A stretch of DNA of 64,000 bases, taken from the NCBI RefSeq assembly GCF_000422085.1, contig NC_021741.1:4402001-4466000 (forward strand), read 5' to 3'. This stretch comes from Serratia liquefaciens ATCC 27592. Lineage in GTDB: Bacteria; Pseudomonadota; Gammaproteobacteria; Enterobacterales; Enterobacteriaceae. The first letter of the stretch is position 1, and each line of letters starts with the position of its first letter. The notes under the pieces are model-generated. The model was not told where the DNA came from, did no database searches, and worked only from the letters and a program-made list of their open reading frames with translations. Positions 1 through 64,000 of this stretch are shown here, in pieces. The position numbers and the translations under genes were made by a program.

Positions 1-496
1 CAAGAACGCCCAACGCGCACAGCGTATCGAATGGGAACATGTGGTACCGGCCTGGCAGTTCGGCCACCAATTGCAGTGCTGGCAACAGGGTGGCCGCAAA
101 AACTGCAACAAAGACGCGAGCTACCGCCAAATCGAAACCGACCTGCACAACCTGCAGCCGGCGATTGGCGAAGTGAACGGCGACCGCAATAACTTCATGT
201 ACAGCCAATGGAAAGGCGGCGAAGGTCAGTATGGCCAGTGCCCAATGAAAGTGGACTTTAAAAATAAGCAGGCCGAACCGCCCGCACGCGCTCGCGGTGC
301 GATCGCCCGCACCTATTTTTATATGCGCGATCGCTATCAACTGCGGCTTTCCCGCCAACAGACCCAGCTTTTCGAGGTGTGGAACCGTCAGTATCCGGTC
401 AGCCAATGGGAATGCCTGCGGGAGGCACGCATCGCTAAGGTACAGGGCAACCATAACCTCTATATTCAACAGGCTTGCCAGCAACGAAAGGGCTAA
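1..496 (+). CDS. endA: Endonuclease I, 3' part (5' end outside window)
   Basis: C-terminal ~164 residues of the periplasmic DNA-specific endonuclease I, which cuts double-stranded DNA non-specifically. The frame is already open at base 2, so the gene is cut by the window edge. The stretch beginning [11 protein letters not shown] matches the His-Cys/beta-beta-alpha-metal active-site region of the family, and the many cysteines (for example [10 protein letters not shown]) fit disulfide bonding in the periplasm. The neighbouring rsmE and gshB are the usual partners of endA in enterobacteria. Family assignment is from memory of the sequence and synteny. Confidence 0.93.
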
Positions 497-498
497 AT

Positions 499-628
499 CC
501 CCTTCGTACTTAAAACTGCAGCGGTGTTGACTGCGTGAGCGCCCCCGAATCACTTACTTAAGTAAGCTCATCGGGATGCACTCACTTGCCGCCTTGCTGC
601 AGCTTCAATTACTTTGGGTATATACTCT
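499..628. repeat. ERIC-type intergenic repeat (reverse orientation)
   Basis: Imperfect palindromic repeat between endA and rsmE. Its core, read on the minus strand, has the hallmark AGCTTACTTAAGTAAGTGA of enterobacterial repetitive intergenic consensus elements, flanked by arms ending in CTGCAG. A second copy in the other orientation lies at 13379-13497. Such elements are transcribed intergenic repeats and non-coding. It may place a structured RNA at the end of the endA transcript. Confidence 0.75.
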
Positions 629-682
629 TTTTTTTCAAGCTGCAGCACTGATGACTGCATATTAGTCAGGATCGAATATTCA

Positions 683-1414
683 ATGCGTATACCCCGTATT
701 TATCACCCGCAGCCGTTAATCGACCATGCAGAAATCGCACTGAGCGAAGACGCCGCCAACCACATCGGGCGTGTACTGCGAATGAGCGCCGGCCAGGCAC
801 TGCAGCTCTTCGACGGCAGCAACCAGGTATTTGACGCCGAGATCACCCAGGTCGACAAAAAAAACGTGCTGGTGCGGCTAGCCGCCGGCCAACCGGAAGA
901 CCGTGAATCGCCACTCAATCTACATCTGGGCCAGGTGATTTCTCGCGGTGAGAAGATGGAATTCACCATTCAGAAATCCATCGAGCTCGGGGTCAATGTC
1001 ATTACTCCGCTGTTTTCCGAGCGCTGCGGTGTGAAGTTGGACGGCGAGCGTCTGGCGAAAAAAATCCAGCAATGGCAGAAGATCGCCATCGCCGCCTGCG
1101 AACAATGTGGCCGTAACCGTATTCCGGAAATTCGCGAGGCGATGAAACTGGAAGACTGGTGCGCCGAGCAAGATGGCAGCCTGAAACTCAACCTGCACCC
1201 ACGCGCCAACCACAGTATCAATACCCTGCCGCTGCCGGTGGAACATGTCCGCCTGCTGATTGGGCCGGAAGGCGGTTTATCCGCCGACGAAATTGCGATG
1301 ACCACAGGCCACGGATTTACTGATATCCTGCTTGGGCCACGCGTTCTGCGTACAGAAACCACAGCGCTCACCGCAATTACCGCTTTGCAGGTACGTTTCG
1401 GCGATCTGGGTTAA
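683..1414 (+). CDS. rsmE: 16S rRNA m3U1498 methyltransferase RsmE
   Basis: SPOUT-class methyltransferase of 243 residues that uses S-adenosylmethionine to N3-methylate U1498 of 16S rRNA in the assembled small subunit. The start at [10 protein letters not shown] gives the family's usual length; a longer frame from 614 would add 23 atypical residues. The C-terminal knot region contains [10 protein letters not shown] and [12 protein letters not shown], the SAM-binding signature of the family. It lies 10 bases upstream of gshB, as in E. coli, and is probably co-transcribed with it. Confidence 0.95.
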
Positions 1415-1424
1415 AGGAGAAAAG

Positions 1425-2375
1425 ATGATTAAGCTCGGCATCGTGATGGACCCTATCGCCTCCATCAACATCAAGAAAGACACCAGCTTCGCCATGCTGC
1501 TCGAAGCGCAGCGCCGTGGCTGGGAACTGCACTACATGGAGATGGACGATCTCTATCTGCACGCCGGTGACGGCCGCGCCCGCACTCGGCTGCTGAGCGT
1601 GAAGGAAGATAAAGAGAGCTGGTTCAGCTTTGGCAGCGAGCAGGATCTGGCGCTGCATGATCTGGACGTGATCCTGATGCGTAAAGATCCCCCTTTCGAT
1701 ACTGAATACATCTACGCGACCTATATTCTGGAACGCGCAGAGGTCAAAGGCACGCTGGTAGTTAACAAGCCGCAGAGCCTGCGTGACTGCAACGAAAAGC
1801 TGTTTACCGCCTGGTTCCCGGAACTGACGCCGGACACCCTGGTCAGCCGCAGCGCGGCGCACATCCGCAAATTCCACCAGCAGCACGGCGACATTATTCT
1901 CAAACCGCTGGACGGCATGGGCGGCGCGTCTATCTTCCGCGTGAAGCAGGACGACCCTAACCTGTCGGTGATTATCGAAACCCTGACCGAGCACGGCAGC
2001 CGTTTCTGCATGGCGCAGAACTTCTTGCCGGCAATCAAGGAGGGCGATAAGCGCATTCTGGTGGTTGACGGTGAGCCAGTACCTTACTGCCTGGCGCGCA
2101 TCCCGGCGCAGGGCGAGACCCGTGGCAACCTGGCGGCCGGCGGCCGTGGTGAAGCGCGTCCACTGAGCGAAAGCGACTGGAAAATTGCGCGTGCGGTAGC
2201 CCCGACGCTGAAAGAAAAAGGGCTGATCTTTGTGGGCCTGGACGTGATTGGCGATCGCCTGACTGAAATCAACGTCACCAGCCCGACCTGCGCGCGTGAA
2301 ATAGAAGCGGCCTTCCCGGTTTCCATCACCGGTATGCTGATGGATGCAATCGAGAAGCGTCTGGCAGCGAAGTAA
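1425..2375 (+). CDS. gshB: Glutathione synthetase
   Basis: ATP-grasp ligase of 316 residues that joins gamma-glutamylcysteine and glycine to form glutathione in the cytosol. The start at MIKLGIVMDP is fixed by a strong AAAGGAGA ribosome site; an upstream in-frame start would lie inside rsmE. Visible signatures are the pre-ATP-grasp N-terminus, the KPLDGMGG nucleotide loop, and the GGRGEARPL and EINVTSPTC segments typical of GshB. The length equals the E. coli enzyme. It follows rsmE by 10 bases and precedes yqgE by about 155 bases, in which I see no gene. Confidence 0.97.
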   Translation: MIKLGIVMDPIASINIKKDTSFAMLLEAQRRGWELHYMEMDDLYLHAGDGRARTRLLSVKEDKESWFSFGSEQDLALHDLDVILMRKDPPFDTEYIYATYILERAEVKGTLVVNKPQSLRDCNEKLFTAWFPELTPDTLVSRSAAHIRKFHQQHGDIILKPLDGMGGASIFRVKQDDPNLSVIIETLTEHGSRFCMAQNFLPAIKEGDKRILVVDGEPVPYCLARIPAQGETRGNLAAGGRGEARPLSESDWKIARAVAPTLKEKGLIFVGLDVIGDRLTEINVTSPTCAREIEAAFPVSITGMLMDAIEKRLAAK

Positions 2376-2530
2376 TCGAAATGCGGGTGACTTGCGTCGC
2401 CCGCCTTCCCGACCTCCCTGAATGACGCTGTCAGCCCGCGTCAACCGAGTCGCGGCTTGAAAGGCGATGGGGATAGCCGCATACTGGCGGCTGTTTAACT
2501 TCTCACCAATCAAATACCTTAAATAACACC

Positions 2531-3094
2531 ATGAATTTACAACACCATTTTCTTATCGCTATGCCATCACTTCAGGATCCTCGCTTCAAACGCTCGGTGA
2601 TTTATGTCTGCGAGCACAATGAAGACGGCGCCATGGGCCTGGTGATCAATAAACCGGTGGAACAGTTCACGGTGGAAACAGTGCTGAGCAAACTGAAGAT
2701 CATGCCACAGGCGCGCGATCCGGCCATCAGTCTGGATAAACCGGTGTTTGCCGGCGGCCCGCTGGCTGACGATCGCGGTTTTATCCTGCATACGCCGTGC
2801 AAAGGTTTCGGCTCCAGTATCCAGATCTCGCCGGATACCATGATCACCACCTCGAAAGACGTACTGGAAACCTTGGGCACGCCGGAACAGCCGGAGGACG
2901 TACTGGTCGCGCTCGGCTATGCCGGCTGGGAAAAAGGCCAACTCGAACAGGAAGTGTTGGAAAACGCCTGGCTGACCATCGAAGCCGACACCGACATTCT
3001 GTTCCATACGCCGATCGCCAGCCGCTGGCGCGAGGCCGCCAATCGCCTTGGCATTGATATCCGCAGCATTGCCAACCACGCAGGACACGCCTGA
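2531..3094 (+). CDS. yqgE: YqgE, UPF0301/AlgH family protein
   Basis: Protein of 187 residues in the UPF0301 (AlgH/YqgE) family. Function is not established; in pseudomonads the homologue was linked to alginate regulation. The conserved N-terminus ([17 protein letters not shown]) and the HEDGAMGL-like segment [13 protein letters not shown] are clear. Its stop overlaps the start of ruvX (ATGA), so the two are translationally coupled, as throughout enterobacteria. Confidence 0.93.
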
Positions 3095-3516
3095 TGACCA
3101 ACCGCACGATTATCGCCTTCGACTTCGGCACCAAAAGCATCGGCGCGGCCATTGGCCAGGAGCTAACCGGCAGCGCCCGTGCGCTGGCGGCTTTCAAAGC
3201 GCAGGACGGCTCGCCGGACTGGCAGAAGATCGAGAAGTTGCTGAAAGAGTGGCAACCGGATCTGGTGGTAGTCGGTTTGCCGCTGAACATGGACGGCACC
3301 GAACAGCCGGTCACCGAGCAAGCGCGCAAGTTCGCCAACCGCCTACACGGCCGCTTTGGCGTGCAGATCGCGCTGCATGATGAGCGTCTCAGTACCGTCG
3401 AAGCCCGCGCCAACCTGTTTGATCGCGGCGGCTTCCGCGCGCTGGACAAGGGCAGCGTGGATTCCGCCTCGGCGGTGGTAATCCTGGAAAGCTGGTTTGA
3501 ACGGCAATTGGGTTAA
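3094..3516 (+). CDS. ruvX: Putative pre-16S rRNA nuclease / RuvX-like resolvase YqgF
   Basis: RNase H-fold nuclease of 140 residues. The family is linked to 5' maturation of 16S rRNA (YqgF) and, by structural similarity, to Holliday junction resolution (RuvX). The first catalytic aspartate lies in [14 protein letters not shown]; the [10 protein letters not shown] segment and [10 protein letters not shown] carry the other conserved acidic positions. It overlaps yqgE by four bases and runs convergently into yggR, ending a few bases from the yggR stop codon. Confidence 0.93.
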
Positions 3517-4535
3517 TCCCTTGGCAAAGTCCCCTCCGCGCCGCCCAGTAATCCCGCACAGATCCGCTGTTGCAGACCTTGCTCAAAGGTCTGCATGCCG
3601 GACTGCCCACCGGTTTGCAGCACGCTGGCAAGCTGATGGGTTTTGCCCTCGCGGATCATGCTGCTGACCGCCGCCGTCGCCGTCAGCACCTCAAAAATCG
3701 CCACCCTGCCGCCCCCGGGCCGACTCAACAGTTTCTGTGCAATCACCGCCTGCAGGCTACCGGCCAACTGTGCACGCACGTAGGGCTTTTCTTCCGCCGG
3801 GAAAACATCCACCAGCCGATCGACCGCCTGCGTCGCGCTACGGGTATGCAGCGTCGCCAGTACCAGATGGCCGGTTTCCGCAGCGGTAAGCGCCAGCCTG
3901 ATGGTTGTGGTGTCACGCAGCTCCCCCAGCAAGATGACGTCTGGATCTTCACGCAGGGCAGCACGTAATGCGTCGTCAAAGCTGTGGCTGTCGCGGCCCA
4001 ATTCGCGCTGCTGAATTAAAGAGTGTCGACTGCGGTGAATAAATTCGATCGGATCCTCCAGCGTAAGGATATGCCGCCGCTGGTGCTGATTGATGTCGTC
4101 AATCATTGCCGCCAAGGTGGTGGATTTACCGCTGCCGGTCGCGCCGGTCACCAAAATCAGGCCATCTTCCCTGCGCACCAGGGCCGGAATGATGTCTGGT
4201 GCTGCCAACGCCGCCAGCGTCGGGCACTCGCCGGCAATCAGCCTCAAGGCAAGCGAAACCCCGAGGCTTTGCAGAAAGAAATTAGCGCGCAGCCGAATAT
4301 CGCCCGCAAGCGTCAGCGCCAGATCAAGCTGCCCCTGCTGTTGCAATTGCTGCCGTTGCTGGGGTTGCAGCAGCGCGTTGCACAAGCGATGCATCTTGGT
4401 CTCGGTCAGTTTTTCCGCACCTGCCAGCGGCTGTAATTCGCCATCGATGCGCAACATCGGCTGATGCCCCGTACAAAGGTGCAGATCGGAAGCATTATGC
4501 TTTACACTAAGGGCCACGAATTCACCGATATCCAT
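3513..4535 (-). CDS. yggR: PilT-like secretion ATPase YggR
   Basis: GspE/PilT-family ATPase of about 340 residues. Walker A is [10 protein letters not shown], the Asp box is [11 protein letters not shown], and Walker B is [12 protein letters not shown] followed by the His box [10 protein letters not shown]. The family powers retraction of type IV pili; this solitary enterobacterial member has no proven role. I chose the start at MDIGEF because an AGGAG site lies immediately upstream, whereas the six-codon-longer frame starts with TTG and contains that site. Its stop overlaps the last codons of ruvX. It is divergent from yggS, with only 17 bases between the starts. Confidence 0.9.
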
Positions 4536-4552
4536 ATCAATCTCCTGGGTCA

Positions 4553-5263
4553 ATGATGAGCACTATCCAACAGAATCTGCAGGATGTCAGAAACCGCATT
4601 GCCGCGGCCGCTCAAGGCTGCGCTCGCGCTCCAGAAGAAGTGACGCTGCTTGCAGTGAGTAAAACCAAACCTGTGGCGGCGATCGCAGAAGCTATCGCGG
4701 CAGGCCAGCGGACCTTCGGGGAAAACTATGTACAGGAAGGCGTGGATAAGGTTCAGCATTTTGCCGCGCTGCCGGAAGGAGCAACGCTGGATTGGCACTT
4801 TATCGGCCCTTTGCAATCCAATAAGAGCCGGCTGGTGGCAGAGCACTTTGCCTGGTGCCATACCGTCGATCGGCTGCGTATCGCCCAGCGGTTAAGCGAC
4901 CAGCGCCCGGCAGACATGCCGCCGCTTAACGTTCTGATCCAAATAAATATCAGCGATGAACAGAGTAAATCTGGCATTGTACTGGCTGAACTGCCGGCGC
5001 TGGCAGAAGCGGTTGTCGCCTTGCCGAACGTTCGGTTACGCGGGCTGATGGCGATTCCGGCTCCGCAAGAAGACTACCAGAGCCAATTGGCGGTATTCCG
5101 CCAGATGCACGACGCCTTCCTGGCGCTGCAACAGCATTATCCACAGGTGGACACGCTGTCGATGGGCATGACCGATGACATGACGGCGGCCATTGCCGCA
5201 GGCAGCACTCTGGTTCGTATCGGTACCGCCATTTTTGGCGCGCGAGATTATTCGCAGTCCTGA
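4553..5263 (+). CDS. yggS: PLP homeostasis protein YggS (PLPBP/PROSC family)
   Basis: Single-domain fold-III PLP-binding protein of 236 residues (235 if the second ATG is used). It has no enzymatic activity and buffers pyridoxal phosphate, affecting amino-acid metabolism. The PLP lysine sits in LLAVSKTKP; GENYVQEG and the C-terminal SMGMTDDM with VRIGTAIFG are family signatures that bind the phosphate. It heads a run of closely spaced genes with proC and yggT, the arrangement seen in Yersinia and Serratia, whereas E. coli carries proC elsewhere. Confidence 0.95.
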   Translation: MMSTIQQNLQDVRNRIAAAAQGCARAPEEVTLLAVSKTKPVAAIAEAIAAGQRTFGENYVQEGVDKVQHFAALPEGATLDWHFIGPLQSNKSRLVAEHFAWCHTVDRLRIAQRLSDQRPADMPPLNVLIQINISDEQSKSGIVLAELPALAEAVVALPNVRLRGLMAIPAPQEDYQSQLAVFRQMHDAFLALQQHYPQVDTLSMGMTDDMTAAIAAGSTLVRIGTAIFGARDYSQS

Positions 5264-5283
5264 CATACTGACGAGGAATTTTA

Positions 5284-6105
5284 ATGCAACACCGTAAGAT
5301 TACCTTCATTGGCGCCGGCAACATGGCCCGCGCAATCATCGCCGGCCTGGTGGCGGGCGGTTACCCGGCCAAATCCATCAGCGTCTGCGCGCCTTCAGCT
5401 AAAAACCGCGATGCGCTGGCTGCCGACTACGGCATCGTTAGCAGCGGCGATAATCTTGCCTGCGCACGCGAGGCCGACGTCATCGTACTGGCGGTGAAGC
5501 CACAGATGATGGCAGATGTTTGCCAGCCGTTGCGCGATCAGATCGATTTCAGCGGCAAACTGGTGCTGTCGATCGCCGCAGGCATTCAGGTCAGCCGTTT
5601 TTACCAGCTGCTGGCCGACAATCTGAATATCGTACGCATTATGCCAAACACGCCATCGCTGGTGGGTAAAGGCATGAGTGGCCTGTATGCGCCGCAGCAG
5701 GTCAGCCAACAGGACCGTGACTACACCAGTGATTTGATGGCGTCAGTCGGCAAGGTATGTTGGGTGGATGACGAAAACGGCATCAACAGCGTGATCGCCG
5801 CTGCGGGCAGTGCCCCGGCCTATTTCTTCCTGTTTATGGAAGCCATGCAGCAGGAAGCCGAACGTATGGGCTTCGACAGCCAGACTGCCCGTGCGCTGGT
5901 GCAACAAGCGGCTTCCGGCGCCGCTGCGCTGGTGGAAGCCAACCCGGAGACGCCGTTGTCGACCTTGCGTGAGCAGGTAACGTCCAAAGGCGGCACCACC
6001 GCCGAGGCGCTGCGGGTATTCAACGAGCAACAGCTGCCGGCAACCGTGGCCAAAGCCATGCAGGCAGCAGTTTCCCGTGCGCAGGAAATGGAAAAATCAT
6101 TTTAA
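5284..6105 (+). CDS. proC: Pyrroline-5-carboxylate reductase
   Basis: Enzyme of 273 residues catalysing the last step of proline synthesis, NAD(P)H-dependent reduction of pyrroline-5-carboxylate. The Rossmann signature FIGAGNMARAI is at residues 6-16, and the C-terminal substrate motif TSKGGTTAEAL is intact. A GAGG ribosome site precedes the ATG. It lies 20 bases after yggS and 31 bases before yggT, so the three probably share a transcript. Confidence 0.97.
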   Translation: MQHRKITFIGAGNMARAIIAGLVAGGYPAKSISVCAPSAKNRDALAADYGIVSSGDNLACAREADVIVLAVKPQMMADVCQPLRDQIDFSGKLVLSIAAGIQVSRFYQLLADNLNIVRIMPNTPSLVGKGMSGLYAPQQVSQQDRDYTSDLMASVGKVCWVDDENGINSVIAAAGSAPAYFFLFMEAMQQEAERMGFDSQTARALVQQAASGAAALVEANPETPLSTLREQVTSKGGTTAEALRVFNEQQLPATVAKAMQAAVSRAQEMEKSF

Positions 6106-6136
6106 ATAATCGAGAGTTAAGGAGAAGGACGACTTC

Positions 6137-6691
6137 ATGCTAACGCTGACTTTTTTGGTCAAAACCGTTATTGATCTTTACGTCATGGTACTGCTGCTGC
6201 GCATCTGGATGCAGTGGACACGCGCTGACTTTTACAACCCATTCGCGCAGTTTATCGTGAAGATCACCCAGCCGGTGATTGGCCCGCTGCGCCGTATTAT
6301 CCCGTCAATGGGACCTATTGACAGCGCATCCCTGCTGTTGGCTTTCCTGCTGATGACCATCAAGTACCCGCTGTTGCTGCTGATTCAGGGCGGCGCGATA
6401 TCACTCAGCCCGTATAACCTGCTGTTTGGCTTGATCTCTCTGGTAAAGTCGGCCGGTTATCTGATCTTCTGGGTGATGATTATCCGCGCGCTGATGAGCT
6501 GGATAAGTCAGGGCCGCAGCCCGATTGATCAGTTGATGTATCAACTGACCGAACCGTTGATGGCGCCAATCCGCCGTATTCTTCCGGCAATGGGCGGCAT
6601 TGATTTTTCAGCGATGGTAGTGATCCTGATCCTGTATCTGATCAACTACCTGGGTATGGATCTGTTCGGTGAGATCTGGTTCCTGCTGTGA
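6137..6691 (+). CDS. yggT: YggT family membrane protein
   Basis: Integral membrane protein of 184 residues with two copies of the YGGT repeat: each has a hydrophobic helix, a charged RAD or GRSP segment, then a 'P-x-x-P-x-RRI-x-P' motif ([11 protein letters not shown] and [11 protein letters not shown]). The internal duplication is obvious. The function is unclear, with suggested roles in osmotic stress and membrane organisation. Its TGA overlaps the GTG start of yggU. Confidence 0.92.
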
Positions 6692-6978
6692 GTGCAGTCA
6701 CCCCCGTGCTGGACGGGCTGGCAATCAGGCTATATATTCAGCCGAAAGCCAGCCGCGACCAGATTGTCGGTTTGCATGGCGACGAACTTAAAGTCGCCAT
6801 TACCGCCCCGCCGGTAGACGGCCAGGCCAACGCTCATCTGATCAAGTTTCTCGCCAAGCAGTTCAAAGTGGCGAAAAGCAACGTCACCATAGAGAAAGGC
6901 GAGCTGGGGCGGCATAAACAGTTACGCATCGTTAATCCGCAACAGATCCCCGCCGTGGTCGCGGCGCTAATCGAATAA
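6688..6978 (+). CDS. yggU: YggU, DUF167 family protein
   Basis: Small cytosolic protein of 96 residues in the DUF167 (UPF0235) family, unknown function. The conserved core is [13 protein letters not shown] and [16 protein letters not shown]. The start is GTG, inside the yggT stop region, suggesting translational coupling. The size agrees with the family (about 100 residues). Confidence 0.92.
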
Positions 6979-6995
6979 ATTTCAAGGTAGTCATC

Positions 6996-7589
6996 ATGCA
7001 AAAAGTCGTTCTTGCCACCGGTAACCCGGGTAAAGTGCGCGAACTCGCCGACCTGTTGGCCGATTTCGGCCTGAACGTGGTCGCACAAACAGAATTGGGC
7101 GTGGAGTCCGCCGAGGAAACCGGCCTGACGTTTATCGAAAATGCCATTCTGAAAGCCCGCCATGCGGCGCAAATCACCGGTCTGCCGGCGATCGCCGACG
7201 ACTCGGGTCTGGCGGTTGATGCGCTGGGCGGCGCGCCAGGCATCTATTCTGCACGTTACGCGGGTGTAGACGCCTCTGACCAGCAAAACCTCGACAAGCT
7301 GCTGGTTGCGCTGAAAGACGTGCCCAAGGGCAGCCGCGGCGCACAGTTCCACTGCGTGCTGGTGTATATGCGCCACGCGGAAGATCCGACGCCGCTGGTG
7401 TTCCACGGCAGCTGGGCCGGTGAAATCACCGATACCGCCGCCGGTGAAGGCGGTTTTGGCTATGATCCTATCTTCTACGTTCCGGAGCTGGGCCGCACCG
7501 CTGCCGAGCTGAGCCGTGACGAAAAGCGCGCCGTATCACACCGTGGTAAAGCCCTGAAGCTGATGCTGGAAGCGATGCGCAATGCTTAA
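6996..7589 (+). CDS. rdgB: XTP/dITP diphosphatase (non-canonical purine NTPase)
   Basis: House-cleaning enzyme of 197 residues that hydrolyses dITP, XTP and related deaminated purine nucleotides to monophosphates, preventing their incorporation in nucleic acids. The N-terminal [11 protein letters not shown] substrate loop, the ADDSGL metal site and the [11 protein letters not shown] segment are conserved. Its last codons overlap the start of hemW by eight bases, as in E. coli. Confidence 0.96.
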
Positions 7590-8721
7590 GTTGCCCCCGC
7601 TGAGTTTGTACATTCACATTCCGTGGTGCGTGCAGAAATGCCCGTACTGCGACTTCAACTCGCATGCGTTGAAGGGCGAAGTCCCGCATCAGGAATACGT
7701 CGATCACCTGCTGGCGGATCTGGATGCCGATCTGCCGCTGGTCAGTGGTCGCGAAATCAGCACCATTTTTATCGGCGGCGGCACCCCCAGCCTGTTGAGT
7801 GCCGAAGCGATGCAATCGCTGCTGGACGGCGTGCGGGCACGCATTCCGGTGATTGACGGCGCCGAGATCACCATGGAGGCCAACCCGGGTACCGTGGAGG
7901 CCGATCGCTTCAGCGGCTATCAGCGCGCCGGTGTGAACCGCATTTCTATCGGCGTGCAGAGCTTCAGCGCCGAGAAATTGACTCGTCTGGGTCGCATTCA
8001 CGGCCCGGAAGAGGCCAAACGCGCAGCTCACCTGGCTACCGGCCTGGGTTTGCGCAGTTTTAACCTGGATCTGATGCACGGCCTGCCGGACCAGTCGCTG
8101 GAAGAGGCGCTGGACGATCTGCGCCAGGCCATTGCCCTCAATCCACCGCATCTGTCGTGGTATCAACTGACTATCGAGCCCAATACGCTTTTCAGTTCAC
8201 GCCCGCCGGTGCTACCGGACGACGACGCGCTGTGGGACATTTTCGAGCGGGGCCATGAATTGCTGAGCGCCGCCGGCTATCAGCAGTATGAAACTTCGGC
8301 CTACGCCAAACCGGGCTATCAGTGCCAACATAACCTCAACTACTGGCGCTTTGGCGACTATCTGGGGATTGGCTGCGGCGCGCACGGCAAGTTAACCTTC
8401 AGCGACGGCCGCATTCTGCGCACCGCGAAAACCAAGCATCCGCGTGGTTTTATGCAGGGCAAGTATATGGACAAGCAGCATGAGGTGACGGCGACGGACC
8501 GGCCGTTCGAATTCTTTATGAACCGCTTCCGCCTGCTGGAAGCCGCACCGCGTGCTGAATTCGTCAACTACACCGGGCTGGATGAAAGCGCGATCCGTGC
8601 AGCGCTGGACGAAGCGCTGGCGAAACGTTATCTGGTAGAAACGCCGGAGTATTGGCAGATCACCGAGAAAGGCAAACTGTTCCTTAATTCGCTACTGGAG
8701 TTGTTCCTGGCGGATGAATGA
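7582..8721 (+). CDS. hemW: HemW, radical SAM haem chaperone
   Basis: Radical SAM protein of 379 residues, related to coproporphyrinogen III oxidase HemN but acting as a haem-binding chaperone. The iron-sulfur cluster cysteines are in [11 protein letters not shown], followed by the GGGTPSLL glycine motif. The extra cysteine of HemN (CxxxCxxCxC) is absent, with Phe after CPYCD, which fits HemW rather than HemN. The gene overlaps rdgB and is closed by a rho-independent terminator. Confidence 0.94.
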
Positions 8722-8723
8722 AA

Positions 8724-8754
8724 AAAAGCGCTGAGTTTTCAGCGCTTTTTTTAA
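8724..8754 (+). terminator. Rho-independent terminator after hemW
   Basis: AAAGCGCTGA stem, GTTTT loop, and complementary TCAGCGCTTT followed by a T run ending at about 8752. It closes the yggS-hemW run. The A-rich left side makes it usable from the minus strand too, where the DUF2442 gene ends at 8758. Confidence 0.85.
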
Positions 8755-8757
8755 ACG

Positions 8758-9006
8758 TCAGGCAGCATGGTGGGGACGATGAGTAATATCCCCTCTACCC
8801 TTTAGCAAGCCTTCAACAGAAATATCTTCATCCAACGCATCCCAATGGATCCCACGGGCACTCAGCTCATAGCGGGCGCGCTCTTGGTCCGTTGCATTCA
8901 GCAATCGAGGAAACCAGGCGAGTGGCACGCCGATAATTCTGGCATCGCTCAACTCAACCCACATCGTTGTCTCATCGAAGTTTACGTTTTTAGCTGAAAT
9001 ACTCAT
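8758..9006 (-). CDS. DUF2442 domain protein, partner of the DUF4160 protein
   Basis: Small protein of 82 residues with the DUF2442 fold: a short beta-strand start, then a LADARIIGVPLAWFPRL-type core (here LSDARIIGVPLAWF) and a WDALDEDISVEGLL end. The start MSISAKNV is preceded by GGAGG; the longer in-frame reading overlaps the upstream gene more deeply. DUF2442 proteins commonly follow DUF4160 proteins, and the pair has been suggested to be a toxin-antitoxin-like module; that role is inferred from family context. It overlaps its partner by 17 bases. Confidence 0.8.
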   Translation of the reverse strand: MSISAKNVNFDETTMWVELSDARIIGVPLAWFPRLLNATDQERARYELSARGIHWDALDEDISVEGLLKGRGDITHRPHHAA

Positions 9007-9232
9007 CCCAGGCCTCCAAAAATAACCCCTTATGGACTCCAACAACTTCGGTTAATTCTTTTAATACTCTGGCATTAAACCCATCATTGCGGGCTACCCG
9101 CACCTCTGGTATCAGCCAAAACTTGGCTTCTGCCACGGCATCTCTGACATGAATATGAGCCGGTTCCAACGGCTCTCCTTCATTCGAATAAAAAAAGAAT
9201 TTATAACCTTTATAACGGAATATCACTGGCAT
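8990..9232 (-). CDS. DUF4160 domain protein
   Basis: Small protein of 80 residues with the DUF4160 signature: IFRYKGYKFFFYSNEG, then EPAHIHV, then a C-terminal WDEYF. The ATG at 9232 follows a TTG in frame; AGGATTTT upstream is the likely ribosome site. It is the first gene of a two-gene unit with DUF2442. The pair occupies the position that holds yggM and ansB in E. coli, so it is probably a small acquired cassette. The activity is unproven. Confidence 0.8.
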   Translation of the reverse strand: MPVIFRYKGYKFFFYSNEGEPLEPAHIHVRDAVAEAKFWLIPEVRVARNDGFNARVLKELTEVVGVHKGLFLEAWDEYFS

Positions 9233-9318
9233 CAATGCAAAATCCTTTTAGCCATTGATTATAGTTTAGCCAGTCTGTCAGATGTTAGTTAGAAGGTCAA
9301 AACCGACCACCAGCCAGA

Positions 9319-10035
9319 TTACTTCAATGCATTAAGCAAATCTTTGCGCTGGGTTTCCAGACCGGTAACGCGGTTGCACACGTCGTGGCCGAAGTTCTGG
9401 AAATCCTGCTCCTGGTTATTCCATTCGTTCTGAATCGCCTTCTGCAGGCCGCCCAGATTGCCCATGATCGCCTGCAGCGGGTTGCCGCCGCTATTAGCTG
9501 CCTGCTTGACGCCCATCTCATTCAGGCTGTCCTGCAATACGCCGCCCATGCTCTGCTGGACGATATTGCGGCCATCCTGCTCAACCTGATCAATCGCCTT
9601 GTGATGGAAGGTCAGGCCGTCGCTGCGGTGCTCAATGATACGGTTCATCTGTTGCTTAAGCTGACCGTTCAACGTGGTCAGGCGGTTACGCACGTTGCTG
9701 TCGCTGCCCAACTCTTTGACGATCACCTTGTCCAACGCCACCCGCGCTTTTTCCAGATGTTGCTGAGCGCCGTTGTCGATCCACGGCAACTCTTTGCGCA
9801 ATGCGCTCTGGTAACTGAAGGCCTTCTGGCGCTGGCTGTCTGTCAGGCTCAACGCCTGGCCATTGCGGGTTACATCGCCATCCGGTGAAATCTGCAGATT
9901 GCCGCTGGCCCCGGTCACCTGTACGTTCTGCGGGCTGATAATCACGTCATCCTGGGGTTTAACGCTGCACTGATACTCGGCATGGGCCTGTGAAGCAGTC
10001 AACAGCAGTAAGGCTAACCCGGTTTTCTTTAACAT
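9319..10035 (-). CDS. yggN: YggN, DUF2884 family periplasmic protein
   Basis: Protein of 238 residues with a clear Sec signal peptide (MLKKTGLALLLLTASQAHA, cleavage before EYQC), then a helical charged region. It is DUF2884 family, function unknown. A strong AGGAG site precedes the ATG. It follows glsB by about 30 bases on the same strand and is probably the last gene of that transcript. Confidence 0.88.
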   Translation of the reverse strand: MLKKTGLALLLLTASQAHAEYQCSVKPQDDVIISPQNVQVTGASGNLQISPDGDVTRNGQALSLTDSQRQKAFSYQSALRKELPWIDNGAQQHLEKARVALDKVIVKELGSDSNVRNRLTTLNGQLKQQMNRIIEHRSDGLTFHHKAIDQVEQDGRNIVQQSMGGVLQDSLNEMGVKQAANSGGNPLQAIMGNLGGLQKAIQNEWNNQEQDFQNFGHDVCNRVTGLETQRKDLLNALK

Positions 10036-10065
10036 ATATTCTCCTGACGCCCTTCCGTGGTGGGG

Positions 10066-10989
10066 CTAAAAAATCGAACGGCTAATCCGTTGAGACAACA
10101 GTTCCAGCGCCGCAGTTCCCGCCAATGAGTTACCGGAAGCATCCAGTTCCGGCGACCAGACGGCGATCGACAGCTCGTCGGGGACGATAGCGACAATACC
10201 GCCACCCACGCCGGACTTGCCCGGCATGCCCACGCGATAGGCAAATTCCCCCGCGCCGTCGTACATGCCGCTGGTCATCATCAGCGCATTAATCTGGCGT
10301 GCCTGCAGGGGGCTTATCACCTCGCGTCCGCTAAGATCACGACCGTGATTGGCCAGATAAACAAAGCTGCGAGCCAGCTCCACGCAGCTCATTCGCAGCG
10401 CGCAGTAGTGGAAGTAGGTTTGCAGCACGGTAAGCACGTCGTTTTCGAAATTGCCGAACGACTTCATCAGGTAGGCTATCGCCGCATTGCGATCGGAGTG
10501 TTCGAACTCGGAACGGGCCACCCGCGAATCATAGGCCAGGTCATCTTCACCGGCCAGTTGACGCACCACTTCCAGCATTCGCTGCTTGGGCGCGCTGAGC
10601 CGGGTTTGCAGCATGTCGCACACCACCAGCGCACCGGGGTTGATAAACGGATTGCGCGGTTTGCCCTGCTCCATCTCCAGCTGCAACAGCGAATTGAACG
10701 GCAGACCGGAAGGCTCCTTGCCAACCCGACGCCAGATCTCCGCCTCCTGGTAGCGCGTCAGCGCCAGCGTCAGGCTCAACACCTTGGAGATCGACTGAAT
10801 AGAGAAACGCTCGTCGGCGTTACCGGCCTGGAACATTTCGCCGTCGACGGTGCAAACGGCGATCGCCAAACGATCGGCCGCCACTTCCGCCAGCGCCGGT
10901 ATATAGTCCGCCACCTTGCCCTGGCCAATCAGCGGGCGCACCTGTTGCAGGATCTCATCCAGCAACGCGTTATCCAATGTTGTTACCAC
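10066..10989 (-). CDS. glsB: Glutaminase (GlsB/YneH type)
   Basis: Serine-dependent beta-lactamase-fold glutaminase that converts glutamine to glutamate and ammonia. The catalytic Ser-x-x-Lys is in SIQSISKVL, and [10 protein letters not shown] and [12 protein letters not shown] are family motifs. A GTG at 10989 with GGAG nine bases upstream gives 307 residues, close to the 308 of E. coli YneH; the longer open frame to 11031 is unlikely. In E. coli the gene lies elsewhere, so its place between yggN and yggL is a Serratia-type arrangement. Confidence 0.92.
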
Positions 10990-11084
10990 CGCGGTCACAC
11001 TCCGGACAAAATAAAGGTGCCGTAAAGGCACCTTAAATCAATAGATTCAGCGCGACGCCAGGCCGCGCTTATCAGGCAGGAAAA

Positions 11085-11411
11085 TCAGTCCCACCAGATA
11101 TCGAACAGATCGCTGACCTTAACGTCGGTCAGTTTACGCGCTTCCAGCCATTTTTTGACCAGTTCGCGTTGCTCGTCAGTGCAGTGACCGATGGTCTGCA
11201 GACAGATCAAGCCTTCCCACTGCAGGTAGCCGCTACCGTCAAAGGCCATGCCATTCGGCTCAATCACTTCGTCGATAAAAGCGTCCAGCGTGCTGTCGAT
11301 ATCTTCAACCGCGGTGCCTTCGGCAAAGCGCCATGCAACGGAGAAGCCCAGCTCCTGAAACTCTTCAATGTGTAACTTTTTACGTAAACGACGACTGCGG
11401 TTCTTAGCCAT
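11085..11411 (-). CDS. yggL: YggL, DUF469 family ribosome-associated protein
   Basis: Cytosolic protein of 108 residues, DUF469 family. The basic N-terminus ([18 protein letters not shown]) and FSVAWRFAEGT are characteristic. E. coli YggL has been associated with ribosome assembly. Its ATG shares one base with the stop of trmB, so the two genes are coupled. Confidence 0.92.
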   Translation of the reverse strand: MAKNRSRRLRKKLHIEEFQELGFSVAWRFAEGTAVEDIDSTLDAFIDEVIEPNGMAFDGSGYLQWEGLICLQTIGHCTDEQRELVKKWLEARKLTDVKVSDLFDIWWD

Positions 11412-12130
11412 TATTCTTTCCTCTCAAACATCAAGTCCCAAACGCCATGTCCCAGACGCTGGCCGCGTAATTCAAATTTTGTCAGTGGGCGTGAATCCGG
11501 ACGCGGCACATAATCATTATCGCTGGAAAGATTGCGATAGCCTGAGATCCCGTTCATAACCTCTAACATATGTTCTGCATAAGGTTGCCAGTCGGTGGCC
11601 ATGTGGAAGACGCCGCCGACTTTCAGTTTGCGACGCACCAATTCAACAAACGGCGTCTGTACGATGCGGCGTTTGTTGTGGCGCGCTTTGTGCCACGGAT
11701 CGGGGAAAAACAGCTGAACCATGTCCAGCGAGCCGTCCGGGATCATATTCTCCAGCACCTCAACCGCGTCGTGACACATTACGCGCAGGTTGCTCAGTTC
11801 CGCTTCGGTAGCGTCGGCCAGGCAGGCACCCACGCCCGGCGAATGGACTTCTATCCCCAAGAAATTCTGCTGCGGGTTATTGCCCGCCATGGTCACCAGC
11901 GAGGCGCCCATGCCAAAACCGATCTCCAGCACGGTCGGCGCGTCGCGCCCGAACAGTGCGGCGATATCGACAGGTTCAGCCTGATACTCCACGCCCATCA
12001 CCGGCCAATAGTTGTCCAACGCGTGCTGTTGGCCTTTGGTCAACCGCCCCTGGCGGCGGACAAAACTGCGGATACGGCGCATCGCGCGGCCGTTCTCATC
12101 AAATTCCGGGGAGATGACGTCATTAATCAT
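11411..12130 (-). CDS. trmB: tRNA (guanine-N7)-methyltransferase
   Basis: SAM-dependent Rossmann methyltransferase of 239 residues that makes m7G46 in tRNA. The SAM motif is [27 protein letters not shown] and the C-terminal [16 protein letters not shown] are signature segments. The start at [10 protein letters not shown] matches the E. coli length; an extra nine in-frame codons upstream are not needed. It is divergent from mutY, and both promoters lie in the ~180 bases between them. Confidence 0.96.
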
Positions 12131-12310
12131 AGTGCTTTCTGTCTGTTTGGCTGCCAATTAGGGAAACGCGCATTATGCAAAGATACATTGGTTTAGCAAG
12201 TGTTCATCTAATGTACCTGCCGTGCGACGTCGGAAAGTTCCGGTTTACAGCATCATGACTCTATGCTGCAATCGCGCTTCATTTTCTGCCGGATATCGAA
12301 TCAGCTTATG

Positions 12311-13375
12311 ATGCAAGCACAGCAGTTCGCACAGGTGGTGCTTGACTGGTACCAGCGTTACGGCCGTAAGACCCTGCCGTGGCAGCTTGATAAGACCGCC
12401 TATCAAGTATGGCTCTCTGAGGTCATGTTGCAACAAACTCAGGTTGCCACCGTGATCCCTTACTTCCAGCGCTTTATGGCACGTTTTCCCAACGTGCGTG
12501 CGCTGGCTGAAGCGCCGCTGGACGAAGTGCTGCACCTGTGGACCGGCCTGGGCTACTACGCCCGTGCGCGCAATCTGCATAAGGCGGCGCAGGCTATTGT
12601 CGCACAGCACGGCGGTGAGTTCCCGACAACCTTTGAAGAAATCCACGCCCTGCCCGGTATTGGCCGTTCAACGGCAGGCGCAGTGCTGTCGCTGGCGCTC
12701 GGCCAACACTACCCAATCCTCGACGGCAACGTAAAACGCGTCCTGGCCCGCTGCTATGCCGTCGAAGGCTGGCCGGGCAAGAAAGAGGTAGAAAACCGAC
12801 TGTGGGAAATCAGCGAAAACGTTACCCCGGCCAAGGGCGTTGGCCAGTTCAATCAGGCGATGATGGATCTGGGGGCGATGGTCTGCACCCGCTCCAAGCC
12901 GAAATGCGAACTGTGCCCACTCAGCCTCGGCTGCATCGCCTATGCCCACCACAGTTGGGCAAAATATCCGGGTAAAAAGCCCAAGCAGACCCTGCCGGAA
13001 AAAACCGCCTACTTTTTATTGCTGCAGCACGGCGAACGCGCCTGGCTGGAGCAGCGCCCCGCCGTCGGTCTGTGGGGCGGTCTGTTCTGCTTCCCGCAGT
13101 TCAGCGAACGTGAAGAGATGGAACTCTGGCTGCAACAGCGCGGTCTGAAAACCAATCGCCGGGAGCAACTGACCGCATTTCGTCATACTTTCAGTCATTT
13201 CCATCTTGATATCGTGCCAATATGGCTGGAAATGGACGCCGCAGGCAGCAGCATGGATGAGGGCGCCGGTCTCTGGTATAACTTAGCGCAGCCGCCATCG
13301 GTCGGGCTGGCCGCACCGGTTGACCGCCTGTTGCAACAGTTGGCAAAACAGTCCCCGCGCCGACAGGGTTTATAA
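12311..13375 (+). CDS. mutY: A/G-specific adenine glycosylase
   Basis: DNA repair glycosylase of 354 residues that removes adenine opposite 8-oxoguanine. The helix-hairpin-helix [12 protein letters not shown] with the following catalytic aspartate ([12 protein letters not shown]), the 4Fe-4S cysteines ([17 protein letters not shown]), and a C-terminal NUDIX-like domain that reads 8-oxoG are all present in order. A start at 12308 (one codon earlier) or 12311 fits; the longer frame from 12263 is unlikely. yggX and mltC follow as in E. coli. Confidence 0.96.
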
Positions 13376-13378
13376 CCT

Positions 13379-13497
13379 AAATAATTCGAGTTGCAGGAAG
13401 GCGGCAACTGAGCGAGTCCCGATGAGCTTACTGAGGTAAGTGATTCGGGTGAGAAAAGGCAGCCAACACACCTGCAGCTCAAAGTATGACGGGTTTA
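13379..13497. repeat. ERIC-type intergenic repeat
   Basis: About 119 bases between mutY and yggX with the ERIC core AGCTTACTGAGGTAAGTGA and the right arm CACCTGCAGCTCAAAGTATG. It is in the opposite orientation to the copy at 499-628. It would form a long imperfect hairpin in the mutY-yggX transcript. Confidence 0.8.
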
Positions 13498-13528
13498 TTG
13501 GCAATAGCGCCATTGATGAGGAATTAGC

Positions 13529-13801
13529 ATGAGCAGAACCATTTTTTGTACCTTCCTGCAGCGTGACGCCGAAGGGCAGGACTTCCAGCTTTATCCAGGG
13601 GAAGTCGGCAAACGCATCTATAACGAGATCTCGAAAGAAGCCTGGGCAGAATGGATGAAAAAACAAACCATGCTGATCAACGAGAAAAAACTGAACATGA
13701 TGAACGTTGACGACCGCAAATTGCTGGAAGCGGAAATGATCAAATTCCTGTTCGAAGGACATGACGTCCATATCGAAGGCTATACGCCACCAAGCGAATA
13801 A
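13529..13801 (+). CDS. yggX: Probable Fe(2+)-trafficking protein YggX
   Basis: Protein of 90 residues linked to protection of iron-sulfur clusters from oxidants and to labile iron handling. The conserved N-terminus [19 protein letters not shown] carries the family's single conserved cysteine; [12 protein letters not shown] and the C-terminal [14 protein letters not shown] are also typical. A GAGG ribosome site lies 7 bases upstream. It precedes mltC by 54 bases. Confidence 0.96.
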
Positions 13802-13855
13802 TGCTGTTGGGGCCAGGCGCTGGCCCTTCCAATACTTCTCGTATACGGCTTTAAG

Positions 13856-14932
13856 ATGAAGAAAATTTTAGCTTTGCTAGTGATAGCGCCCCTGCTGATA
13901 TCCTGTTCCGGCAAAAAAAGCACTGAAGTCAACGAAGCCTGGGTCAAAGACACCAACGGCTTCGAAATCCTGATGGGTCAGTTCGCCCACAACATCGAGA
14001 ATATCTGGGGTCTGAACGAAGTTCTGATCGCCGGGCCGAAAGATTACGTTAAATACACCGACCAGTATCAAACCCGTAGCCACATCAACTTTGATTCTGG
14101 TGCCATCACTATTGAAACCATCGCCACCACCGATCCTGCCGCTCACCTGCGCCAGGCGATAATCAGCACCTTGCTGATGGGGGACGACCCGGGTTCCATC
14201 GATCTCTATTCCGACGTCAACGATATCCAGATCAGTAAAGAGCCGTTCCTGTACGGCCAGGTACTGGATAACAAAGGTGCGCCGATCCGTTGGGAATGGC
14301 GTGCGGCGCACTTCGCCGACTATCTGTTGCAGACCAAGCTGCAAAAACGCACCTCCGGCCTGCACGTGATTTACTCGGTCACTATTCAGTTGGTGCCAAA
14401 CCACCTGGACAAACGTGCCCACAAATACCTGCCGATGGTTCGCAAGGCGTCGGAGAAATACGGCGTGGAAGAGTCGCTGATCCTGGCGATCATGCAGACC
14501 GAATCGAGCTTTAACCCGTATGCGGTGAGCGGTTCAGATGCGTTGGGCCTGATGCAGGTGGTGCAGCACACTGCCGGTAAGGATGTGTTCCAGATGCGTG
14601 GGAAATGGGGCAAACCAAGCCGCAGTTACCTGTTCGACCCGGAAAACAACATCGATACCGGTACGGCTTATCTGGCCATTTTGCAGAACAACTATTTGGG
14701 AGGGATTCAAAACCCGACCTCACGCCGCTACGCGGTTATCACTGCCTATAACGGCGGCGCCGGCAGCGTGCTGCGTGTGTTCTCTAGCGACAGGACCCGT
14801 GCGGTGAGCATCATCAACGGCATGCAGCCGGGCGACGTCTATCAGACGCTGACCACCAAGCATCCGGCCGGCGAATCTCGCCGTTACCTGGTGAAGGTGA
14901 ACAACGCCCAGAAGAGTTACCGCAGAAGATAA
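13856..14932 (+). CDS. mltC: Membrane-bound lytic murein transglycosylase C
   Basis: Lipoprotein of 358 residues that cleaves peptidoglycan glycan strands with 1,6-anhydro ring formation. The signal peptide ends in a lipobox (LLISC, lipidated Cys at residue 17). The N-terminal domain is DUF3393, and the C-terminal SLT domain starts at about residue 190, with the catalytic glutamate in [11 protein letters not shown] and GLMQVV and AYNGGAG motifs. The length matches E. coli MltC. It ends before a bidirectional terminator shared with speC. Confidence 0.95.
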
Positions 14933-14952
14933 TTTGCGGTGGCGTTATCAAT

Positions 14953-14984
14953 AATAAGGGCCGGTGCAAACCGGCCCTTATTTT
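14953..14984. terminator. Bidirectional terminator between mltC and speC
   Basis: Perfect stem AATAAGGGCCGG / CCGGCCCTTATT with a six-base loop, A-rich on the left and T-rich on the right. It can serve the convergent mltC and speC genes. Confidence 0.88.
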
Positions 14985-17147
14985 CTATTGCTTGATCATA
15001 TAGCCGAAAATGCGTTTCCAGCCGTGATCCTTTTTCTCGATATAAACGCCCTGCAACTCCGGCGAGAAGCCCGGCAGCCGGTTGATGCCCTCTTCCAGCG
15101 CCATGAAATAACGCTGTACCGCCCCGCCCCAGACTTCGCCCGGCACTACGCATAGCACGCCCGGTGGGTAAGGCAACGCGCCCTCTGCCGCAATGCGCCC
15201 TTCGGCCTGCCCGATCGGCACCAGTTCAACGTTGTCGCGGATAAACTCCACGTTGGCGTCCTGTGGGTTCATCATCACCTGCGGGAAATGACGCTGACGG
15301 AACATCTCTTTTTGCAGCTGCTTAACGTCGAAGCTGACGTATAAATCGTGCATCTCCTGGCACAGCTGGCGAAGGGTATAGCCACGATAACGCTGCTCGT
15401 TCTTGCGATATACCGTTGGCAGCACCTGGCTCAGCGGCGCGTCCTCTTCCACGTAACGTTCGAACTGCACCAGCATATCCACCAGTTGTTGCATCTTGGC
15501 CGGGTTTTCCGCGGGCGTCAGCAGGAACAGGATCGAGTTAAGGTCACACTTCTCCGGCACGATACCGTTCTCACGCAGGAAATTGGCCAGAATGGTGGCC
15601 GGCACGCCAAACTCGGTGTATTGGCCGGTGGCGGCATCAATACCCGGCGTGGTCAGCAGCAGTTTGCACGGATCGACCAAATACTGGTCCTGCGCGTAAC
15701 CTTCAAAACCGTGCCATTTCTCATCCGGCACAAAATTGAAGAAACGGGCGTCGTTGGCGATCAAATCGGTGTCGTAATCCTGCCAGTTCTTGCCCGCGAT
15801 CTGCAGGGGGACAAACGGCCTGAGCTGCGAACAGCGTTCCAACAGTTGCTTGCGCGTCTCGATGCCAAGCTTCACGCAGTCCATCCACATACGGCGACCG
15901 GCGGCCCCGGCATGCATCTTGGCGTTGACGTCCAGCGCCGCAAACAGCGGATAGAACGGGCTGGTAGAGGCGTGCAGCATGAAAGCGTTGTTCAGGTGCT
16001 TGTGGTTGCAGTGACGCTTCTGGCCCTTGATATGGTCGTCTTTCTTGTGGATCTGCGAGGTTTGCGAGAAGCCGGCCTGCTGCTTGTGTACCGACTGGGT
16101 AACAAAGATGCCCGGGTCAAGCTCGTCCAGCTCCAACAGCAGAGGTGAACACTCTTTCAGCATCGGGATAAACCCTTCGTAACCCACCCAGGCCGAGTCA
16201 AACAGGATGTAGTCGCACAGGTGGCCAATGGTGTCGATCACCTGACGCGCATTATAAATAGTGCCGTCGTAGGTGCCGAGCTGGATGATTGCCAGGCGGA
16301 AAGGACGCGCTGCCTCGGCTTTCTCCGGCGCTACCTGACGAATTTGTTCGCGCAGATAACGCTCGTCAAAGCAGCGGGAATCGATACCGCCGATAAAGCC
16401 AAACGGGTTGCGCGCGGTTTCCAGATACACCGGCGTCGCTCCGGCCTGGATCAACGCACCATGGTGGTTGGACTTATGGTTGTTACGGTCGAACAGCACC
16501 AGATCACCACGGGTCAGCAGCGCGTTGGTTACCACCTTGTTGGCGGCCGAGGTGCCGTTGAGCACAAAATAAGTTTTATCGGCGTTGAACACCCGTGCCG
16601 CATGCTTTTGGGCGTCCTTGGCCGAGCCTTCGTGGATCAGTAAATCGCCCAATTTAACGTCGGCGTTGCACATGTCGGAACGAAAAAGCGTTTCACCGTA
16701 AAACTCGAAAAACTTGCGGCCCGCCGGATGCTTGCGGAAAAACTCCCCGCCCTGATGCCCCGGACAGGCAAAGGTCGAGTTCTCCATTTCCACATAGGTT
16801 TTCAAGGTTTTGAAAAACGGCGGCAGCAGCGCCTGCTCGTAAGCATCCGCCGCGGCTTCCAACTGCGCCATATAAAACGCCTTGCTGGCACCGTCCAGCG
16901 CGAAAACACCGCTGATAAACGGCAGGTAGTCCGGCGAGAGATGCTCATCTCCGGCCACCGCCACAAAGGTCGGGATCTCGAACCCGGTGGCTTTAAGCTG
17001 TGCCAGGATGCCGGCGTTGACGTCATCAACCGACACGACCAATGCCGCAACGTCGGTATAATCCGTCTGCTCGACGCGGACAATCTGGCGCAGCGTTTCA
17101 ATGGCGGCGACCAGGCTGGCGCTGGTGGCTATCTTCAATTCTTTCAT
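14985..17147 (-). CDS. speC: Ornithine decarboxylase (constitutive-type SpeC)
   Basis: PLP-dependent group III decarboxylase of 720 residues that makes putrescine from ornithine. The N-terminal wing domain is followed by the aspartate-aminotransferase-fold core with PLP lysine in TQSVHKQQAGFSQ, then the C-terminal PYPPGVLCVVPGE segment. The start at MKELKIATSA fits the family; 21 further in-frame codons upstream look non-coding. The sequence also resembles inducible SpeF, but the position after mltC near tRNA-Phe is that of speC. The E. coli neighbour nupG is absent. Confidence 0.94.
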   Translation of the reverse strand: MKELKIATSASLVAAIETLRQIVRVEQTDYTDVAALVVSVDDVNAGILAQLKATGFEIPTFVAVAGDEHLSPDYLPFISGVFALDGASKAFYMAQLEAAADAYEQALLPPFFKTLKTYVEMENSTFACPGHQGGEFFRKHPAGRKFFEFYGETLFRSDMCNADVKLGDLLIHEGSAKDAQKHAARVFNADKTYFVLNGTSAANKVVTNALLTRGDLVLFDRNNHKSNHHGALIQAGATPVYLETARNPFGFIGGIDSRCFDERYLREQIRQVAPEKAEAARPFRLAIIQLGTYDGTIYNARQVIDTIGHLCDYILFDSAWVGYEGFIPMLKECSPLLLELDELDPGIFVTQSVHKQQAGFSQTSQIHKKDDHIKGQKRHCNHKHLNNAFMLHASTSPFYPLFAALDVNAKMHAGAAGRRMWMDCVKLGIETRKQLLERCSQLRPFVPLQIAGKNWQDYDTDLIANDARFFNFVPDEKWHGFEGYAQDQYLVDPCKLLLTTPGIDAATGQYTEFGVPATILANFLRENGIVPEKCDLNSILFLLTPAENPAKMQQLVDMLVQFERYVEEDAPLSQVLPTVYRKNEQRYRGYTLRQLCQEMHDLYVSFDVKQLQKEMFRQRHFPQVMMNPQDANVEFIRDNVELVPIGQAEGRIAAEGALPYPPGVLCVVPGEVWGGAVQRYFMALEEGINRLPGFSPELQGVYIEKKDHGWKRIFGYMIKQ

Positions 17148-17248
17148 AGTGCTAACTCTCAAACGGTTAAGGATGAGGCTGTGCCATATGGCACGGTGAT
17201 GAGATAACAAAGGTTATCCCGGCAACTTGATGTCCGGTGTGGCAGCAT

Positions 17249-17812
17249 AGAGCGCATGCGTGACCGGCTGACTCTCTTAAGATTATCAGGCCACTATCGG
17301 GAACTGGTATCGGCAGCGTCCGATAGACATCAGTAAAATCAGAGCCACAGCTCTATTTTTAATAATGCCTAACAGCGAGCATGAAGTTGCCTTACCGCAT
17401 GCTGGGCTGGGCGTTTATGGAGGACGACGTTCGGGAAAGATCGCGGCGGAGTAGCGGCATCATCAGATGTCTGGTGCGCAGTAGCGCTTGAGTAGCCATA
17501 CCAGTCATGCCTGCAACCCTCTGACTTAAATGAGCGGAAACGCCGTTAGGGGACGTAGAGTGCTAAAATTTGCGCAATGATTGCATGTTTTTTTATGAGG
17601 TTCAAGTAACTATTATGTCTATTAATTACATAATAATTTAAGCATAACCCATTGTTATAAAACATATAAAAACAAACACCAGAAAAACCAAAACGGTATA
17701 AATACACGGATTCTTTGCATATTTATTACATCGGCCCTCCTCCAGGCCCCACGAACCTTACCCGCCACTGCATGAAAATAGAGCAACCGATCGGCTTTGT
17801 GACAGAAACCGA
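17249..17812. other. Intergenic region between speC and tRNA-Phe
   Basis: About 560 bases without a convincing gene. The part next to speC has average composition and includes a weak 29-codon minus-strand open frame ending 11 bases before speC (see findings). The stretch near 17575-17750 is clearly AT-rich. No insertion sequence, repeat array or conserved RNA was recognised. Confidence 0.6.
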
Positions 17813-17841
17813 TTGACGATATCCGGCCAATAGGGTTAAAT
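17813..17841 (+). promoter_or_regulatory. Promoter of tRNA-Phe
   Basis: TTGACG at 17813-17818 and TTAAAT at 17836-17841 with 17 bases between them. They are followed by a GC-rich discriminator (GCGCCCC), the arrangement typical of stringently controlled stable-RNA promoters in enterobacteria. The tRNA begins at 17852. Confidence 0.75.
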
Positions 17842-17851
17842 GCGCCCCGTT

Positions 17852-17927
17852 GCCCGGATAGCTCAGTCGGTAGAGCAGGGGATTGAAAATCCCCGTGTCC
17901 TTGGTTCGATTCCGAGTCCGGGCACCA
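17852..17927 (+). tRNA. tRNA-Phe (GAA)
   Basis: A 76-base cloverleaf with encoded CCA. Acceptor stem GCCCGGA/TCCGGGC, D-loop AGCTCAGTCGGTAGAGC, anticodon loop TTGAAAA with GAA anticodon, T-arm GGTTCGATTCC. In E. coli the tRNA-Phe gene pheV sits in this neighbourhood near speC and is a well-known integration site for genomic islands. A terminator follows at 17939. Confidence 0.98.
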
Positions 17928-17938
17928 CTATTCTAAAG

Positions 17939-17964
17939 AACCCGCCCAAAAGGCGGGTTTTTGC
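17939..17964 (+). terminator. Terminator of tRNA-Phe
   Basis: AACCCGCC / GGCGGGTT stem with a short A-rich loop, followed by TTTTTGC. It lies 12 bases after the tRNA. Confidence 0.9.
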
Positions 17965-17986
17965 TTTTCTGGGGTAGGACTCTTCA

Positions 17987-18068
17987 TCGAACACGTTCGA
18001 TTATTCGGCCAGAGGCCTCACCCTGCGGGCCAACGCTAAAGCGTTGTTAAATCCGGTGCAAGCACCGG
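17987..18068. repeat. Row of five consecutive short inverted repeats
   Basis: Five small palindromes follow one another with little between them: TCGAAC-AC-GTTCGA (17987-18000), GGCC-AGA-GGCC (18007-18017), CCC-TGC-GGG (18021-18029), CAACGC-TAAA-GCGTTG (18031-18046) and CCGGTGC-AA-GCACCGG (18053-18068). They sit between tRNA-Phe and a decayed tRNA 3' end. No function is known to me. Confidence 0.7.
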
Positions 18069-18120
18069 TTGTCCGAGTTCGGCACCCTATTTAGAAGAAC
18101 CCGCCTATGGCGGGTTTTTT
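18069..18120 (+). repeat. Degenerate copy of the tRNA-Phe 3' end and terminator
   Basis: TTGTCCGAGTTCGGCACC, then a short spacer and AGAACCCGCC...GGCGGGTTTTTT, parallels the tRNA-Phe 3' end (TTCCGAGTCCGGGCACCA), spacer and terminator at 17909-17964. It looks like a duplicated or attachment-site-derived tRNA end that has drifted. The second hairpin is still a good terminator. Confidence 0.6.
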
Positions 18121-18172
18121 GCTTCCCAACATAAATGCTAATATCCCCTTTTATTGATTAACAGAATCCAGC

Positions 18173-19093
18173 ATGCCACTGTCTTATCGTCGCTTTCTAG
18201 CCCTTGTTATCGCGCTGATTATCGGCGTTGGCTCCCCCATGCTGGCGCAGGCCAGGCCCGATCTGGAACGTAAAATCGGCACAACCCTGGTCGATTCAAA
18301 ATCGCCTGATTATCAATTCAGCGATCTGCGCTTCACTTCGGCGGACGGTCAGCGCCGTTATCGTGTCCGCATAATAAAACCGCGCATTGCTCCGCCCTTG
18401 GGCGGCTATCCGGTTATCTACTTCCTGGACGGCAACGCAGTATTGATGGAGTTGAACGCCCAGTTGCTGGCTCAGCTTGCCGTACAAAAACAGCCGCCGG
18501 TTCTGGTGCTACTCAGCTATGACAACGATCTGCGCATCGACTCCAAAGGCCGCAGTTACGACTACACACCGGCTTCGCAACAAGGTTCAGGAAAGCAGCC
18601 CCATGGCGGTGCAGACGCTTTCCTTAAACTGATCGACACCCAGATTAAGCCTGCCGTTGCCGCTCAGGTCACCGTTAACCCGCAGCAGCAAACGCTGTGG
18701 GGGCACTCTTATGGTGGCCTTTTCGTTCTGCATACTCTGTTAACCCAACCTGCTACTTTCCAGAATTACATCGCGGTGGAACCTTCGCTGTGGTGGGGGA
18801 AAGGCTTTATCCTGCAAGAAGCGCAACGTGTTATGGATAGGCATCCATCTTTGTCCGCCCATTTGCAGTTATGGATCGGCGGTGCGGAGAAAATGCGTGA
18901 AGCACCGCCAATTATCAGGCAGAGTCAGCTACCCGCAGATGCGGCTCATGGCCTGGCCACACAGCTGGCGACACTTGACGGACTTAAGGTTGACTATCGG
19001 GAATGGGCCGGCTTAGACCATGGGGCAATGTTAGGTGCGGCCATACCGCCGGCTTTGGAAGGCATAGCCAAAGGCGAGGCGGCGGGTAAATAA
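18173..19093 (+). CDS. Secreted alpha/beta hydrolase, IroE/Fes-like siderophore esterase family
   Basis: Protein of 306 residues with a signal peptide (hydrophobic residues 9-26, cleavage after LAQA). It belongs to the esterase D/enterochelin-esterase-like group: the nucleophile elbow is WGHSYGGLF, VEPSLWWG follows the nucleophile strand, and the putative catalytic histidine is in GLDHGAML. The closest family I recognise is the periplasmic IroE-type salmochelin/enterobactin esterase. No siderophore synthesis genes are nearby, so the substrate is uncertain. It is preceded by the tRNA-end remnant and stands alone. Confidence 0.75.
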   Translation: MPLSYRRFLALVIALIIGVGSPMLAQARPDLERKIGTTLVDSKSPDYQFSDLRFTSADGQRRYRVRIIKPRIAPPLGGYPVIYFLDGNAVLMELNAQLLAQLAVQKQPPVLVLLSYDNDLRIDSKGRSYDYTPASQQGSGKQPHGGADAFLKLIDTQIKPAVAAQVTVNPQQQTLWGHSYGGLFVLHTLLTQPATFQNYIAVEPSLWWGKGFILQEAQRVMDRHPSLSAHLQLWIGGAEKMREAPPIIRQSQLPADAAHGLATQLATLDGLKVDYREWAGLDHGAMLGAAIPPALEGIAKGEAAGK

Positions 19094-19437
19094 GGGTTTA
19101 AAAGCGGGGTCCGGGAAAAGGCTGTACGCGGCGGCTCCCCTTTGGCAAGTTAACTTGCTCTACCGGTGGAGCCTGAATAGCTAATGTATTTCCTGGATGG
19201 GGCCCTGGTGAGGCACAATAGGAATAGATAGACTGAGCAGGACCAAAGGCTATTTATTACCGCGTATTACGTTATTTTCTGGCCCTGTCGCAGCTAATAT
19301 AGCCCCTTGGGTACGTGACGGGAACGGGTGAAAACCACCCTTGTAATACATTATGAAAAGTGATAGTTAAACCGGTTGGAGAAACCTCCGTTTGATTGCG
19401 CTGCCTAATAATTATCACAGGGAATTATATTATAACG
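19094..19437 (+). other. Gene-free leader region upstream of the GNAT operon
   Basis: About 340 bases with no plausible reading frame. The last ~130 bases are rich in short complementary segments, for example GGAG-AAA-CCTCC near 19378-19389 and GGGTG-AAAA-CCACCC near 19327-19342, so a structured 5' leader for the following operon is possible. I could not match it to a known riboswitch class. Confidence 0.4.
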
Positions 19438-19848
19438 ATGAATATCAATATTACCGACCAACCGAACCCGAAAGACGAAGAGTTTGTGATTGACAGTCTT
19501 TGGGCCCACAACGCCAAAATTGAACCCGTCGATATCCACCCCTTATTCCTGACCGTCACCGATGACGAGGGTAAAATCGTTGCCGGACTGGTTGCCAGAA
19601 CCTGGTGGGGCGGGCTTGAAGTGCAATATCTTTGGGTCAGCGACCAATACCGTAAAAGCGGTTATGGCCGTCAACTGATGGTACAGGCCGAAGAAGAGGC
19701 CAAGAAACGCGGTTGCCACATGGCCTATGTCGATACTTTCGATTTTCAGGCCCGCGGCTTTTATGAAAAATTGGGCTATCAGGTTTACGGCAACTTAGGC
19801 GACTATGCCAAACAGCATACGCGTCACTACCTGGCGAAAAAGATTTAA
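19438..19848 (+). CDS. GNAT family N-acetyltransferase
   Basis: Acetyltransferase of 136 residues. The GNAT core is visible: central strand LEVQYLWVSDQYRKSGYGRQLM, which contains the acetyl-CoA loop R-x-x-G-x-G/A, and the C-terminal DTFDFQARGFYEKLGY motif. Substrate unknown. The ATG follows GGGAATTATATTATAACG; the TTG-started longer frame is unlikely. It is the first gene of a tight three-gene unit with a LuxR-type regulator (25 bases downstream) and an NCS1 permease. Confidence 0.85.
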   Translation: MNINITDQPNPKDEEFVIDSLWAHNAKIEPVDIHPLFLTVTDDEGKIVAGLVARTWWGGLEVQYLWVSDQYRKSGYGRQLMVQAEEEAKKRGCHMAYVDTFDFQARGFYEKLGYQVYGNLGDYAKQHTRHYLAKKI

Positions 19849-19873
19849 CCCAATTCCAGTCGGTGAGGTCAGA

Positions 19874-20563
19874 ATGGATTCGCCCGATAAAAGTAATGAA
19901 TTCTATTTGAAAGGCCTGATTGCCATGATGGAGCACTTAAGTGAGCCATGGGGCATCAAAGACCTGGCATCCCGTCATCTTTACATGAACAGGGCCGCCT
20001 ACCTCTATACCAATACGCCATTAAATTTTGATATAGCCGGTAAGCGAGACGACGAGTTCCCCGCCGACTGGGCCGAATCTGCAGCCGATTTTGTTGAACA
20101 TGACAAAATGACCGAGATCTCGCGGGATCGGGTTGCCGTGATAGAAACACATTATTGGTACGGGAAAGACAGCCTGACACCGTTTATCAGCGAAAAACTG
20201 CCTATCTACAACGACAAGAAAGAAGTCTTCGGGGTAATGTGGAACGCCAAACCGCTTAACACCTTATCCCCGCTTAACTATATCAACCATCAAAAACCCA
20301 GCGTACTAACCACAGAAACCAACAGCACCATTTTTACCCGGGCTGAGCTGGACGTTATATTTTTAATGCTGCAACGGCTGTCGGTGAAAGAAATCGCCAA
20401 AATATATAACATCAGCAATAAGACCATAGAAAATAGAATATATAACATTTATCAAAAATCTGATGTCCACACACAGCAGCAGTTTGAGGAATTTTGCAAA
20501 TATGCTCAGCTGGACAGCTACATTCCCGATCGCCTGATAGCTAAAGGCATCCAGTTTATTTAA
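19874..20563 (+). CDS. PAS-type sensor with LuxR-family DNA-binding domain
   Basis: Regulator of 229 residues. The N-terminal ~150 residues resemble a PAS-like ligand domain (LASRHLYMNRAAYLY, later PIYNDKKEVFGVMWNAKPL). The C-terminus has a GerE/LuxR helix-turn-helix, FTRAELDVIFLMLQRLS followed by VKEIAKIYNISNKTIENRI. The start at MDSPDKSNEF follows GTGAGG; the earlier in-frame ATG is inside the GNAT gene. It probably controls its own operon in response to a small molecule, perhaps the permease substrate; this is inference from context. Confidence 0.82.
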   Translation: MDSPDKSNEFYLKGLIAMMEHLSEPWGIKDLASRHLYMNRAAYLYTNTPLNFDIAGKRDDEFPADWAESAADFVEHDKMTEISRDRVAVIETHYWYGKDSLTPFISEKLPIYNDKKEVFGVMWNAKPLNTLSPLNYINHQKPSVLTTETNSTIFTRAELDVIFLMLQRLSVKEIAKIYNISNKTIENRIYNIYQKSDVHTQQQFEEFCKYAQLDSYIPDRLIAKGIQFI

Positions 20564-20583
20564 ATAGCAAGGAATACCTCACC

Positions 20584-21879
20584 GTGATCAAAATCGAAGA
20601 CTATCCGTTAACCCGGGTACCTCAGGATAAAAGAGTCTCGTTTTTAAGCGTAGCCATAGTGCATATGGGCATGCTGACCGCGCTCGATCAGTTTATGCTC
20701 GGGGCCGTACTCGGCCACTCCATGACGCTGCTCGATGCATTTACCGCTATTTTCATCGGCAGCCTGATCTTTGGCGTGGTGACCTATGGCCTGGGCCTGG
20801 CGGGCATGCGCGAAGGGATCTCCGGCAGCCTGTTGGCCCGTTGGTGCGGCTTTGGTCGACTCGGATCGGTGTTGATCGGGGTGGTAGTGGCCGTCAGCCT
20901 GCTGGGCTGGTTTGGCATTCAAAACGCCATCTTCGCCAAGTCGCTGGATTTCGCGTTGGGGAACAAGCTGGGCTTTGGTCTGGCGGCCGGTCTGTCCGGC
21001 ACCCTGCTGACCATTCTGGTGGCGTTCGGCTTCAAAGCCTTGCGTATCGCCGCCAGGATTGCGGTACCGATGTTTATTATGCTGGTGGCCTATATCTCCA
21101 TCATCACCCTCACCGGCCACAATCTGCCTGAAATTATCCAATTGGTGCCACCAGGCGAACCGCTGTCGATCAGCGCCGGTATCACTATCGTGGTCGGCGG
21201 TGCGATTGTCGCCAGCCTGATGACGCCGGATCTGACGCGCTACTCCAGGAACGGCAAGCATGTCTTTGGCGTCACTATTTTCACCATCATTGCCGGGGAA
21301 TTCGTGGTTAACGGCCTGGCGATACTGATCGCCAAAACGCTGGGCACGGCGGATGTGGTCACCATCATGTCACAGGTCGCCGGCGGTGCGGGCCTGCTGG
21401 TCGTGGTGTTTTCTACCCTCAGGGTTAACGACCTCAACCTGTATTCCTCTTCGCTGGGCATCGTTAACGCCGTCGAAGGCATGACGGGCAAAAGACTGAA
21501 GTACACTGCCACCACCCTGGTGATCGGCGTGCTGGGCACCACACTTTCGGTACTGGGGATCCTCGACCGCTTCGTCGACTTCCTGACGGTGCTTGGCGTG
21601 GTGTTCCCGCCGATTATCGGCGTCATGCTGGTGGATTATTATCTGCTGCGTACTCACCGTAAAATTCTCGACGAGAGCCGTCGCGAAGGGAAATTACCGG
21701 ACCAGACGCCGACCATCGGCTGGGCGGCGATCATCGCCAGCATCGTCGGCAGCATTGTCGGCTTGGTGACTGAGTGGGGCGTGCCGACCATCAACTCTCT
21801 GCTGGCTGCCAGCCTGATCTATTGGGTATTTAAGTTGGCCACGAGCCGTTCTCAGAAACCTGCGCCTGCGCAAAGCTGA
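20584..21879 (+). CDS. NCS1-family purine/cytosine permease (CodB-like)
   Basis: Membrane transporter of 431 residues with about 12 hydrophobic segments, GTG start preceded by AAGGA. Features such as GWFGIQNAIFAKSL and ASLMTPDLTRYSR are typical of cytosine/purine permeases of the NCS1 family. No cytosine deaminase gene is adjacent, so the substrate could be another nucleobase or hydantoin-like compound. It follows the LuxR-type gene by 20 bases and ends the operon. Confidence 0.85.
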   Translation: MIKIEDYPLTRVPQDKRVSFLSVAIVHMGMLTALDQFMLGAVLGHSMTLLDAFTAIFIGSLIFGVVTYGLGLAGMREGISGSLLARWCGFGRLGSVLIGVVVAVSLLGWFGIQNAIFAKSLDFALGNKLGFGLAAGLSGTLLTILVAFGFKALRIAARIAVPMFIMLVAYISIITLTGHNLPEIIQLVPPGEPLSISAGITIVVGGAIVASLMTPDLTRYSRNGKHVFGVTIFTIIAGEFVVNGLAILIAKTLGTADVVTIMSQVAGGAGLLVVVFSTLRVNDLNLYSSSLGIVNAVEGMTGKRLKYTATTLVIGVLGTTLSVLGILDRFVDFLTVLGVVFPPIIGVMLVDYYLLRTHRKILDESRREGKLPDQTPTIGWAAIIASIVGSIVGLVTEWGVPTINSLLAASLIYWVFKLATSRSQKPAPAQS

Positions 21880-22428
21880 TTGATATCCCTACTCTCCCGC
21901 GCTGGGGAGTGGGGGTAATCGGTACAGAAAGGGGGTTTGATTAAGTTGTCGCCACCTTTTTAGGCGCAACAAATTGATATCGGTCGGCTAAAAAGCCGAC
22001 TGGCATCAATATGAAAGCGGGTTTTTTACTGCGAAGGTAAAACAGAAGACGTAGTGGGGATCCCTGGTGTCGGTAGCTAAAACATCCTTTAATACCCAGA
22101 GAATGGAAACGCCTCCCTCCCCGAGCTTTTTATTATAGAAGTTGTCAGACAATCGTTTATTAACCGTTTTGACCGTCAAGAAACACTTCAGTGTGGATGA
22201 ACAGTAGCTCACAGAAACCACCGTGGTCAACACAAAAGTAGACACAAAACCCACTTTTGTGTCCACTTTCCCCAGTCTTAAACCTAACCAATTGATTTAT
22301 ATTTAATTACCTTTGTTTTACATTTTACTCATCATGATAAAAGCATCATCTGGCATGATACGTGAGAGATCAAAGCTCATTTCCAATGATTAATCAGCCG
22401 GTTACCGCCCCTACCTCAGCGTCAGTTC
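21880..22428. other. Intergenic region with several inverted repeats
   Basis: About 550 bases with no convincing gene. It holds a hairpin at 21893-21915 (ACTCTCCC/GGGGAGT) that may end the permease transcript, a perfect GTCGGCT-AAAA-AGCCGAC hairpin at 21983-22000, and a 9-bp perfect inverted repeat GACACAAAA/TTTTGTGTC at 22241-22263. An 86-codon minus-strand frame here (22006-22266) has no recognisable homology. Confidence 0.55.
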
Positions 22429-22456
22429 TGGACAATGTCGGCGCGTGCGATATAGT
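22429..22456 (+). promoter_or_regulatory. Probable promoter of the queF operon
   Basis: TGGACA at 22429-22434 and TATAGT at 22451-22456, separated by 16 bases and lying 31 bases before the regulator start codon. Sequence match to sigma-70 consensus only. Confidence 0.5.
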
Positions 22457-22487
22457 AATGCCGGCCAGAATATTGTAAGGAATGCTT

Positions 22488-23102
22488 ATGAAGACCACTA
22501 ACGCGCAGCGCAAAATCAACATCATTAAGAATATTGAATATCTGATGCGCACCCGGGGCGAAACTAAAGCATCCTTCTCTAACCGCACTGGCCTGACGCG
22601 TACCACCATCTATAAAATTCTCGACGGCCGGGTTAACAACGTGCAGCAGGCCACCGTCAACCGGATTTCAGATTTCTTTGGCGTTTCCTGTGAAGAGATC
22701 GAAGATTATGATCTGGCCAAGCTGGAACTGCTCAATGAAACGCTCTCTACCGAAGGCAATAAAAACCCTTCCGCTGTGCCCGTTATTCCTCAGTCGCGTT
22801 TTTTAGCAGTTGCCGGTTGGAAAGTCGGCCAACTGGTGACGGAGTTCCCTTTGACTTATTTCTTCGGCGATGAGTCAAATATGGTAGCAATGAAAATAGA
22901 GACCGAAATAAAAGGTTCATTTATTCCAGGCGAGGTGATTATTATAAAACGCCCGCCGGTGCTGGTTTGCGATTCGCCTTTATTGTATCACTCGGGAAAA
23001 AATGGCTTCTTTGTGGTTAACGACAAAGAAGATTACTGCATGGAAAAAAATCATCAGGATACCGTGCAATTCCTGGGTTATATCTTTGGAGAACGGCTAT
23101 AA
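22488..23102 (+). CDS. HTH regulator with C-terminal S24-like domain, heads queF operon
   Basis: Regulator of 204 residues. The N-terminal XRE-type helix-turn-helix is at about residues 8-65 (KASFSNRTGLTRTTIYKIL reads as the recognition region). The C-terminal ~110 residues resemble a LexA/CI-type S24 domain (VAMKIETEIKGSFIPGEVIII), though I do not see an obvious Ser-Lys catalytic pair, so it may be a ligand-binding version. The ATG at 22488 has AAGG seven bases upstream. Its stop abuts the transporter ATG, so it is in the same operon and probably controls it. Confidence 0.8.
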   Translation: MKTTNAQRKINIIKNIEYLMRTRGETKASFSNRTGLTRTTIYKILDGRVNNVQQATVNRISDFFGVSCEEIEDYDLAKLELLNETLSTEGNKNPSAVPVIPQSRFLAVAGWKVGQLVTEFPLTYFFGDESNMVAMKIETEIKGSFIPGEVIIIKRPPVLVCDSPLLYHSGKNGFFVVNDKEDYCMEKNHQDTVQFLGYIFGERL

Positions 23103-23999
23103 ATGGAACCGAATCAAAAGTTCAAGCTATTGGGCTTTACCCGGCATGGCACCCTCGCCGCCAATGTCATGATATTGGCCACCGGCAAAACCATCACCAT
23201 GGGGCTCAATGAGCTGGCCGACAGCGAAATATCGGAAGATCTGAGCCGCCATGAGCTGCAGGCGCTGTACCGCAAAATCTACGGTAACAATCAGCAGCAA
23301 ACCGCCTATGAACTCAGCGATCGCCATGAACGATCGTGGTACGCCTACCTGATCATTACCGTCGCACTCAGCGTGATTTATATCTTCTCAACCCTGTGTG
23401 GCGTCAAACCGATTCAAATTCCCGCATTGAACCTCATCACTCCCCCGGCGATTTTTATTTACCCCCTCACCTTTATCCTGGTGGATATTCTGAACGAGTT
23501 TTACGGGCTGCGACTGGCCAGGCGCACCATCATCATCTCGTTTATGGCAAACCTGATTTTCGTGCTGGGCGTCTGGGTCACCACCTTGGTACCCAGTATT
23601 CCGCAGTGGGAGTTCAGCAAGACCTATGACGGCATCGTCCACAGCATCATGGCGGTCCTGGTGGCGTCGTCCGCGGCCTATTTAATCTCCGAGAACGTCA
23701 ACTCTTACCTGCTGTGCAAAATCAAAGAGCTGACCAACTCCCGCTACCTGTTTGTGCGCGTGATCACCAGCACCGTGGTCGCCTCGGCCATCGACAGCGT
23801 GGTGTTTTGCACGCTGGCGTTCTACAACGTTCTGAGCTGGGATATCATCAAGACCATGATCCTGTCACAATTCTTGATCAAGGTGGTCTACGCCCTGGTG
23901 GGTGTCGGGCCGATTTACGCCGCTCGCAGCCTGTTTAACCGCTATATCAATACCGATCATGCAAGGAGCAATGAATATGCATATCAAAAAACAAGATAA
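23103..23999 (+). CDS. VUT-family queuosine-precursor transporter (YhhQ-like) with extra N-terminal domain
   Basis: Membrane protein of 298 residues. From about residue 80 it matches the YhhQ/VUT family of preQ0/preQ1 importers: six hydrophobic segments, with the signature [19 protein letters not shown]. coli YhhQ is about 220 residues; the first ~78 residues here are extra and soluble, with [18 protein letters not shown] and [18 protein letters not shown]. The function of that domain is unknown. The gene starts directly at the stop of the regulator and overlaps the region just before queF, forming one operon. Confidence 0.82.
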
Positions 24000-24819
24000 A
24001 ATCACCCATCTTGGCGCAAACTCCGATTATCCGGACCAGTACGCTCCCGAATTGCTCGAGGCCCTGCCACGCTCACGCGGTCGGGATCTGATCGGTGTAG
24101 ATGAACAAAACCTGCCGTTCAGCGGCTTTGATCTGTGGACCGCCTTCGAGCTTTCCTGGCTCAACGCCAAAGGCAAGCCGGTGGTGGGCATTGGTGAGTT
24201 CACCCTGCCCCATTCTTCCACCAACCTGATCGAGTCCAAGTCATTCAAACTTTATCTCAACAGCTTTAACCAGACGCGCTTCGACAGCGTGGAACAGGTG
24301 AGTGCCGCGATGCAAAAAGACCTGTCGCAAGCGGCAAACGGCCAGGTTGGGGTTAAGCTCTATCCGGGTCTGGACGGATATTCGCCGCAGATCGATAGCC
24401 TGCCGGGCATCAATATCGACGATCTGGATATTGCCGTCGATGATTTCGACTTTAAGCCGGAATATCTGCACGGTGCAGCAGACCAACATGGGGACATCGT
24501 GACCGAAACCCTGTCGTCCAATCTGCTGAAATCCAACTGTCTGGTCACCAACCAGCCGGACTGGGGCAGCGTGGTGATCCACTATCAGGGCCGGAAAATC
24601 GATCGCGAGCGCCTGCTGCGCTACCTGATCTCCTTCCGCCAGCATAACGAGTTCCACGAGCAGTGCGTTGAGCGCATTTTCAACGACATCAAGCAAAGCT
24701 GCCAACCGGAAAAGCTCAGCGTTTTTGCCCGCTATACCCGCCGCGGCGGCCTGGACATCAACCCGTTCCGCAGCGACTTCGAAACGGCGCCAACCCTCGG
24801 TCGTCTGATCCGACAATAA
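23977..24819 (+). CDS. queF: NADPH-dependent 7-cyano-7-deazaguanine reductase
   Basis: Type II (two T-fold) QueF of 280 residues that reduces preQ0 to preQ1 in queuosine synthesis. The NADPH motif [17 protein letters not shown], the catalytic cysteine in [14 protein letters not shown] and the aspartate seven residues later are intact, as is the C-terminal CVERIFNDI and [12 protein letters not shown]. The ATG at 23977 has GGAG eight bases upstream; it overlaps the end of the transporter gene. In most enterobacteria queF lies next to syd, so this may be an additional copy; that is inference, since the rest of the genome is not visible. Confidence 0.92.
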
Positions 24820-24830
24820 GCTTCCCCATC

Positions 24831-24858
24831 AATGCCCCCATGCGGGGCATTATTTTTC
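24831..24858 (+). terminator. Terminator after queF
   Basis: AATGCCCC / GGGGCATT stem with five-base loop, followed by ATTTTT. It closes the regulator-transporter-queF operon. Confidence 0.85.
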
Positions 24859-24941
24859 CCCTGTTCATCTCCTTGTTATTTTTCGCTATTACCGTCGTTA
24901 GCAACTATCTTCAAAGCAAACCTCAGGGAGTTTAACGACGC

Positions 24942-27089
24942 ATGCCTGACTTTTTGCGCAGAGAAATACTGCGGGCTGCCGCCATCGGATCGGCTTTTTC
25001 ACTGTTACCCGCGTCGATCCGCAAAGCCTTGGCGATCCCAGCCAATAACCGCACCGGCACCATCAACGATGTCGAACACGTGGTGATCCTGATGCAGGAA
25101 AACCGTTCCTTCGACCATTACTTCGGCACGCTGCCCGGCGTACGCGGCTTTAGCGATCGCATAACCATTCCTTTGCCCGACAACCGTCACGTCTGGCAAC
25201 AGCAAGGGGAAGATCGACTGGTGCTGCCTTACCATCTGGACAGCAAACGTGGCAATGCCCAGCGGGTGAGCGGCACGCCGCACTCGTGGGTGGATGAGCA
25301 AGCTGCCTGGGACAGCGGCCGCATGAGCGCCTGGCCAACCTACAAAACGCCGACCTCGATGGGTTATTACCGTCGGCATGAGCTGCCCTTCCAGTTTGCC
25401 CTGGCCGAAACCTTCACCCTGTGCGACGCCTATCATTGCTCGATCCACGCCGGCACAAACACCAATCGCTTGTTCCACTGGACCGGCACTAACGGTCCGA
25501 CGGCAGCCGAGGTCGCCGTAGTGGTCAACGAATGGGACAGCCCAGGCCCACCCGACGTAGGCTACCAATGGCAAACCTATCCCGAACGGCTGGAAGCCAG
25601 CGGCGTCAGTTGGAAGGTCTATCAGTTTTTACCGGATAACTTCACCGACAACCCTTTGGCGGGGTTCCGTCAGTACCGTGCGGCCAGCGTGAAAGTAGGC
25701 AATCCGGCGCAGCCGCCGAAGGACTTTACTGCCTTTGTCCCCTACCGCGACGAGCTGAACGCCGAAGCGCCGTTATACAAAGGCAATGGCAATACGCTGC
25801 CGGCGGCGGACGGCAACGATTTAGAGGCCATGTTGGCCGGTTTCCGCGCCGACGTGCAGCAAGGCAAATTGCCGCAGGTAAGCTGGATCATCGCTCCGGC
25901 GGCCTACTCGGAACACCCTGGGCCTTCCAGCCCGGTGCAGGGAGGTTGGTTCACCCAGGAGATCCTCAATGCGCTGACGGAGAATCCCGAGGTGTGGAGT
26001 AAAACCGTGCTGCTGGTCAATTACGACGAGAACGACGGCTTCTTCGATCATATGCCGTCGCCCTCCGCACCGTCACTGCGTGAAGATGGCACCTTCGCCG
26101 GTAAATCGACGGTGCCGTTCGACAGTGAAATCTTTCAGCATGTCGCCCCGCCAGGTTCACAGGAACAACCGCCGCCGGACGGCCGCATCTATGGCCCCGG
26201 CCCGCGTGTGCCTATGCTGGTGCTGTCGCCCTGGAGCCGCGGAGGCTGGGTTAATTCACAGGTATTCGACCACACTTCAGTGCTGCAATTTCTCGAGAAG
26301 CGCTTCCAGGTACACGAACCCAATATCAGCGCCTGGCGACGCGCGGTATGTGGCGATCTCACTTCGGCCTTCAACTTTGTCGATCCCAACGGGGAAACCT
26401 TGCCCAATCTGCCCGCCACCAGCCGCCATTCCGCCGACAGCCTGCGCCAGCGGCAGGAGCAATTGCCGCAGGTGCCTCTGCCGGCAGCAGACAAACAACA
26501 GTTGCCGCATCAGGCACGGCTGGCACGCCCTTCACGCGCCCTGCCTTATCAATTGCATGTTGAAGAAACTCTCTCCCCCAGCCAGCAATTACTGACGCTC
26601 AACCTGTACAACACCGGGGCACAGGGGGTGGTATTTCACGTTTACGACCGGTTGGATTTGAACCAGATCCCACGGCGCTATACCGTCGAGGCCGGCAAAG
26701 CGCTCAGCGATAACTGGTCCGTGACGAACCAGTATCACCTGTGGCTGCTGGGCCCGAACGGCTTTCATCGTGAACTGCGCGGCGCCATTGGGCAACCGCA
26801 GCCGCAAGTCCGCCTGACGCCGCAAGGCGACCACTTGTCATTAACCCTCACTAACCCCACCCGTCAGGCTATAACCGTGACTATCGCCCGCTGCCCTTAT
26901 ACGCAAAACGGCCCCTGGTCGATTGAGCTGCCGGCAGGAGAGCGCCACCAGCAGGCCTTTGACGCCAGGGCCAGCGGAGGTTGGTACGATATTTCACTGC
27001 AGGCTTCTGACGGTTGGCAACGCCGCATGGCCGGGCGGCTGGAAAGCGGCGAGCACAGCGTCAGCGATCCGCTAATGGGCAAAGCCTAA
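24942..27089 (+). CDS. Phosphocholine-type phospholipase C, Tat-exported
   Basis: Protein of 715 residues in the bacterial PLC/acid phosphatase AcpA superfamily that hydrolyses phosphatidylcholine-like lipids. The N-terminus carries a twin-arginine signal (RREILRAAAIGSAFSLL), so it is exported folded. The catalytic region begins VVILMQENRSFDHYFG, and ILVNYDENDGFFDHMPSP-type sequence (here LLVNYDENDGFFDH) binds the metal/phosphate. Two C-terminal DUF756 beta domains follow from about residue 520. The length is usual for PlcN/PlcH-type enzymes. It appears monocistronic. Confidence 0.92.
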   Translation: MPDFLRREILRAAAIGSAFSLLPASIRKALAIPANNRTGTINDVEHVVILMQENRSFDHYFGTLPGVRGFSDRITIPLPDNRHVWQQQGEDRLVLPYHLDSKRGNAQRVSGTPHSWVDEQAAWDSGRMSAWPTYKTPTSMGYYRRHELPFQFALAETFTLCDAYHCSIHAGTNTNRLFHWTGTNGPTAAEVAVVVNEWDSPGPPDVGYQWQTYPERLEASGVSWKVYQFLPDNFTDNPLAGFRQYRAASVKVGNPAQPPKDFTAFVPYRDELNAEAPLYKGNGNTLPAADGNDLEAMLAGFRADVQQGKLPQVSWIIAPAAYSEHPGPSSPVQGGWFTQEILNALTENPEVWSKTVLLVNYDENDGFFDHMPSPSAPSLREDGTFAGKSTVPFDSEIFQHVAPPGSQEQPPPDGRIYGPGPRVPMLVLSPWSRGGWVNSQVFDHTSVLQFLEKRFQVHEPNISAWRRAVCGDLTSAFNFVDPNGETLPNLPATSRHSADSLRQRQEQLPQVPLPAADKQQLPHQARLARPSRALPYQLHVEETLSPSQQLLTLNLYNTGAQGVVFHVYDRLDLNQIPRRYTVEAGKALSDNWSVTNQYHLWLLGPNGFHRELRGAIGQPQPQVRLTPQGDHLSLTLTNPTRQAITVTIARCPYTQNGPWSIELPAGERHQQAFDARASGGWYDISLQASDGWQRRMAGRLESGEHSVSDPLMGKA

Positions 27090-27122
27090 GATATCCGCAC
27101 GGGGGTGTTCAAAAAGCGAAAG

Positions 27123-27141
27123 GATATGGATTATCATTAGC
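27123..27141. promoter_or_regulatory. Candidate Fur box upstream of the siderophore-binding protein gene
   Basis: GATATGGATTATCATTAGC matches 15 of 19 positions of the Fur consensus GATAATGATAATCATTATC. It lies 35 bases before the start codon, suggesting repression by iron. Confidence 0.65.
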
Positions 27142-27175
27142 CTCTTTATTCAACACCCCATGCCCAAGGATCTCC

Positions 27176-28312
27176 ATGCCTGCCGTTCTTATTGCCAAAG
27201 CCAGCCGTTGGCTGGCCGCCTGCGCCCTGCTGATGGTCAGCGCCGTACAGGCCGCACCGATCGTCGTCACCGATGTCGCGGGTCGAGAAGTCACCCTGCA
27301 GCAGCCCGCCCAACGGGTGATCCTGGCCGATGCCCGCGCGCTGCTGGCACTGAATATCCTGCATCCGCAGGAGCCGTTGAAAAATATCATCGCCTGGGAT
27401 AACTCGCTGAAGGTGAAGGCACCGGATCTGGTGGAGGCCTACGCGAAAAAATTCCCGCAGGTGATGCAGATCCCCACCTTCGATAACCCTTACGTCAGCG
27501 ATTTCAGCGTAGAAAGCGCCGTTGTCCGTAAGCCGGATCTGATCATTTTCGACATCGGCCTGCTGAGCAAGCTGAAGGACAGCGGCGTGCTGGCCCAGTT
27601 GGAAAAAATCGGCATCCCGGTACTGATTATCGACTTCCGTCAGCAGCCGCTGACCAACACCGTCGCCAGCATGCAGCTGTTGGGCAAGGTGTTTGACGAA
27701 CAGCAAAATGCCGACGCCTTTATCCAGCTCTACCAGCAACGTCTGGATCTGGTACGCCAGCGGGTGGCTACGCTGAAGCCGGAACAGCGCCCCAGCGTGT
27801 TTATCGAACGCAGCGCCGGCATGAAAGGCGAGCAGTGCTGCAACACCTTCGGCAAGGGCAGCTTTGGCCAATTTATCGATACCGCCGGCGGCAACAACAT
27901 CGGCAGCAAACTGTTCCCGGAAATGGGCGGTGAGGTGAACGTGGAACAGATGATCGCCAGCAACCCGGATTTCTATCTGATGACCGGCGCCGACTGGAGC
28001 CGCGGTCATAAAGGTACATTGGCGGTTCCCTTGGGCTATGCCACCGATACCGCCACCACAGAGAAAAAGCTGGCGGTACTGATGAACCGCACCGGCCTCA
28101 ACGTGCTGAAGGCGGTAAAGGAAAAACGCGTGATGGCGATTTACCACCAGTTCTATGACACGCCGCTGAATTTTATTGCGGTCGAGGCTATCGCCAAATT
28201 CCTGCACCCGGACTTATTTAAAGATATTGATCCGCAAGCGGATATTGAAATGGTGCACCATAAATTCACCGCGCTGGATTACAGCGGCGTGTTTTGGGTC
28301 ACCGCAAAATAA
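27176..28312 (+). CDS. Periplasmic iron-siderophore binding protein (FepB/FecB-like)
   Basis: Class III substrate-binding protein of 378 residues with a Sec signal peptide ending near VQAAP. The mature start VVTDVAGREVTLQQPAQRVI is the hallmark of ABC-importer binding proteins for ferric siderophores, haem or B12. AAGGA precedes the ATG. A Fur-like box lies upstream and a TonB-dependent receptor downstream, so iron uptake is likely. No permease or ATPase gene is adjacent; it must share an ABC transporter coded elsewhere. Confidence 0.85.
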   Translation: MPAVLIAKASRWLAACALLMVSAVQAAPIVVTDVAGREVTLQQPAQRVILADARALLALNILHPQEPLKNIIAWDNSLKVKAPDLVEAYAKKFPQVMQIPTFDNPYVSDFSVESAVVRKPDLIIFDIGLLSKLKDSGVLAQLEKIGIPVLIIDFRQQPLTNTVASMQLLGKVFDEQQNADAFIQLYQQRLDLVRQRVATLKPEQRPSVFIERSAGMKGEQCCNTFGKGSFGQFIDTAGGNNIGSKLFPEMGGEVNVEQMIASNPDFYLMTGADWSRGHKGTLAVPLGYATDTATTEKKLAVLMNRTGLNVLKAVKEKRVMAIYHQFYDTPLNFIAVEAIAKFLHPDLFKDIDPQADIEMVHHKFTALDYSGVFWVTAK

Positions 28313-28403
28313 TCCCCCGCTCGGGGCCCGCCGGCCGGGCTCCGACACCTTTCCCCGCCACTTGCTTACCGGTTGAATTATTCCGCAACAAAGCTATTTA
28401 CTT

Positions 28404-28422
28404 GCCAATAATTATCATTAAG
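28404..28422. promoter_or_regulatory. Candidate Fur box upstream of the TonB receptor gene
   Basis: GCCAATAATTATCATTAAG matches 13 of 19 positions of the Fur consensus, with a well-conserved ATTATCATTA core. It is located about 50 bases before the receptor start. Confidence 0.55.
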
Positions 28423-28474
28423 ATTGTCATTTCTAAAAAAACACATCCGGGTTCGAAACTTTTAAGGCATTATT

Positions 28475-30604
28475 ATGTCAATTCTTTTTCGTCTTTCGCT
28501 GTTGGCGGCTTCCGTTGCCATGGCGCTGCCAGTCCTTGCTGCTGATAATAAATCTCAAAATGATGCGCCAGCCGACACTATTACCGTCGTCGGCAACTGG
28601 CTGGATAACCCGGATACCAGTTCGGTGTTGCTCAACCACCCCGGCGCACGTTCCATCGTGACCGAACAACAAATGCATGAACAAGGCGATCAGACCATTG
28701 CCGATACCCTGCGCGGCGTGCCTGGCGTGCAGGTGCGCGACAGCAACGGTACCGGCGGCAGCGATATTTCGCTCAACGTCGGCGTACGTGGCCTGACTTC
28801 TCGCCTTTCACCTCGCTCCACCATTTTGATGGACGGCGTCCCCTTGGCGGTCGCGCCTTACGGCCAGCCACAGCTGTCGATGGCACCGCTGTCGATTGGC
28901 AGCCTGCAATCGGTTGACGTGGTGCGCGGCGGTGGCGCGGTGCGTTACGGGCCGCAAAACGTCGGCGGCGTGATTAACTTCGTCACCAAGGACATCCCGA
29001 AAACCTTCGGTGGCGCGGCCAGCGTCCAGACCCAGGGGGCCAGCCACGGCGGCCTGAAAACCCTGACCAGCACCTCGCTCGGCGGCACCGCCGACAACGG
29101 TTTCGGTGCAGAGCTGCTGTATTCCGGCCTGCACGGCCAGGGCTATCGCGACAACAACGACAATACCGACATCGACGATTTCATGCTGAAAACGCGCTAT
29201 GCGTTTACCGATCGCGATGAGTTACTGGCCAATTTCCACTATTACGACGCAAAATCCGGTATGCCTGGCGGGCTGAGCAGCGCGCAGTATGCGCAAAATC
29301 CGTTCCAGTCGACCCGTCCGTGGGACCAGTTCGAAGGCCGCCGCAAGGATATGTCGTTCAAATATAAGCACCAGGAAGACGACAAGCAGTTCGAAGTGCT
29401 GACGTATTTCACCGACAGCTATCGCGGCAGCAGCATCGAATCGGAAGGCACCGGTAAAAACGCCGGGATGAAGCGTATGGTGTCTTACCCACGCCACTAC
29501 TCCACCTGGGCGATTGAACCCAGCTACTCGCAGGTCTTCCGTTTCTGGGACATGGCGCACGAGATCACCCTCGGCTACCGCTACCTGAACGAAACCATGG
29601 ATGAAAAAGCGTCCCGTTCAGCCTGGTACAACCCGGCAGATATCGGTTCTACGCCGGAAACGCCGGATTACTATCAGCACACCTCCGGCGGCACCGCAGC
29701 CCACGCACTCTACATTGACGACACCATTAACGTCGGCAACTGGACGGTTACGCCGGGCCTCCGCTATGAAAGCATCCGCACCCATGTGGACGATTCGTTC
29801 AACAACATCAGCCGCGAGAAGAGCTACAGCGAACCGCTGCCGTCACTGAACGTCATGTACCACATGTCAGACGCCTGGAAGCTGTTCGCCAACGCCAACA
29901 CCTCGTTCGGCAGCATGCAGTACTTCCAGCTGACCAAGGGTGGCAACGGCAACCAACCCGCGCCGGGCCTGACGGCGGAAAAAGCCCATACCTATGAATT
30001 CGGTACCCGTTATGACGACACCATCGTCAAAGCCGAGGCCACGCTGTTCTATATCGATTTCGATAACCAGCTGCAGTACATCAGCAACGACGTCGGCTGG
30101 ACCAACATGGGCGCCACCAAGCACAAGGGTATCGAGCTGGCGCTCAGCTACGATCTCAGCGAACTGAACCGCGCGCTGGATGGCGTAAGCGTCTATACCA
30201 GCTACACCTATACCAAAGCCAGCACCGACAAGGGCGACTTCGCCGGTAAGGATTTGCCGTTCTATTCACGCCAGGTGTATACCGTCGGCACCCGCTACGC
30301 CACCGGCAGTTGGGTGTGGAATCTGGACAGCTATGCCCAGTCCAAGCAGCACTCGCCGGGCACCGGGCCGGATTACGTCACGCAGGAAAGCGCCGACGGC
30401 CAGTTTGGCAACATCGCCGGGTATATGGTGTGGAATATGCGTGGTGAGTATAACTTCGGGCCGCAGCTGTCGAATCTGACGCTGGGTGCCGGGGTGAAAA
30501 ACCTGTTCGATCAGCGCTACTTCACCCGCTCCAACGACAACAACTTCGGCAAATACGTCGGTGAACCACGCACCTTCTTCGTGCAGGGTTCCGTGGCATT
30601 CTAA
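28475..30604 (+). CDS. TonB-dependent ferric siderophore receptor (FecA-like barrel)
   Basis: Outer membrane receptor of 709 residues. A signal peptide (cleavage after VLAA) is followed at once by a TonB box (DTITVVG), the plug domain (TLRGVPGVQVRD, VDVVRGGGAVRYGPQNVGG) and a 22-strand barrel ending in Phe. The plug resembles FecA, but the ~80-residue N-terminal signalling domain of FecA is missing and there are no fecIR-type genes, so it should not be a transducer. Regulation is probably by Fur. It is paired with the upstream binding-protein gene. Confidence 0.9.
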   Translation: MSILFRLSLLAASVAMALPVLAADNKSQNDAPADTITVVGNWLDNPDTSSVLLNHPGARSIVTEQQMHEQGDQTIADTLRGVPGVQVRDSNGTGGSDISLNVGVRGLTSRLSPRSTILMDGVPLAVAPYGQPQLSMAPLSIGSLQSVDVVRGGGAVRYGPQNVGGVINFVTKDIPKTFGGAASVQTQGASHGGLKTLTSTSLGGTADNGFGAELLYSGLHGQGYRDNNDNTDIDDFMLKTRYAFTDRDELLANFHYYDAKSGMPGGLSSAQYAQNPFQSTRPWDQFEGRRKDMSFKYKHQEDDKQFEVLTYFTDSYRGSSIESEGTGKNAGMKRMVSYPRHYSTWAIEPSYSQVFRFWDMAHEITLGYRYLNETMDEKASRSAWYNPADIGSTPETPDYYQHTSGGTAAHALYIDDTINVGNWTVTPGLRYESIRTHVDDSFNNISREKSYSEPLPSLNVMYHMSDAWKLFANANTSFGSMQYFQLTKGGNGNQPAPGLTAEKAHTYEFGTRYDDTIVKAEATLFYIDFDNQLQYISNDVGWTNMGATKHKGIELALSYDLSELNRALDGVSVYTSYTYTKASTDKGDFAGKDLPFYSRQVYTVGTRYATGSWVWNLDSYAQSKQHSPGTGPDYVTQESADGQFGNIAGYMVWNMRGEYNFGPQLSNLTLGAGVKNLFDQRYFTRSNDNNFGKYVGEPRTFFVQGSVAF

Positions 30605-30606
30605 GC

Positions 30607-30632
30607 ATCAGCGCCCTCTTCGGGGGCGCTGA
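30607..30632. terminator. Hairpin between convergent receptor and abgR genes
   Basis: ATCAGCGCCC / GGGCGCTGAT stem with a short loop, positioned between the ends of two convergent genes. It lacks a long T run. Confidence 0.6.
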
Positions 30633-30634
30633 TC

Positions 30635-31531
30635 TCAGCGACAGTGCAGACGAAACAGGCGCGCCAGGTGTGCGCCCATCGGCGTCAGCGTGGTGTCCTT
30701 ACGCTGAATCAGATAAAACGTCGCCTTTGGCAAGCTTTCTTCCAGCGCCAGCGGCACCAGATGCTTACCCAGTATTGGGTCAGAGATCACATCTACCGAT
30801 AAAATACTGACGAAATCACTTTGCGCCACCAGGCTGGTGCAGGCCATAAATGTCTCACAGGTCACGCTGATTGACGGCGCCATTCCCAAATCCCCGAACA
30901 GATCGTGCAGCAGGCGATAGTAGCTGCCTTTGGGCGTCGGCATGGTCCAGTCGCAGTGCTGCAGCTGTTTCAGGGACGTCGCTCCTTCCATCGGATGCCC
31001 CTTGCGCACCACCACCTTGTACTCTTTTTCCATCAGCCGTTCGTACTGTAATTCATTGTCCAGGCTGCTGGGGTAATAAGTATTGACGGTAAAATCCAGC
31101 TCGCCCTGGCGCAGCTCCGGGATCATCGATACCAGCTGTCCTTCGACAATCCGTACTTTGACCTTCGGGTATTCACGATGAAACTGGGTGATAACCTGCG
31201 GCATGACGGTGCGCGCAATGCTGCCGCCTACGCCGATATTCACTGAACCACCCGCCAGCCCCAGCCGTTGCTGAATATCCTCCTGCGCCACCCGCAGCTC
31301 TTCGAGGATCAGGCTGGCATGCTGGAAAAAGTTATCGCCGCAGTCGGTCAGCACCACACCCTGGCTGCGGCGAATAAACAGCTTAGCCCCCAGCACCTGC
31401 TCCAACTCCTGAATCGACTTGGTTAACGCAGGCTGGGAAAGGCGTGAAGTGCGGCTGGCGGCGCGGATGCTGCCCTGGCGACTGACTTCTACAAACGCAC
31501 GTAATTGGTGCAATTTTATTGAGGCTGGCAT
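30635..31531 (-). CDS. abgR: LysR-type regulator AbgR
   Basis: LysR regulator of 298 residues, probable activator of the divergent abgABT genes. The N-terminal winged HTH is in LHQLRAFVEVSRQGSIRAAS with SQPALTKSIQELE. The effector domain has NIGVGGSIARTVMPQVI and DWTMPTPKGSYYRLL, closely resembling E. coli AbgR. The start MPASIKLHQL fits the LysR family; 12 more in-frame codons upstream are unlikely. The ~270 bases to abgA should hold both promoters and the AbgR site. Confidence 0.93.
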   Translation of the reverse strand: MPASIKLHQLRAFVEVSRQGSIRAASRTSRLSQPALTKSIQELEQVLGAKLFIRRSQGVVLTDCGDNFFQHASLILEELRVAQEDIQQRLGLAGGSVNIGVGGSIARTVMPQVITQFHREYPKVKVRIVEGQLVSMIPELRQGELDFTVNTYYPSSLDNELQYERLMEKEYKVVVRKGHPMEGATSLKQLQHCDWTMPTPKGSYYRLLHDLFGDLGMAPSISVTCETFMACTSLVAQSDFVSILSVDVISDPILGKHLVPLALEESLPKATFYLIQRKDTTLTPMGAHLARLFRLHCR

Positions 31532-31803
31532 AGGCAAATGGCGATAACCGTTATTTATCAATAGCAAGATATTGGCATCTTATTTAGCCTGATTCCATTG
31601 TGTACATTCGAAAAAAACAGAATATATAACCAAATTCTTATTTCGCTTAATTAAGCGCATTTTCTGCGCCGATAAGCGCTATTCGCGGCAGTTAGTCACT
31701 AAATACGTCTTTTTTTCATTAAATAGCTTCACCGTCTGATTTGGTTCAGCGCACCACTGCTGCCCGGCATTTACCTGGGCGCGATAACTTATGAGATATC
31801 AAA

Positions 31804-33120
31804 ATGAATAATCCGCTTTCGATGTTGGTGACCGATCTGTACCCGCAGCTGCAGGCCTGGCGGCGTGACTTTCACCGCTACGCCGAGTCCGGCTGGTTTG
31901 AGTTCCGCACCGCTACCCTGGTGGCGGAAGAGCTGGATCGACTGGGCTACCGCCTGCAACTGGGTCGTGAAGTGATTAACGCCGACGCCCGCATGGGGTT
32001 ACCGTCGGCCGAGGCTCTGCAGGCTCAGGAGCAGCGCGCCCGCGAACAGGGTGCGCTGGAAAAATGGCTGCCACATTTTTCCGGCGGCTTCGCCGGTATT
32101 GTCGCCACGCTGGATACCGGCCGTCCCGGGCCGGTGATCGCCTATCGCGTTGACATGGACGCGCTAGATCTCAACGAAAAGCTGCAGCCGGATCACCTGC
32201 CGTTTCGCGAAGGTTTTGCCTCCTGCAACAGCGGCATGATGCATGCATGCGGTCACGATGGCCACACCACCATCGGCCTGGGACTGGCACACGTTTTCAA
32301 AAGCCTGGAACCTCAGCTCAACGGCACCATCAAACTGATTTTCCAACCGGCGGAGGAAGGCACCCGAGGCGCAAAATCCATGGTGGAAGCCGGCGTAGTG
32401 GACGACGTTGATTTCTTCACTGCGGTGCATATCGGCACCGGCGTGCCGGCCGGCGAACTGGTGTGCGGCAGCGACAGCTTTATGGCGACCAGCAAACTCG
32501 ACGTCACCTACCGTGGCGTGGCCGCCCATGCGGGGGCCAAACCGGAAGATGGCCGCAATGCGCTGCTGGCGGCGGCACAGGCCACGCTGGGGCTGTACGC
32601 CATTCCACGCCACAGCGAAGGCAGCTCGCGCATCAACGTCGGTGTGCTGCAGGCAGGGACCGGTCGTAATGTGATCGCCGACCACGCATTTATGAAAGTA
32701 GAAACCCGCGGCGCCACCAATGCCATCAACGAATTTGTCTACCAGCAGGCGCTGAACGTGATTGAGGGCGCGGCAAAAATGCACGGCGTTGAGTGCGATA
32801 TCGCACTGATGGGCGCGGCGCAGAGCAGCAAACCGACCCAGCCGTGGGTGGACTACATTCACCGACAGGCGCAGGGCATTGCCGAACTGAGTTCGGTGGT
32901 CGACCGCCGCGAGCAGGCCGCCGGTTCAGAAGACGCAACCTACATGATGGAACGGGTGAAATCGCACGGCGGGCAGGCCTCGTACGTAATCTTCGGCACC
33001 GAGTTGAGCGCCGGGCACCACAATGAGAAGTTTGATTTTAACGAACAGGTCATGGCGGTGGCAGTGAAAACGCTGGCGTCGCTGGCGCTTAACCTGCCTA
33101 CTTTTGGGAGCCAAGCATGA
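31804..33120 (+). CDS. abgA: p-Aminobenzoyl-glutamate hydrolase subunit A
   Basis: M20-family metallopeptidase subunit of 438 residues that, with AbgB, cleaves the folate breakdown product p-aminobenzoyl-glutamate into p-aminobenzoate and glutamate. Metal-binding and fold motifs include [22 protein letters not shown] and the [11 protein letters not shown] segment with the catalytic glutamates. The stop overlaps the abgB ATG, which fits assembly of a heterodimer. Confidence 0.95.
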
Positions 33121-34568
33121 GCCATCCACAGCTGCTGAAATTTATCCATCACTACATTGACCAACACCAGCCGCGTTTTAGCGCACTGAGCGACAGTATC
33201 TGGGATCACCCGGAAACACGCTTTACCGAAACCTATTCTGCCAATTTGCTGGCCGATGCGCTGGAGCAAGAAGGTTTTACGCTTGAACGCGGCGTCGGCG
33301 GCATTGAAACCGCATTTATCGCCAGCTATGGCAGCGGCCAGCCGGTGATCGCCCTGCTGGGCGAGTACGACGCCCTTGCCGGATTAAGCCAACGGTCAGG
33401 CTGCGCCACGCCGCAACCGCTGGTCGAAAACGGGAACGGTCACGGCTGTGGTCACAACCTGTTGGGCACCGCCGCATTGGCGGGAGCCTTCGCGGTCAAA
33501 GCCTGGATGCAGCAACAGCACCTGACCGGCACCGTGCGTTTCTACGGCTGCCCTGGCGAAGAGGGCGGTTCCGGCAAAACCTTTATGGTACGCGAAGGGC
33601 TGTTCGATGACGCCGACGCCGCCCTCACCTGGCACCCCGAAGGCTTCAGCGGCATGTTCAATACCAGCACCCTGGCCAATATTCAGGCGGCGTTTCAGTT
33701 CAAGGGGGTCGCCGCGCACGCCGCCAACTCACCCCACCTTGGCCGCAGCGCGCTGGATGCCGTGACATTGATGAACACCGGTGCCAACTTCCTGCGTGAG
33801 CACATCGTGCAGGAAGCGCGATTGCACTATGCGGTTACCAATACCGGCGGCAGCTCGCCCAATGTGGTGCAAGCCGACGCCGAAGTGCTGTATCTGATCC
33901 GCGCGCCGCAGCTCGATCAAGCGCAGGATATTTACCAGCGAGTGATCAACATTGCCAAGGGTGCGGCGCTAATGACCGATACCCAAATGACGGTACGTTT
34001 CGACAAGGCCTGTTCCAACTATGTGCCAAACCGCAGTATGGAGCAGGTGATGTATCGCCACGTCTGTGGCTTCGGTCTGCCGGAGTACAGCGAGGAGGAG
34101 CGCAGCTTCGCCACCGAGATCCGCCAAACGCTGAACAAGGACGACCTGCGTAATGCCAAGTTGAATATCGCCCGGACTGGCGGGGCGGCCGGGCGTGAAT
34201 GGGTGCAAAACCTGGGCGACAAGGTACTGATGGATGAAGTCGCGCCTTATGTGGCCTCAGAAGATCTGCTGTACGGCTCCACCGACGTCGGCGACGTCAG
34301 TTGGGTGACGCCGACCGCTCAGTGCTTCAGCCCGTGCTTTGCGCTCGGCACCCCGCTGCACACCTGGCAACTGGTGGCGCAGGGCCGCACCTCTATTGCG
34401 CACAAGGGCATGTGCCTGGCAGGCAAGGTGATGGCGGCCACCGCCATCGATCTGTTGAGCGACAGCGCTCTGCTGGCGGAGTGCCGCCGCGAGTTCGAAC
34501 GTCAACGAACAGAACAGCCGTACAGTTGCCCAATCCCGTCGGGGGTTAAACCTTCGCCGTTAAAATAA
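33117..34568 (+). CDS. abgB: p-Aminobenzoyl-glutamate hydrolase subunit B
   Basis: M20-family subunit of 483 residues partnering Abg[26 protein letters not shown] and [12 protein letters not shown] are the family's metal and catalytic regions. It overlaps abgA by four bases and precedes abgT by about 100 bases, as in E. coli. Confidence 0.95.
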
Positions 34569-34670
34569 TGACAGAACGACACAGGCCCACCCACGGGCCT
34601 GTGAAAATAATTATAAATAAATCAAATAATAAAAAATAAACACAACAGGACAAACACAGAGGGTAAGACA

Positions 34671-36197
34671 ATGAGTGAGGCCACAACGTCAGTCAATAAA
34701 AGCCCCGGTCGCATTTTTTACTGGGTAGAACGCATCGGGAATAAAATCCCCAATCCTTTTTTACTGTTCGTCTATTTAATCGTTATTTTAATGCTGGCCA
34801 CAGCGCTGTTCTCCTGGCTGGACGTAGCAGTGAAGAACCCGGCCACCGGCGAGCTGATCAAGGTGAATAACCTGATGAGCGTAGCGGGCATGCAGTGGAT
34901 TTTCCCGAACATCATTCATAACTTCAGCAGCTTTGCGCCGCTGGGAGCCATTCTGGCACTGGTCATCGGCGCTGGGCTGGCAGAGAAAGTCGGGCTGTTG
35001 CAGGCGCTGATGTATAAAATGGCCTCACGCGTTAGCGCACGCTATGCCAGTTATATGGTGCTGTTTATCGCCTTCTTCAGCCACATTTCATCGGATGCCG
35101 CGCTGGTGGTGATGCCGCCACTCGGCGCACTGATGTTCCTTGCCGTGGGCCGCCATCCCATTGCCGGGCTATTGGCCGCTATTGCCGGGGTCGCTTCCGG
35201 CTTTACCGCCAACCTGCTGATCGTCACCACCGACGTGCTGCTGTCCGGTATCAGTACCGAGGCCACCAAAGCGGTAGACGCCGCCGTTCACGTCAGCGTG
35301 ATCGACAACTGGTACTTTATGGCCACCTCGGTGATCGTGCTGACCATCGCCGGCGCACTGCTGACCGATAAGTTTATTGAACCCAGGTTGCCGGAATGGC
35401 GCGGCAGCGCGGAAGACAAAATTGAAGCGCTAACCCCGCTGCAAAACCGTGGGCTGATGATGAGCGGCATCGCCGCACTGGTGTTTATCGCGATTATCGC
35501 CGCGCTGGTGGTGCCGGAAGCCGCCCCGCTGCGCGATCCCAAAACCGGTTCGGTGATCCCCTCGCCGTTCATCAAAGGCATTGTACCAATCATCATCCTG
35601 TTCTTTTTCACCGTCGGCATTACCTATGGCGTGGTCACCAAACAGATCCGACGGCCAGACGATATTCCCCACCACCTGACAGAGCCGATGAAGAGCATGG
35701 CCGGCTTTATCGTGATGGTGTTTCCGCTGTCGCAGTTCGTGGCGTTCTTTAACTGGAGCAACATGGGCAAGTTTATGGCCATCGGCCTGACCGACATGCT
35801 GGAAGCCGCCGGCATGAGCGGCGCACCGGCGTTCCTCGGCCTGATGTTCCTCTCTGCCTTCCTGTGCATGTTTATCGCCAGCGGTTCGGCCATCTGGTCG
35901 ATTCTGGCACCGATTTTTGTGCCGATGTTTATGCTGCTCGGCTTCCACCCGGCGTTCGCGCAGATGATCTTCCGCATTGCCGACTCCTCGGTGCTGCCGC
36001 TGGCACCGATGTCGCCATTCCTGCCGCTGTTCCTCGGTTTCCTGCAGCGTTACCGCAAAGACGCCCAGCTCGGCACCTATTACGTGCTGATCCTGCCGTA
36101 TCCGCTGGTGTTCTTTGCCGTGTGGATTTTACTGTTGCTGACGTGGTACGCACTCGGCCTGCCGATCGGGCCGGGGGTCTATCCGAAGATGGGGTAA
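34671..36197 (+). CDS. abgT: p-Aminobenzoyl-glutamate transporter AbgT
   Basis: Membrane transporter of 508 residues with about a dozen hydrophobic segments that imports p-aminobenzoyl-glutamate for AbgAB. The N-terminal WVERIGNKIPNPFLLFVYL and HISSDAALVVMPPLGA are typical of the AbgT family. The gene is intact. Its last 284 bases recur almost unchanged at 40941-41214, bracketing the CDI orphan array. Confidence 0.96.
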   Translation: MSEATTSVNKSPGRIFYWVERIGNKIPNPFLLFVYLIVILMLATALFSWLDVAVKNPATGELIKVNNLMSVAGMQWIFPNIIHNFSSFAPLGAILALVIGAGLAEKVGLLQALMYKMASRVSARYASYMVLFIAFFSHISSDAALVVMPPLGALMFLAVGRHPIAGLLAAIAGVASGFTANLLIVTTDVLLSGISTEATKAVDAAVHVSVIDNWYFMATSVIVLTIAGALLTDKFIEPRLPEWRGSAEDKIEALTPLQNRGLMMSGIAALVFIAIIAALVVPEAAPLRDPKTGSVIPSPFIKGIVPIIILFFFTVGITYGVVTKQIRRPDDIPHHLTEPMKSMAGFIVMVFPLSQFVAFFNWSNMGKFMAIGLTDMLEAAGMSGAPAFLGLMFLSAFLCMFIASGSAIWSILAPIFVPMFMLLGFHPAFAQMIFRIADSSVLPLAPMSPFLPLFLGFLQRYRKDAQLGTYYVLILPYPLVFFAVWILLLLTWYALGLPIGPGVYPKMG

Positions 36198-36205
36198 GCG
36201 TGGTC

Positions 36206-36230
36206 GGCCTCCCTTCGGGGGGGCCTGGCA
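36206..36230 (+). terminator. Hairpin after abgT
   Basis: GGCCTCCC-TTCG-GGGGGGCC-type stem with a stable TTCG loop just after the abgT stop. The right-hand copy of this region has a different hairpin (41221-41246). Confidence 0.65.
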
Positions 36231-36240
36231 CATTCAACTA

Positions 36241-36272
36241 TCAGAGATAATAGCCAATGCCGACATTAATAC
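36241..36272 (-). pseudogene. Remnant of the 3' end of an Ail/OmpX-type gene
   Basis: Read on the minus strand these bases encode a Val-Gly-Ile-Gly-Tyr-Tyr-Leu stop, matching the NIGIGYRF end of the intact Ail-like gene at 41260. The following sequence is no longer coding. It shows that the left repeat extends past abgT into the neighbouring gene. Confidence 0.65.
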
Positions 36273-36606
36273 TCTATAAAAATAAATGATTTATTAAAAT
36301 TTTTTATTTTACACAGCCTAAAAAATCTAACATTCTAAAAATAATAGCCACTAAAGAGAACTGGCGCCCTCCAGAAAAACAAAAAAACAGCCCTATAAAC
36401 TTGTTTAATAGAAAAACAAAACTCTCCTTTAGTTAAAAAACACTAATTAAATTACCAATTTAATTAATAGCAATGATAAAATTCAAAAAAACAACTATAA
36501 AAAAACGATTTAACGTATTTAAAAGCAAGCACCATAATTTCTCAATGCCATTTTCATCAGTGTGCCGAGAGACATCTCTAATCGAATGATGTCCATTTTT
36601 CACCCT
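36273..36606. other. AT-rich gene-free stretch left of the CDI orphan array
   Basis: About 330 bases of strongly AT-rich sequence with no reading frame I can support. It lies where the body of the duplicated Ail-like gene would be expected, and is probably decayed DNA. Confidence 0.5.
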
Positions 36607-36666
36607 ATTTTCTTATTCATTGGGTTAAGCACGGTAATACCTATGGTCAGAACGATTTTGCAAAGT
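36607..36666 (-). pseudogene. Remnant of the secreted-protein gene (signal peptide part)
   Basis: Minus-strand reading KRLCKIVLTIGITVLNPM parallels KRLCKTVLLPMNIGIAVL of the intact small gene at 37967. The start codon has become ATA and the frame stops soon after. This is the third copy of this signal-peptide family in the island. Confidence 0.6.
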
Positions 36667-36770
36667 CGTTTTATTTTTTATCTCTTCTATCTTAGCAAAC
36701 ACTCAAATCCCAATGACTAATGGAACGCCAGCGCCTGCCCCAGTTTTGCAAGAAAAAACAAATGGAAATG
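36667..36770 (-). pseudogene. Remnant of small membrane immunity gene with W-to-stop change
   Basis: Minus-strand reading SCKTGAGAGVPLVIGI, stop, VFAKIEEIKN matches ACKAGAGAGVSLGIGV-W-VFAKIEEIKK of the immunity gene at 37964-38214. The tryptophan codon TGG is TGA here. The 5' half is missing. Confidence 0.7.
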
Positions 36771-36801
36771 TTCAGCATTTCTCATTGCGTCTATTCATTT
36801 A

Positions 36802-37050
36802 TCAATCCTTCGGTGGTTCATTAGAGGATGATTTCTTATTAGCATTATACTCATCTATCTTTGCAAAAACCCATGAACCAACACCAGTTGCAACGCCAAC
36901 AATACCACTAACCACCAAAGAATCTTGAAGATATTGTTGGGTAAAGTGCAGTTGACCAAATTTGAAAAAATTAATAACACCCTTTGCTAATAAAATGAAC
37001 ACAAGAAAACACACAAAACAATAAATAATGCTAATAAGTAATTTTTTCAT
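36802..37050 (-). CDS. Small two-helix membrane protein, putative CDI immunity protein
   Basis: Protein of 82 residues (100 if a GTG at 37104 is used) with two hydrophobic helices and the C-terminal VASGVGSWVFAKIDEYN-type motif (here GVATGVGSWVFAKIDE). It is paralogous to the product of 37964-38214 and to the remnant at 36667-36770. It sits in the orphan CDI array without a recognisable toxin before it. The role as immunity to a membrane-acting toxin tip is inferred from position and paralogy. Confidence 0.6.
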   Translation of the reverse strand: MKKLLISIIYCFVCFLVFILLAKGVINFFKFGQLHFTQQYLQDSLVVSGIVGVATGVGSWVFAKIDEYNANKKSSSNEPPKD

Positions 37051-37104
37051 TTTAAACTTATGTAATGCCACATAAAAAAATAATATGATCACAACCGAGA
37101 TCAC

Positions 37105-37440
37105 TGCCCACGACCTTTCAGACCCTTTTATGACACTAGTTTAAGTCGTCACCGACAACATTAACATAGTTAAAATCACCTTATTTTCAAATGGTTAACT
37201 TAAATCACTTCAACACCAAATATGCCGCCACCCCAAAAAAATCCAGTTTCATAATTAATTAGTTGTACCAGTAACTTGCGATCCGCTTCACGTCAATAGT
37301 AAAATCGGCCACCCAGCAAGCCGATTTTATAATCGCACTTTTTATCTTCATCTACCTAAAACGTTGGAACAGGGGTTGCAACTGCTCAAGCCAGCAACTA
37401 TTACCCCCAAAAGTTATCGGGGGGAGAAATAGAATTAACA
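37105..37440. other. Intergenic stretch in the orphan array
   Basis: About 335 AT-rich bases without a convincing gene. It contains a terminator-like stem AAAATCGGC/GCCGATTTT at 37301-37328 that would close the immunity gene read leftward from 37755. Confidence 0.5.
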
Positions 37441-37755
37441 TCATTCATCATACTTATAGTTTATCTTGAAATCACCTTCAGATGAAATACTGAAATATAT
37501 ATTTGTTATATTTTTATTATGTTGTTTAACAAGATTATCTCTTAAACAAATAGCTGCTTTTGTAGCGGAAACAGAAATAGGTAAGCTTGGTATGTTCAAC
37601 GCAGGATAACGCTGGCCCCGGTATACACGCCAACCTTGACTACTGCTCATTTGGTCGAACAGTTCAATATCAACCCCAGCGACATCCCAAGGCTCAGTAC
37701 CGACAAATGCCAGCACCTCGTTAGCTATAAAGCTGTAGGCTTCTTCTATAGTCAT
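37441..37755 (-). CDS. Putative immunity protein, YezG/DUF600-like
   Basis: Soluble protein of 104 residues. An N-terminal helix (EEAYSFIANEVLAFV), WDVAGVDIEL, a central YRGQRYPAL and the C-terminal FSISSEGDFKINYKYDE resemble the YezG/DUF600 immunity family found beside polymorphic toxins. It begins 8 bases after the small secreted-protein gene, whose C-terminus may be a toxin leftover. Family assignment is by eye. Confidence 0.6.
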   Translation of the reverse strand: MTIEEAYSFIANEVLAFVGTEPWDVAGVDIELFDQMSSSQGWRVYRGQRYPALNIPSLPISVSATKAAICLRDNLVKQHNKNITNIYFSISSEGDFKINYKYDE

Positions 37756-37763
37756 CGTCTATC

Positions 37764-37967
37764 TCACTGTATAAATGTGTATGTTTTAGGCACACCATCT
37801 ATGATGGCCGTCACCCTAAATGCATCGGGACGAACTCCTCCACCGTCCGGATATCCTACATCGAGTGTCCGCATTTCTTCGCCTGTGACAGCACCAGCAC
37901 TCAGGGGGCTAAGCACTGCAATACCGATGTTCATCGGTAGCAAAACAGTCTTGCAAAGTCGTTTCAT
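37764..37967 (-). CDS. Small secreted protein of the 'EEMRTLD' family, possibly chimeric
   Basis: Protein of 67 residues with an N-terminal signal peptide (MKRLCKTVLLPMNIGIAVL, cleavage near SAGA) and then VTGEEMRTLDVGYPDG, which matches the start of the larger secreted protein at 42609. After this the sequences diverge; the tail DAFRVTAIIDGVPKTYTFIQ does not match that protein and may derive from a toxin tip cognate to the downstream immunity gene. Its ATG overlaps the stop of the upstream immunity gene (ATGA). Confidence 0.6.
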   Translation of the reverse strand: MKRLCKTVLLPMNIGIAVLSPLSAGAVTGEEMRTLDVGYPDGGGVRPDAFRVTAIIDGVPKTYTFIQ

Positions 37968-38214
37968 TTTTTCTTTTTTATCTCTTCTATCTTAGCAAAC
38001 ACCCAAACCCCAATGCCTAATGAAACGCCAGCACCTGCTCCAGCTTTGCAAGCAAAAATAAACGTATCTAACCGATACTCAAAAACTCCATTACGAACGA
38101 AGAAAATTATTGGCGCGATAAAACTAGCTAAAATAGCTATGCCTATTATCAATAATGCACACGAAAAAAAAATAAATATAAAAACATTGAGAAACCTACA
38201 CGTTTATTTTTCAT
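37964..38214 (-). pseudogene. Small membrane immunity gene, frameshifted at a T9 run
   Basis: The ATG at 38214 overlaps the stop of the preceding toxin tip (ATGA), the classic cdiA-cdiI coupling. The frame starts MKNKRVGFSMFLYLFFF and breaks at a run of nine T (plus-strand A9, 38164-38172). One more T would continue as SCALLIIGIAILASF to the conserved GVWVFAKIEEIKK end, about 83 residues with two helices. It is paralogous to 36802-37050. It could be decayed, slippage-decoded, phase-variable or a sequencing error. Confidence 0.65.
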
Positions 38215-38221
38215 TTTTCAT

Positions 38222-38495
38222 CCTCAGCTTTCATCCCAGCTTCAATTCCTGCCCCTACAACTGTCCCAGCCACACCGCCACCCACAACCCCAGATGCTTC
38301 AGCAGTAATGGGGGATATACCTTTAGATATAATTTTTCGGTTATTTTTTCACCACTTTTACTTTGTCGAAGATCGGGCTTAACGTCTGATTGGCGTGCTC
38401 CACGTCGCGGCTCAGGTCGTTGACGTCCTGCGTTTGTTTGTCCTGATCGCGGATGATGATGGTGCCGTCGCTTACCGCCGCTGGTCTGACAGAAT
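38222..38495 (-). pseudogene. Orphan cdiA fragment with short glycine-rich toxin tail (CT3), frameshifted
   Basis: Bases 38361-38482 are nearly identical to codons ~2720-2761 of the main cdiA (plus strand 44380-44502; [17 protein letters not shown], ending SPIFDK). After SPIFDK the sequence switches to a different ~45-residue tail rich in glycine (EASGVVGGGVAGTVVGAGI) that ends at the immunity gene. The two parts are one base out of frame at an A6 run (38344-38349). There is no start codon, so it is a silent recombination donor or relic. It lacks the VENN-type boundary. Confidence 0.7.
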
Positions 38496-38519
38496 TTCAT
38501 TTCAGCAGATCATGCATCT

Positions 38520-38653
38520 ACCTGCTTACTGCTCAGATAGTTATTCTCGACAACCGCAAGAAGGTGGCCCTGTGGCTGAAGGATTTTCCGGGCCCGCTGA
38601 ACGATATCGGCGATGCGCCGGTGTTCAAGCGCCGTGACGGATGGTGCTGGTAA
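38520..38653 (+). pseudogene. 3' fragment of an unrecognised gene
   Basis: Plus-strand frame ending KKVALWLKDFPGPLNDIGD then APVFKRRDGWCW stop. Its GC-rich third codon positions contrast with the AT-rich surroundings, so it looks like a scrap of a chromosomal gene. No start is present, and a terminator-like ATCCCG/CGGGAT hairpin follows at about 38669-38690. I do not recognise the family. Confidence 0.4.
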
Positions 38654-38693
38654 CGGCTGATAAAAGGATCCCGGCTCGGTAGTCGGGATTATT

Positions 38694-39056
38694 TCAAGTC
38701 CATAGCTCTCCACCATCAGGTGTTAGCCAAACGACCCCAACAGGTGCCTTAACTAAAAACCACATTCCATATTCATCTAAATCATCATCTTCATATGGGT
38801 AAGCAGGCCAGGCCTCTTCCAACATTTTTATTTGTTGCTCAACAGGAGCAGTCAAAAGCACGCCATTCGTAGCTAGTTTAATTTTTTTATTATTCAATAA
38901 GTTACCCAAAACAACAAAAAATATTTTTTTCCTGAAAGAGTAGTTATCAGGCAACTCAGAACATTCAACACTGATATGTTGCCATATAGCCCCCAAAGAC
39001 AATCCATAAGAACTTTCGGCAACAGATTTATATATCTCATTGATATTTTTAATCAT
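38694..39056 (-). CDS. Putative immunity protein, DUF596-like
   Basis: Soluble acidic protein of 120 residues. NEIYKSVAESSYGLSLGAIW, the acidic YPYEDDDLDEYGMWF and the terminal LTPDGGELWT resemble the DUF596 family, whose members are encoded beside polymorphic toxins. It begins four bases before the toxin frame ends (overlap ATGA type), so it is the cognate immunity of the CT2 toxin tip. It appears intact. Confidence 0.65.
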   Translation of the reverse strand: MIKNINEIYKSVAESSYGLSLGAIWQHISVECSELPDNYSFRKKIFFVVLGNLLNNKKIKLATNGVLLTAPVEQQIKMLEEAWPAYPYEDDDLDEYGMWFLVKAPVGVVWLTPDGGELWT

Positions 39057-39991
39057 TTAAATTTAATCTCCACCCTTCTTCCACCATTTATAGATGGAGT
39101 CATTAAATCTATGGTCCATTTAGCACCAGTTTGTTGTGCTGACGTTGAAAAGTCTCTCAATGTCAAAGTGCTACCAGCAGAAGGTCCTTCTGTGACTTTT
39201 AACGAATACACCGTACCTTTACCAGGAACCACCTTAGCTGATTGCATATTCTCTGACCTCGAAAGTTGCTTAAAGTAAGTCATAACATCAGCGTCAGTAG
39301 CTCCTTTAAATACAGGAGCACCTAAACTTAACGGTGGAGCTGCAACCATTATTTTCCCATTAATATTTAACTGGAAATCCTTCGGATGTACTGCCGGATT
39401 ATTAAACTGAGGGGCAAGGCCATCAAATTTTTTTTCACTGCTTGCTGCTGTAATATCGCCCCAGATGGTTTTCCACTTAAATCAGAAATATTTTTCGCAT
39501 TTTGCCCGATTCTTTCTAATGCTTCTTTTTCAGCTGATAATTTTCCAGCATTCATAGCTGTCGACTCAGCCTTACCCGCAACCTTAGCTGCAAACTTCTC
39601 CGTCAGTACCACTCCGCCCTTGGCCAGCCCAGCACCACCGGCAGCCAAAGATGCAATATCAGTCAGTAGTTTACCACCCTCGCCCCCTGCATTGAATGAG
39701 CCGCTGGCTCCCGCCTTTTGATACTCAGTAGTCAGCTTATCTATTCTGTCGATATAAGATTGTTTTACTGCGCCGCTAACATTACTTAATACACCATCAC
39801 CGTCGAATAAGGCAGAGATTGAGCTCCATGTGTCCACTGGGCTTAAGCCCATTTTCACAATGCCTTCTACCGTTTCGTACAGTGAAGCAGGCACGCCCGC
39901 GACAATTCCCGCAGCAAAGCTGCCATCCTGGCCCGCATCTATTGCAGTCCATTTCGCCTGAGTACCCGCTTCGCATACCGCGAAAGGGTTT
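39053..39991 (-). pseudogene. Orphan CdiA toxin tip (CT2), frameshifted at a homopolymer
   Basis: Open from just after a TGA at 39992, starting [14 protein letters not shown], without a start codon, as expected of an orphan cdiA-CT. The first part ([58 protein letters not shown]) is the cytoplasm-entry type domain common to many CdiA tips. The frame then shifts at an A8 run (plus strand T8, 39428-39435) and resumes as [20 protein letters not shown] to the toxin end at 39053. The 98-residue final domain is not one I can name. Confidence 0.72.
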
Positions 39992-40007
39992 CAGGCTTAA
40001 AAATACT

Positions 40008-40030
40008 AACCCCGGCTAAAGCCGGGGGAA
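40008..40030 (-). terminator. Terminator after the SUKH immunity gene
   Basis: CCCCGGCTTTAGCCGGGG hairpin (minus strand) followed by TTAGTATTTTT, placed just after the stop at 40036. Confidence 0.75.
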
Positions 40031-40035
40031 TTAGA

Positions 40036-40500
40036 TCAACTTATACTTTGCATTTGTTTATAAAAAAACTCGCCAAAATCATTTGCTAATGGCTTAAATG
40101 CGAGCTGATGATCATTCACTCCAGGAGACCATAGCTTAACAGGAGCTTCTGAGCCTGATTGAGCGCAATCCAAGACCACATAATCCCCATCTCCCGTAGC
40201 ACTGACAATTATATAATTATCTGGTAAATTAGAGTTATTTCGTTCTTGGATCGTTATCCAAACAGCATCAGGAACACTTGAGTTAAAAAAATCAGATTTA
40301 ATTAGCCCATAAAACTCTTGACCCGCGATATCCCCACATCCTAAATTCTCTAAAAAGAATCGATATGTTATAGGAAAGCTTAAGCCAAGTACCTTCTCAG
40401 CAGATTTAATGAGCGCATCATCTTTAGGCCCATCAAAGTCTGCCTCGTCAATCTTACCATTAATAATATCAATGGCATTTTTCATATCGTTCAAGCTCAT
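40036..40500 (-). CDS. SMI1/KNR4 (SUKH) family immunity protein
   Basis: Protein of 154 residues. The SUKH superfamily pattern is visible: DDALIKSAEKVLGLSFPITYRFFL-type helix and strand (AEKVLGLSFPITYRFFLEN), GQEFYGLI, then LPDNYIIVSATGDGDYVVLD. SUKH proteins are immunity factors for nuclease toxins. It starts 5 bases after the HNH-type toxin tip and is very likely its partner. Confidence 0.82.
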   Translation of the reverse strand: MSLNDMKNAIDIINGKIDEADFDGPKDDALIKSAEKVLGLSFPITYRFFLENLGCGDIAGQEFYGLIKSDFFNSSVPDAVWITIQERNNSNLPDNYIIVSATGDGDYVVLDCAQSGSEAPVKLWSPGVNDHQLAFKPLANDFGEFFYKQMQSIS

Positions 40501-40505
40501 ATCAT

Positions 40506-40942
40506 CTACCTTTTAAAAGCCTGAGCACGTTCTTTCCAGTAATTAGAACGCCATTTGTCAAACTCAGTCCGATTAATGCCAGAAGGAATACTGTTATCAT
40601 TGATATGGATAACCCCATGATTCTCTTTATGGAAAGCTTGAGTTACCTCCGCTATAGGGCCATCTTGACGTTGCAACATATGATGTAAATTCACAGAGTT
40701 TCCATTTGCATCAAGTGGTGCCAACCCTTTTTCCATCCTTTGAATATTGCTTCGCCCCCTGGCATCTACAGCATTAGGATCAAACAAATCATTCCGCTGA
40801 TAGACCTTGTTACCATTAAATTGTATTGGTTCAGCAGACCAATACTTCCTTTCTTGGCCGAAGTACTTGGCGCTGCTTACTTCATCACTGGCCTTATTGA
40901 GTAACTTCGATGCGTCAGCAACATCACCTTTTGCCAGCGCTT
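40506..40942 (-). pseudogene. Orphan CdiA toxin tip (CT1), LHH/HNH-type nuclease
   Basis: Open minus-strand frame without an ATG (the first methionine-like codon is TTG at 40787). It reads from SAQKALAKGDVADASKLL through KVYQRNDLFDPN to VNLHHMLQRQDG and ends TEFDKWRSNYWKERAQAF. The LHH motif and the following HKENHG match the LHH group of HNH/Endo VII-fold nuclease toxins. The frame runs right up to the junction with the duplicated abgT end at 40941. It is a displaced cdiA-CT next to its SUKH immunity gene; silent unless recombined. Confidence 0.75.
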
Positions 40943-41214
40943 TTTGTGCCGATGTTTATGCTGACCCGGCATTCGCGCAGATGATCTTCCGCATTGCCGA
41001 CTCCTCGGTGCTGCCGCTGGCACCGATGTCGCCATTCCTGCCGCTGTTCCTCGGTTTCCTGCAGCGTTACCGCAAAGACGCCCAGCTCGGCACCTATTAC
41101 GTGCTGATCCTGCCGTATCCGCTGGTGTTCTTTGCCGTGTGGATTTTACTGTTGCTGACGCGGTACGCACTCGGCCTGCCGATCGGGCCGGGGGCCTATC
41201 CGAAGATGGGGTAA
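40941..41214 (+). pseudogene. Duplicated 3' fragment of abgT
   Basis: Copy of abgT 35914-36197. It differs by three substitutions and a 10-base deletion near its left end (after GCTG), which breaks the frame relative to the upstream part. Similarity stops sharply on the left, where CT1 toxin sequence begins, and weakens just past the TAA on the right. With the intact abgT it forms a direct repeat about 5 kb apart around the CDI orphan array. Confidence 0.93.
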
Positions 41215-41220
41215 AGATTA

Positions 41221-41246
41221 CCGGCCTCTTGATATCGGGAGGCCGG
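41221..41246. terminator. Hairpin between the abgT fragment and the Ail-like gene
   Basis: CCGGCCTC / GAGGCCGG stem with a ten-base loop, at the end of the minus-strand Ail-like gene. Confidence 0.6.
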
Positions 41247-41259
41247 AAGCATGCAACTA

Positions 41260-41835
41260 TCAGAAACGATAGCCAATGCCGATATTGAAACCGTTGATAG
41301 AGCGATTTTTACCACCGGCATCCAGTTTGGAGCCTTCATAACCGATATCTACCGCCAAATTTTCCATTGGGTTAACCTGGAAACCAACGCCGTACATAAA
41401 GGAGGTTTTCTTCTGGTTACCGCTCTCTTCACCCATATATTCGTAAGTGTTGTATGCGTAATTACTCCAGGATGACTTGTAATCCACCTTGTTATAATTC
41501 AAACCCAGCAGCCCGTAAACGCTGACAAATTGATTAAAACGGTATGCCGGACCAACGGACAGTGAGTAATATTTAACTTCGGCATGATTATTGACCTTGT
41601 CGCGATAGACATTGTAAGACTCATCCTTGTCACCGCTCATATAGGTAAATGAGCTGATAACGCTGATTGGCGAATCCCACTCGTAACGGTACTTAACGTT
41701 CACGCCATTGATATTCTTGAAGTCCTGTACCTTGCTCTGTGCATAACCGGCAGTGATGGTACTTTGCCCGGCATGGGCAGCCATGCCGAAGCCCAGAGTG
41801 GAAAGAACCAAAGTGGAGATGATTAACTTTTTCAT
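41260..41835 (-). CDS. Ail/Lom/OmpX family outer membrane protein
   Basis: Protein of 191 residues forming an eight-stranded barrel. Signal peptide MKKLIISTLVLSTLGFGMA with cleavage after AHA, then GQSTITAGYAQSKVQ at the barrel start, the GPAYRFNQFVSVYGLLGL strand, and the C-terminal NIGIGYRF ending in Phe. The family includes Ail and PagC, involved in adhesion and serum resistance. The start is set by AAGGA seven bases upstream of MKKLI; a longer frame is unlikely. A remnant of its 3' end lies beside the intact abgT. Confidence 0.87.
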   Translation of the reverse strand: MKKLIISTLVLSTLGFGMAAHAGQSTITAGYAQSKVQDFKNINGVNVKYRYEWDSPISVISSFTYMSGDKDESYNVYRDKVNNHAEVKYYSLSVGPAYRFNQFVSVYGLLGLNYNKVDYKSSWSNYAYNTYEYMGEESGNQKKTSFMYGVGFQVNPMENLAVDIGYEGSKLDAGGKNRSINGFNIGIGYRF

Positions 41836-42075
41836 GCAATCTTCCTTAATCGTAAGTGGAACAACATTGGTAAAAAAAATAACTATCCATGTCGTATTGG
41901 CGGCATAAATCATTAATTTTTCATTATCAACAAAAATTGGTTGATAAAATTAGATTATAGCAAACCCTGTTTATTATTAATTAGTTGAACGTGCAATTTG
42001 CTAACCGCCTTTTAGAAAGAACAATCACGCTGTCTTTAGTCGCTGGGAACTGTCTATTCGCTTTCAAACTATTCC

Positions 42076-42609
42076 CTACTCTACTTTATGGCAATAAAGG
42101 GGGGATTCACCCGGAGCCCTGACCACATAAGACGGAAAATCGGTGATTTCTGTCGTCTGATAGGGCTGGACTTCTTGCGTTGCTGGAAGCCGATCCCGAA
42201 ATCCTTTGGCTACAATCACCTCACTCGAAGGACTGACCGGCATTGAGACTTTCAGGCTTTTCGGATCGATATAAACCCGCTGACCATTCTCTTCCATAAT
42301 CACTTTCTGCCGATAGCTCAGAGTAATTGTTGCCGTTGATGAGCCATGAGGAATGAACATCACGCGGACATCGGCGTGGCTTAGATTTTCCGCTCTACTT
42401 ATGATATGCCCACGAATTTTTGTGGTCATAGGCAATAGATTTTTACCATTCCCGGCAAGTTCGGCCTCGCAGTTAACAATACTGCCAGGCGGATAGGCGG
42501 CATCGAGTGTCCGCATTTCTTCACGTGTGACAGCACTAGAGTCCAAGGAGCCAAGCAATATAAAACCGCCAATCACCAATGGTAGGGCTGTCTTGTAAAA
42601 TCTTTTCAT
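42076..42609 (-). CDS. Secreted protein of the 'EEMRTLD' family
   Basis: Protein of 177 residues with a signal peptide (MKRFYKTALPLVIGGFILL, cleavage near DSSA) and a mature start VTREEMRTLDAAYPPGS. The rest is beta-rich and has one cysteine pair (VNCEAEL and the terminal YCHKVE). The start follows a strong AGGAGGAG site. I do not recognise a family. It lies directly after the CDI immunity gene, and two shorter relatives occur in the orphan array. A periplasmic or pilus-subunit-like role is possible but unsupported. Confidence 0.7.
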   Translation of the reverse strand: MKRFYKTALPLVIGGFILLGSLDSSAVTREEMRTLDAAYPPGSIVNCEAELAGNGKNLLPMTTKIRGHIISRAENLSHADVRVMFIPHGSSTATITLSYRQKVIMEENGQRVYIDPKSLKVSMPVSPSSEVIVAKGFRDRLPATQEVQPYQTTEITDFPSYVVRAPGESPLYCHKVE

Positions 42610-42713
42610 AGCCTCTCCTCCTGACACCCGGCAATATATTTATCCAAAAAACGCTCCATAATAACTCTATGGAATTACCCTCTACTATATTAAGTTAAAA
42701 TGAAGCATAAAAC

Positions 42714-43151
42714 TCAACTTAAAAAATGAAAGATAATACCAACAACATATATTACCCTAATGCTCCACAAGGCCAAACCCCGTAAGCCAGCTCTTTTGGC
42801 AAAAAAAATCTCACTAAAGATTGCTGAGCTCTTTATTCTTCCCGGCTTAATCTCACCCTTGTAATAATAGCAATACATGAGAAAAGCCCATGCCCCAGCT
42901 ATCAGAATAAATTGATATGTGTGTCTCGCCTCTATATCAAAACGCAGTAAAAAAGATGCAGGAATGACCAATAGAAGAACAATCCTCGCAGTCATAGCTG
43001 TAAAGTTTTCTTTACCAACAAAGAAAATGCCATCAAAGAACACTGACATTGATGAAGGAGCCCAATAAGAGAGCCCCGTTTTTTTACAAAAAACAATAAA
43101 AGAGACAAAAAAAATGGCAATAATTAATATTTGAAAGTAAATTAACATCAT
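42714..43151 (-). CDS. cdiI: CdiI, membrane-type immunity protein
   Basis: Protein of 145 residues with about four hydrophobic helices (from the N-terminal LIYFQILIIAIFFVSFIVF to the C-terminal IRVIYVVGIIF). It starts 8 bases after cdiA and should protect against the current CdiA tip. A membrane immunity protein suggests that the toxin acts on or from the inner membrane. AT-rich codon use fits recent acquisition with the toxin tip. Confidence 0.75.
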   Translation of the reverse strand: MMLIYFQILIIAIFFVSFIVFCKKTGLSYWAPSSMSVFFDGIFFVGKENFTAMTARIVLLLVIPASFLLRFDIEARHTYQFILIAGAWAFLMYCYYYKGEIKPGRIKSSAIFSEIFFAKRAGLRGLALWSIRVIYVVGIIFHFLS

Positions 43152-43159
43152 TATCTATC

Positions 43160-46100
43160 TCACTTTTTTTCAAAATCATAGTGATAGAACTCAGTCCCGG
43201 AGGAACCATTTATATCAACATTACCAACTCCAGTTTCTTTTGATATTCCGGTCCAGCCGATAGCTGGTCCTACACCCAAGCTTAACCCTACACCATCTTT
43301 GCCATACGAAATCCCCACACCGGCAATCCCAAAACCAAAGTCTAATGAGTTATTTCTTTCCATATCAAGCGTATTAGCAAAGTATGGCCCCAGCTGTATA
43401 CCTATTTGGCCAGCTACTCGCCCGCCCAGAGCAAGTGTCTCCCCCTGATTAAGCGATATTTGCGTTGTGTCGACTGTCCCGTCTACATAAAGGCCATAGC
43501 CGGCACCAACCGCAGCCTCAACTTTACCGTAAGGTTTAACTTTATATGTAACACCAACTGAAGGACCAAGATGTGAGTCTTTGACTGCCTGATCAATAGC
43601 CTCTGGTCCGGCCCCTTTCTGTGCCATCCAAAATGCCAGCGATGCATCCTGCTGGACGGCTGGTGGTATAGGGAAGTTAAACTGGTCATTATTCTCAGAA
43701 GTATTCTTACCGGATTGTCCACCAACGACCGCACCCGCCGTATCGCCACTTGCCAAGCCGCCGGCCAAACCACCTGCGAGCGTAGCCAACGCGGAAACAG
43801 TCTGGCGCTGTTCTTCGCTCATTTTGCTGAAGTCACTGGTGCCGAACATCGCCTCGGCAATCGCTTTAGTGCCTAATGCAGCTGTCGCAGCGCCCGCAGC
43901 TCCCGCCGCGGCCGATTGGCCTTGCAGTTCAGCCAGTGCGCCAGCCACCACGGCATGTGCGATAATTCGGCTTTCCTCATTCGGTGCCAGGCGATGTATC
44001 TGTTCCGCCAGATACGGCGCAGCCCCACCGGCAATCGCGGCTTTTAGATCGCCACCGGCCAACCCTTGCACTGCGGCAACCGCCGCCTGCATACCCTGTT
44101 GAACCTTACCGCCCGTACCATAGCCCGACTCGCTGAACGCCTGGTTATACGCCGTCTGGTAAATCTGTTCGTTGATATCCTTATCGGTGATGACCTTGCC
44201 ATTTTTTTCTTTCGCCAGCTTAGCCGCAGCGGCCTGGCGATCGGCATCGGTAACGTTATTCATTTTCTCGTTGGCGGCTTTGGTTGCGGCGATCGCCCCC
44301 TCGGTCCGCGCTATGTCCATCGCCTGATTGCCGATCTCGCCGATCAGCTGCGCCTGCTGTAGCCGTTTTTGCTCTTTCTCTTTGTCGAAGATCGGGCTTA
44401 ACGTCTGGTTCGCGTGCTCCACGTCGCGGCTCAGGTCGTTGACGTCCTGCGTTTGTTTGTCCTGATCGCGGATGATGATGGTGCCGTCGCTCACCGCAGC
44501 AAAGGTGGTTGAGCTGTCGTGTCCGCTGTTGTTGGCCCCCACCAGCAGGCCGTTGGCCATGTTGCCGGCGAACTGGCTGCCAATGCTGCCGCCGGAGCTG
44601 ATGCCTACGCTCTGGTGCTCCACGTCGAAATCGGCCTGATTGTGGATGTCCTTAAAGCCCAGCGTGCCGGTATCGAGCTTGTTTTTGTCGGCGGTGGCGG
44701 TGCTGCCGATCACCGCGCCGTTAAGCTGGGTATGTTCGCCCACCGTCAGGTCAAAGCCGCCCTTGCCGGCGAAGATGCCCGTCTGCTCCTGCACGCTGTC
44801 GTAATTGCTGTGCATCTTGTCTTTGCTCAGGCTGATGCTGCCCGAACCGGTCATCGAACCGAAGGTGAAGCTGCCGCCAGCGCTGGCATTCTGCTGTTTG
44901 GAATCGTAACGATCGCTGTCCTGCTGGCTTTCCAGCAGCAGATTGCGGCCCACGTCGGCCTTGACCGATTCGCCGGTGACCTGTGCGCCGATCAGGTTGG
45001 TATCGCGTCCGCTGGTAATGTTGACCTGATTACCGGCGTTAACCGTGGTTTCGGTGTGGCTGGTGCCGTTGCCCTTCTCGTTACCCTTGCCCTTATTGAC
45101 GCTGGCGGAAACGCTCAGCCCAATACCGCCGGAACCGACACCGATACCCACGCCCAGCGTGCCGCCCTGGCTCTCGTTTTTACCGTCCAGATACTGGGTG
45201 TTTTTGGCGGAAAGCAGGTTCACGTCGCGGTTGGCATTCAGGGTGACGTCCTTGCCCGCCTGCAACTGGCTGCCCTGCACCAGGATGTCGCCGTCCTGGC
45301 CCTTCACGCCGTTGCCGCTGGCGGTAATGCTCAGGTTATTGCCCGCCGTCAGGCTGCTGCCCTGCGCGGTGCTCTGCCCGCTGTTTTGAGTAGAGGTGGA
45401 AGACTGGGTACCGTAGGAAATGCTGATCCCCACCATGTTGTTATTGGCCGGATCGGCGCCCTGCGCCTGCGCCAAACGCGCCGCCTGCACCGCCTGTACG
45501 CCGCTCAGCGCCGCCTTGGTACCCTGCAATGCCGCCAGGCGACTGTCGTCGGTGGATTTCGCCTGCTGCGAGGTTTCTACCGCAGTGTTCAGCGCACTGC
45601 CGACCGTGCCGGACAGTGCCAGTGTCAGACCGGATTTCTTCTGTTCAACCTTGTGAGTCTGGCTGTTCTGATCCTGCGCCTGCGTGACCGACACATTCTT
45701 GCCGCTCAGCGCCATGTCCTTGCCGGCCACCAGCTCGGACCCGGTCACCGCCAGGTTATTACCGGCCCCCAGGGTGACGTTGCCGTTTACGCTGCCGACG
45801 GTGCTGCCCTGATTGGTCAGCCCCTGCGCGGTATCCGTGGTTTTCAGGCTTTCGGTGCCGTAGCTGATGCCGATACCCCCGCTGCTCATCAGGCCGGATT
45901 TTTTCTCCTGCTTGAGGTGCAGTTCGCTGTTGCTTTCGGTCGCGCCGGTGATGCTCAGATCGTTCCCTGCCAGCAGTTTCACGTCCTGAGTCCCGGCCAC
46001 GCTGCTGCCCTGAACGCGTAAATCATTGCCCGCCAACACATTAATGCTGTCGCCGCTCAGGGTAGTGCCCTGTACGGTCTGGCGATCCAGAGTGTCGCGG

Positions 46101-49100
46101 GTGGTGGTCGTGGTTTTCGACATCAGGCCGTTACCGCCGGTCACCTTGTGTCGCTCGTCCAGATCGAGAGTGTTCTCGCCGCTGAGAATATTGATGTCAT
46201 GGCCGGCATTGAGGTTCAGCGCATCGCCGGCCGAAACCGTTGCCGCATGGGCAGTAATATCGTTCCCGGCATTGAGGGTCACGGCCCCTTTGCCCACCAC
46301 TTCGCTGCCGACCTGCTGGCTGTTGCCCTGTTTCAGGCTGTTGTCGCCATTCCAGATCAGGTTGTCGCGGCTGGCCGTGGTCACCGTATTCAGGGTGAGA
46401 TCGCGCCCGGCACTCAGCAGGGTTTGGCCATTCTCACCGCTGTTAACCACCTGCGCCGCATCCAACTTGATGTCGCGACCGGCCTGCAGCATCAGCTTGC
46501 CGTCGGCTCCCTGCACGTACATGCCTGCCACGCTGTCGATGTTGGTGCGTTCGAAGCTGTTGGCACCGTTAACGCTCTGCGCCGTACGGGTAGTGCTGAT
46601 GGCGTTGATATCACGCCCGGCGCTGGCCAGCAGCGAGTTGTTGCCCTGGATCACCCCGCCGATATTGTTAATGTCGGTACGGGCAGTCAGGCCAACGTCG
46701 GCCCCCTGAATCTGGCCCGCCACGTTGGTGATGTTGGCGGCGCTCAGTTTCACCACTTCACGCCCGGCGATATGGCCGCTGTTGAACAGGCCTTCGCCCA
46801 GATTGAGATTGACGTTACGCCCGGCAATCAGCGCACCGGAGCCATCCAGATCGCCCGGTTGCATGCGGGCATACACTTGCGGTACCAGGACGTTTTGCTG
46901 GCTGCCGTCCGGCAAGGTGACTTTGGCGTTCACCAGCCAAACGATATCTTGGGTCAACAACCCCATCTGCTCAGCCGTCAGCGCCACGCCCACCTTCAGG
47001 TTATATTGCTGGCTGAAGGCCAGCCCCTGATCCATCAGCGCCTTAAACTGCTCTTCGTCGTTGTTGAAACCGTCCAGATAGCGCTGGCCGGTCAGGTTGA
47101 TCACCTGTTCGCGGATCAGCCGCTGCTCGTAGTAACCGTCACCCAGGCGCTTCAACACGTTATCCGGATTATTGGTCACTTTACCCATCATGTAATCCGA
47201 ACCCAGCCAGGCTTTCTGGTTGGTGAAGCGCGGATCGGTCTCCACCAGATACTGGCCGCCCGGCGCCGGATTGGTCTTGAACAGGCTGTTGTCCGGCAAA
47301 CGGGTGTCTGGCCCGACAATGCGCACCACGCTGTCCGCCACGTCGCCCTGCTGGTTATTGACCTTGTTGGCGACTTCGAACTGCTGACCCGGCTGCAACG
47401 CTACGGCCTGGATCACCGGCAGAGCGCCGCTGCCAATAGTCTGCAGGCCGGCGGAAATATCACTGCCGCTGACCACCGCATTGACCCCACCGGCAGCGCC
47501 GATAGTGGTATTGGTGCCCTGCTGCGTCAGCGGGGCAATGGCGATTGGGTTACCTGCCACCTGCCCGTGGTCAATCAGCTGGCTCGGCTTCAGCGAAATG
47601 GTCTGAATGGTGGTCGGTGGCGTATAGGCCGTGGCATTGTGCCCCTGCTTATCTTTACCCTTCTTCTTGATGCGGTAGTAACTGGTCACTTCGCCGACGT
47701 CGGTGGTCAGGCGCTGGCCCGGCACCGCCACGTTATCCACGCTGCCGGCATTAATCGCCAGCGTGCCGCCCGCGATCACCTGGCTCTTGTCGTTCAGCAG
47801 ATGGCCGGCGTTGATCGCCATATCGCCACCCGCGATGATTTTGGCCGGATCGCTTTCCTTGATCTGGGTTTCCTGCACCGTGCGGTTGTAGTCGTATTGC
47901 GTAAATCTGTCGTTGTTATGCCCAGTTTTCCCTGGGGTATTCAGGTTCAACAGCGAGTCTGATGAATTGCGGTCAACGAAAACGCCCGGTTCTCCGGCCA
48001 TCCAGCGTACCGGGTCACCCGATTGCTGATACTCGGTAATTTTTCCGTTGGAAACGGTGACCAGTTCGGTAGTAAAGCGGTCGTTGACGTTGTTGATCTG
48101 TCCGGCCGAAATAGCCATGTTGCCCGCAGATTCAAGGGTCGAACTGTGATTGTTGAGGGTACCGGCCTGGCCAGTGGCCAGGTGGTTGGCGTCAAGCTGG
48201 CCGCCAATCGCCATGTCCCCGCCGCTGTAGATCAACCCATGATCGTAGTTATTCAGCGTTTGGGTGCCGATATCCACCCGTTCGCGCCCGGCCAGCGTGG
48301 CAGCGGTGCCGTTTTCCGCCAGGTTGTTAAAGGTGACGGTTTGCACGCCAATAGCATCGCCATAAATACGGCCGGTGCCAATGTTGGTCAGCGTATTGGC
48401 CTGGATCAACGTATGTTTGCCGTCAATCAGACCATAGTTGGTCAAGGTACCGTTGACCGTCAGCCAATCCTGCCCGGCGTTTATCTCCCCGCTGGCGGCA
48501 TTGAACAGATTATTGGCGCGCAGATCGAGCTTGGCACCCGCCAGCAGTTTGCCGCTGTTGGTCACATCGCCCGGCGTGGTGAAATTGAAATTGCCGTTGG
48601 CAATCATCTCACCGCTGTTATTGATGCCCTGTGCGCTGACCAGGTTCATATCGCCCAGCGACAGCAATTGCCCGTCGCCGCCGACCGCTGCTGCGTTGAT
48701 GTCCAGCAGCTTGCCCGCTTTAACGATACCGCCGGTGTTCAGCAGGTTAAGCGCCGCGCCCTGCAACCGCAGGTTTTCGCTGGCGGCCAGTTGGCCAGCG
48801 CTGTTATCCAACTGACCGCCGTTGGTGATAGTCAGCTGTTGGTTAGCCAGAATGCTGCCGCCACGGTTGCTCAACGAGCCGGTGTTCAACGCCACGGCTT
48901 GGCCTTCCAGCCCTTTATTTTCCGCCTTGGTGTCGTCGTTGATGAACTGCAGGGCATTGAGCGTCACGGTGGCGCCGCTGCGGATCAGCCCCAGGGCGTT
49001 GTCGATAACCCCCTGAGCGCTGTCCAGCAACAGGTTACCGACCGCCTGAATTTGTCCATTGCGGTTATCCAGACCGGCACTGGCGAGTTGAACCGCCTGT

Positions 49101-52100
49101 TCGCCAATAATCCGCCCGCCGTTACTGTTGTCCAATTTCAGCGCCGCCAGGGCAAAGCCACCTTTGGCCCCCAGCGTTCCGCCCTGATTATTGACGTCGC
49201 CACTGCTGAGCTGCAGTTTACCCAGGCTGTGCAGGGTACCGTTCTGGTTATCCAGCCGCTGGCCGTGGGTATCAACATGCATATCCGCACCCGACTGCAC
49301 CAATCCACCCTGATTATTCAAGCCGCCTGCGCCGGTGGTATTCAGCACCAATGCCTGCTGTGCCACCAGTTTGCCGCCACCGTTCAGCAGCGCTTCGGCA
49401 TCGAGCTGCAAGCCCTTGCCGGCAATCACCACGCCCTGGCCGTTATCGAATACGCCGGTAGTGAGGTTCATCGCCCCCTGGCTGGTGATGCCGCCCTTGT
49501 CGCCGCTGTTGGCGTTGGTCAGCCGCTCAACGGTCAGATCTAACCCCTCACCACTCTGGATCAGGCCACCGTCGTTGTTATTGAGGCTATTGCCGTGCAG
49601 CTCCAGCGCCGTCTGTGCCGCCAACTGGCCGCCCTGATTCTCCAGCAGGCCGAAGTTAATCTTCGCCACATCGGCGCTGACCAGCGTGCCCTGATTGTTC
49701 ACCAAATGCGCGCTGTCCAGCTGCAGTTTTTTGCCTGCGCCAATCACCCCAAGATTGCTGTTATCCAGCAATTCTTTGGCATCCAGCGTCATATCCTGAC
49801 CGGACTTGATCGCCCCGCCCTGGTTATTGATCACCCTGGCGGTGGCCGACAGCTGCTTCTCTGAAGCCAGCGTGCCGCGGCGATTATCCAGTTGCTCGCC
49901 ATGCAGCTGCAGGTCACCCGAACTGGCGATAAAACCGGCTTGGTTATCGACGGCACCGCTGGCGATCGTCAGTTTGCCCAGGCTGCTGATACCGCCATTC
50001 TTGCCGCTGTCGCGATTGCTCAACGCCTGACCATGGGTATCGATGCGCGCATCGCCGCCCGCCTGCAACAGTCCTCCGTCGTTGGTCAGTGCCAGGCTGT
50101 CGATATTCAGCTTCTGCTTGCCGACCAGAGTGCCCTGGCTGTTATCAAGCTGGGCGGTGAACAGATCGGTCGTCCCGGCACCCACCAGCATGCCCTGGCT
50201 GTTGTCCAGCGCGCCGCTGTGGATCGTCAACGTCCCCTGGCTGAGGATGCCGCCGGTTTCACCGCTCAGGCGGTTGCTCAACGCCGCGCCCTGGGTGTCG
50301 ATATTCAAATTGCCGGCGGCTTGCAGCAGGCCAGCGTCATTGTTCAGCACACCGCTGCTCAGGCCCAGATCTCCGCTGGCGGCGATAACGCCCTGTTGGT
50401 TGTTCAGCGCCCCTTTGCCCAGCGCCAGCGAAAGCGCGCCGCCCACGACCTGCCCGGCCTGATTCTCCAGCCCGGTACCGGTCAGTTGCAGAGCCTGTTT
50501 GGCTTCAATACGGCCGCCGCGGTTATCCAGCGCCTGTCGCGCCGTGACCTCAGCATTGCCCGTCGCGGCGGAAACCAACCCCTTGCGGTTATCCAGCTTG
50601 TCCGCCCGCAGCTGAGTATGGCCGCTGGCCGCCAGTTGTCCCTGTCGGTTATCGATAGCGCCGCTGACCTGTGCCTTCAGGCTGCCGTCCTGCGCAGCAA
50701 TCACTTTGCCGCTTTGGTTGTTCAACCGCGCGGCGTTAAGCGCGACGTTACCGTTTGCCGCCAGTTGGCCGCCCTGGTTATCAATCCCCTCGCGGGTTGT
50801 GAGGCGCATCTCACCCTTGCCGCTCTGCACCAGTTGGCCGCTGCGGTTAGACAGGCTACCGGCATTCAACGCGATCTGCTGCGCTGAAGTGGTGCCGCCG
50901 TCTAATACGTAGTCGCCGCCCTGCATGCTGAGCTGGCCGTTGGACAGCAGCTTGCCACCATCGCCCTGCAAGCGACCTGTATTCACCGCCAGCGCACCTT
51001 TACCGGCATGGACGATTTGCCCGCCCTGGTTGTCGATCAGACCCGCTTCCAACGTCAAGTCATTGCCGTTGCTGGCAATACGGCCACCGGCGTTATCCAG
51101 TTTGCCCTGTGGGTTCAACCGGAGGTTGTCTTCGCCAAGCTGGGTGATCTCCCCCTTGCGGTTGGATAAGTCATGCGCATTAAGCGCCAGTTTATTCGCC
51201 GCCAGCTTGCCACCGTCATTATTGAACCGCTTGCCGCTGCTGGCGGTGAGCTGTTGCGTGGCTTCGACCTGTGCATTGGCCGTGGACAAATCGCCGGCCC
51301 CGGCTTCCAGCGTGACCTGGGTAGCCGCGGTACGGCTGCCGCTGATGTCCACGCCCTGCCCATTGGCACGCAGGTTGCCTGCCGCCAGATTTTGGCCCTG
51401 CGCAGTCAGTTTTCCGCTGGTGGTTAGCGCCAGTTCGCCGCTGCCGCCAAGCCGACCATCCTGTTGCACACCGGCCGCCAGCGTACTGCCTTTGCCGCTG
51501 TTCAGGCTGGCTGCCTGGATACGCACATTATTGCGGGCCGCAATTGAACCGCTGTTTTGTACCTCACCGTCGCTGCTGACATCGGCATGGCCCGCCGCGA
51601 ACAGCGAACCGCTGTTGCTGACGCCGCCCTTCGAGGCCAGTTGCGTATCAGCGCCGCTGCTAATTTTACCGCTGTTTTCAATACGGCCATCGGCAGTGAC
51701 TATCACGCTGCCGGCCTGCGCACCGATGTTACCGGCGTTACGTACCCCAACGCCGGTTTCGGTGCCAATCATGCGGATCTTACCGGCGTACATACCGCCC
51801 AGCTTAGCCACGTCCACCGCAAGTTGTGGACGGGTGGCCGGCTCGTCGCTTTGTTTGTCGATCTGTTGATGCGCGGCATCCACCTTGTTGCGCCCGGTGG
51901 TGACTTTGAGATCGTTCGCCCACAGTCCGGCATTGATCTTCGTCGAACGTGCAATGATCTCGGTGTAATCCTGGCGCGAACTGTCCATACCGGCGCCTTC
52001 AACCACCACTTCACCGCGTTCGACGTTAAAGCCGGTCAGGTTACCGTTGTTCATCTGCGCCTGCCCGGTGGTCAGGGTGGCGCGGTTGGCGTTGATAAAA

Positions 52101-52663
52101 CCGCAACCGTTACAGGTAATGCCTGACGGGTTGGCGATCACCACCTGAGCACGCTGCCCGGCAACCTCGATATAACCGTTCAAACGGCTGGGATCGCGGG
52201 AGTTGACCTCGTTGAGGATCACCTTGGCTTCGCCTTTCGCTAGCCACGGGTTACCGTCGACCCAGCCGCCCTGCTGGGTTTGAGTCATTTTGTGGGAGTT
52301 GTTGAGGATCGCACCCTGTTTGTCGACGTCAAACTGGCTGTAGGTATTGCGAGAAACCCCACCGGCGCTTGGCGTCTGGATATTGACCTGTGGCGTACCG
52401 TTGGCGCTGTTGACGATGGTCGGCTGCTGGCCGCCCGGCGCATTGCCGTCAGCAATAATCGCCGCCTGCACCGGTTGGAAAGCCCCCAGCGCCATCAGCA
52501 GGCTAAAGCTGACGGCGTTCATCTTGCCTATGCACTGGCTCAGGGTATGCCCCAAACCAGACGAACGGGCTGACCCGGCACGGCCGGAGCGGGCGATATC
52601 CGCCACCACCATCAGCATGCCACGCGCTTTGTTGAAAACGATACGATACAGGTTCTTGTTCAT
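43160..52663 (-). CDS. cdiA: CdiA, contact-dependent inhibition toxin/adhesin
   Basis: Two-partner-secretion exoprotein of 3167 residues. The extended signal peptide region (MNKNLYRIVFNKARGMLM start, signal to about residue 68) precedes the TPS haemagglutination domain (to about 330, with IANPSGITCNGCGFIN). A long run of filamentous-haemagglutinin repeats of the 'LDNRGG/LNNQGG' kind extends to about 1500, followed by the receptor-binding middle and FHA-2 repeats (about 1970-2650). A pretoxin region with SPIFDK at about 2760 leads to a VENN-like boundary, SENN at 2989-2992. The final 175 residues are the toxin tip, glycine-rich with alternating hydrophobic residues (GVGISYGKDGVGLSLGVG), and visibly AT-richer. 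Confidence 0.95.
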   Translation of the reverse strand: MNKNLYRIVFNKARGMLMVVADIARSGRAGSARSSGLGHTLSQCIGKMNAVSFSLLMALGAFQPVQAAIIADGNAPGGQQPTIVNSANGTPQVNIQTPSAGGVSRNTYSQFDVDKQGAILNNSHKMTQTQQGGWVDGNPWLAKGEAKVILNEVNSRDPSRLNGYIEVAGQRAQVVIANPSGITCNGCGFINANRATLTTGQAQMNNGNLTGFNVERGEVVVEGAGMDSSRQDYTEIIARSTKINAGLWANDLKVTTGRNKVDAAHQQIDKQSDEPATRPQLAVDVAKLGGMYAGKIRMIGTETGVGVRNAGNIGAQAGSVIVTADGRIENSGKISSGADTQLASKGGVSNSGSLFAAGHADVSSDGEVQNSGSIAARNNVRIQAASLNSGKGSTLAAGVQQDGRLGGSGELALTTSGKLTAQGQNLAAGNLRANGQGVDISGSRTAATQVTLEAGAGDLSTANAQVEATQQLTASSGKRFNNDGGKLAANKLALNAHDLSNRKGEITQLGEDNLRLNPQGKLDNAGGRIASNGNDLTLEAGLIDNQGGQIVHAGKGALAVNTGRLQGDGGKLLSNGQLSMQGGDYVLDGGTTSAQQIALNAGSLSNRSGQLVQSGKGEMRLTTREGIDNQGGQLAANGNVALNAARLNNQSGKVIAAQDGSLKAQVSGAIDNRQGQLAASGHTQLRADKLDNRKGLVSAATGNAEVTARQALDNRGGRIEAKQALQLTGTGLENQAGQVVGGALSLALGKGALNNQQGVIAASGDLGLSSGVLNNDAGLLQAAGNLNIDTQGAALSNRLSGETGGILSQGTLTIHSGALDNSQGMLVGAGTTDLFTAQLDNSQGTLVGKQKLNIDSLALTNDGGLLQAGGDARIDTHGQALSNRDSGKNGGISSLGKLTIASGAVDNQAGFIASSGDLQLHGEQLDNRRGTLASEKQLSATARVINNQGGAIKSGQDMTLDAKELLDNSNLGVIGAGKKLQLDSAHLVNNQGTLVSADVAKINFGLLENQGGQLAAQTALELHGNSLNNNDGGLIQSGEGLDLTVERLTNANSGDKGGITSQGAMNLTTGVFDNGQGVVIAGKGLQLDAEALLNGGGKLVAQQALVLNTTGAGGLNNQGGLVQSGADMHVDTHGQRLDNQNGTLHSLGKLQLSSGDVNNQGGTLGAKGGFALAALKLDNSNGGRIIGEQAVQLASAGLDNRNGQIQAVGNLLLDSAQGVIDNALGLIRSGATVTLNALQFINDDTKAENKGLEGQAVALNTGSLSNRGGSILANQQLTITNGGQLDNSAGQLAASENLRLQGAALNLLNTGGIVKAGKLLDINAAAVGGDGQLLSLGDMNLVSAQGINNSGEMIANGNFNFTTPGDVTNSGKLLAGAKLDLRANNLFNAASGEINAGQDWLTVNGTLTNYGLIDGKHTLIQANTLTNIGTGRIYGDAIGVQTVTFNNLAENGTAATLAGRERVDIGTQTLNNYDHGLIYSGGDMAIGGQLDANHLATGQAGTLNNHSSTLESAGNMAISAGQINNVNDRFTTELVTVSNGKITEYQQSGDPVRWMAGEPGVFVDRNSSDSLLNLNTPGKTGHNNDRFTQYDYNRTVQETQIKESDPAKIIAGGDMAINAGHLLNDKSQVIAGGTLAINAGSVDNVAVPGQRLTTDVGEVTSYYRIKKKGKDKQGHNATAYTPPTTIQTISLKPSQLIDHGQVAGNPIAIAPLTQQGTNTTIGAAGGVNAVVSGSDISAGLQTIGSGALPVIQAVALQPGQQFEVANKVNNQQGDVADSVVRIVGPDTRLPDNSLFKTNPAPGGQYLVETDPRFTNQKAWLGSDYMMGKVTNNPDNVLKRLGDGYYEQRLIREQVINLTGQRYLDGFNNDEEQFKALMDQGLAFSQQYNLKVGVALTAEQMGLLTQDIVWLVNAKVTLPDGSQQNVLVPQVYARMQPGDLDGSGALIAGRNVNLNLGEGLFNSGHIAGREVVKLSAANITNVAGQIQGADVGLTARTDINNIGGVIQGNNSLLASAGRDINAISTTRTAQSVNGANSFERTNIDSVAGMYVQGADGKLMLQAGRDIKLDAAQVVNSGENGQTLLSAGRDLTLNTVTTASRDNLIWNGDNSLKQGNSQQVGSEVVGKGAVTLNAGNDITAHAATVSAGDALNLNAGHDINILSGENTLDLDERHKVTGGNGLMSKTTTTTRDTLDRQTVQGTTLSGDSINVLAGNDLRVQGSSVAGTQDVKLLAGNDLSITGATESNSELHLKQEKKSGLMSSGGIGISYGTESLKTTDTAQGLTNQGSTVGSVNGNVTLGAGNNLAVTGSELVAGKDMALSGKNVSVTQAQDQNSQTHKVEQKKSGLTLALSGTVGSALNTAVETSQQAKSTDDSRLAALQGTKAALSGVQAVQAARLAQAQGADPANNNMVGISISYGTQSSTSTQNSGQSTAQGSSLTAGNNLSITASGNGVKGQDGDILVQGSQLQAGKDVTLNANRDVNLLSAKNTQYLDGKNESQGGTLGVGIGVGSGGIGLSVSASVNKGKGNEKGNGTSHTETTVNAGNQVNITSGRDTNLIGAQVTGESVKADVGRNLLLESQQDSDRYDSKQQNASAGGSFTFGSMTGSGSISLSKDKMHSNYDSVQEQTGIFAGKGGFDLTVGEHTQLNGAVIGSTATADKNKLDTGTLGFKDIHNQADFDVEHQSVGISSGGSIGSQFAGNMANGLLVGANNSGHDSSTTFAAVSDGTIIIRDQDKQTQDVNDLSRDVEHANQTLSPIFDKEKEQKRLQQAQLIGEIGNQAMDIARTEGAIAATKAANEKMNNVTDADRQAAAAKLAKEKNGKVITDKDINEQIYQTAYNQAFSESGYGTGGKVQQGMQAAVAAVQGLAGGDLKAAIAGGAAPYLAEQIHRLAPNEESRIIAHAVVAGALAELQGQSAAAGAAGAATAALGTKAIAEAMFGTSDFSKMSEEQRQTVSALATLAGGLAGGLASGDTAGAVVGGQSGKNTSENNDQFNFPIPPAVQQDASLAFWMAQKGAGPEAIDQAVKDSHLGPSVGVTYKVKPYGKVEAAVGAGYGLYVDGTVDTTQISLNQGETLALGGRVAGQIGIQLGPYFANTLDMERNNSLDFGFGIAGVGISYGKDGVGLSLGVGPAIGWTGISKETGVGNVDINGSSGTEFYHYDFEKK

Positions 52664-52673
52664 GGCAATGTCC

Positions 52674-53204
52674 TTATTGGATTTCTGACGGCTCGACGGC
52701 TAACGGGTGGCTCGCCCACCATTGCTGCGCCTGTTGATGGCTAACCTGCGCGCCTTTAAAGTTCACCACGCGCTTTCCGCGCTGCTCTCCGCGGTGATAC
52801 AGCGCCCGCATGCACAGGTGCGGGAAGATTTCCCGGGCGATCAGATTGCGCATTTCTCGCGTGTGCCCAAAGGGCGCTATCCAGTCGCAGAACCACAGAC
52901 GATCGCCACTGTTCCAGTCACTTTCCAGCATATTCACCGCAGGTTGCGTCAAATACCGCGCCTCGGCCTCTTGATTCATCCAGGCCCAACTGAGGAAAAA
53001 CACCGGCTGATTCTGGTGCGACGCCAGCACATATTGCTGTCGCTTGATGATCGGCAGCAGCAGGGTCGGCAGGGTGTGCAGCGGGGCGTCGCGGTGCATC
53101 GGTGAATGCATCCACAGCCATACCGCCGCACCAAAGGCTTCTGCCTCACTGTCTTCGCCGCCGAGGATCAACGGCGCCCTGATATCGTATTCGCCTATGC
53201 GCAT
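52674..53204 (-). CDS. HlyC/RtxC-like toxin-activating lysine acyltransferase (CdiC)
   Basis: Protein of 176 residues resembling the HlyC family, which transfers acyl chains from acyl carrier protein to toxin lysines. The family histidine and aspartate region is seen as an N-terminal ...LWMHSPMHRD, a central FLSWAWMNQEAEARYL, and GDRLWFCDWIAPFG. The position between cdiB and cdiA corresponds to cdiC of some CDI loci. It ends 10 bases before the cdiA start. Acylation of CdiA is a hypothesis from the family. Confidence 0.78.
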   Translation of the reverse strand: MRIGEYDIRAPLILGGEDSEAEAFGAAVWLWMHSPMHRDAPLHTLPTLLLPIIKRQQYVLASHQNQPVFFLSWAWMNQEAEARYLTQPAVNMLESDWNSGDRLWFCDWIAPFGHTREMRNLIAREIFPHLCMRALYHRGEQRGKRVVNFKGAQVSHQQAQQWWASHPLAVEPSEIQ

Positions 53205-53214
53205 GGTCGTGCCC

Positions 53215-54930
53215 TCAGTAGTTCCAGCTCAGGTTAAAGCCCAGGGTGACCGGGCTGGTGCTGAACCCCTCGGGTTTGGAGAACGGCACGCCGGCGAACA
53301 GATCGTAACCGACCTTGAAGGCGTAGCCGCGCAGCCCCACCACGCCACCGGCCAGGTGCTGCCCAACCAGATAGTCGGAACCGTAACCGCCCACTTCGCC
53401 GTAGTCGGCGCCGAGGTACAACTCTTGCCCCTGCAACGGTGTGCGCCAGGCCAGATCGTTACGGACGAACCAGCCGTGATTGGCGTTCAGGGTGCGTTCG
53501 CCATCAAAGCCGCGCACCGTCCAACGGTTGCCGATAGCGAACTGATCCTGCGGCGTCAGCGGCGTATCGCTGATCTGACGCTGGTATTGCACGTTGTAGC
53601 GGAAATTCTGGCTGAACAGACTGAATGGCACGTCGAGCTGGGCGTTAAGCTGCACAATTTTGCTGAGCGCCGTGGCCTCGCCAAAGGCCTCTTCCGGCGC
53701 AGGCAATGCGCCGAACCAACGGGTACCGCGCTGATAACTGACACCCGCGTCCAGCGTAGCTTGTTGAATGTAGTGGCGGTGCTGCAGCCCCAGGCGCCAG
53801 CCCGAGGTGCGTCGGCGCTGCACTTCCACTTCGGTATCGTTGATGTAGTTACTGGACTCGCGCGCCAGCACGTCATAGGTCAGCGTAGTTTTCTGGCTGC
53901 CGTTGCGGTGCAGCACCCGGCTGAGTTGGAAATCCAGATTCTTGCTTTTGCCGCTGTAGCGGTAATCCTGATTCTGACCGGCAATGGTCTGGTGGTAGTC
54001 ATAGCTGTTGGCGGTAACCCCGGCCATCCAGTAACCGAACGGTACCGAATAGTGCCCGGTGATGTTCTTCGATCCCTTGCCGCCCTGGTTTTGCAGATCG
54101 GTAGAGCCGGAGATATAGAACAGATCGCTGAGCGAAAACGGGTTATCCAGCGACAGCGTTAAACCACCCTGATAGCGCCCGGTACTCTTGGTGCCGGAAT
54201 CATCCAGCGAGGCACCAATACGCCACATGCGTTCCTGCTTCCAGCTCAGGGCGATGTCACTTTCGCCGGGCTGTTCGCCGGGGATGATTTCCATATTGGC
54301 CTGCACCGTCGGCAGGCGCTGCAGGTTCTCCAGCCCCTGTTCGATATCGCGCAGGTCCAGCAGGTTGCCCGCATGGGCCGGGAAGCTGCTGTAAGGCTGA
54401 ATGTAATGGCCGCTGTCAGGCGTCAGTTTCACCTGCCGCACGTAACCCGGCACCACCACCAGCCGCAGCTTGCCGCTTTTCAGATCCTGCGTCGGCGCCA
54501 GCACGCGCGTAGTGATGTAGCCGTGATCCACCAGCCGGTTTTGCAGGGTACTCATCAACAGGTTAATGCCCTGCCCGCCCAGGCAGCGCCCCTGCGCCTG
54601 ATTAGCGATGCGCTGTAACGGCAGCCAATGAGGGAGTTTGTCCTGGCCACTCAATTCGACCTGATCGATAGGGAAGCAGGGTTTTTCCTGCGGGAAAGCA
54701 ATACGTCCAAAACTGGATGAAGGTGGCGACAAGCGCACATCCGGCGTCGGAGGGGTCAGCTGTTGCTCCAGCGCCTTTTGCCGCTGCTGCTGTATGATCA
54801 GCTGTTCGCTGTTTGATGTTGCCGCCAGCAACGGTTGGCTGAATATAAATAGCGGCAAGACAACGGAGCCAAATGGAATACAGCCCTTGCGCACAGCAAG
54901 GCCGAGCGAAGAGTAAGCGGAGTGGCGCAT
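53215..54930 (-). CDS. cdiB: CdiB, TpsB outer membrane transporter for CdiA
   Basis: Omp85/TpsB protein of 571 residues that exports CdiA across the outer membrane. A signal peptide (to about residue 37) is followed by an N-terminal plug helix ([19 protein letters not shown]), POTRA domains (from [11 protein letters not shown]) and a 16-strand barrel with the conserved [10 protein letters not shown] loop and terminal GFNLSWNY. The start MRHSAYSS follows AGGGAAAAAGTA; 18 more in-frame codons upstream are unlikely. It is first in the cdiB-cdiC-cdiA-cdiI operon. Confidence 0.95.
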
Positions 54931-55450
54931 TACTTTTTCCCTGTCGAAAGACAAATAAAAGATAAGAATTGTAAATAAACGCAAACATTATGCGCACGAA
55001 TAGCTCACGATCAACTTAATTTTGCTCGGTAATGGGCGCTGGGTAACAAAATGCTTAATAAGAAGGATCTGCAATGCTAATGCCGGCGCTGTTAAGCCAA
55101 GCCAAAAATAACAACTAACAAATTGTTTTTAATCACTATATTTATAAATCCATTTTAATCGACATTCATATTCATGAATAATTGCATCTAAACAATGCAA
55201 TTATTCATCACCGAGTCATTAACGCTAAACAGGTTACAACCTTTAAGAAATTTCCTATTTCAAATACGATTAACCACTTTATTAGCTCCCACCAGAAATC
55301 AAATTCGCGATTAATTGCCATGCTGTTTTTTAATTATATTTGTCAATGCGTTACTTATTCACAATCGATATAACTTATTCCGCCATCAAGTCATAGCCAC
55401 CTCGCAGTCTGCTGCCTTTCGCCTGGTGCGACAGATTCTTTCGTTGCAAT
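54931..55450. other. Divergent regulatory region between cdiB and scrK
   Basis: About 520 AT-rich bases without a convincing gene, which should hold the cdi promoter (leftward) and the scrK promoter (rightward). It contains a long perfect inverted repeat at 55174-55208. Confidence 0.6.
55174..55208. repeat. Perfect 14-bp inverted repeat
   Basis: ATGAATAATTGCAT, seven-base spacer, ATGCAATTATTCAT. The symmetry and the location about 245 bases upstream of cdiB suggest a regulator binding site or cruciform; no T run follows, so a terminator is less likely. Confidence 0.65.
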
Positions 55451-55466
55451 GCTAAATCGGTTCTTC
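55451..55466. promoter_or_regulatory. Candidate ScrR operator upstream of scrK
   Basis: GCTAAATCGGTTCTTC preserves the left half of the GCTAAACCGGTTTAGC palindrome recognised by LacI-type ScrR. It lies 45 bases before scrK. Confidence 0.5.
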
Positions 55467-55510
55467 TATTTTAGCTCGCCATCTGACACGGGTGAAAACA
55501 GAGGTTGAAC

Positions 55511-56440
55511 ATGGTTAATCGCGTATGGGTTCTGGGTGATGCAGTCGTCGACCTGGTGCCTGAAAACTCAAACAGTTACCTTAAGTGTCCCGGTGGTGCG
55601 CCTGCCAATGTGGCGGTTGGCATTGCCCGCCTGGGCGGCGACAGCGCCTTTATCGGCCGGGTTGGCCAAGACAGTTTCGGCACCTTCTTGCAACAGGTAC
55701 TGAGCGAAGAACAGGTGGATATTGGCCATATGTTCCAGGACCCCGATCACCACACCTCCACCGTGGTGGTGGACCTTGATTTGTCGGGCGAGCGCTCCTT
55801 CACTTTCATGGTCAATCCCAGTGCCGACCTGTTCCTGCAGCCTGAAGATCTGCCTGAATTCAACGCCGATGAATGGCTGCACGTCTGCTCTATTGCCCTG
55901 TCGCAGGAGCCCAGCCGCAGCACCACGTTTGCCGCCATGGAGAACATCAAGGCGGCCGGCGGCTGGGTCAGCTTTGACCCGAACATTCGTGAAGAGGTCT
56001 GGCGTCAACCGGATGCGCTGCGCACCTGTTTGCAAAAGGCCCTGCTGCTGGCAGACGTGGTGAAAATCTCGCTGGAAGAGCTGAGTTTTATCAGCAATAT
56101 CGGTGAGTTGGAGAGTGCCATTGACTGGATGATGCAACGCTACCCGCTGCGTTTATTGCTGGTGACGCTGGGCGGCAACGGCGTATGCGTACACGACGGC
56201 AAGCAGATCCGGCATTTCCGAGCCCCCTCCATCACCCCTGTCGACACCACCGGTGCAGGCGACGCTTTTGTTGCCGGCCTGCTGGCGGCGCTGGCGCAGA
56301 TCGGCGCTTTGCCGCAGGAGGAACAATGGCCGGCGGTGATCGCTCAGGCTCAGGCCTGCGGCGCATTGGCGACTACCGCCAAAGGTGCGATGACCGCGCT
56401 GCCGCATGCCGACGAGCTCCGGGCCTTCCTTCGCCGCTGA
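55511..56440 (+). CDS. scrK: Fructokinase (ScrK)
   Basis: PfkB-family sugar kinase of 309 residues that phosphorylates the fructose released by sucrose-6-phosphate hydrolase. N-terminal VWVLGDAVVDLVPE, the CPGGAPANVAVGIARLGG sugar-binding glycine motif and the C-terminal DTTGAGDAFVAGLLAAL ATP/catalytic motif are all intact. The ATG at 55511 has AGAGG upstream. It is the first gene of the scr cluster; about 230 bases separate it from scrY, where further operators lie. Confidence 0.95.
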   Translation: MVNRVWVLGDAVVDLVPENSNSYLKCPGGAPANVAVGIARLGGDSAFIGRVGQDSFGTFLQQVLSEEQVDIGHMFQDPDHHTSTVVVDLDLSGERSFTFMVNPSADLFLQPEDLPEFNADEWLHVCSIALSQEPSRSTTFAAMENIKAAGGWVSFDPNIREEVWRQPDALRTCLQKALLLADVVKISLEELSFISNIGELESAIDWMMQRYPLRLLLVTLGGNGVCVHDGKQIRHFRAPSITPVDTTGAGDAFVAGLLAALAQIGALPQEEQWPAVIAQAQACGALATTAKGAMTALPHADELRAFLRR

Positions 56441-56548
56441 GCCGCCCACAGTAAACCCGGCCCCGACAGACCCGAGATTAAGCAAACAATATCGGGGCCA
56501 CATTCGCCCTTGCCAGTTCAGGCACAATTTGCGGAGTCGATCACAATA

Positions 56549-56564
56549 GCTGAATCGGGTTAGC
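56549..56564. promoter_or_regulatory. Candidate ScrR operator 1 upstream of scrY
   Basis: GCTGAATCGGGTTAGC, an imperfect copy of the GCTAAACCGGTTTAGC palindrome, about 105 bases before scrY. Confidence 0.6.
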
Positions 56565-56608
56565 AAACTTGATTGCCAGCCGCACAGCAACTCACTATCT
56601 TTCATCCT

Positions 56609-56624
56609 GAAAAACCGGTTTAGC
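56609..56624. promoter_or_regulatory. Candidate ScrR operator 2 upstream of scrY
   Basis: GAAAAACCGGTTTAGC with a perfect AAACCGGTTT centre, about 45 bases before the scrY start. Two operators here imply a second regulated promoter for scrYAB. Confidence 0.65.
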
Positions 56625-56669
56625 AATTTAGCAAAAAATAATAACAACCTTCCCGGATGATAGAAAATC

Positions 56670-58079
56670 ATGAAAAAACTTAGCTATCTGGCCATCACTA
56701 CAGGGCTTCTCATCTCTACCTCTGCCGCAGCGGCAGGCGCCAACGACAGCATCGAAGCGCGTCTCAATGCGTTGGAACAGCGGTTGCAGCAGGCCGAACA
56801 ACGGGCGAGCCAGGCAGAAACGCGCGCCACGGCGGCGGAGCGCAAGGCTCAGCAGTTGGAGCAGCGTACCGCCAACACCGAGCGGCAAACCGTACAAGTG
56901 GCGCAGCGTACCGCGACGCTGGAAACCCACGCAGCACCGGCCAGCAACCTGAAGCTCACCGGCTTAACCGATCTCAAGCTGTACGGCGACGTCGAATTCA
57001 ACCTGGACGGCGCCAGCCGCAGCGGCCAGTTGACGTCGCTGAAAGGCAGCGACAACAAGGACTGGAAGCCCGGTAACAAAGAAAAGTGGGATATCAACGG
57101 TCGCATACTGGTCGGCGTGGACGGTTATCGCCGCAACCCGGATGGCAACTTTTCTGGTTTCAGCGTGCAACCGCTGGCAGACATGACCGGCAAAATGAAC
57201 CTCGACGATGCCGCCTTCTTCTTCGGTAACGAAAAGAACTGGCAAACCAAGATTGGTCGCTTTGAAGCCTATGACATGTTCCCGCTCAATCAGGACACTT
57301 TCATCCAGTATTCCGGCAATACCGCCAACGATTTGTATGCTGATGGCTTCGGTTATATCTACATGATGAAAGAAGGCCGCGGTCGTAGCAGCAGCGGCGG
57401 TAACCTGATGCTGAGCAAGTACGCCGGCGACTTCTACTTCGAGCTGAATACGCTGGTCGAAGACGGTACTTCGCTGTTTCAGGACGACGCTTATCACGGC
57501 AACAGCCTGGATAATAAAAAGAATGTCGCCTACCTGCGGCCGGTGATCGCCTGGAAAAAAGATCGGCTCAGCGCGGCGGTGGCGATGGAAAGCAACGTGG
57601 TCAACAACGCCTATGGCTACCATGACAGTCAGGGACAATTCGTCGACCAATCCAAGCGCAACGGCTATGGCATGACCCTCAGTTGGAACAACACTGCCAC
57701 TCATCCGGACAACGGCGTGGTCGCCAACCTGAGCACTGCCTATCTTGACGCCTCCGGCGAGCAGGACTTTACCGCCGGGGTCAACGTGCTGTGGCGCCGC
57801 TTTGAAGTGGGTTATATCTATGCTCACAACAATATCAAAGAGTTCAACACTGCCGGAATGACGGCCGATATCAGCAACCCGCTCAGCGAACCGGGCAAGT
57901 ATGACATCCACACAATCCATACTTCGTATCAGATACCTAACATCATGAATATGAAGAATTTCAATTTGTATCTCGGCGCCTACGTTTCGATGCTGGAGGC
58001 CAATGCCGAGAACAAGATAGCCAACGCCAATAACGATCAGCGCTATGGCGTACGTGCCAGATTCAAGTACTTCTTCTGA
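56670..58079 (+). CDS. scrY: Sucrose porin (ScrY, LamB family)
   Basis: Outer membrane carbohydrate porin of 469 residues. A signal peptide (MKKLSYLAITTGLLISTSA) is followed by an N-terminal coiled coil of about 65 residues rich in Glu, Gln, Ala and Arg (LNALEQRLQQAEQRA), typical of ScrY rather than LamB. An 18-strand barrel begins KLYGDVEFNLDGA and ends RARFKYFF. It is slightly shorter than plasmid-borne ScrY (about 505). It admits sucrose to the periplasm ahead of ScrA. Confidence 0.9.
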   Translation: MKKLSYLAITTGLLISTSAAAAGANDSIEARLNALEQRLQQAEQRASQAETRATAAERKAQQLEQRTANTERQTVQVAQRTATLETHAAPASNLKLTGLTDLKLYGDVEFNLDGASRSGQLTSLKGSDNKDWKPGNKEKWDINGRILVGVDGYRRNPDGNFSGFSVQPLADMTGKMNLDDAAFFFGNEKNWQTKIGRFEAYDMFPLNQDTFIQYSGNTANDLYADGFGYIYMMKEGRGRSSSGGNLMLSKYAGDFYFELNTLVEDGTSLFQDDAYHGNSLDNKKNVAYLRPVIAWKKDRLSAAVAMESNVVNNAYGYHDSQGQFVDQSKRNGYGMTLSWNNTATHPDNGVVANLSTAYLDASGEQDFTAGVNVLWRRFEVGYIYAHNNIKEFNTAGMTADISNPLSEPGKYDIHTIHTSYQIPNIMNMKNFNLYLGAYVSMLEANAENKIANANNDQRYGVRARFKYFF

Positions 58080-58144
58080 CGCGGATGAACTGATTTCCGC
58101 CGCGAAAAACCGCGGCGGCATTTTTATTTATGAAGGGAGTGAAC

Positions 58145-59515
58145 ATGGACATAACCGCAACCGCCAACGCGCTATTGCCGCTGCTCGGCGGTAAAGAAAA
58201 TATCGCCAGTGCCGCCCACTGCGCCACGCGCCTGCGTCTGGTGCTGGTGGATGACAGCAAGGTAGACAAAGTGGCGATCGGCAAGCTGGACGGGGTAAAA
58301 GGCTGCTTTAGCAACGCCGGGCAGATCCAGGTGATTTTCGGTACCGGGCTGGTCAACAAGGTGCACGCGGAATTTATCAAAGCGGCCGGCGTCAGCGAAT
58401 CCAGTAAATCGGAAGCCGCCGACATAGCCGCTAAAAAACTTAATCCGCTGCAACGCATCGCCCGCCTGCTGTCGAATATCTTCGTGCCGATCATTCCGGC
58501 CATCGTCGCCTCCGGCCTGCTGATGGGCCTGCTCGGCATGGTGAAAACCTACGGCTGGGCCGATGCCAACAGCGCCCTGTTCGTGATGCTGGACATGTTC
58601 AGTTCGGCGGCGTTCATCATTTTACCGATCCTGATCGGTTTCACCGCGGCGCGCGAGTTCGGCGGTAACCCCTATCTGGGTGCCACGCTCGGCGGCATTC
58701 TGACGCATCCGGCGCTGACCAACGCCTGGGGCGTGGCCGGTGGTTTCCATACCATGGATTTCTTCGGGCTGGAGATCGCCATGATCGGCTATCAGGGCAC
58801 GGTATTCCCGGTGCTGCTGACGGTGTGGTTTATGAGCGTACTGGAAAAACAGCTGCGTAAGGTGATCCCCAACGCGCTGGATTTGATCCTGACGCCGTTC
58901 CTGACGGTGGTGATCTCCGGTTTCGTCGCCATGCTGTTTATCGGCCCCGCCGGGCGCGCACTGGGTGACGGCATCTCCTTTGTCCTCAGCACGTTGATTA
59001 CCCACGCCGGTTGGTTTGCCGGCTTGCTGTTCGGCGGCCTCTATTCCGCTATCGTGATCACCGGCATTCACCACAGCTTCCACGCCGTCGAAGCCGGACT
59101 GCTCGGTAACCCGAATATCGGCGTTAACTTCCTGCTGCCGATCTGGTCAATGGCCAACATCGCCCAGGGTGGTGCCTGTCTGGCGGTGTATTTCAAAACC
59201 CGTGACGCAAAAATCAAAGCCATTGCGGTACCTTCGGCCTTTTCCGCCATGCTTGGCATTACCGAAGCGGCGCTTTTCGGCATCAACCTGCGCTTTGTGA
59301 AACCGTTTTTGGCGGCTCTGGCGGGCGGTGCGCTCGGTGGAGCCTGGGTGGTGGCCAATCATGTCGGCATGAACGCCGTCGGGCTCACGGCCATTCCGGG
59401 AATGGCAATCGTGCAGGCCAGTTCGCTGGTGAGTTATATCATTGGTCTGGTGATCGCCTTTGGCAGCGCCTTTACCCTCTCGTTGTTGCTGAAATACAAA
59501 ACGGACAGTGAATGA
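58145..59515 (+). CDS. scrA: Sucrose-specific PTS permease IIBC (ScrA)
   Basis: PTS enzyme IIBC of 456 residues that imports and phosphorylates sucrose to sucrose-6-phosphate. The IIB phosphorylation cysteine is in SAAHCATRLRLVL (about residue 26), followed by a short linker and a IIC membrane domain with the GITEAAIFGI-type motif (GITEAALFGIN). No IIA domain is present; it uses the glucose IIA, as is known for ScrA. The start MDITATANAL has GGGAG upstream; the ORF from 58130 is five codons too long. Confidence 0.96.
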   Translation: MDITATANALLPLLGGKENIASAAHCATRLRLVLVDDSKVDKVAIGKLDGVKGCFSNAGQIQVIFGTGLVNKVHAEFIKAAGVSESSKSEAADIAAKKLNPLQRIARLLSNIFVPIIPAIVASGLLMGLLGMVKTYGWADANSALFVMLDMFSSAAFIILPILIGFTAAREFGGNPYLGATLGGILTHPALTNAWGVAGGFHTMDFFGLEIAMIGYQGTVFPVLLTVWFMSVLEKQLRKVIPNALDLILTPFLTVVISGFVAMLFIGPAGRALGDGISFVLSTLITHAGWFAGLLFGGLYSAIVITGIHHSFHAVEAGLLGNPNIGVNFLLPIWSMANIAQGGACLAVYFKTRDAKIKAIAVPSAFSAMLGITEAALFGINLRFVKPFLAALAGGALGGAWVVANHVGMNAVGLTAIPGMAIVQASSLVSYIIGLVIAFGSAFTLSLLLKYKTDSE

Positions 59516-60924
59516 TGGAAGAACTAAACCTGATGAAACAGGCCGTCCAGGCGATGATGAGCGGCATGCCCAAGGCGCTGCGCGATCCGCACCGACCGGC
59601 GTGGCACCTGGCCCCCAGCGTCGGGCTGCTCAACGATCCCAACGGCTTTATTCAGCATAACGGGGTTTACCACCTGTTCTATCAGTGGAACCCGCTGGGC
59701 TGCGATCACCGCAACAAATGCTGGGGTCACTGGCAGTCGACGGATCTGGTCCACTGGCAGCACCAACCGGTGGCGCTGGTGCCGGGAGCCTGCTACGACA
59801 GCCATGGCTGTTATTCCGGCTCGGCGGTAGTGGCAGACGGCAAAATCATGCTGGCCTACACCGGCAACGTAAAATATCCCGACGGCTCGCGCACCGCCTA
59901 TCAATGCCTGGCGCAGGAAAATGCTCACGGCGGTTATGACAAGCTCGGGCCTGTATTGCCGCTGCCGTCGGGTTATAGCGGCCACGTGCGCGATCCGAAG
60001 GTCTGGCGCCATCAGGACAACTGGTACATGGTGCTCGGCGCCCGTGACCTGCAGGATCGCGGTAAGGTTTTACTGCTGCGTTCCGCCGAGCTGCGCAACT
60101 GGCAGTTGCTGGGTGAAATCGCCGGCTCACAGCTGAACGGCATCGGTGACTTCGGCTATATGTGGGAATGCCCGGATCTGTTTACGCTGGACGGTGCCGA
60201 GGTGCTTATCTGCTGTCCGCAAGGTCTGGCGGCGGAGGCCGAACGCTATCTCAATGTTTACCAGGCGGGGTATTTCACCGGCAGGCTGGACTATCGACAG
60301 GCCACTTTCGACCATCAGGATTTCCACGAACTGGATGCCGGGTTTGAATTCTACGCGCCGCAGACCACCCTGACCGAAGACGGTCGCCGGCTACTGGTTG
60401 GCTGGATGGGCGTGCCGGAGCAAGACGAGGATTGCCACCCGACCCTGCAGTATGGCTGGATCCATATTCTGACCTGCCCACGGGAGCTGTCGTTGCATAA
60501 CGGCAGACTCTGCCAACGTCCGGCACGTGAACTGCAACAGCTGAGGGGCGAAAACCGCCAATGGCAGGGCACCGCCGACGACGCGCCCTGCTGGCCTGCC
60601 GACAGCGCGGAACTGCTGCTGGCGCCAAACGGCGCGTTCAACGCCGACTTTGGCGGGGCGATGACACTGAATTGGGATGGCACCGTGCTGCGGCTGACGC
60701 GCAACAACCTGCGCAGCGGGCAGCCGGAACACCGTTACTGGCGCGGTGAGCTGACTCATCTGCAGATATTGTTCGACCGTTCGAGCGTGGAGATTTTTAT
60801 CAATCACGGCGAAGCGACCATGAGTTCGCGCTACTTCCCCGGCCCACAACCCTTGCTGTACCTGAGCGGTAAAGCGCAGCTGGCGCTCGAGCACTGGTCG
60901 CTGACGCCATGCATGCTAGAATGA
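59512..60924 (+). CDS. scrB: Sucrose-6-phosphate hydrolase (invertase)
   Basis: GH32 enzyme of 470 residues that splits sucrose-6-phosphate to glucose-6-phosphate and fructose in the cytosol. The nucleophile aspartate is in LLNDPNGFI, the transition-state stabiliser in VRDPKVW, and the acid/base glutamate in MWECPDLF. A C-terminal beta-sandwich follows from about residue 340. The start overlaps the scrA stop (ATGA). Confidence 0.96.
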   Translation: MMEELNLMKQAVQAMMSGMPKALRDPHRPAWHLAPSVGLLNDPNGFIQHNGVYHLFYQWNPLGCDHRNKCWGHWQSTDLVHWQHQPVALVPGACYDSHGCYSGSAVVADGKIMLAYTGNVKYPDGSRTAYQCLAQENAHGGYDKLGPVLPLPSGYSGHVRDPKVWRHQDNWYMVLGARDLQDRGKVLLLRSAELRNWQLLGEIAGSQLNGIGDFGYMWECPDLFTLDGAEVLICCPQGLAAEAERYLNVYQAGYFTGRLDYRQATFDHQDFHELDAGFEFYAPQTTLTEDGRRLLVGWMGVPEQDEDCHPTLQYGWIHILTCPRELSLHNGRLCQRPARELQQLRGENRQWQGTADDAPCWPADSAELLLAPNGAFNADFGGAMTLNWDGTVLRLTRNNLRSGQPEHRYWRGELTHLQILFDRSSVEIFINHGEATMSSRYFPGPQPLLYLSGKAQLALEHWSLTPCMLE

Positions 60925-60945
60925 CGCATCCTTCGATGAATTCAG

Positions 60946-61989
60946 ATGCCGTCAGTGAAAAAAAATAAACGCATAACCATCAGTGATATTGCCGCACTGG
61001 CCGGCGTGTCGAAATCGACCGCCAGCCTGGTGCTTAATGGCCGCAGCAAGGAGTATCGGGTGTCCGACGATACCCGCGATCGCATCCTGGCGCTGGCTGG
61101 CGAGCACCATTACCAGCCCAGCTTCCATGCCCGCTCGCTGCGTTCCTCCCGCAGCCATACCCTGGGGCTGGTGGTGCCGGAAATGACCAACTACGGTTTT
61201 GCGGTGATTTCACGCGAGCTGGAAACCCTGTGCCGCGAGGCCGGTTTGCAGTTGCTGATCGCCTGTACCGACGAAAACCCGGCGCAGGAAATGATGGCGG
61301 TGAACAGCCTGGTGCAGCGTCAGGTCGACGGCCTGATTGTCGCCTCCAGCCAGCTCAACGATGCGGAATACCAAAAGATTAACGCCAGCTTGCCGGTAGT
61401 GCAGATGGACCGCTTGATTACCGGCTCCGAACTGCCGCTGGTGATCACCGACTCGCTGACCTCGACCGCTACGCTGGTGGAGAACGTCGCGCGCCAGCAT
61501 CCTGACGAGTTCTATTTCCTTGGCGGGCAACCGCGCATCTCGCCAACCCGCGATCGATTGGCCGGTTTTCAGCTCGGCCTGGAGCGCGCCGGCGTGGCGT
61601 GTAAACCGGAATGGATCATCAACGGCAATTATCACCCCAGCTCCGGCTACGAGATGTTCGCCCAGCTGTGCGCACAGTTGGGCCGTCCGCCAAAAGCGTT
61701 ATTTACCGCCGCCTGTGGTCTGCTGGAAGGGGTGTTGCGCTACCTGAATCAGCACCAGTTGATGGAGAGCGACCTGCATTTGTGCAGTTTCGACGATCAC
61801 TACCTGTTCGATGGCCTGACGCTGAAAATCGACACCGTGGCCCAAGACTGTCGTGCTCTGGCGCAACACAGTTTCGACATGGTCAGCGCGCTGATTGACG
61901 AGCGGCCCCTGGAACAGAACGCGCTTTACCTGCCGGGCAATATCCACTGGCGCCACGCCGGTTCGAAGGCGCTGCTCGGCCAGCCCTGA
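60946..61989 (+). CDS. scrR: Sucrose operon repressor ScrR
   Basis: LacI-family repressor of 347 residues. The N-terminal HTH ([20 protein letters not shown]) with hinge region is followed by a sugar-binding domain with [19 protein letters not shown] and the strongly conserved [19 protein letters not shown]. It should bind the GCTAAACCGGTTTAGC-type operators upstream of scrK and scrY and release them on fructose or fructose-1-phosphate, as known for ScrR. It lies 21 bases after scrB in the same direction. Confidence 0.95.
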
Positions 61990-62025
61990 CTTGAGTTTTT
62001 TCTTTTCCCGCTTAAGGAGCTCAGC

Positions 62026-62844
62026 ATGAGCCGTGAGATTAACAAAGATACCCAGCTGTGCATGTCGCTGGCCGGTCGCCCAGGCAACTTCGGTACTCGC
62101 TTTCATAACTATCTGTATCAGGAACTGGATCTGAACTTTATCTACAAGGCGTTCACTACCCAGGATATCCAGGCGGCAGTGGGCGGAGTACGGGCTTTGG
62201 GCATCCGTGGTTGCGCGGTTTCCATGCCGTTCAAAGAGAGCTGCATCCCTTTCCTCGATGAGCTGGACGCTTCCGCAACGGCGATTGAATCGGTCAATAC
62301 CATCGTCAATGACGCCGGTTTTTTGCGGGCCTATAACACGGATTATATCGCCATCGCCAAATTGCTGGCCCAGTACCAAATCCCGACAGAAACCGCCTTT
62401 GCCCTGCGCGGCAGCGGTGGTATGGCAAAAGCGGTGACCGCGGCACTGCGTGACGCCGGTTTTAAAAATGGCCATATCATCGCCCGTAACCCGCAGGCCG
62501 GACAGGCTCTGGCCAGTGCATACGGTTATCAGTGGCAGGCGCAAGTCGATGAGCTAAAAGTGGATATGGTGATCAACGTAACGCCAATCGGCATGGCCGG
62601 CGGTGCAGAAGCGGAGCAATTGGCTTTCGCGCCCGCGACTGTCGATGCGGCGAAAATCGTCTTCGACGTGGTGGCACTGCCTGCGGAAACCCCGCTGGTC
62701 CGTTACGGACGTGAGCACGGCAAACAGGTGATTACCGGGGCAGAAGTGATTGCGTTGCAGGCGCTGGAACAGTTTGTCCTCTACACCGGCGTACGTCCTA
62801 CCGATGAGCAAATCGCCCGTGCTGCAGCGCACGCTCGCGGTTAA
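62026..62844 (+). CDS. Shikimate 5-dehydrogenase-like protein
   Basis: AroE-family NAD(P) oxidoreductase of 272 residues. The catalytic lysine is in SMPFKESC and the aspartate in YNTDYIAI; the Rossmann motif is RGSGGMAKAV and INVTPIGM is the NVTP segment. The substrate residues at the N-terminus (CMSLAGRPGNFG instead of the AroE-type SxS motif) point to the AroE-like paralogue group (HI0607 type) rather than the housekeeping shikimate enzyme. AAGGAG precedes the ATG. It probably has its own promoter after scrR. Confidence 0.85.
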   Translation: MSREINKDTQLCMSLAGRPGNFGTRFHNYLYQELDLNFIYKAFTTQDIQAAVGGVRALGIRGCAVSMPFKESCIPFLDELDASATAIESVNTIVNDAGFLRAYNTDYIAIAKLLAQYQIPTETAFALRGSGGMAKAVTAALRDAGFKNGHIIARNPQAGQALASAYGYQWQAQVDELKVDMVINVTPIGMAGGAEAEQLAFAPATVDAAKIVFDVVALPAETPLVRYGREHGKQVITGAEVIALQALEQFVLYTGVRPTDEQIARAAAHARG

Positions 62845-62894
62845 AAACGCTAAACAACGCCAGGGCCGCGGTTCGTTTGAGCGGCCTTGATGGC

Positions 62895-63188
62895 CTAGCG
62901 ATGAGCCAGCAGACGCAAAATATTTCTCGCACCGTGAAGTACTCGCTCGATCCTGACATTACGTTGTATCGCTGTGAAAACGATTAGGTATTTGCCGTAG
63001 GCGCTGATCCTGACGTCCCGACCAAGCTCAGGTCGCTTTTGGTAGGTTTCCGGCGACTCGCCGATTCGCTGGCATTGGTTATACAGTTCAGAAATAAAAC
63101 TCAGCGCCCGGGCCGGGTTATCCTGTGCAATATGATCGCCAATACTTTCAATGTCATATATCGCTGCCGGCGATATTGTTAGCCTCAT
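62895..63188 (-). CDS. ParE/RelE-family toxin
   Basis: Toxin of 97 residues of the RelE/ParE superfamily. LTISPAAIYDIESIGDHIAQD at the N-terminus and the YLIVFTAIQRNVRIERVLHGAR strand region are characteristic (ARNILRLL end). ParE toxins poison DNA gyrase. Its ATG overlaps the stop of the upstream antitoxin gene. Confidence 0.9.
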   Translation of the reverse strand: MRLTISPAAIYDIESIGDHIAQDNPARALSFISELYNQCQRIGESPETYQKRPELGRDVRISAYGKYLIVFTAIQRNVRIERVLHGARNILRLLAHR

Positions 63189-63448
63189 CAGTCACTTTCG
63201 TTATCCACCATCCGTTGGTATTTAGCCCGCAAGCGCGCAAACGCCTCATCCGCCGGGACTCCCTCACCACTTTCAACTCCCTGTACAATGGCCACTTGCA
63301 ACTCTTCAATTTTCATCGCGCGCTCATGTTCTTCAAGCAGACGCAGCCCTGCCCGTATCACTTCGCTGACGTTGCCGTAACGTCCGCTGTCAATTTGCTC
63401 ATGAACGAACTTTTCAAAATGAGGGCTTAAAGCAATGCTAGTTGGCAT
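63188..63448 (-). CDS. ParD-family antitoxin
   Basis: Antitoxin of 86 residues, ribbon-helix-helix DNA-binding start (TSIALSPHFEKFVHEQIDSG, then NVSEVIRAGLRLLEEHE) and an acidic, disordered C-terminus that wraps the toxin. It precedes parE and overlaps it by one to four bases, the usual order, and should repress the pair. Confidence 0.9.
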   Translation of the reverse strand: MPTSIALSPHFEKFVHEQIDSGRYGNVSEVIRAGLRLLEEHERAMKIEELQVAIVQGVESGEGVPADEAFARLRAKYQRMVDNESD

Positions 63449-63540
63449 GGCCGACTCCGGAAAGTAGTGTTAATTACTATCTATTAGTATTTTCATTTGT
63501 CGGCAATGCGTCAAGCCCCTGTACGAAATTCAGTCAATAA

Positions 63541-63568
63541 AAAAGGGCGCCTGAGCGCCCTTCTAATT
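63541..63568 (-). terminator. Terminator after exbD
   Basis: On the minus strand GGGCGCTCAGGCGCCC followed by TTTTTT, located about 20 bases after the exbD stop. Confidence 0.85.
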
Positions 63569-63586
63569 CTGGGTGATGCCAGCCCG

Positions 63587-64000
63587 CTACTTGGCGGTGC
63601 CTTCCATCCCCACCAGCCCCACTTTCAGGTAGCCGGCTTTACGCAGCGTATCCATTACGCTCATCAGCGTTTCGTAGTCCACACTCTTATCCGCCTGGAA
63701 GAAGATGGTGGTCTCTTTGTTCGCCTGCGTCCGTTGATCCAGCACCGACGTCAGTTGATCTGCACTGACGGCCTGCTCACCAACGTAGAGCTGTTTGTCC
63801 GCTTTCACCGACAGGAACACCGGCTTTTCCGGACGCGGCTGAGGTTTGGCGGAGGACGCCGGGAGATCGACACGGATATCTACCGTTGCCAGCGGCGCGG
63901 CCACCATAAAGATGATCAACAGCACCAGCATGACGTCGATAAACGGCGTCACGTTGATTTCATGCAGTTCGCCGCTGTCGTCCAGATCTTCATTTAAGCG
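63587..64000 (-). CDS. exbD: ExbD, TonB-system proton channel subunit (5' end outside window)
   Basis: C-terminal 137 residues of ExbD, which with ExbB energises TonB for uptake of iron siderophores and B12. The frame is open to the window end, reading LNEDLDDSGELHEINVTPFID into the single transmembrane helix MLVLLIIFMVAAPLA; the essential aspartate is in NVTPFIDVML. The periplasmic domain ends at VGLVGMEGTAK. The transporter and receptor genes at 27-30 kb would depend on such a system. Confidence 0.95.
   Translation of the reverse strand, partial: RLNEDLDDSGELHEINVTPFIDVMLVLLIIFMVAAPLATVDIRVDLPASSAKPQPRPEKPVFLSVKADKQLYVGEQAVSADQLTSVLDQRTQANKETTIFFQADKSVDYETLMSVMDTLRKAGYLKVGLVGMEGTAK

Follow-up and report, generated by a model that had tools for sequence, protein, structure and literature searches.

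How did an array of orphan CDI toxin and immunity genes come to lie between two copies of the 3' end of a host gene, abgT, in Serratia liquefaciens ATCC 27592 (NC_021741.1)? We analysed a 64,000-nt stretch of this genome (the window), in which all positions below are numbered, against a genus search set of 30 genomes. The first-pass annotation had explained the locus by tandem duplication of the segment from abgT into the cdiA tail, followed by decay of the left copy.

A cdiBA locus with a probable immunity gene lies to the right of the array. Its CdiB combines POTRA with a ShlB barrel, and its CdiA carries TPS, haemagglutinin repeats, a pretoxin-VENN region and a C-terminal toxin.

41260..41913, minus strand: ail, gene for an Ail-like outer-membrane protein (Pfam Ail_Lom, E 1.4e-28)
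42076..42627, minus strand: sec, a secreted-protein-like gene without family (no Pfam match; 97% amino-acid identity to G006)
42714..43151, minus strand: probable immunity gene of the active cdiA, directly after cdiA and in the same place in G006 (no Pfam match)
43160..52663, minus strand: cdiA with an Ntox25 toxin end, apparently intact (Pfam ESPR, TPS, haemagglutinin repeats Fil_haemagg_2, PT-VENN, Ntox25)
53215..54984, minus strand: cdiB (Pfam POTRA and ShlB domains)

The whole right-hand unit is present in the relative G006 at about 97%, with the same genes in the same order. We call this arrangement (abgT end, ail, sec, immunity gene, Ntox25 end, cdiA core) the native haplotype. Because its identity to G006 (96.0–98.6% in 500-bp steps) is level with the surroundings, sliding identity reveals no crossover edge in cdiA, whose core is itself a possible homologous anchor. 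The dS values of ail, sec, the immunity gene and the toxin range from 0.03 to 0.09, against 0.075 for abgT. Single-copy relatives, on which the earlier proposal turned, do exist: all seven relatives in which abgT adjoins ail and cdiA have this arrangement once.

The repeat was described correctly at the outset, with the end of abgT recurring in front of ail.

34671..36197, plus strand: abgT, intact, its 3' end (35914-36197) being the left repeat copy (Pfam PF03806, E 5e-190; NCBIfam PRK11339 above cut-off; 97–98% to G006 and G007 in 500-bp steps)
40941..41214, plus strand: abgT', a fragment forming the right repeat copy (alignment to the abgT 3' end)

Position 35914 pairs with 40941 and 36197 with 41214 over 274 aligned bases, the copies differing by three substitutions (35954, 36144 and 36178) and one 10-base gap (35937-35946). 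The second copy is well past chance (E 8.3e-131), and among the 16 genomes of the search set with a long abgT match, our own included, this is the only one with two. The sequence alone gives no sign of an assembly-copy artefact, because the two repeats are not identical and relatives match each of the flanks. Self-comparison of 11 loci found the abgT repeat around an array only in our window; the S. inhibens locus has a 124-bp flank stretch repeated at 73%. The two abgT ends are identical in 248 of 251 columns and have in common private alleles at 36017 and 36141, absent from the own-clade species and the other six aligned relatives; in the left end, 10 of 11 diagnostic columns are of the native type. 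A site-specific element integrated in the abgT 3' end, with intact abgT as attL and the fragment as attR, would reproduce the geometry of an intact gene on one side and a 3' fragment on the other. Since both ends carry the private alleles of this genome, we find this origin scarcely credible. An integrase-borne element was rejected, as Pfam recognised no integrase or recombinase among the seven insert ORFs searched.

Beyond abgT the two copies part company.

36198..36263, no strand: left post-abgT stretch with hairpin (-22.5 kcal/mol), haplotype like that of Serratia sp. PL17 (58/66 with its locus versus 46/68 with our own right copy)
41215..41259, no strand: right post-abgT stretch with hairpin (-21.2 kcal/mol), native haplotype (compared with G006 over the aligned stretch)

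In the first 66 bases past the left abgT, 14 of 17 diagnostic columns agree with Serratia sp. PL17 and one with the native haplotype, and the right flank agrees with G006 in 67 of 68 columns, so that the sides of the joint belong to different haplotypes. By these columns, the left flank is a different haplotype rather than a decayed native copy. As the left abgT is native almost to its stop codon, the switch of haplotype needs either an earlier exchange or a donor with a native abgT. The terminator scan listed neither hairpin; the promoter and terminator scans were uninformative, with 18 promoter-like sites against 17.0 in shuffles and 7 terminator-like sites against 6.7.

The array between the repeats consists of relics, immunity genes and two toxin tails.

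36218..36272, minus strand: remnant of the 3' end of ail (78% identity to 41237-41291 over 55 nt; real but short)
36622..36762, minus strand: relic of the sec 5' end and the start of the adjoining immunity-type gene (80% to S. grimesii locus L035 4921-5077, weak; paralogous to 37906-38062 at 78%)
36802..37104, minus strand: immL1, an open gene of 100 aa whose homologue in G007 directly follows cdiA (79% amino-acid identity over 85 residues to L029 3331-3585, an ORF following cdiA 3590-13207; no Pfam match above cut-off)
37239..37408, no strand: relic of the stretch upstream of ail (78.6% to L029 2605-2762)
37441..37755, minus strand: open gene of 104 aa, weakly similar to YezG-type immunity (16.8 bits to Pfam PF04634, under the cut-off of 21.7)
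37764..37967, minus strand: second sec relic, 5' part, clearer than the first (82% amino-acid identity to S. grimesii sec over 45 residues, about 52% to our own)
37964..38152, minus strand: immR1, 62 codons versus 82 in the S. grimesii gene that follows cdiA (98% amino-acid identity over 62; L035 ORF 4979-5227 adjoins cdiA 5217-14813)
38347..38481, minus strand: piece of cdiA core (38355-38481 is 95% identical to our own cdiA 44374-44500; joined to 38482-39979 in G020 contig C22, 94.7% over 1639)
38482..38548, minus strand: VENN-region piece of another cdiA tail (90% to 4658355-4658417 of our own genome, where the ORF has an ATENN motif)
38694..39056, minus strand: DUF596 immunity-like gene, open, 120 aa (Pfam PF04591, E 2.7e-18; adjoins intact CT2 in G020)
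39053..39894, minus strand: CT2, orphan toxin tail, broken into open pieces 39053-39349 and 39367-39894 (ORFs; match to G020)
40010..40027, minus strand: terminator-like hairpin after the SUKH gene (7 G-C pairs and a T-rich tail; 7 sites in the whole scan versus 6.7 in shuffles)
40036..40500, minus strand: SUKH-family immunity gene of CT1, open, 154 aa (Pfam SUKH_6, E 4.8e-20; follows CT1 in G287)
40506..40955, minus strand: CT1, orphan LHH-nuclease toxin tail, domain unbroken, without the upstream cdiA part and VENN (Pfam LHH, E 7.1e-30; 94% amino-acid identity with the end of a G287 open frame of 2583 aa)
40941..40951, no strand: joint of CT1 pretoxin and abgT 3' end, with microhomology (TTTTTCTGCCG in G005, the closest pretoxin relative; TTTTTGTGCCG in abgT)

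Four immunity-like genes in the array are still open, and a single toxin domain is unbroken. Toxin decay is graded, CT1 nearest the joint being unbroken and CT2 broken, with just immunity genes and toxin scraps further left. The stretch 37848-38355 is 96.5% identical in nucleotides to S. grimesii, while abgT is only 88%, and 38347-39979 is 94.7% identical to G020, whose abgT stands at 89%; for both species, parts of the array are closer to our genome than their core is. CT1-SUKH is 88.7% identical in nucleotides to the cdiA end in G287, a genome of another genus, with the core there at 68%. An intact 543-aa orphan CT2 occurs in G020 C22, and the homology of our CT2 to G020 stops at 39979, before the VENN part of the latter. 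Lying downstream of cdiBAI, with an immunity gene after its cdiA tail, CT1-SUKH has the layout of an orphan cdiA-CT/cdiI module, and the same pair ends the 2583-aa frame in G287; the VENN part, usual though not required in such modules, is missing from CT1 and CT2. Against G020, DUF596 shows 10 nonsynonymous changes to 1 synonymous and CT2b 6 to 2, which speaks against simple purifying selection on these two; the immL1 row, with 124.5 nonsynonymous changes in 97 codons, was left out because of misalignment. A plasmid source was rejected: matches to pieces of the insert were found in 18 plasmid records, none covering 80% of it (best 9% at 71%).

The open frame of CT1 begins at the abgT joint, inside the pretoxin, and the direct connection of CT1 to the abgT 3' end noted in the first-pass annotation holds at 40941-40951. 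Microhomology there is perfect over 5 bp and extends to 10 of 11 with one mismatch (TTTTT and TGCCG, the mismatch between them), as read from a pretoxin relative 92% alike over 71 bases and not from the parent of CT1. It is an illegitimate joint of the microhomologous kind that characterises one end in homology-facilitated illegitimate recombination.

A plain tandem duplication, after which the left copy decayed and abgT underwent gene conversion, would explain the direct repeat and the relics standing partly in the same order. The ail and sec relics on which it drew are both real, the sec relic near 36607 being weak, but colinearity with the right-hand side is only partial: the first sec and immunity relics lie left of the stretch from upstream of ail. 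The remark in the first-pass annotation that flank and abgT diverge too unequally for one simple event has been borne out. The left unit as a decayed copy of the right one could not be upheld, since the diagnostic columns make the left flank another haplotype, and since CT1 and CT2 should then stand in the right copy, yet each occurs once in our genome and neither in the right unit. CT1, CT2 and the PL17-like flank are found only on the left, whereas a simple duplication has the same content in both copies. Plain duplication with decay was rejected on these grounds, and we consider it very improbable even when combined with gene conversion. Duplication could still be one step if the haplotype swap came later.

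We propose, with about even confidence, that two CDI-locus haplotypes in tandem meet at one illegitimate joint, most likely through one-sided homologous recombination that displaced CT1-SUKH. Donor DNA of the native arrangement would have paired at the cdiA core of the resident locus, and microhomology would have connected the other end of the donor, within the abgT 3' end, to the CT1 tail already present. The joining would have deleted the VENN and upstream part of that tail, unloading the CT1-SUKH module from cdiA to become the newest orphan, with abgT' marking where the incoming molecule ended. Earlier similar rounds may have left the older relics further left. The repeat, both haplotypes, the joint, the single-copy relatives and what the modules are count as observations; the cdiA anchor, the direction of the event, the earlier rounds and protection by the retained immunity genes are inferred. 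This displacement reading is supported by the PL17-like left and native right flanks, the private alleles common to both abgT ends, the single-copy relatives, the single CT1 and CT2, the microhomology, the toxin decay gradient, and array parts closer to S. grimesii, G020 and G287 than the respective cores. Both haplotypes were probably once carried by strains of this species or clade, giving the event a conspecific origin.

Two other routes were weighed. A tandem duplication of abgT, PL17-like flank, array, CT1 and cdiA through the CT1/abgT microhomology, with the right copy then replaced by double crossover (in abgT' and cdiA) with a native strain, accounts for the joint, the shared private alleles and the missing right-hand CT1 by two ordinary kinds of event, and tandem duplication has been proposed as a route to retained immunity in the consulted part of Poole et al. 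(2011; PMC3150448). It requires both events and leaves no second copy of any array part on the right; we regard it as possible but unlikely. Somewhat less probable still is that the array is the newcomer, a donor molecule (abgT, PL17-like flank, array, CT1) having recombined in abgT and its CT1 end having been joined to the resident abgT 3' end. The right unit does look long resident, with the G006 gene order at the usual identity of the clade, and this level identity was counted against displacement, as was the left abgT being native almost to its stop codon. Against the newcomer array, the joint would stand upstream of the anchor, which obliges the recipient to provide two abgT ends, from two chromosome copies; the native columns of the left end demand either a donor whose abgT was already native or a crossover only a few bases from the stop codon; and the title of one source on homology-facilitated illegitimate recombination, in the reference list of PMC5361080, speaks of insertion-deletions.

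Recombination between the abgT repeats is predicted to delete the 5.0-kb array and restore the single-copy layout of G006 and G007. The repeat therefore makes a prediction testable in one strain, array loss with measurable loss of immunity, should the retained genes protect. That the repeats form a reversible immunity cassette, whose 5.0-kb circle with the older immunity genes and an abgT end could enter other chromosomes by abgT homology, seems to us doubtful. Such units may have circular or tandem forms in Serratia; in S. quinivorans, a 5384-bp contig made up of related orphan modules begins and ends with the same 91 bp.

The growth of orphan arrays without loss of immunity has so far been mostly inferred from gene order. 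Here, the event can be read from the host-gene end at the joint, two separable flank haplotypes and single-copy sister species, and the locus records with unusual clarity how such bacteria may acquire a new weapon and retain older immunity genes. In the same genus, the S. marcescens SM39 locus also has cdiBAI with an orphan pair; the excerpted account (PMC4231636) gives one such pair and mentions no flank-gene repeat. Orphan regions of Acinetobacter type-II cdi loci share the step-wise 5'-3' build-up of cdi remnants, and a displacement mechanism has been proposed there, with illegitimate insertion and tandem duplication both invoked; the passages available (PMC6336857) describe no duplicated host flank gene, and our locus has two intergenic-flank haplotypes besides. 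Like the arrays in the seen portion of Poole et al. (2011; PMC3150448), ours lies downstream of a complete cdiBA and consists of truncated cdiA tails and immunity genes in the same orientation as cdiA, but CT1 and CT2 lack the VENN part and the array lies beyond ail and a host abgT fragment, not right after the active immunity gene. In the T6SS arrays of V. cholerae, as excerpted from Kirchberger et al. (2017; PMC5361080), effector-immunity modules are displaced sequentially by homology-facilitated illegitimate recombination, and old immunity genes are retained, effectors are lost, the newest module lies next to the core gene, and one end is homologous, the other illegitimate. Ours is a CDI system, and because ail and the end of a host gene lie at the far end of the DNA presumed to have come in, the joint can be placed with single-base precision. 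The displacement model is already in print, and this locus matches it.

The window covers bases 4402001–4466000 of the 5,238,612-base chromosome. As the first-pass annotation claimed, the 3' end of the intact abgT gene (35914–36197) is present again at 40941–41214, where it differs by three substitutions and lacks 10 bases. The second copy, the abgT' fragment, lies within a CDI locus that reads from right to left on the minus strand.

Layout of the CDI locus (window positions)
53215–54984, minus: cdiB
43160–52663, minus: complete cdiA with TPS, haemagglutinin repeats, PT-VENN and Ntox25
42714–43151, minus: probable immunity gene
42076–42627, minus: sec
41260–41913, minus: ail
40941–41214, left of ail: abgT' fragment
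left of abgT', minus: orphan toxin tail CT1 with LHH nuclease domain and its own SUKH immunity gene
left of CT1-SUKH, minus: broken toxin tail CT2 and a DUF596 gene
left of CT2/DUF596, minus: VENN piece and core piece of cdiA
leftmost array part, reaching intact abgT: immunity genes, open and partial, with sec relics and one ail relic

Thirty genomes of the genus were compared; 16 of them, the own included, have a long abgT match, which occurs twice in the own genome and once in each of the 15 relatives. Additional matches of 33–49 bases in two relatives were left out of the copy count. Compared with the relatives printed, the right copy holds two of the three substitutions, both of which alter the protein as read from the sequence (W to R and V to A), as expected for a dead fragment. 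The remaining substitution is silent. The A residues at 36017 and 36141 are common to both abgT ends and occur in none of the eight relatives printed (15 aligned).

Single abgT-ail-cdi junctions, anticipated by the first-pass annotation, do exist: in seven of the 15 fetched relatives (G007, G006, G023, G017, G018, G004 and G020), a single abgT has one ail and one cdiA after it, and the other eight have no window match beyond abgT within the fetched stretch. The entire right unit (40929–44600) is found at 97.2% identity in the S. liquefaciens MAG (G006). Two further genomes, S. inhibens (G005) and G016, carry ail and cdiA without an abgT match. At their loci (L152, 6230–6440, and L151), ail and a CDI array have no abgT beside them; another gene ends where abgT would lie, and some 30 bases resembling its tail are left. 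L152 also holds two copies, 73% alike, of a stretch from the upstream flank of ail (7121–7240 and 9559–9679); they enclose a regulator and a transporter-like gene and may be a further vestige of flanks that were dragged along. The place between ail and the cdi tail, filled by sec in the window and G006, is taken in several relatives by a lipoprotein-like gene with the motif SGCSV..LTKS.

Lipoprotein-like gene in fetched loci
L029, 2659–3288
L031, 2514–3125
L032, 2645–3220
L035, 2631–3197
L152, 9607–10176

The left unit had been regarded as a decayed native copy, which the flanks do not bear out. The left flank (36198–36263) equals Serratia sp. PL17 (G023) at 58/66 positions and the own right copy at 46/68, and the right flank equals G006 at 67/68. 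Seventeen columns are diagnostic, with one base shared by the right copy, G007 and G006 and a different one in G023; there the left flank is G023-type at 14, native at one and neither at two. At such columns in the abgT end (35947–36197), the left copy is native at 10/11 and the right copy at 11/11. Because decay of a native copy would not restore G023-type bases, the left unit is, judged from these alignments, a different haplotype. The left type looks derived, since the remaining ail-bearing species (S. proteamaculans G017 and G018, S. grimesii G004 and S. quinivorans G020) are nearer the right type (59–66 of 68–69 positions) than the left type (46–50 of 67–69).

The array itself is a mosaic. 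Positions 37848–38355 are 96.5% identical to S. grimesii, whose abgT is at 88%, and 38347–39979, including the joint between the core and VENN pieces, are 94.7% identical to contig C22 of S. quinivorans, whose abgT is at 89%. In the left part, two genes have their counterparts directly after cdiA in relatives: immL1 in G007, with 79% amino-acid identity across 85 residues, and the partial immR1 in S. grimesii, with 98% across 62 of the 82 codons. Besides immL1, the open immunity-like genes are SUKH, DUF596 and a weakly YezG-like ORF (four in all); CT1 is the one unbroken toxin domain. Against G287, a genome of another genus in the same family, dN/dS is 0.06 for CT1 and 0.08 for SUKH. Against S. 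quinivorans, it is 2.61 for DUF596 and 0.92 for CT2b, values that stem from few changes (16 nonsynonymous and 3 synonymous in total over 38694–39349); DUF596 and CT2b may be under relaxed or diversifying selection.

Contig C22 (L139, 5384 bp) has identical 91-bp ends (1–91 and 5294–5384) and closes on itself, whereupon the toxin-tail stop directly precedes the immunity-gene start. On this evidence, a 5293-bp CDI orphan unit may exist as tandem copies or as a circle; an assembly-graph loop would be the other explanation. The own genome also has a second cdiA-type tail (G000:C1:4658331-4658417; L026, 865–2313). This open frame of 482 aa carries an ATENN motif, and its VENN region is 84–90% identical to 38464–38548.

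A 2583-aa open frame in G287 ends in a stretch that matches CT1-SUKH across 919 bases at 88.7% identity, a match that breaks off at 40949; the cdiA core of G287 reaches only 68%. The joint sequence is TTTTTCTGCCG in S. inhibens, the closest pretoxin relative (92% over 71 bases), and TTTTTGTGCCG in abgT. A hand calculation that assumes equal base frequencies puts the chance of at least five shared bases at a random joint at roughly half a percent, with S. inhibens standing in for the CT1 parent.

Two haplotypes and one illegitimate joint are common to all fitting readings. We favour one-sided recombination anchored by homology in cdiA, in which the abgT fragment would be just the terminus of the incoming DNA, the VENN part of CT1 would have been lost as the usual deletion, and a decay gradient would result, with the newest orphan at the joint and the oldest adjoining abgT. 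This route is favoured because all three features follow from it. Against it, a stepwise comparison of the right unit with G006 revealed no identity edge, and dS of the right-unit genes is similar to that of abgT, a pattern that suits a long-resident right unit as well. A tandem duplication followed by a swap of the right copy for another haplotype is possible.

In the portions available of the literature on CDI with homology-facilitated illegitimate recombination or on S. liquefaciens CdiA, including PMC4231636, we found no description of the abgT repeat and make no claim of absence. As far as the accessible parts of these papers go, duplication followed by a swap comes near to a proposal by Poole et al. 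(PMC3150448), and the same displacement logic has been published before (PMC5361080 for V. cholerae T6SS arrays, PMC6336857 for Acinetobacter CDI).
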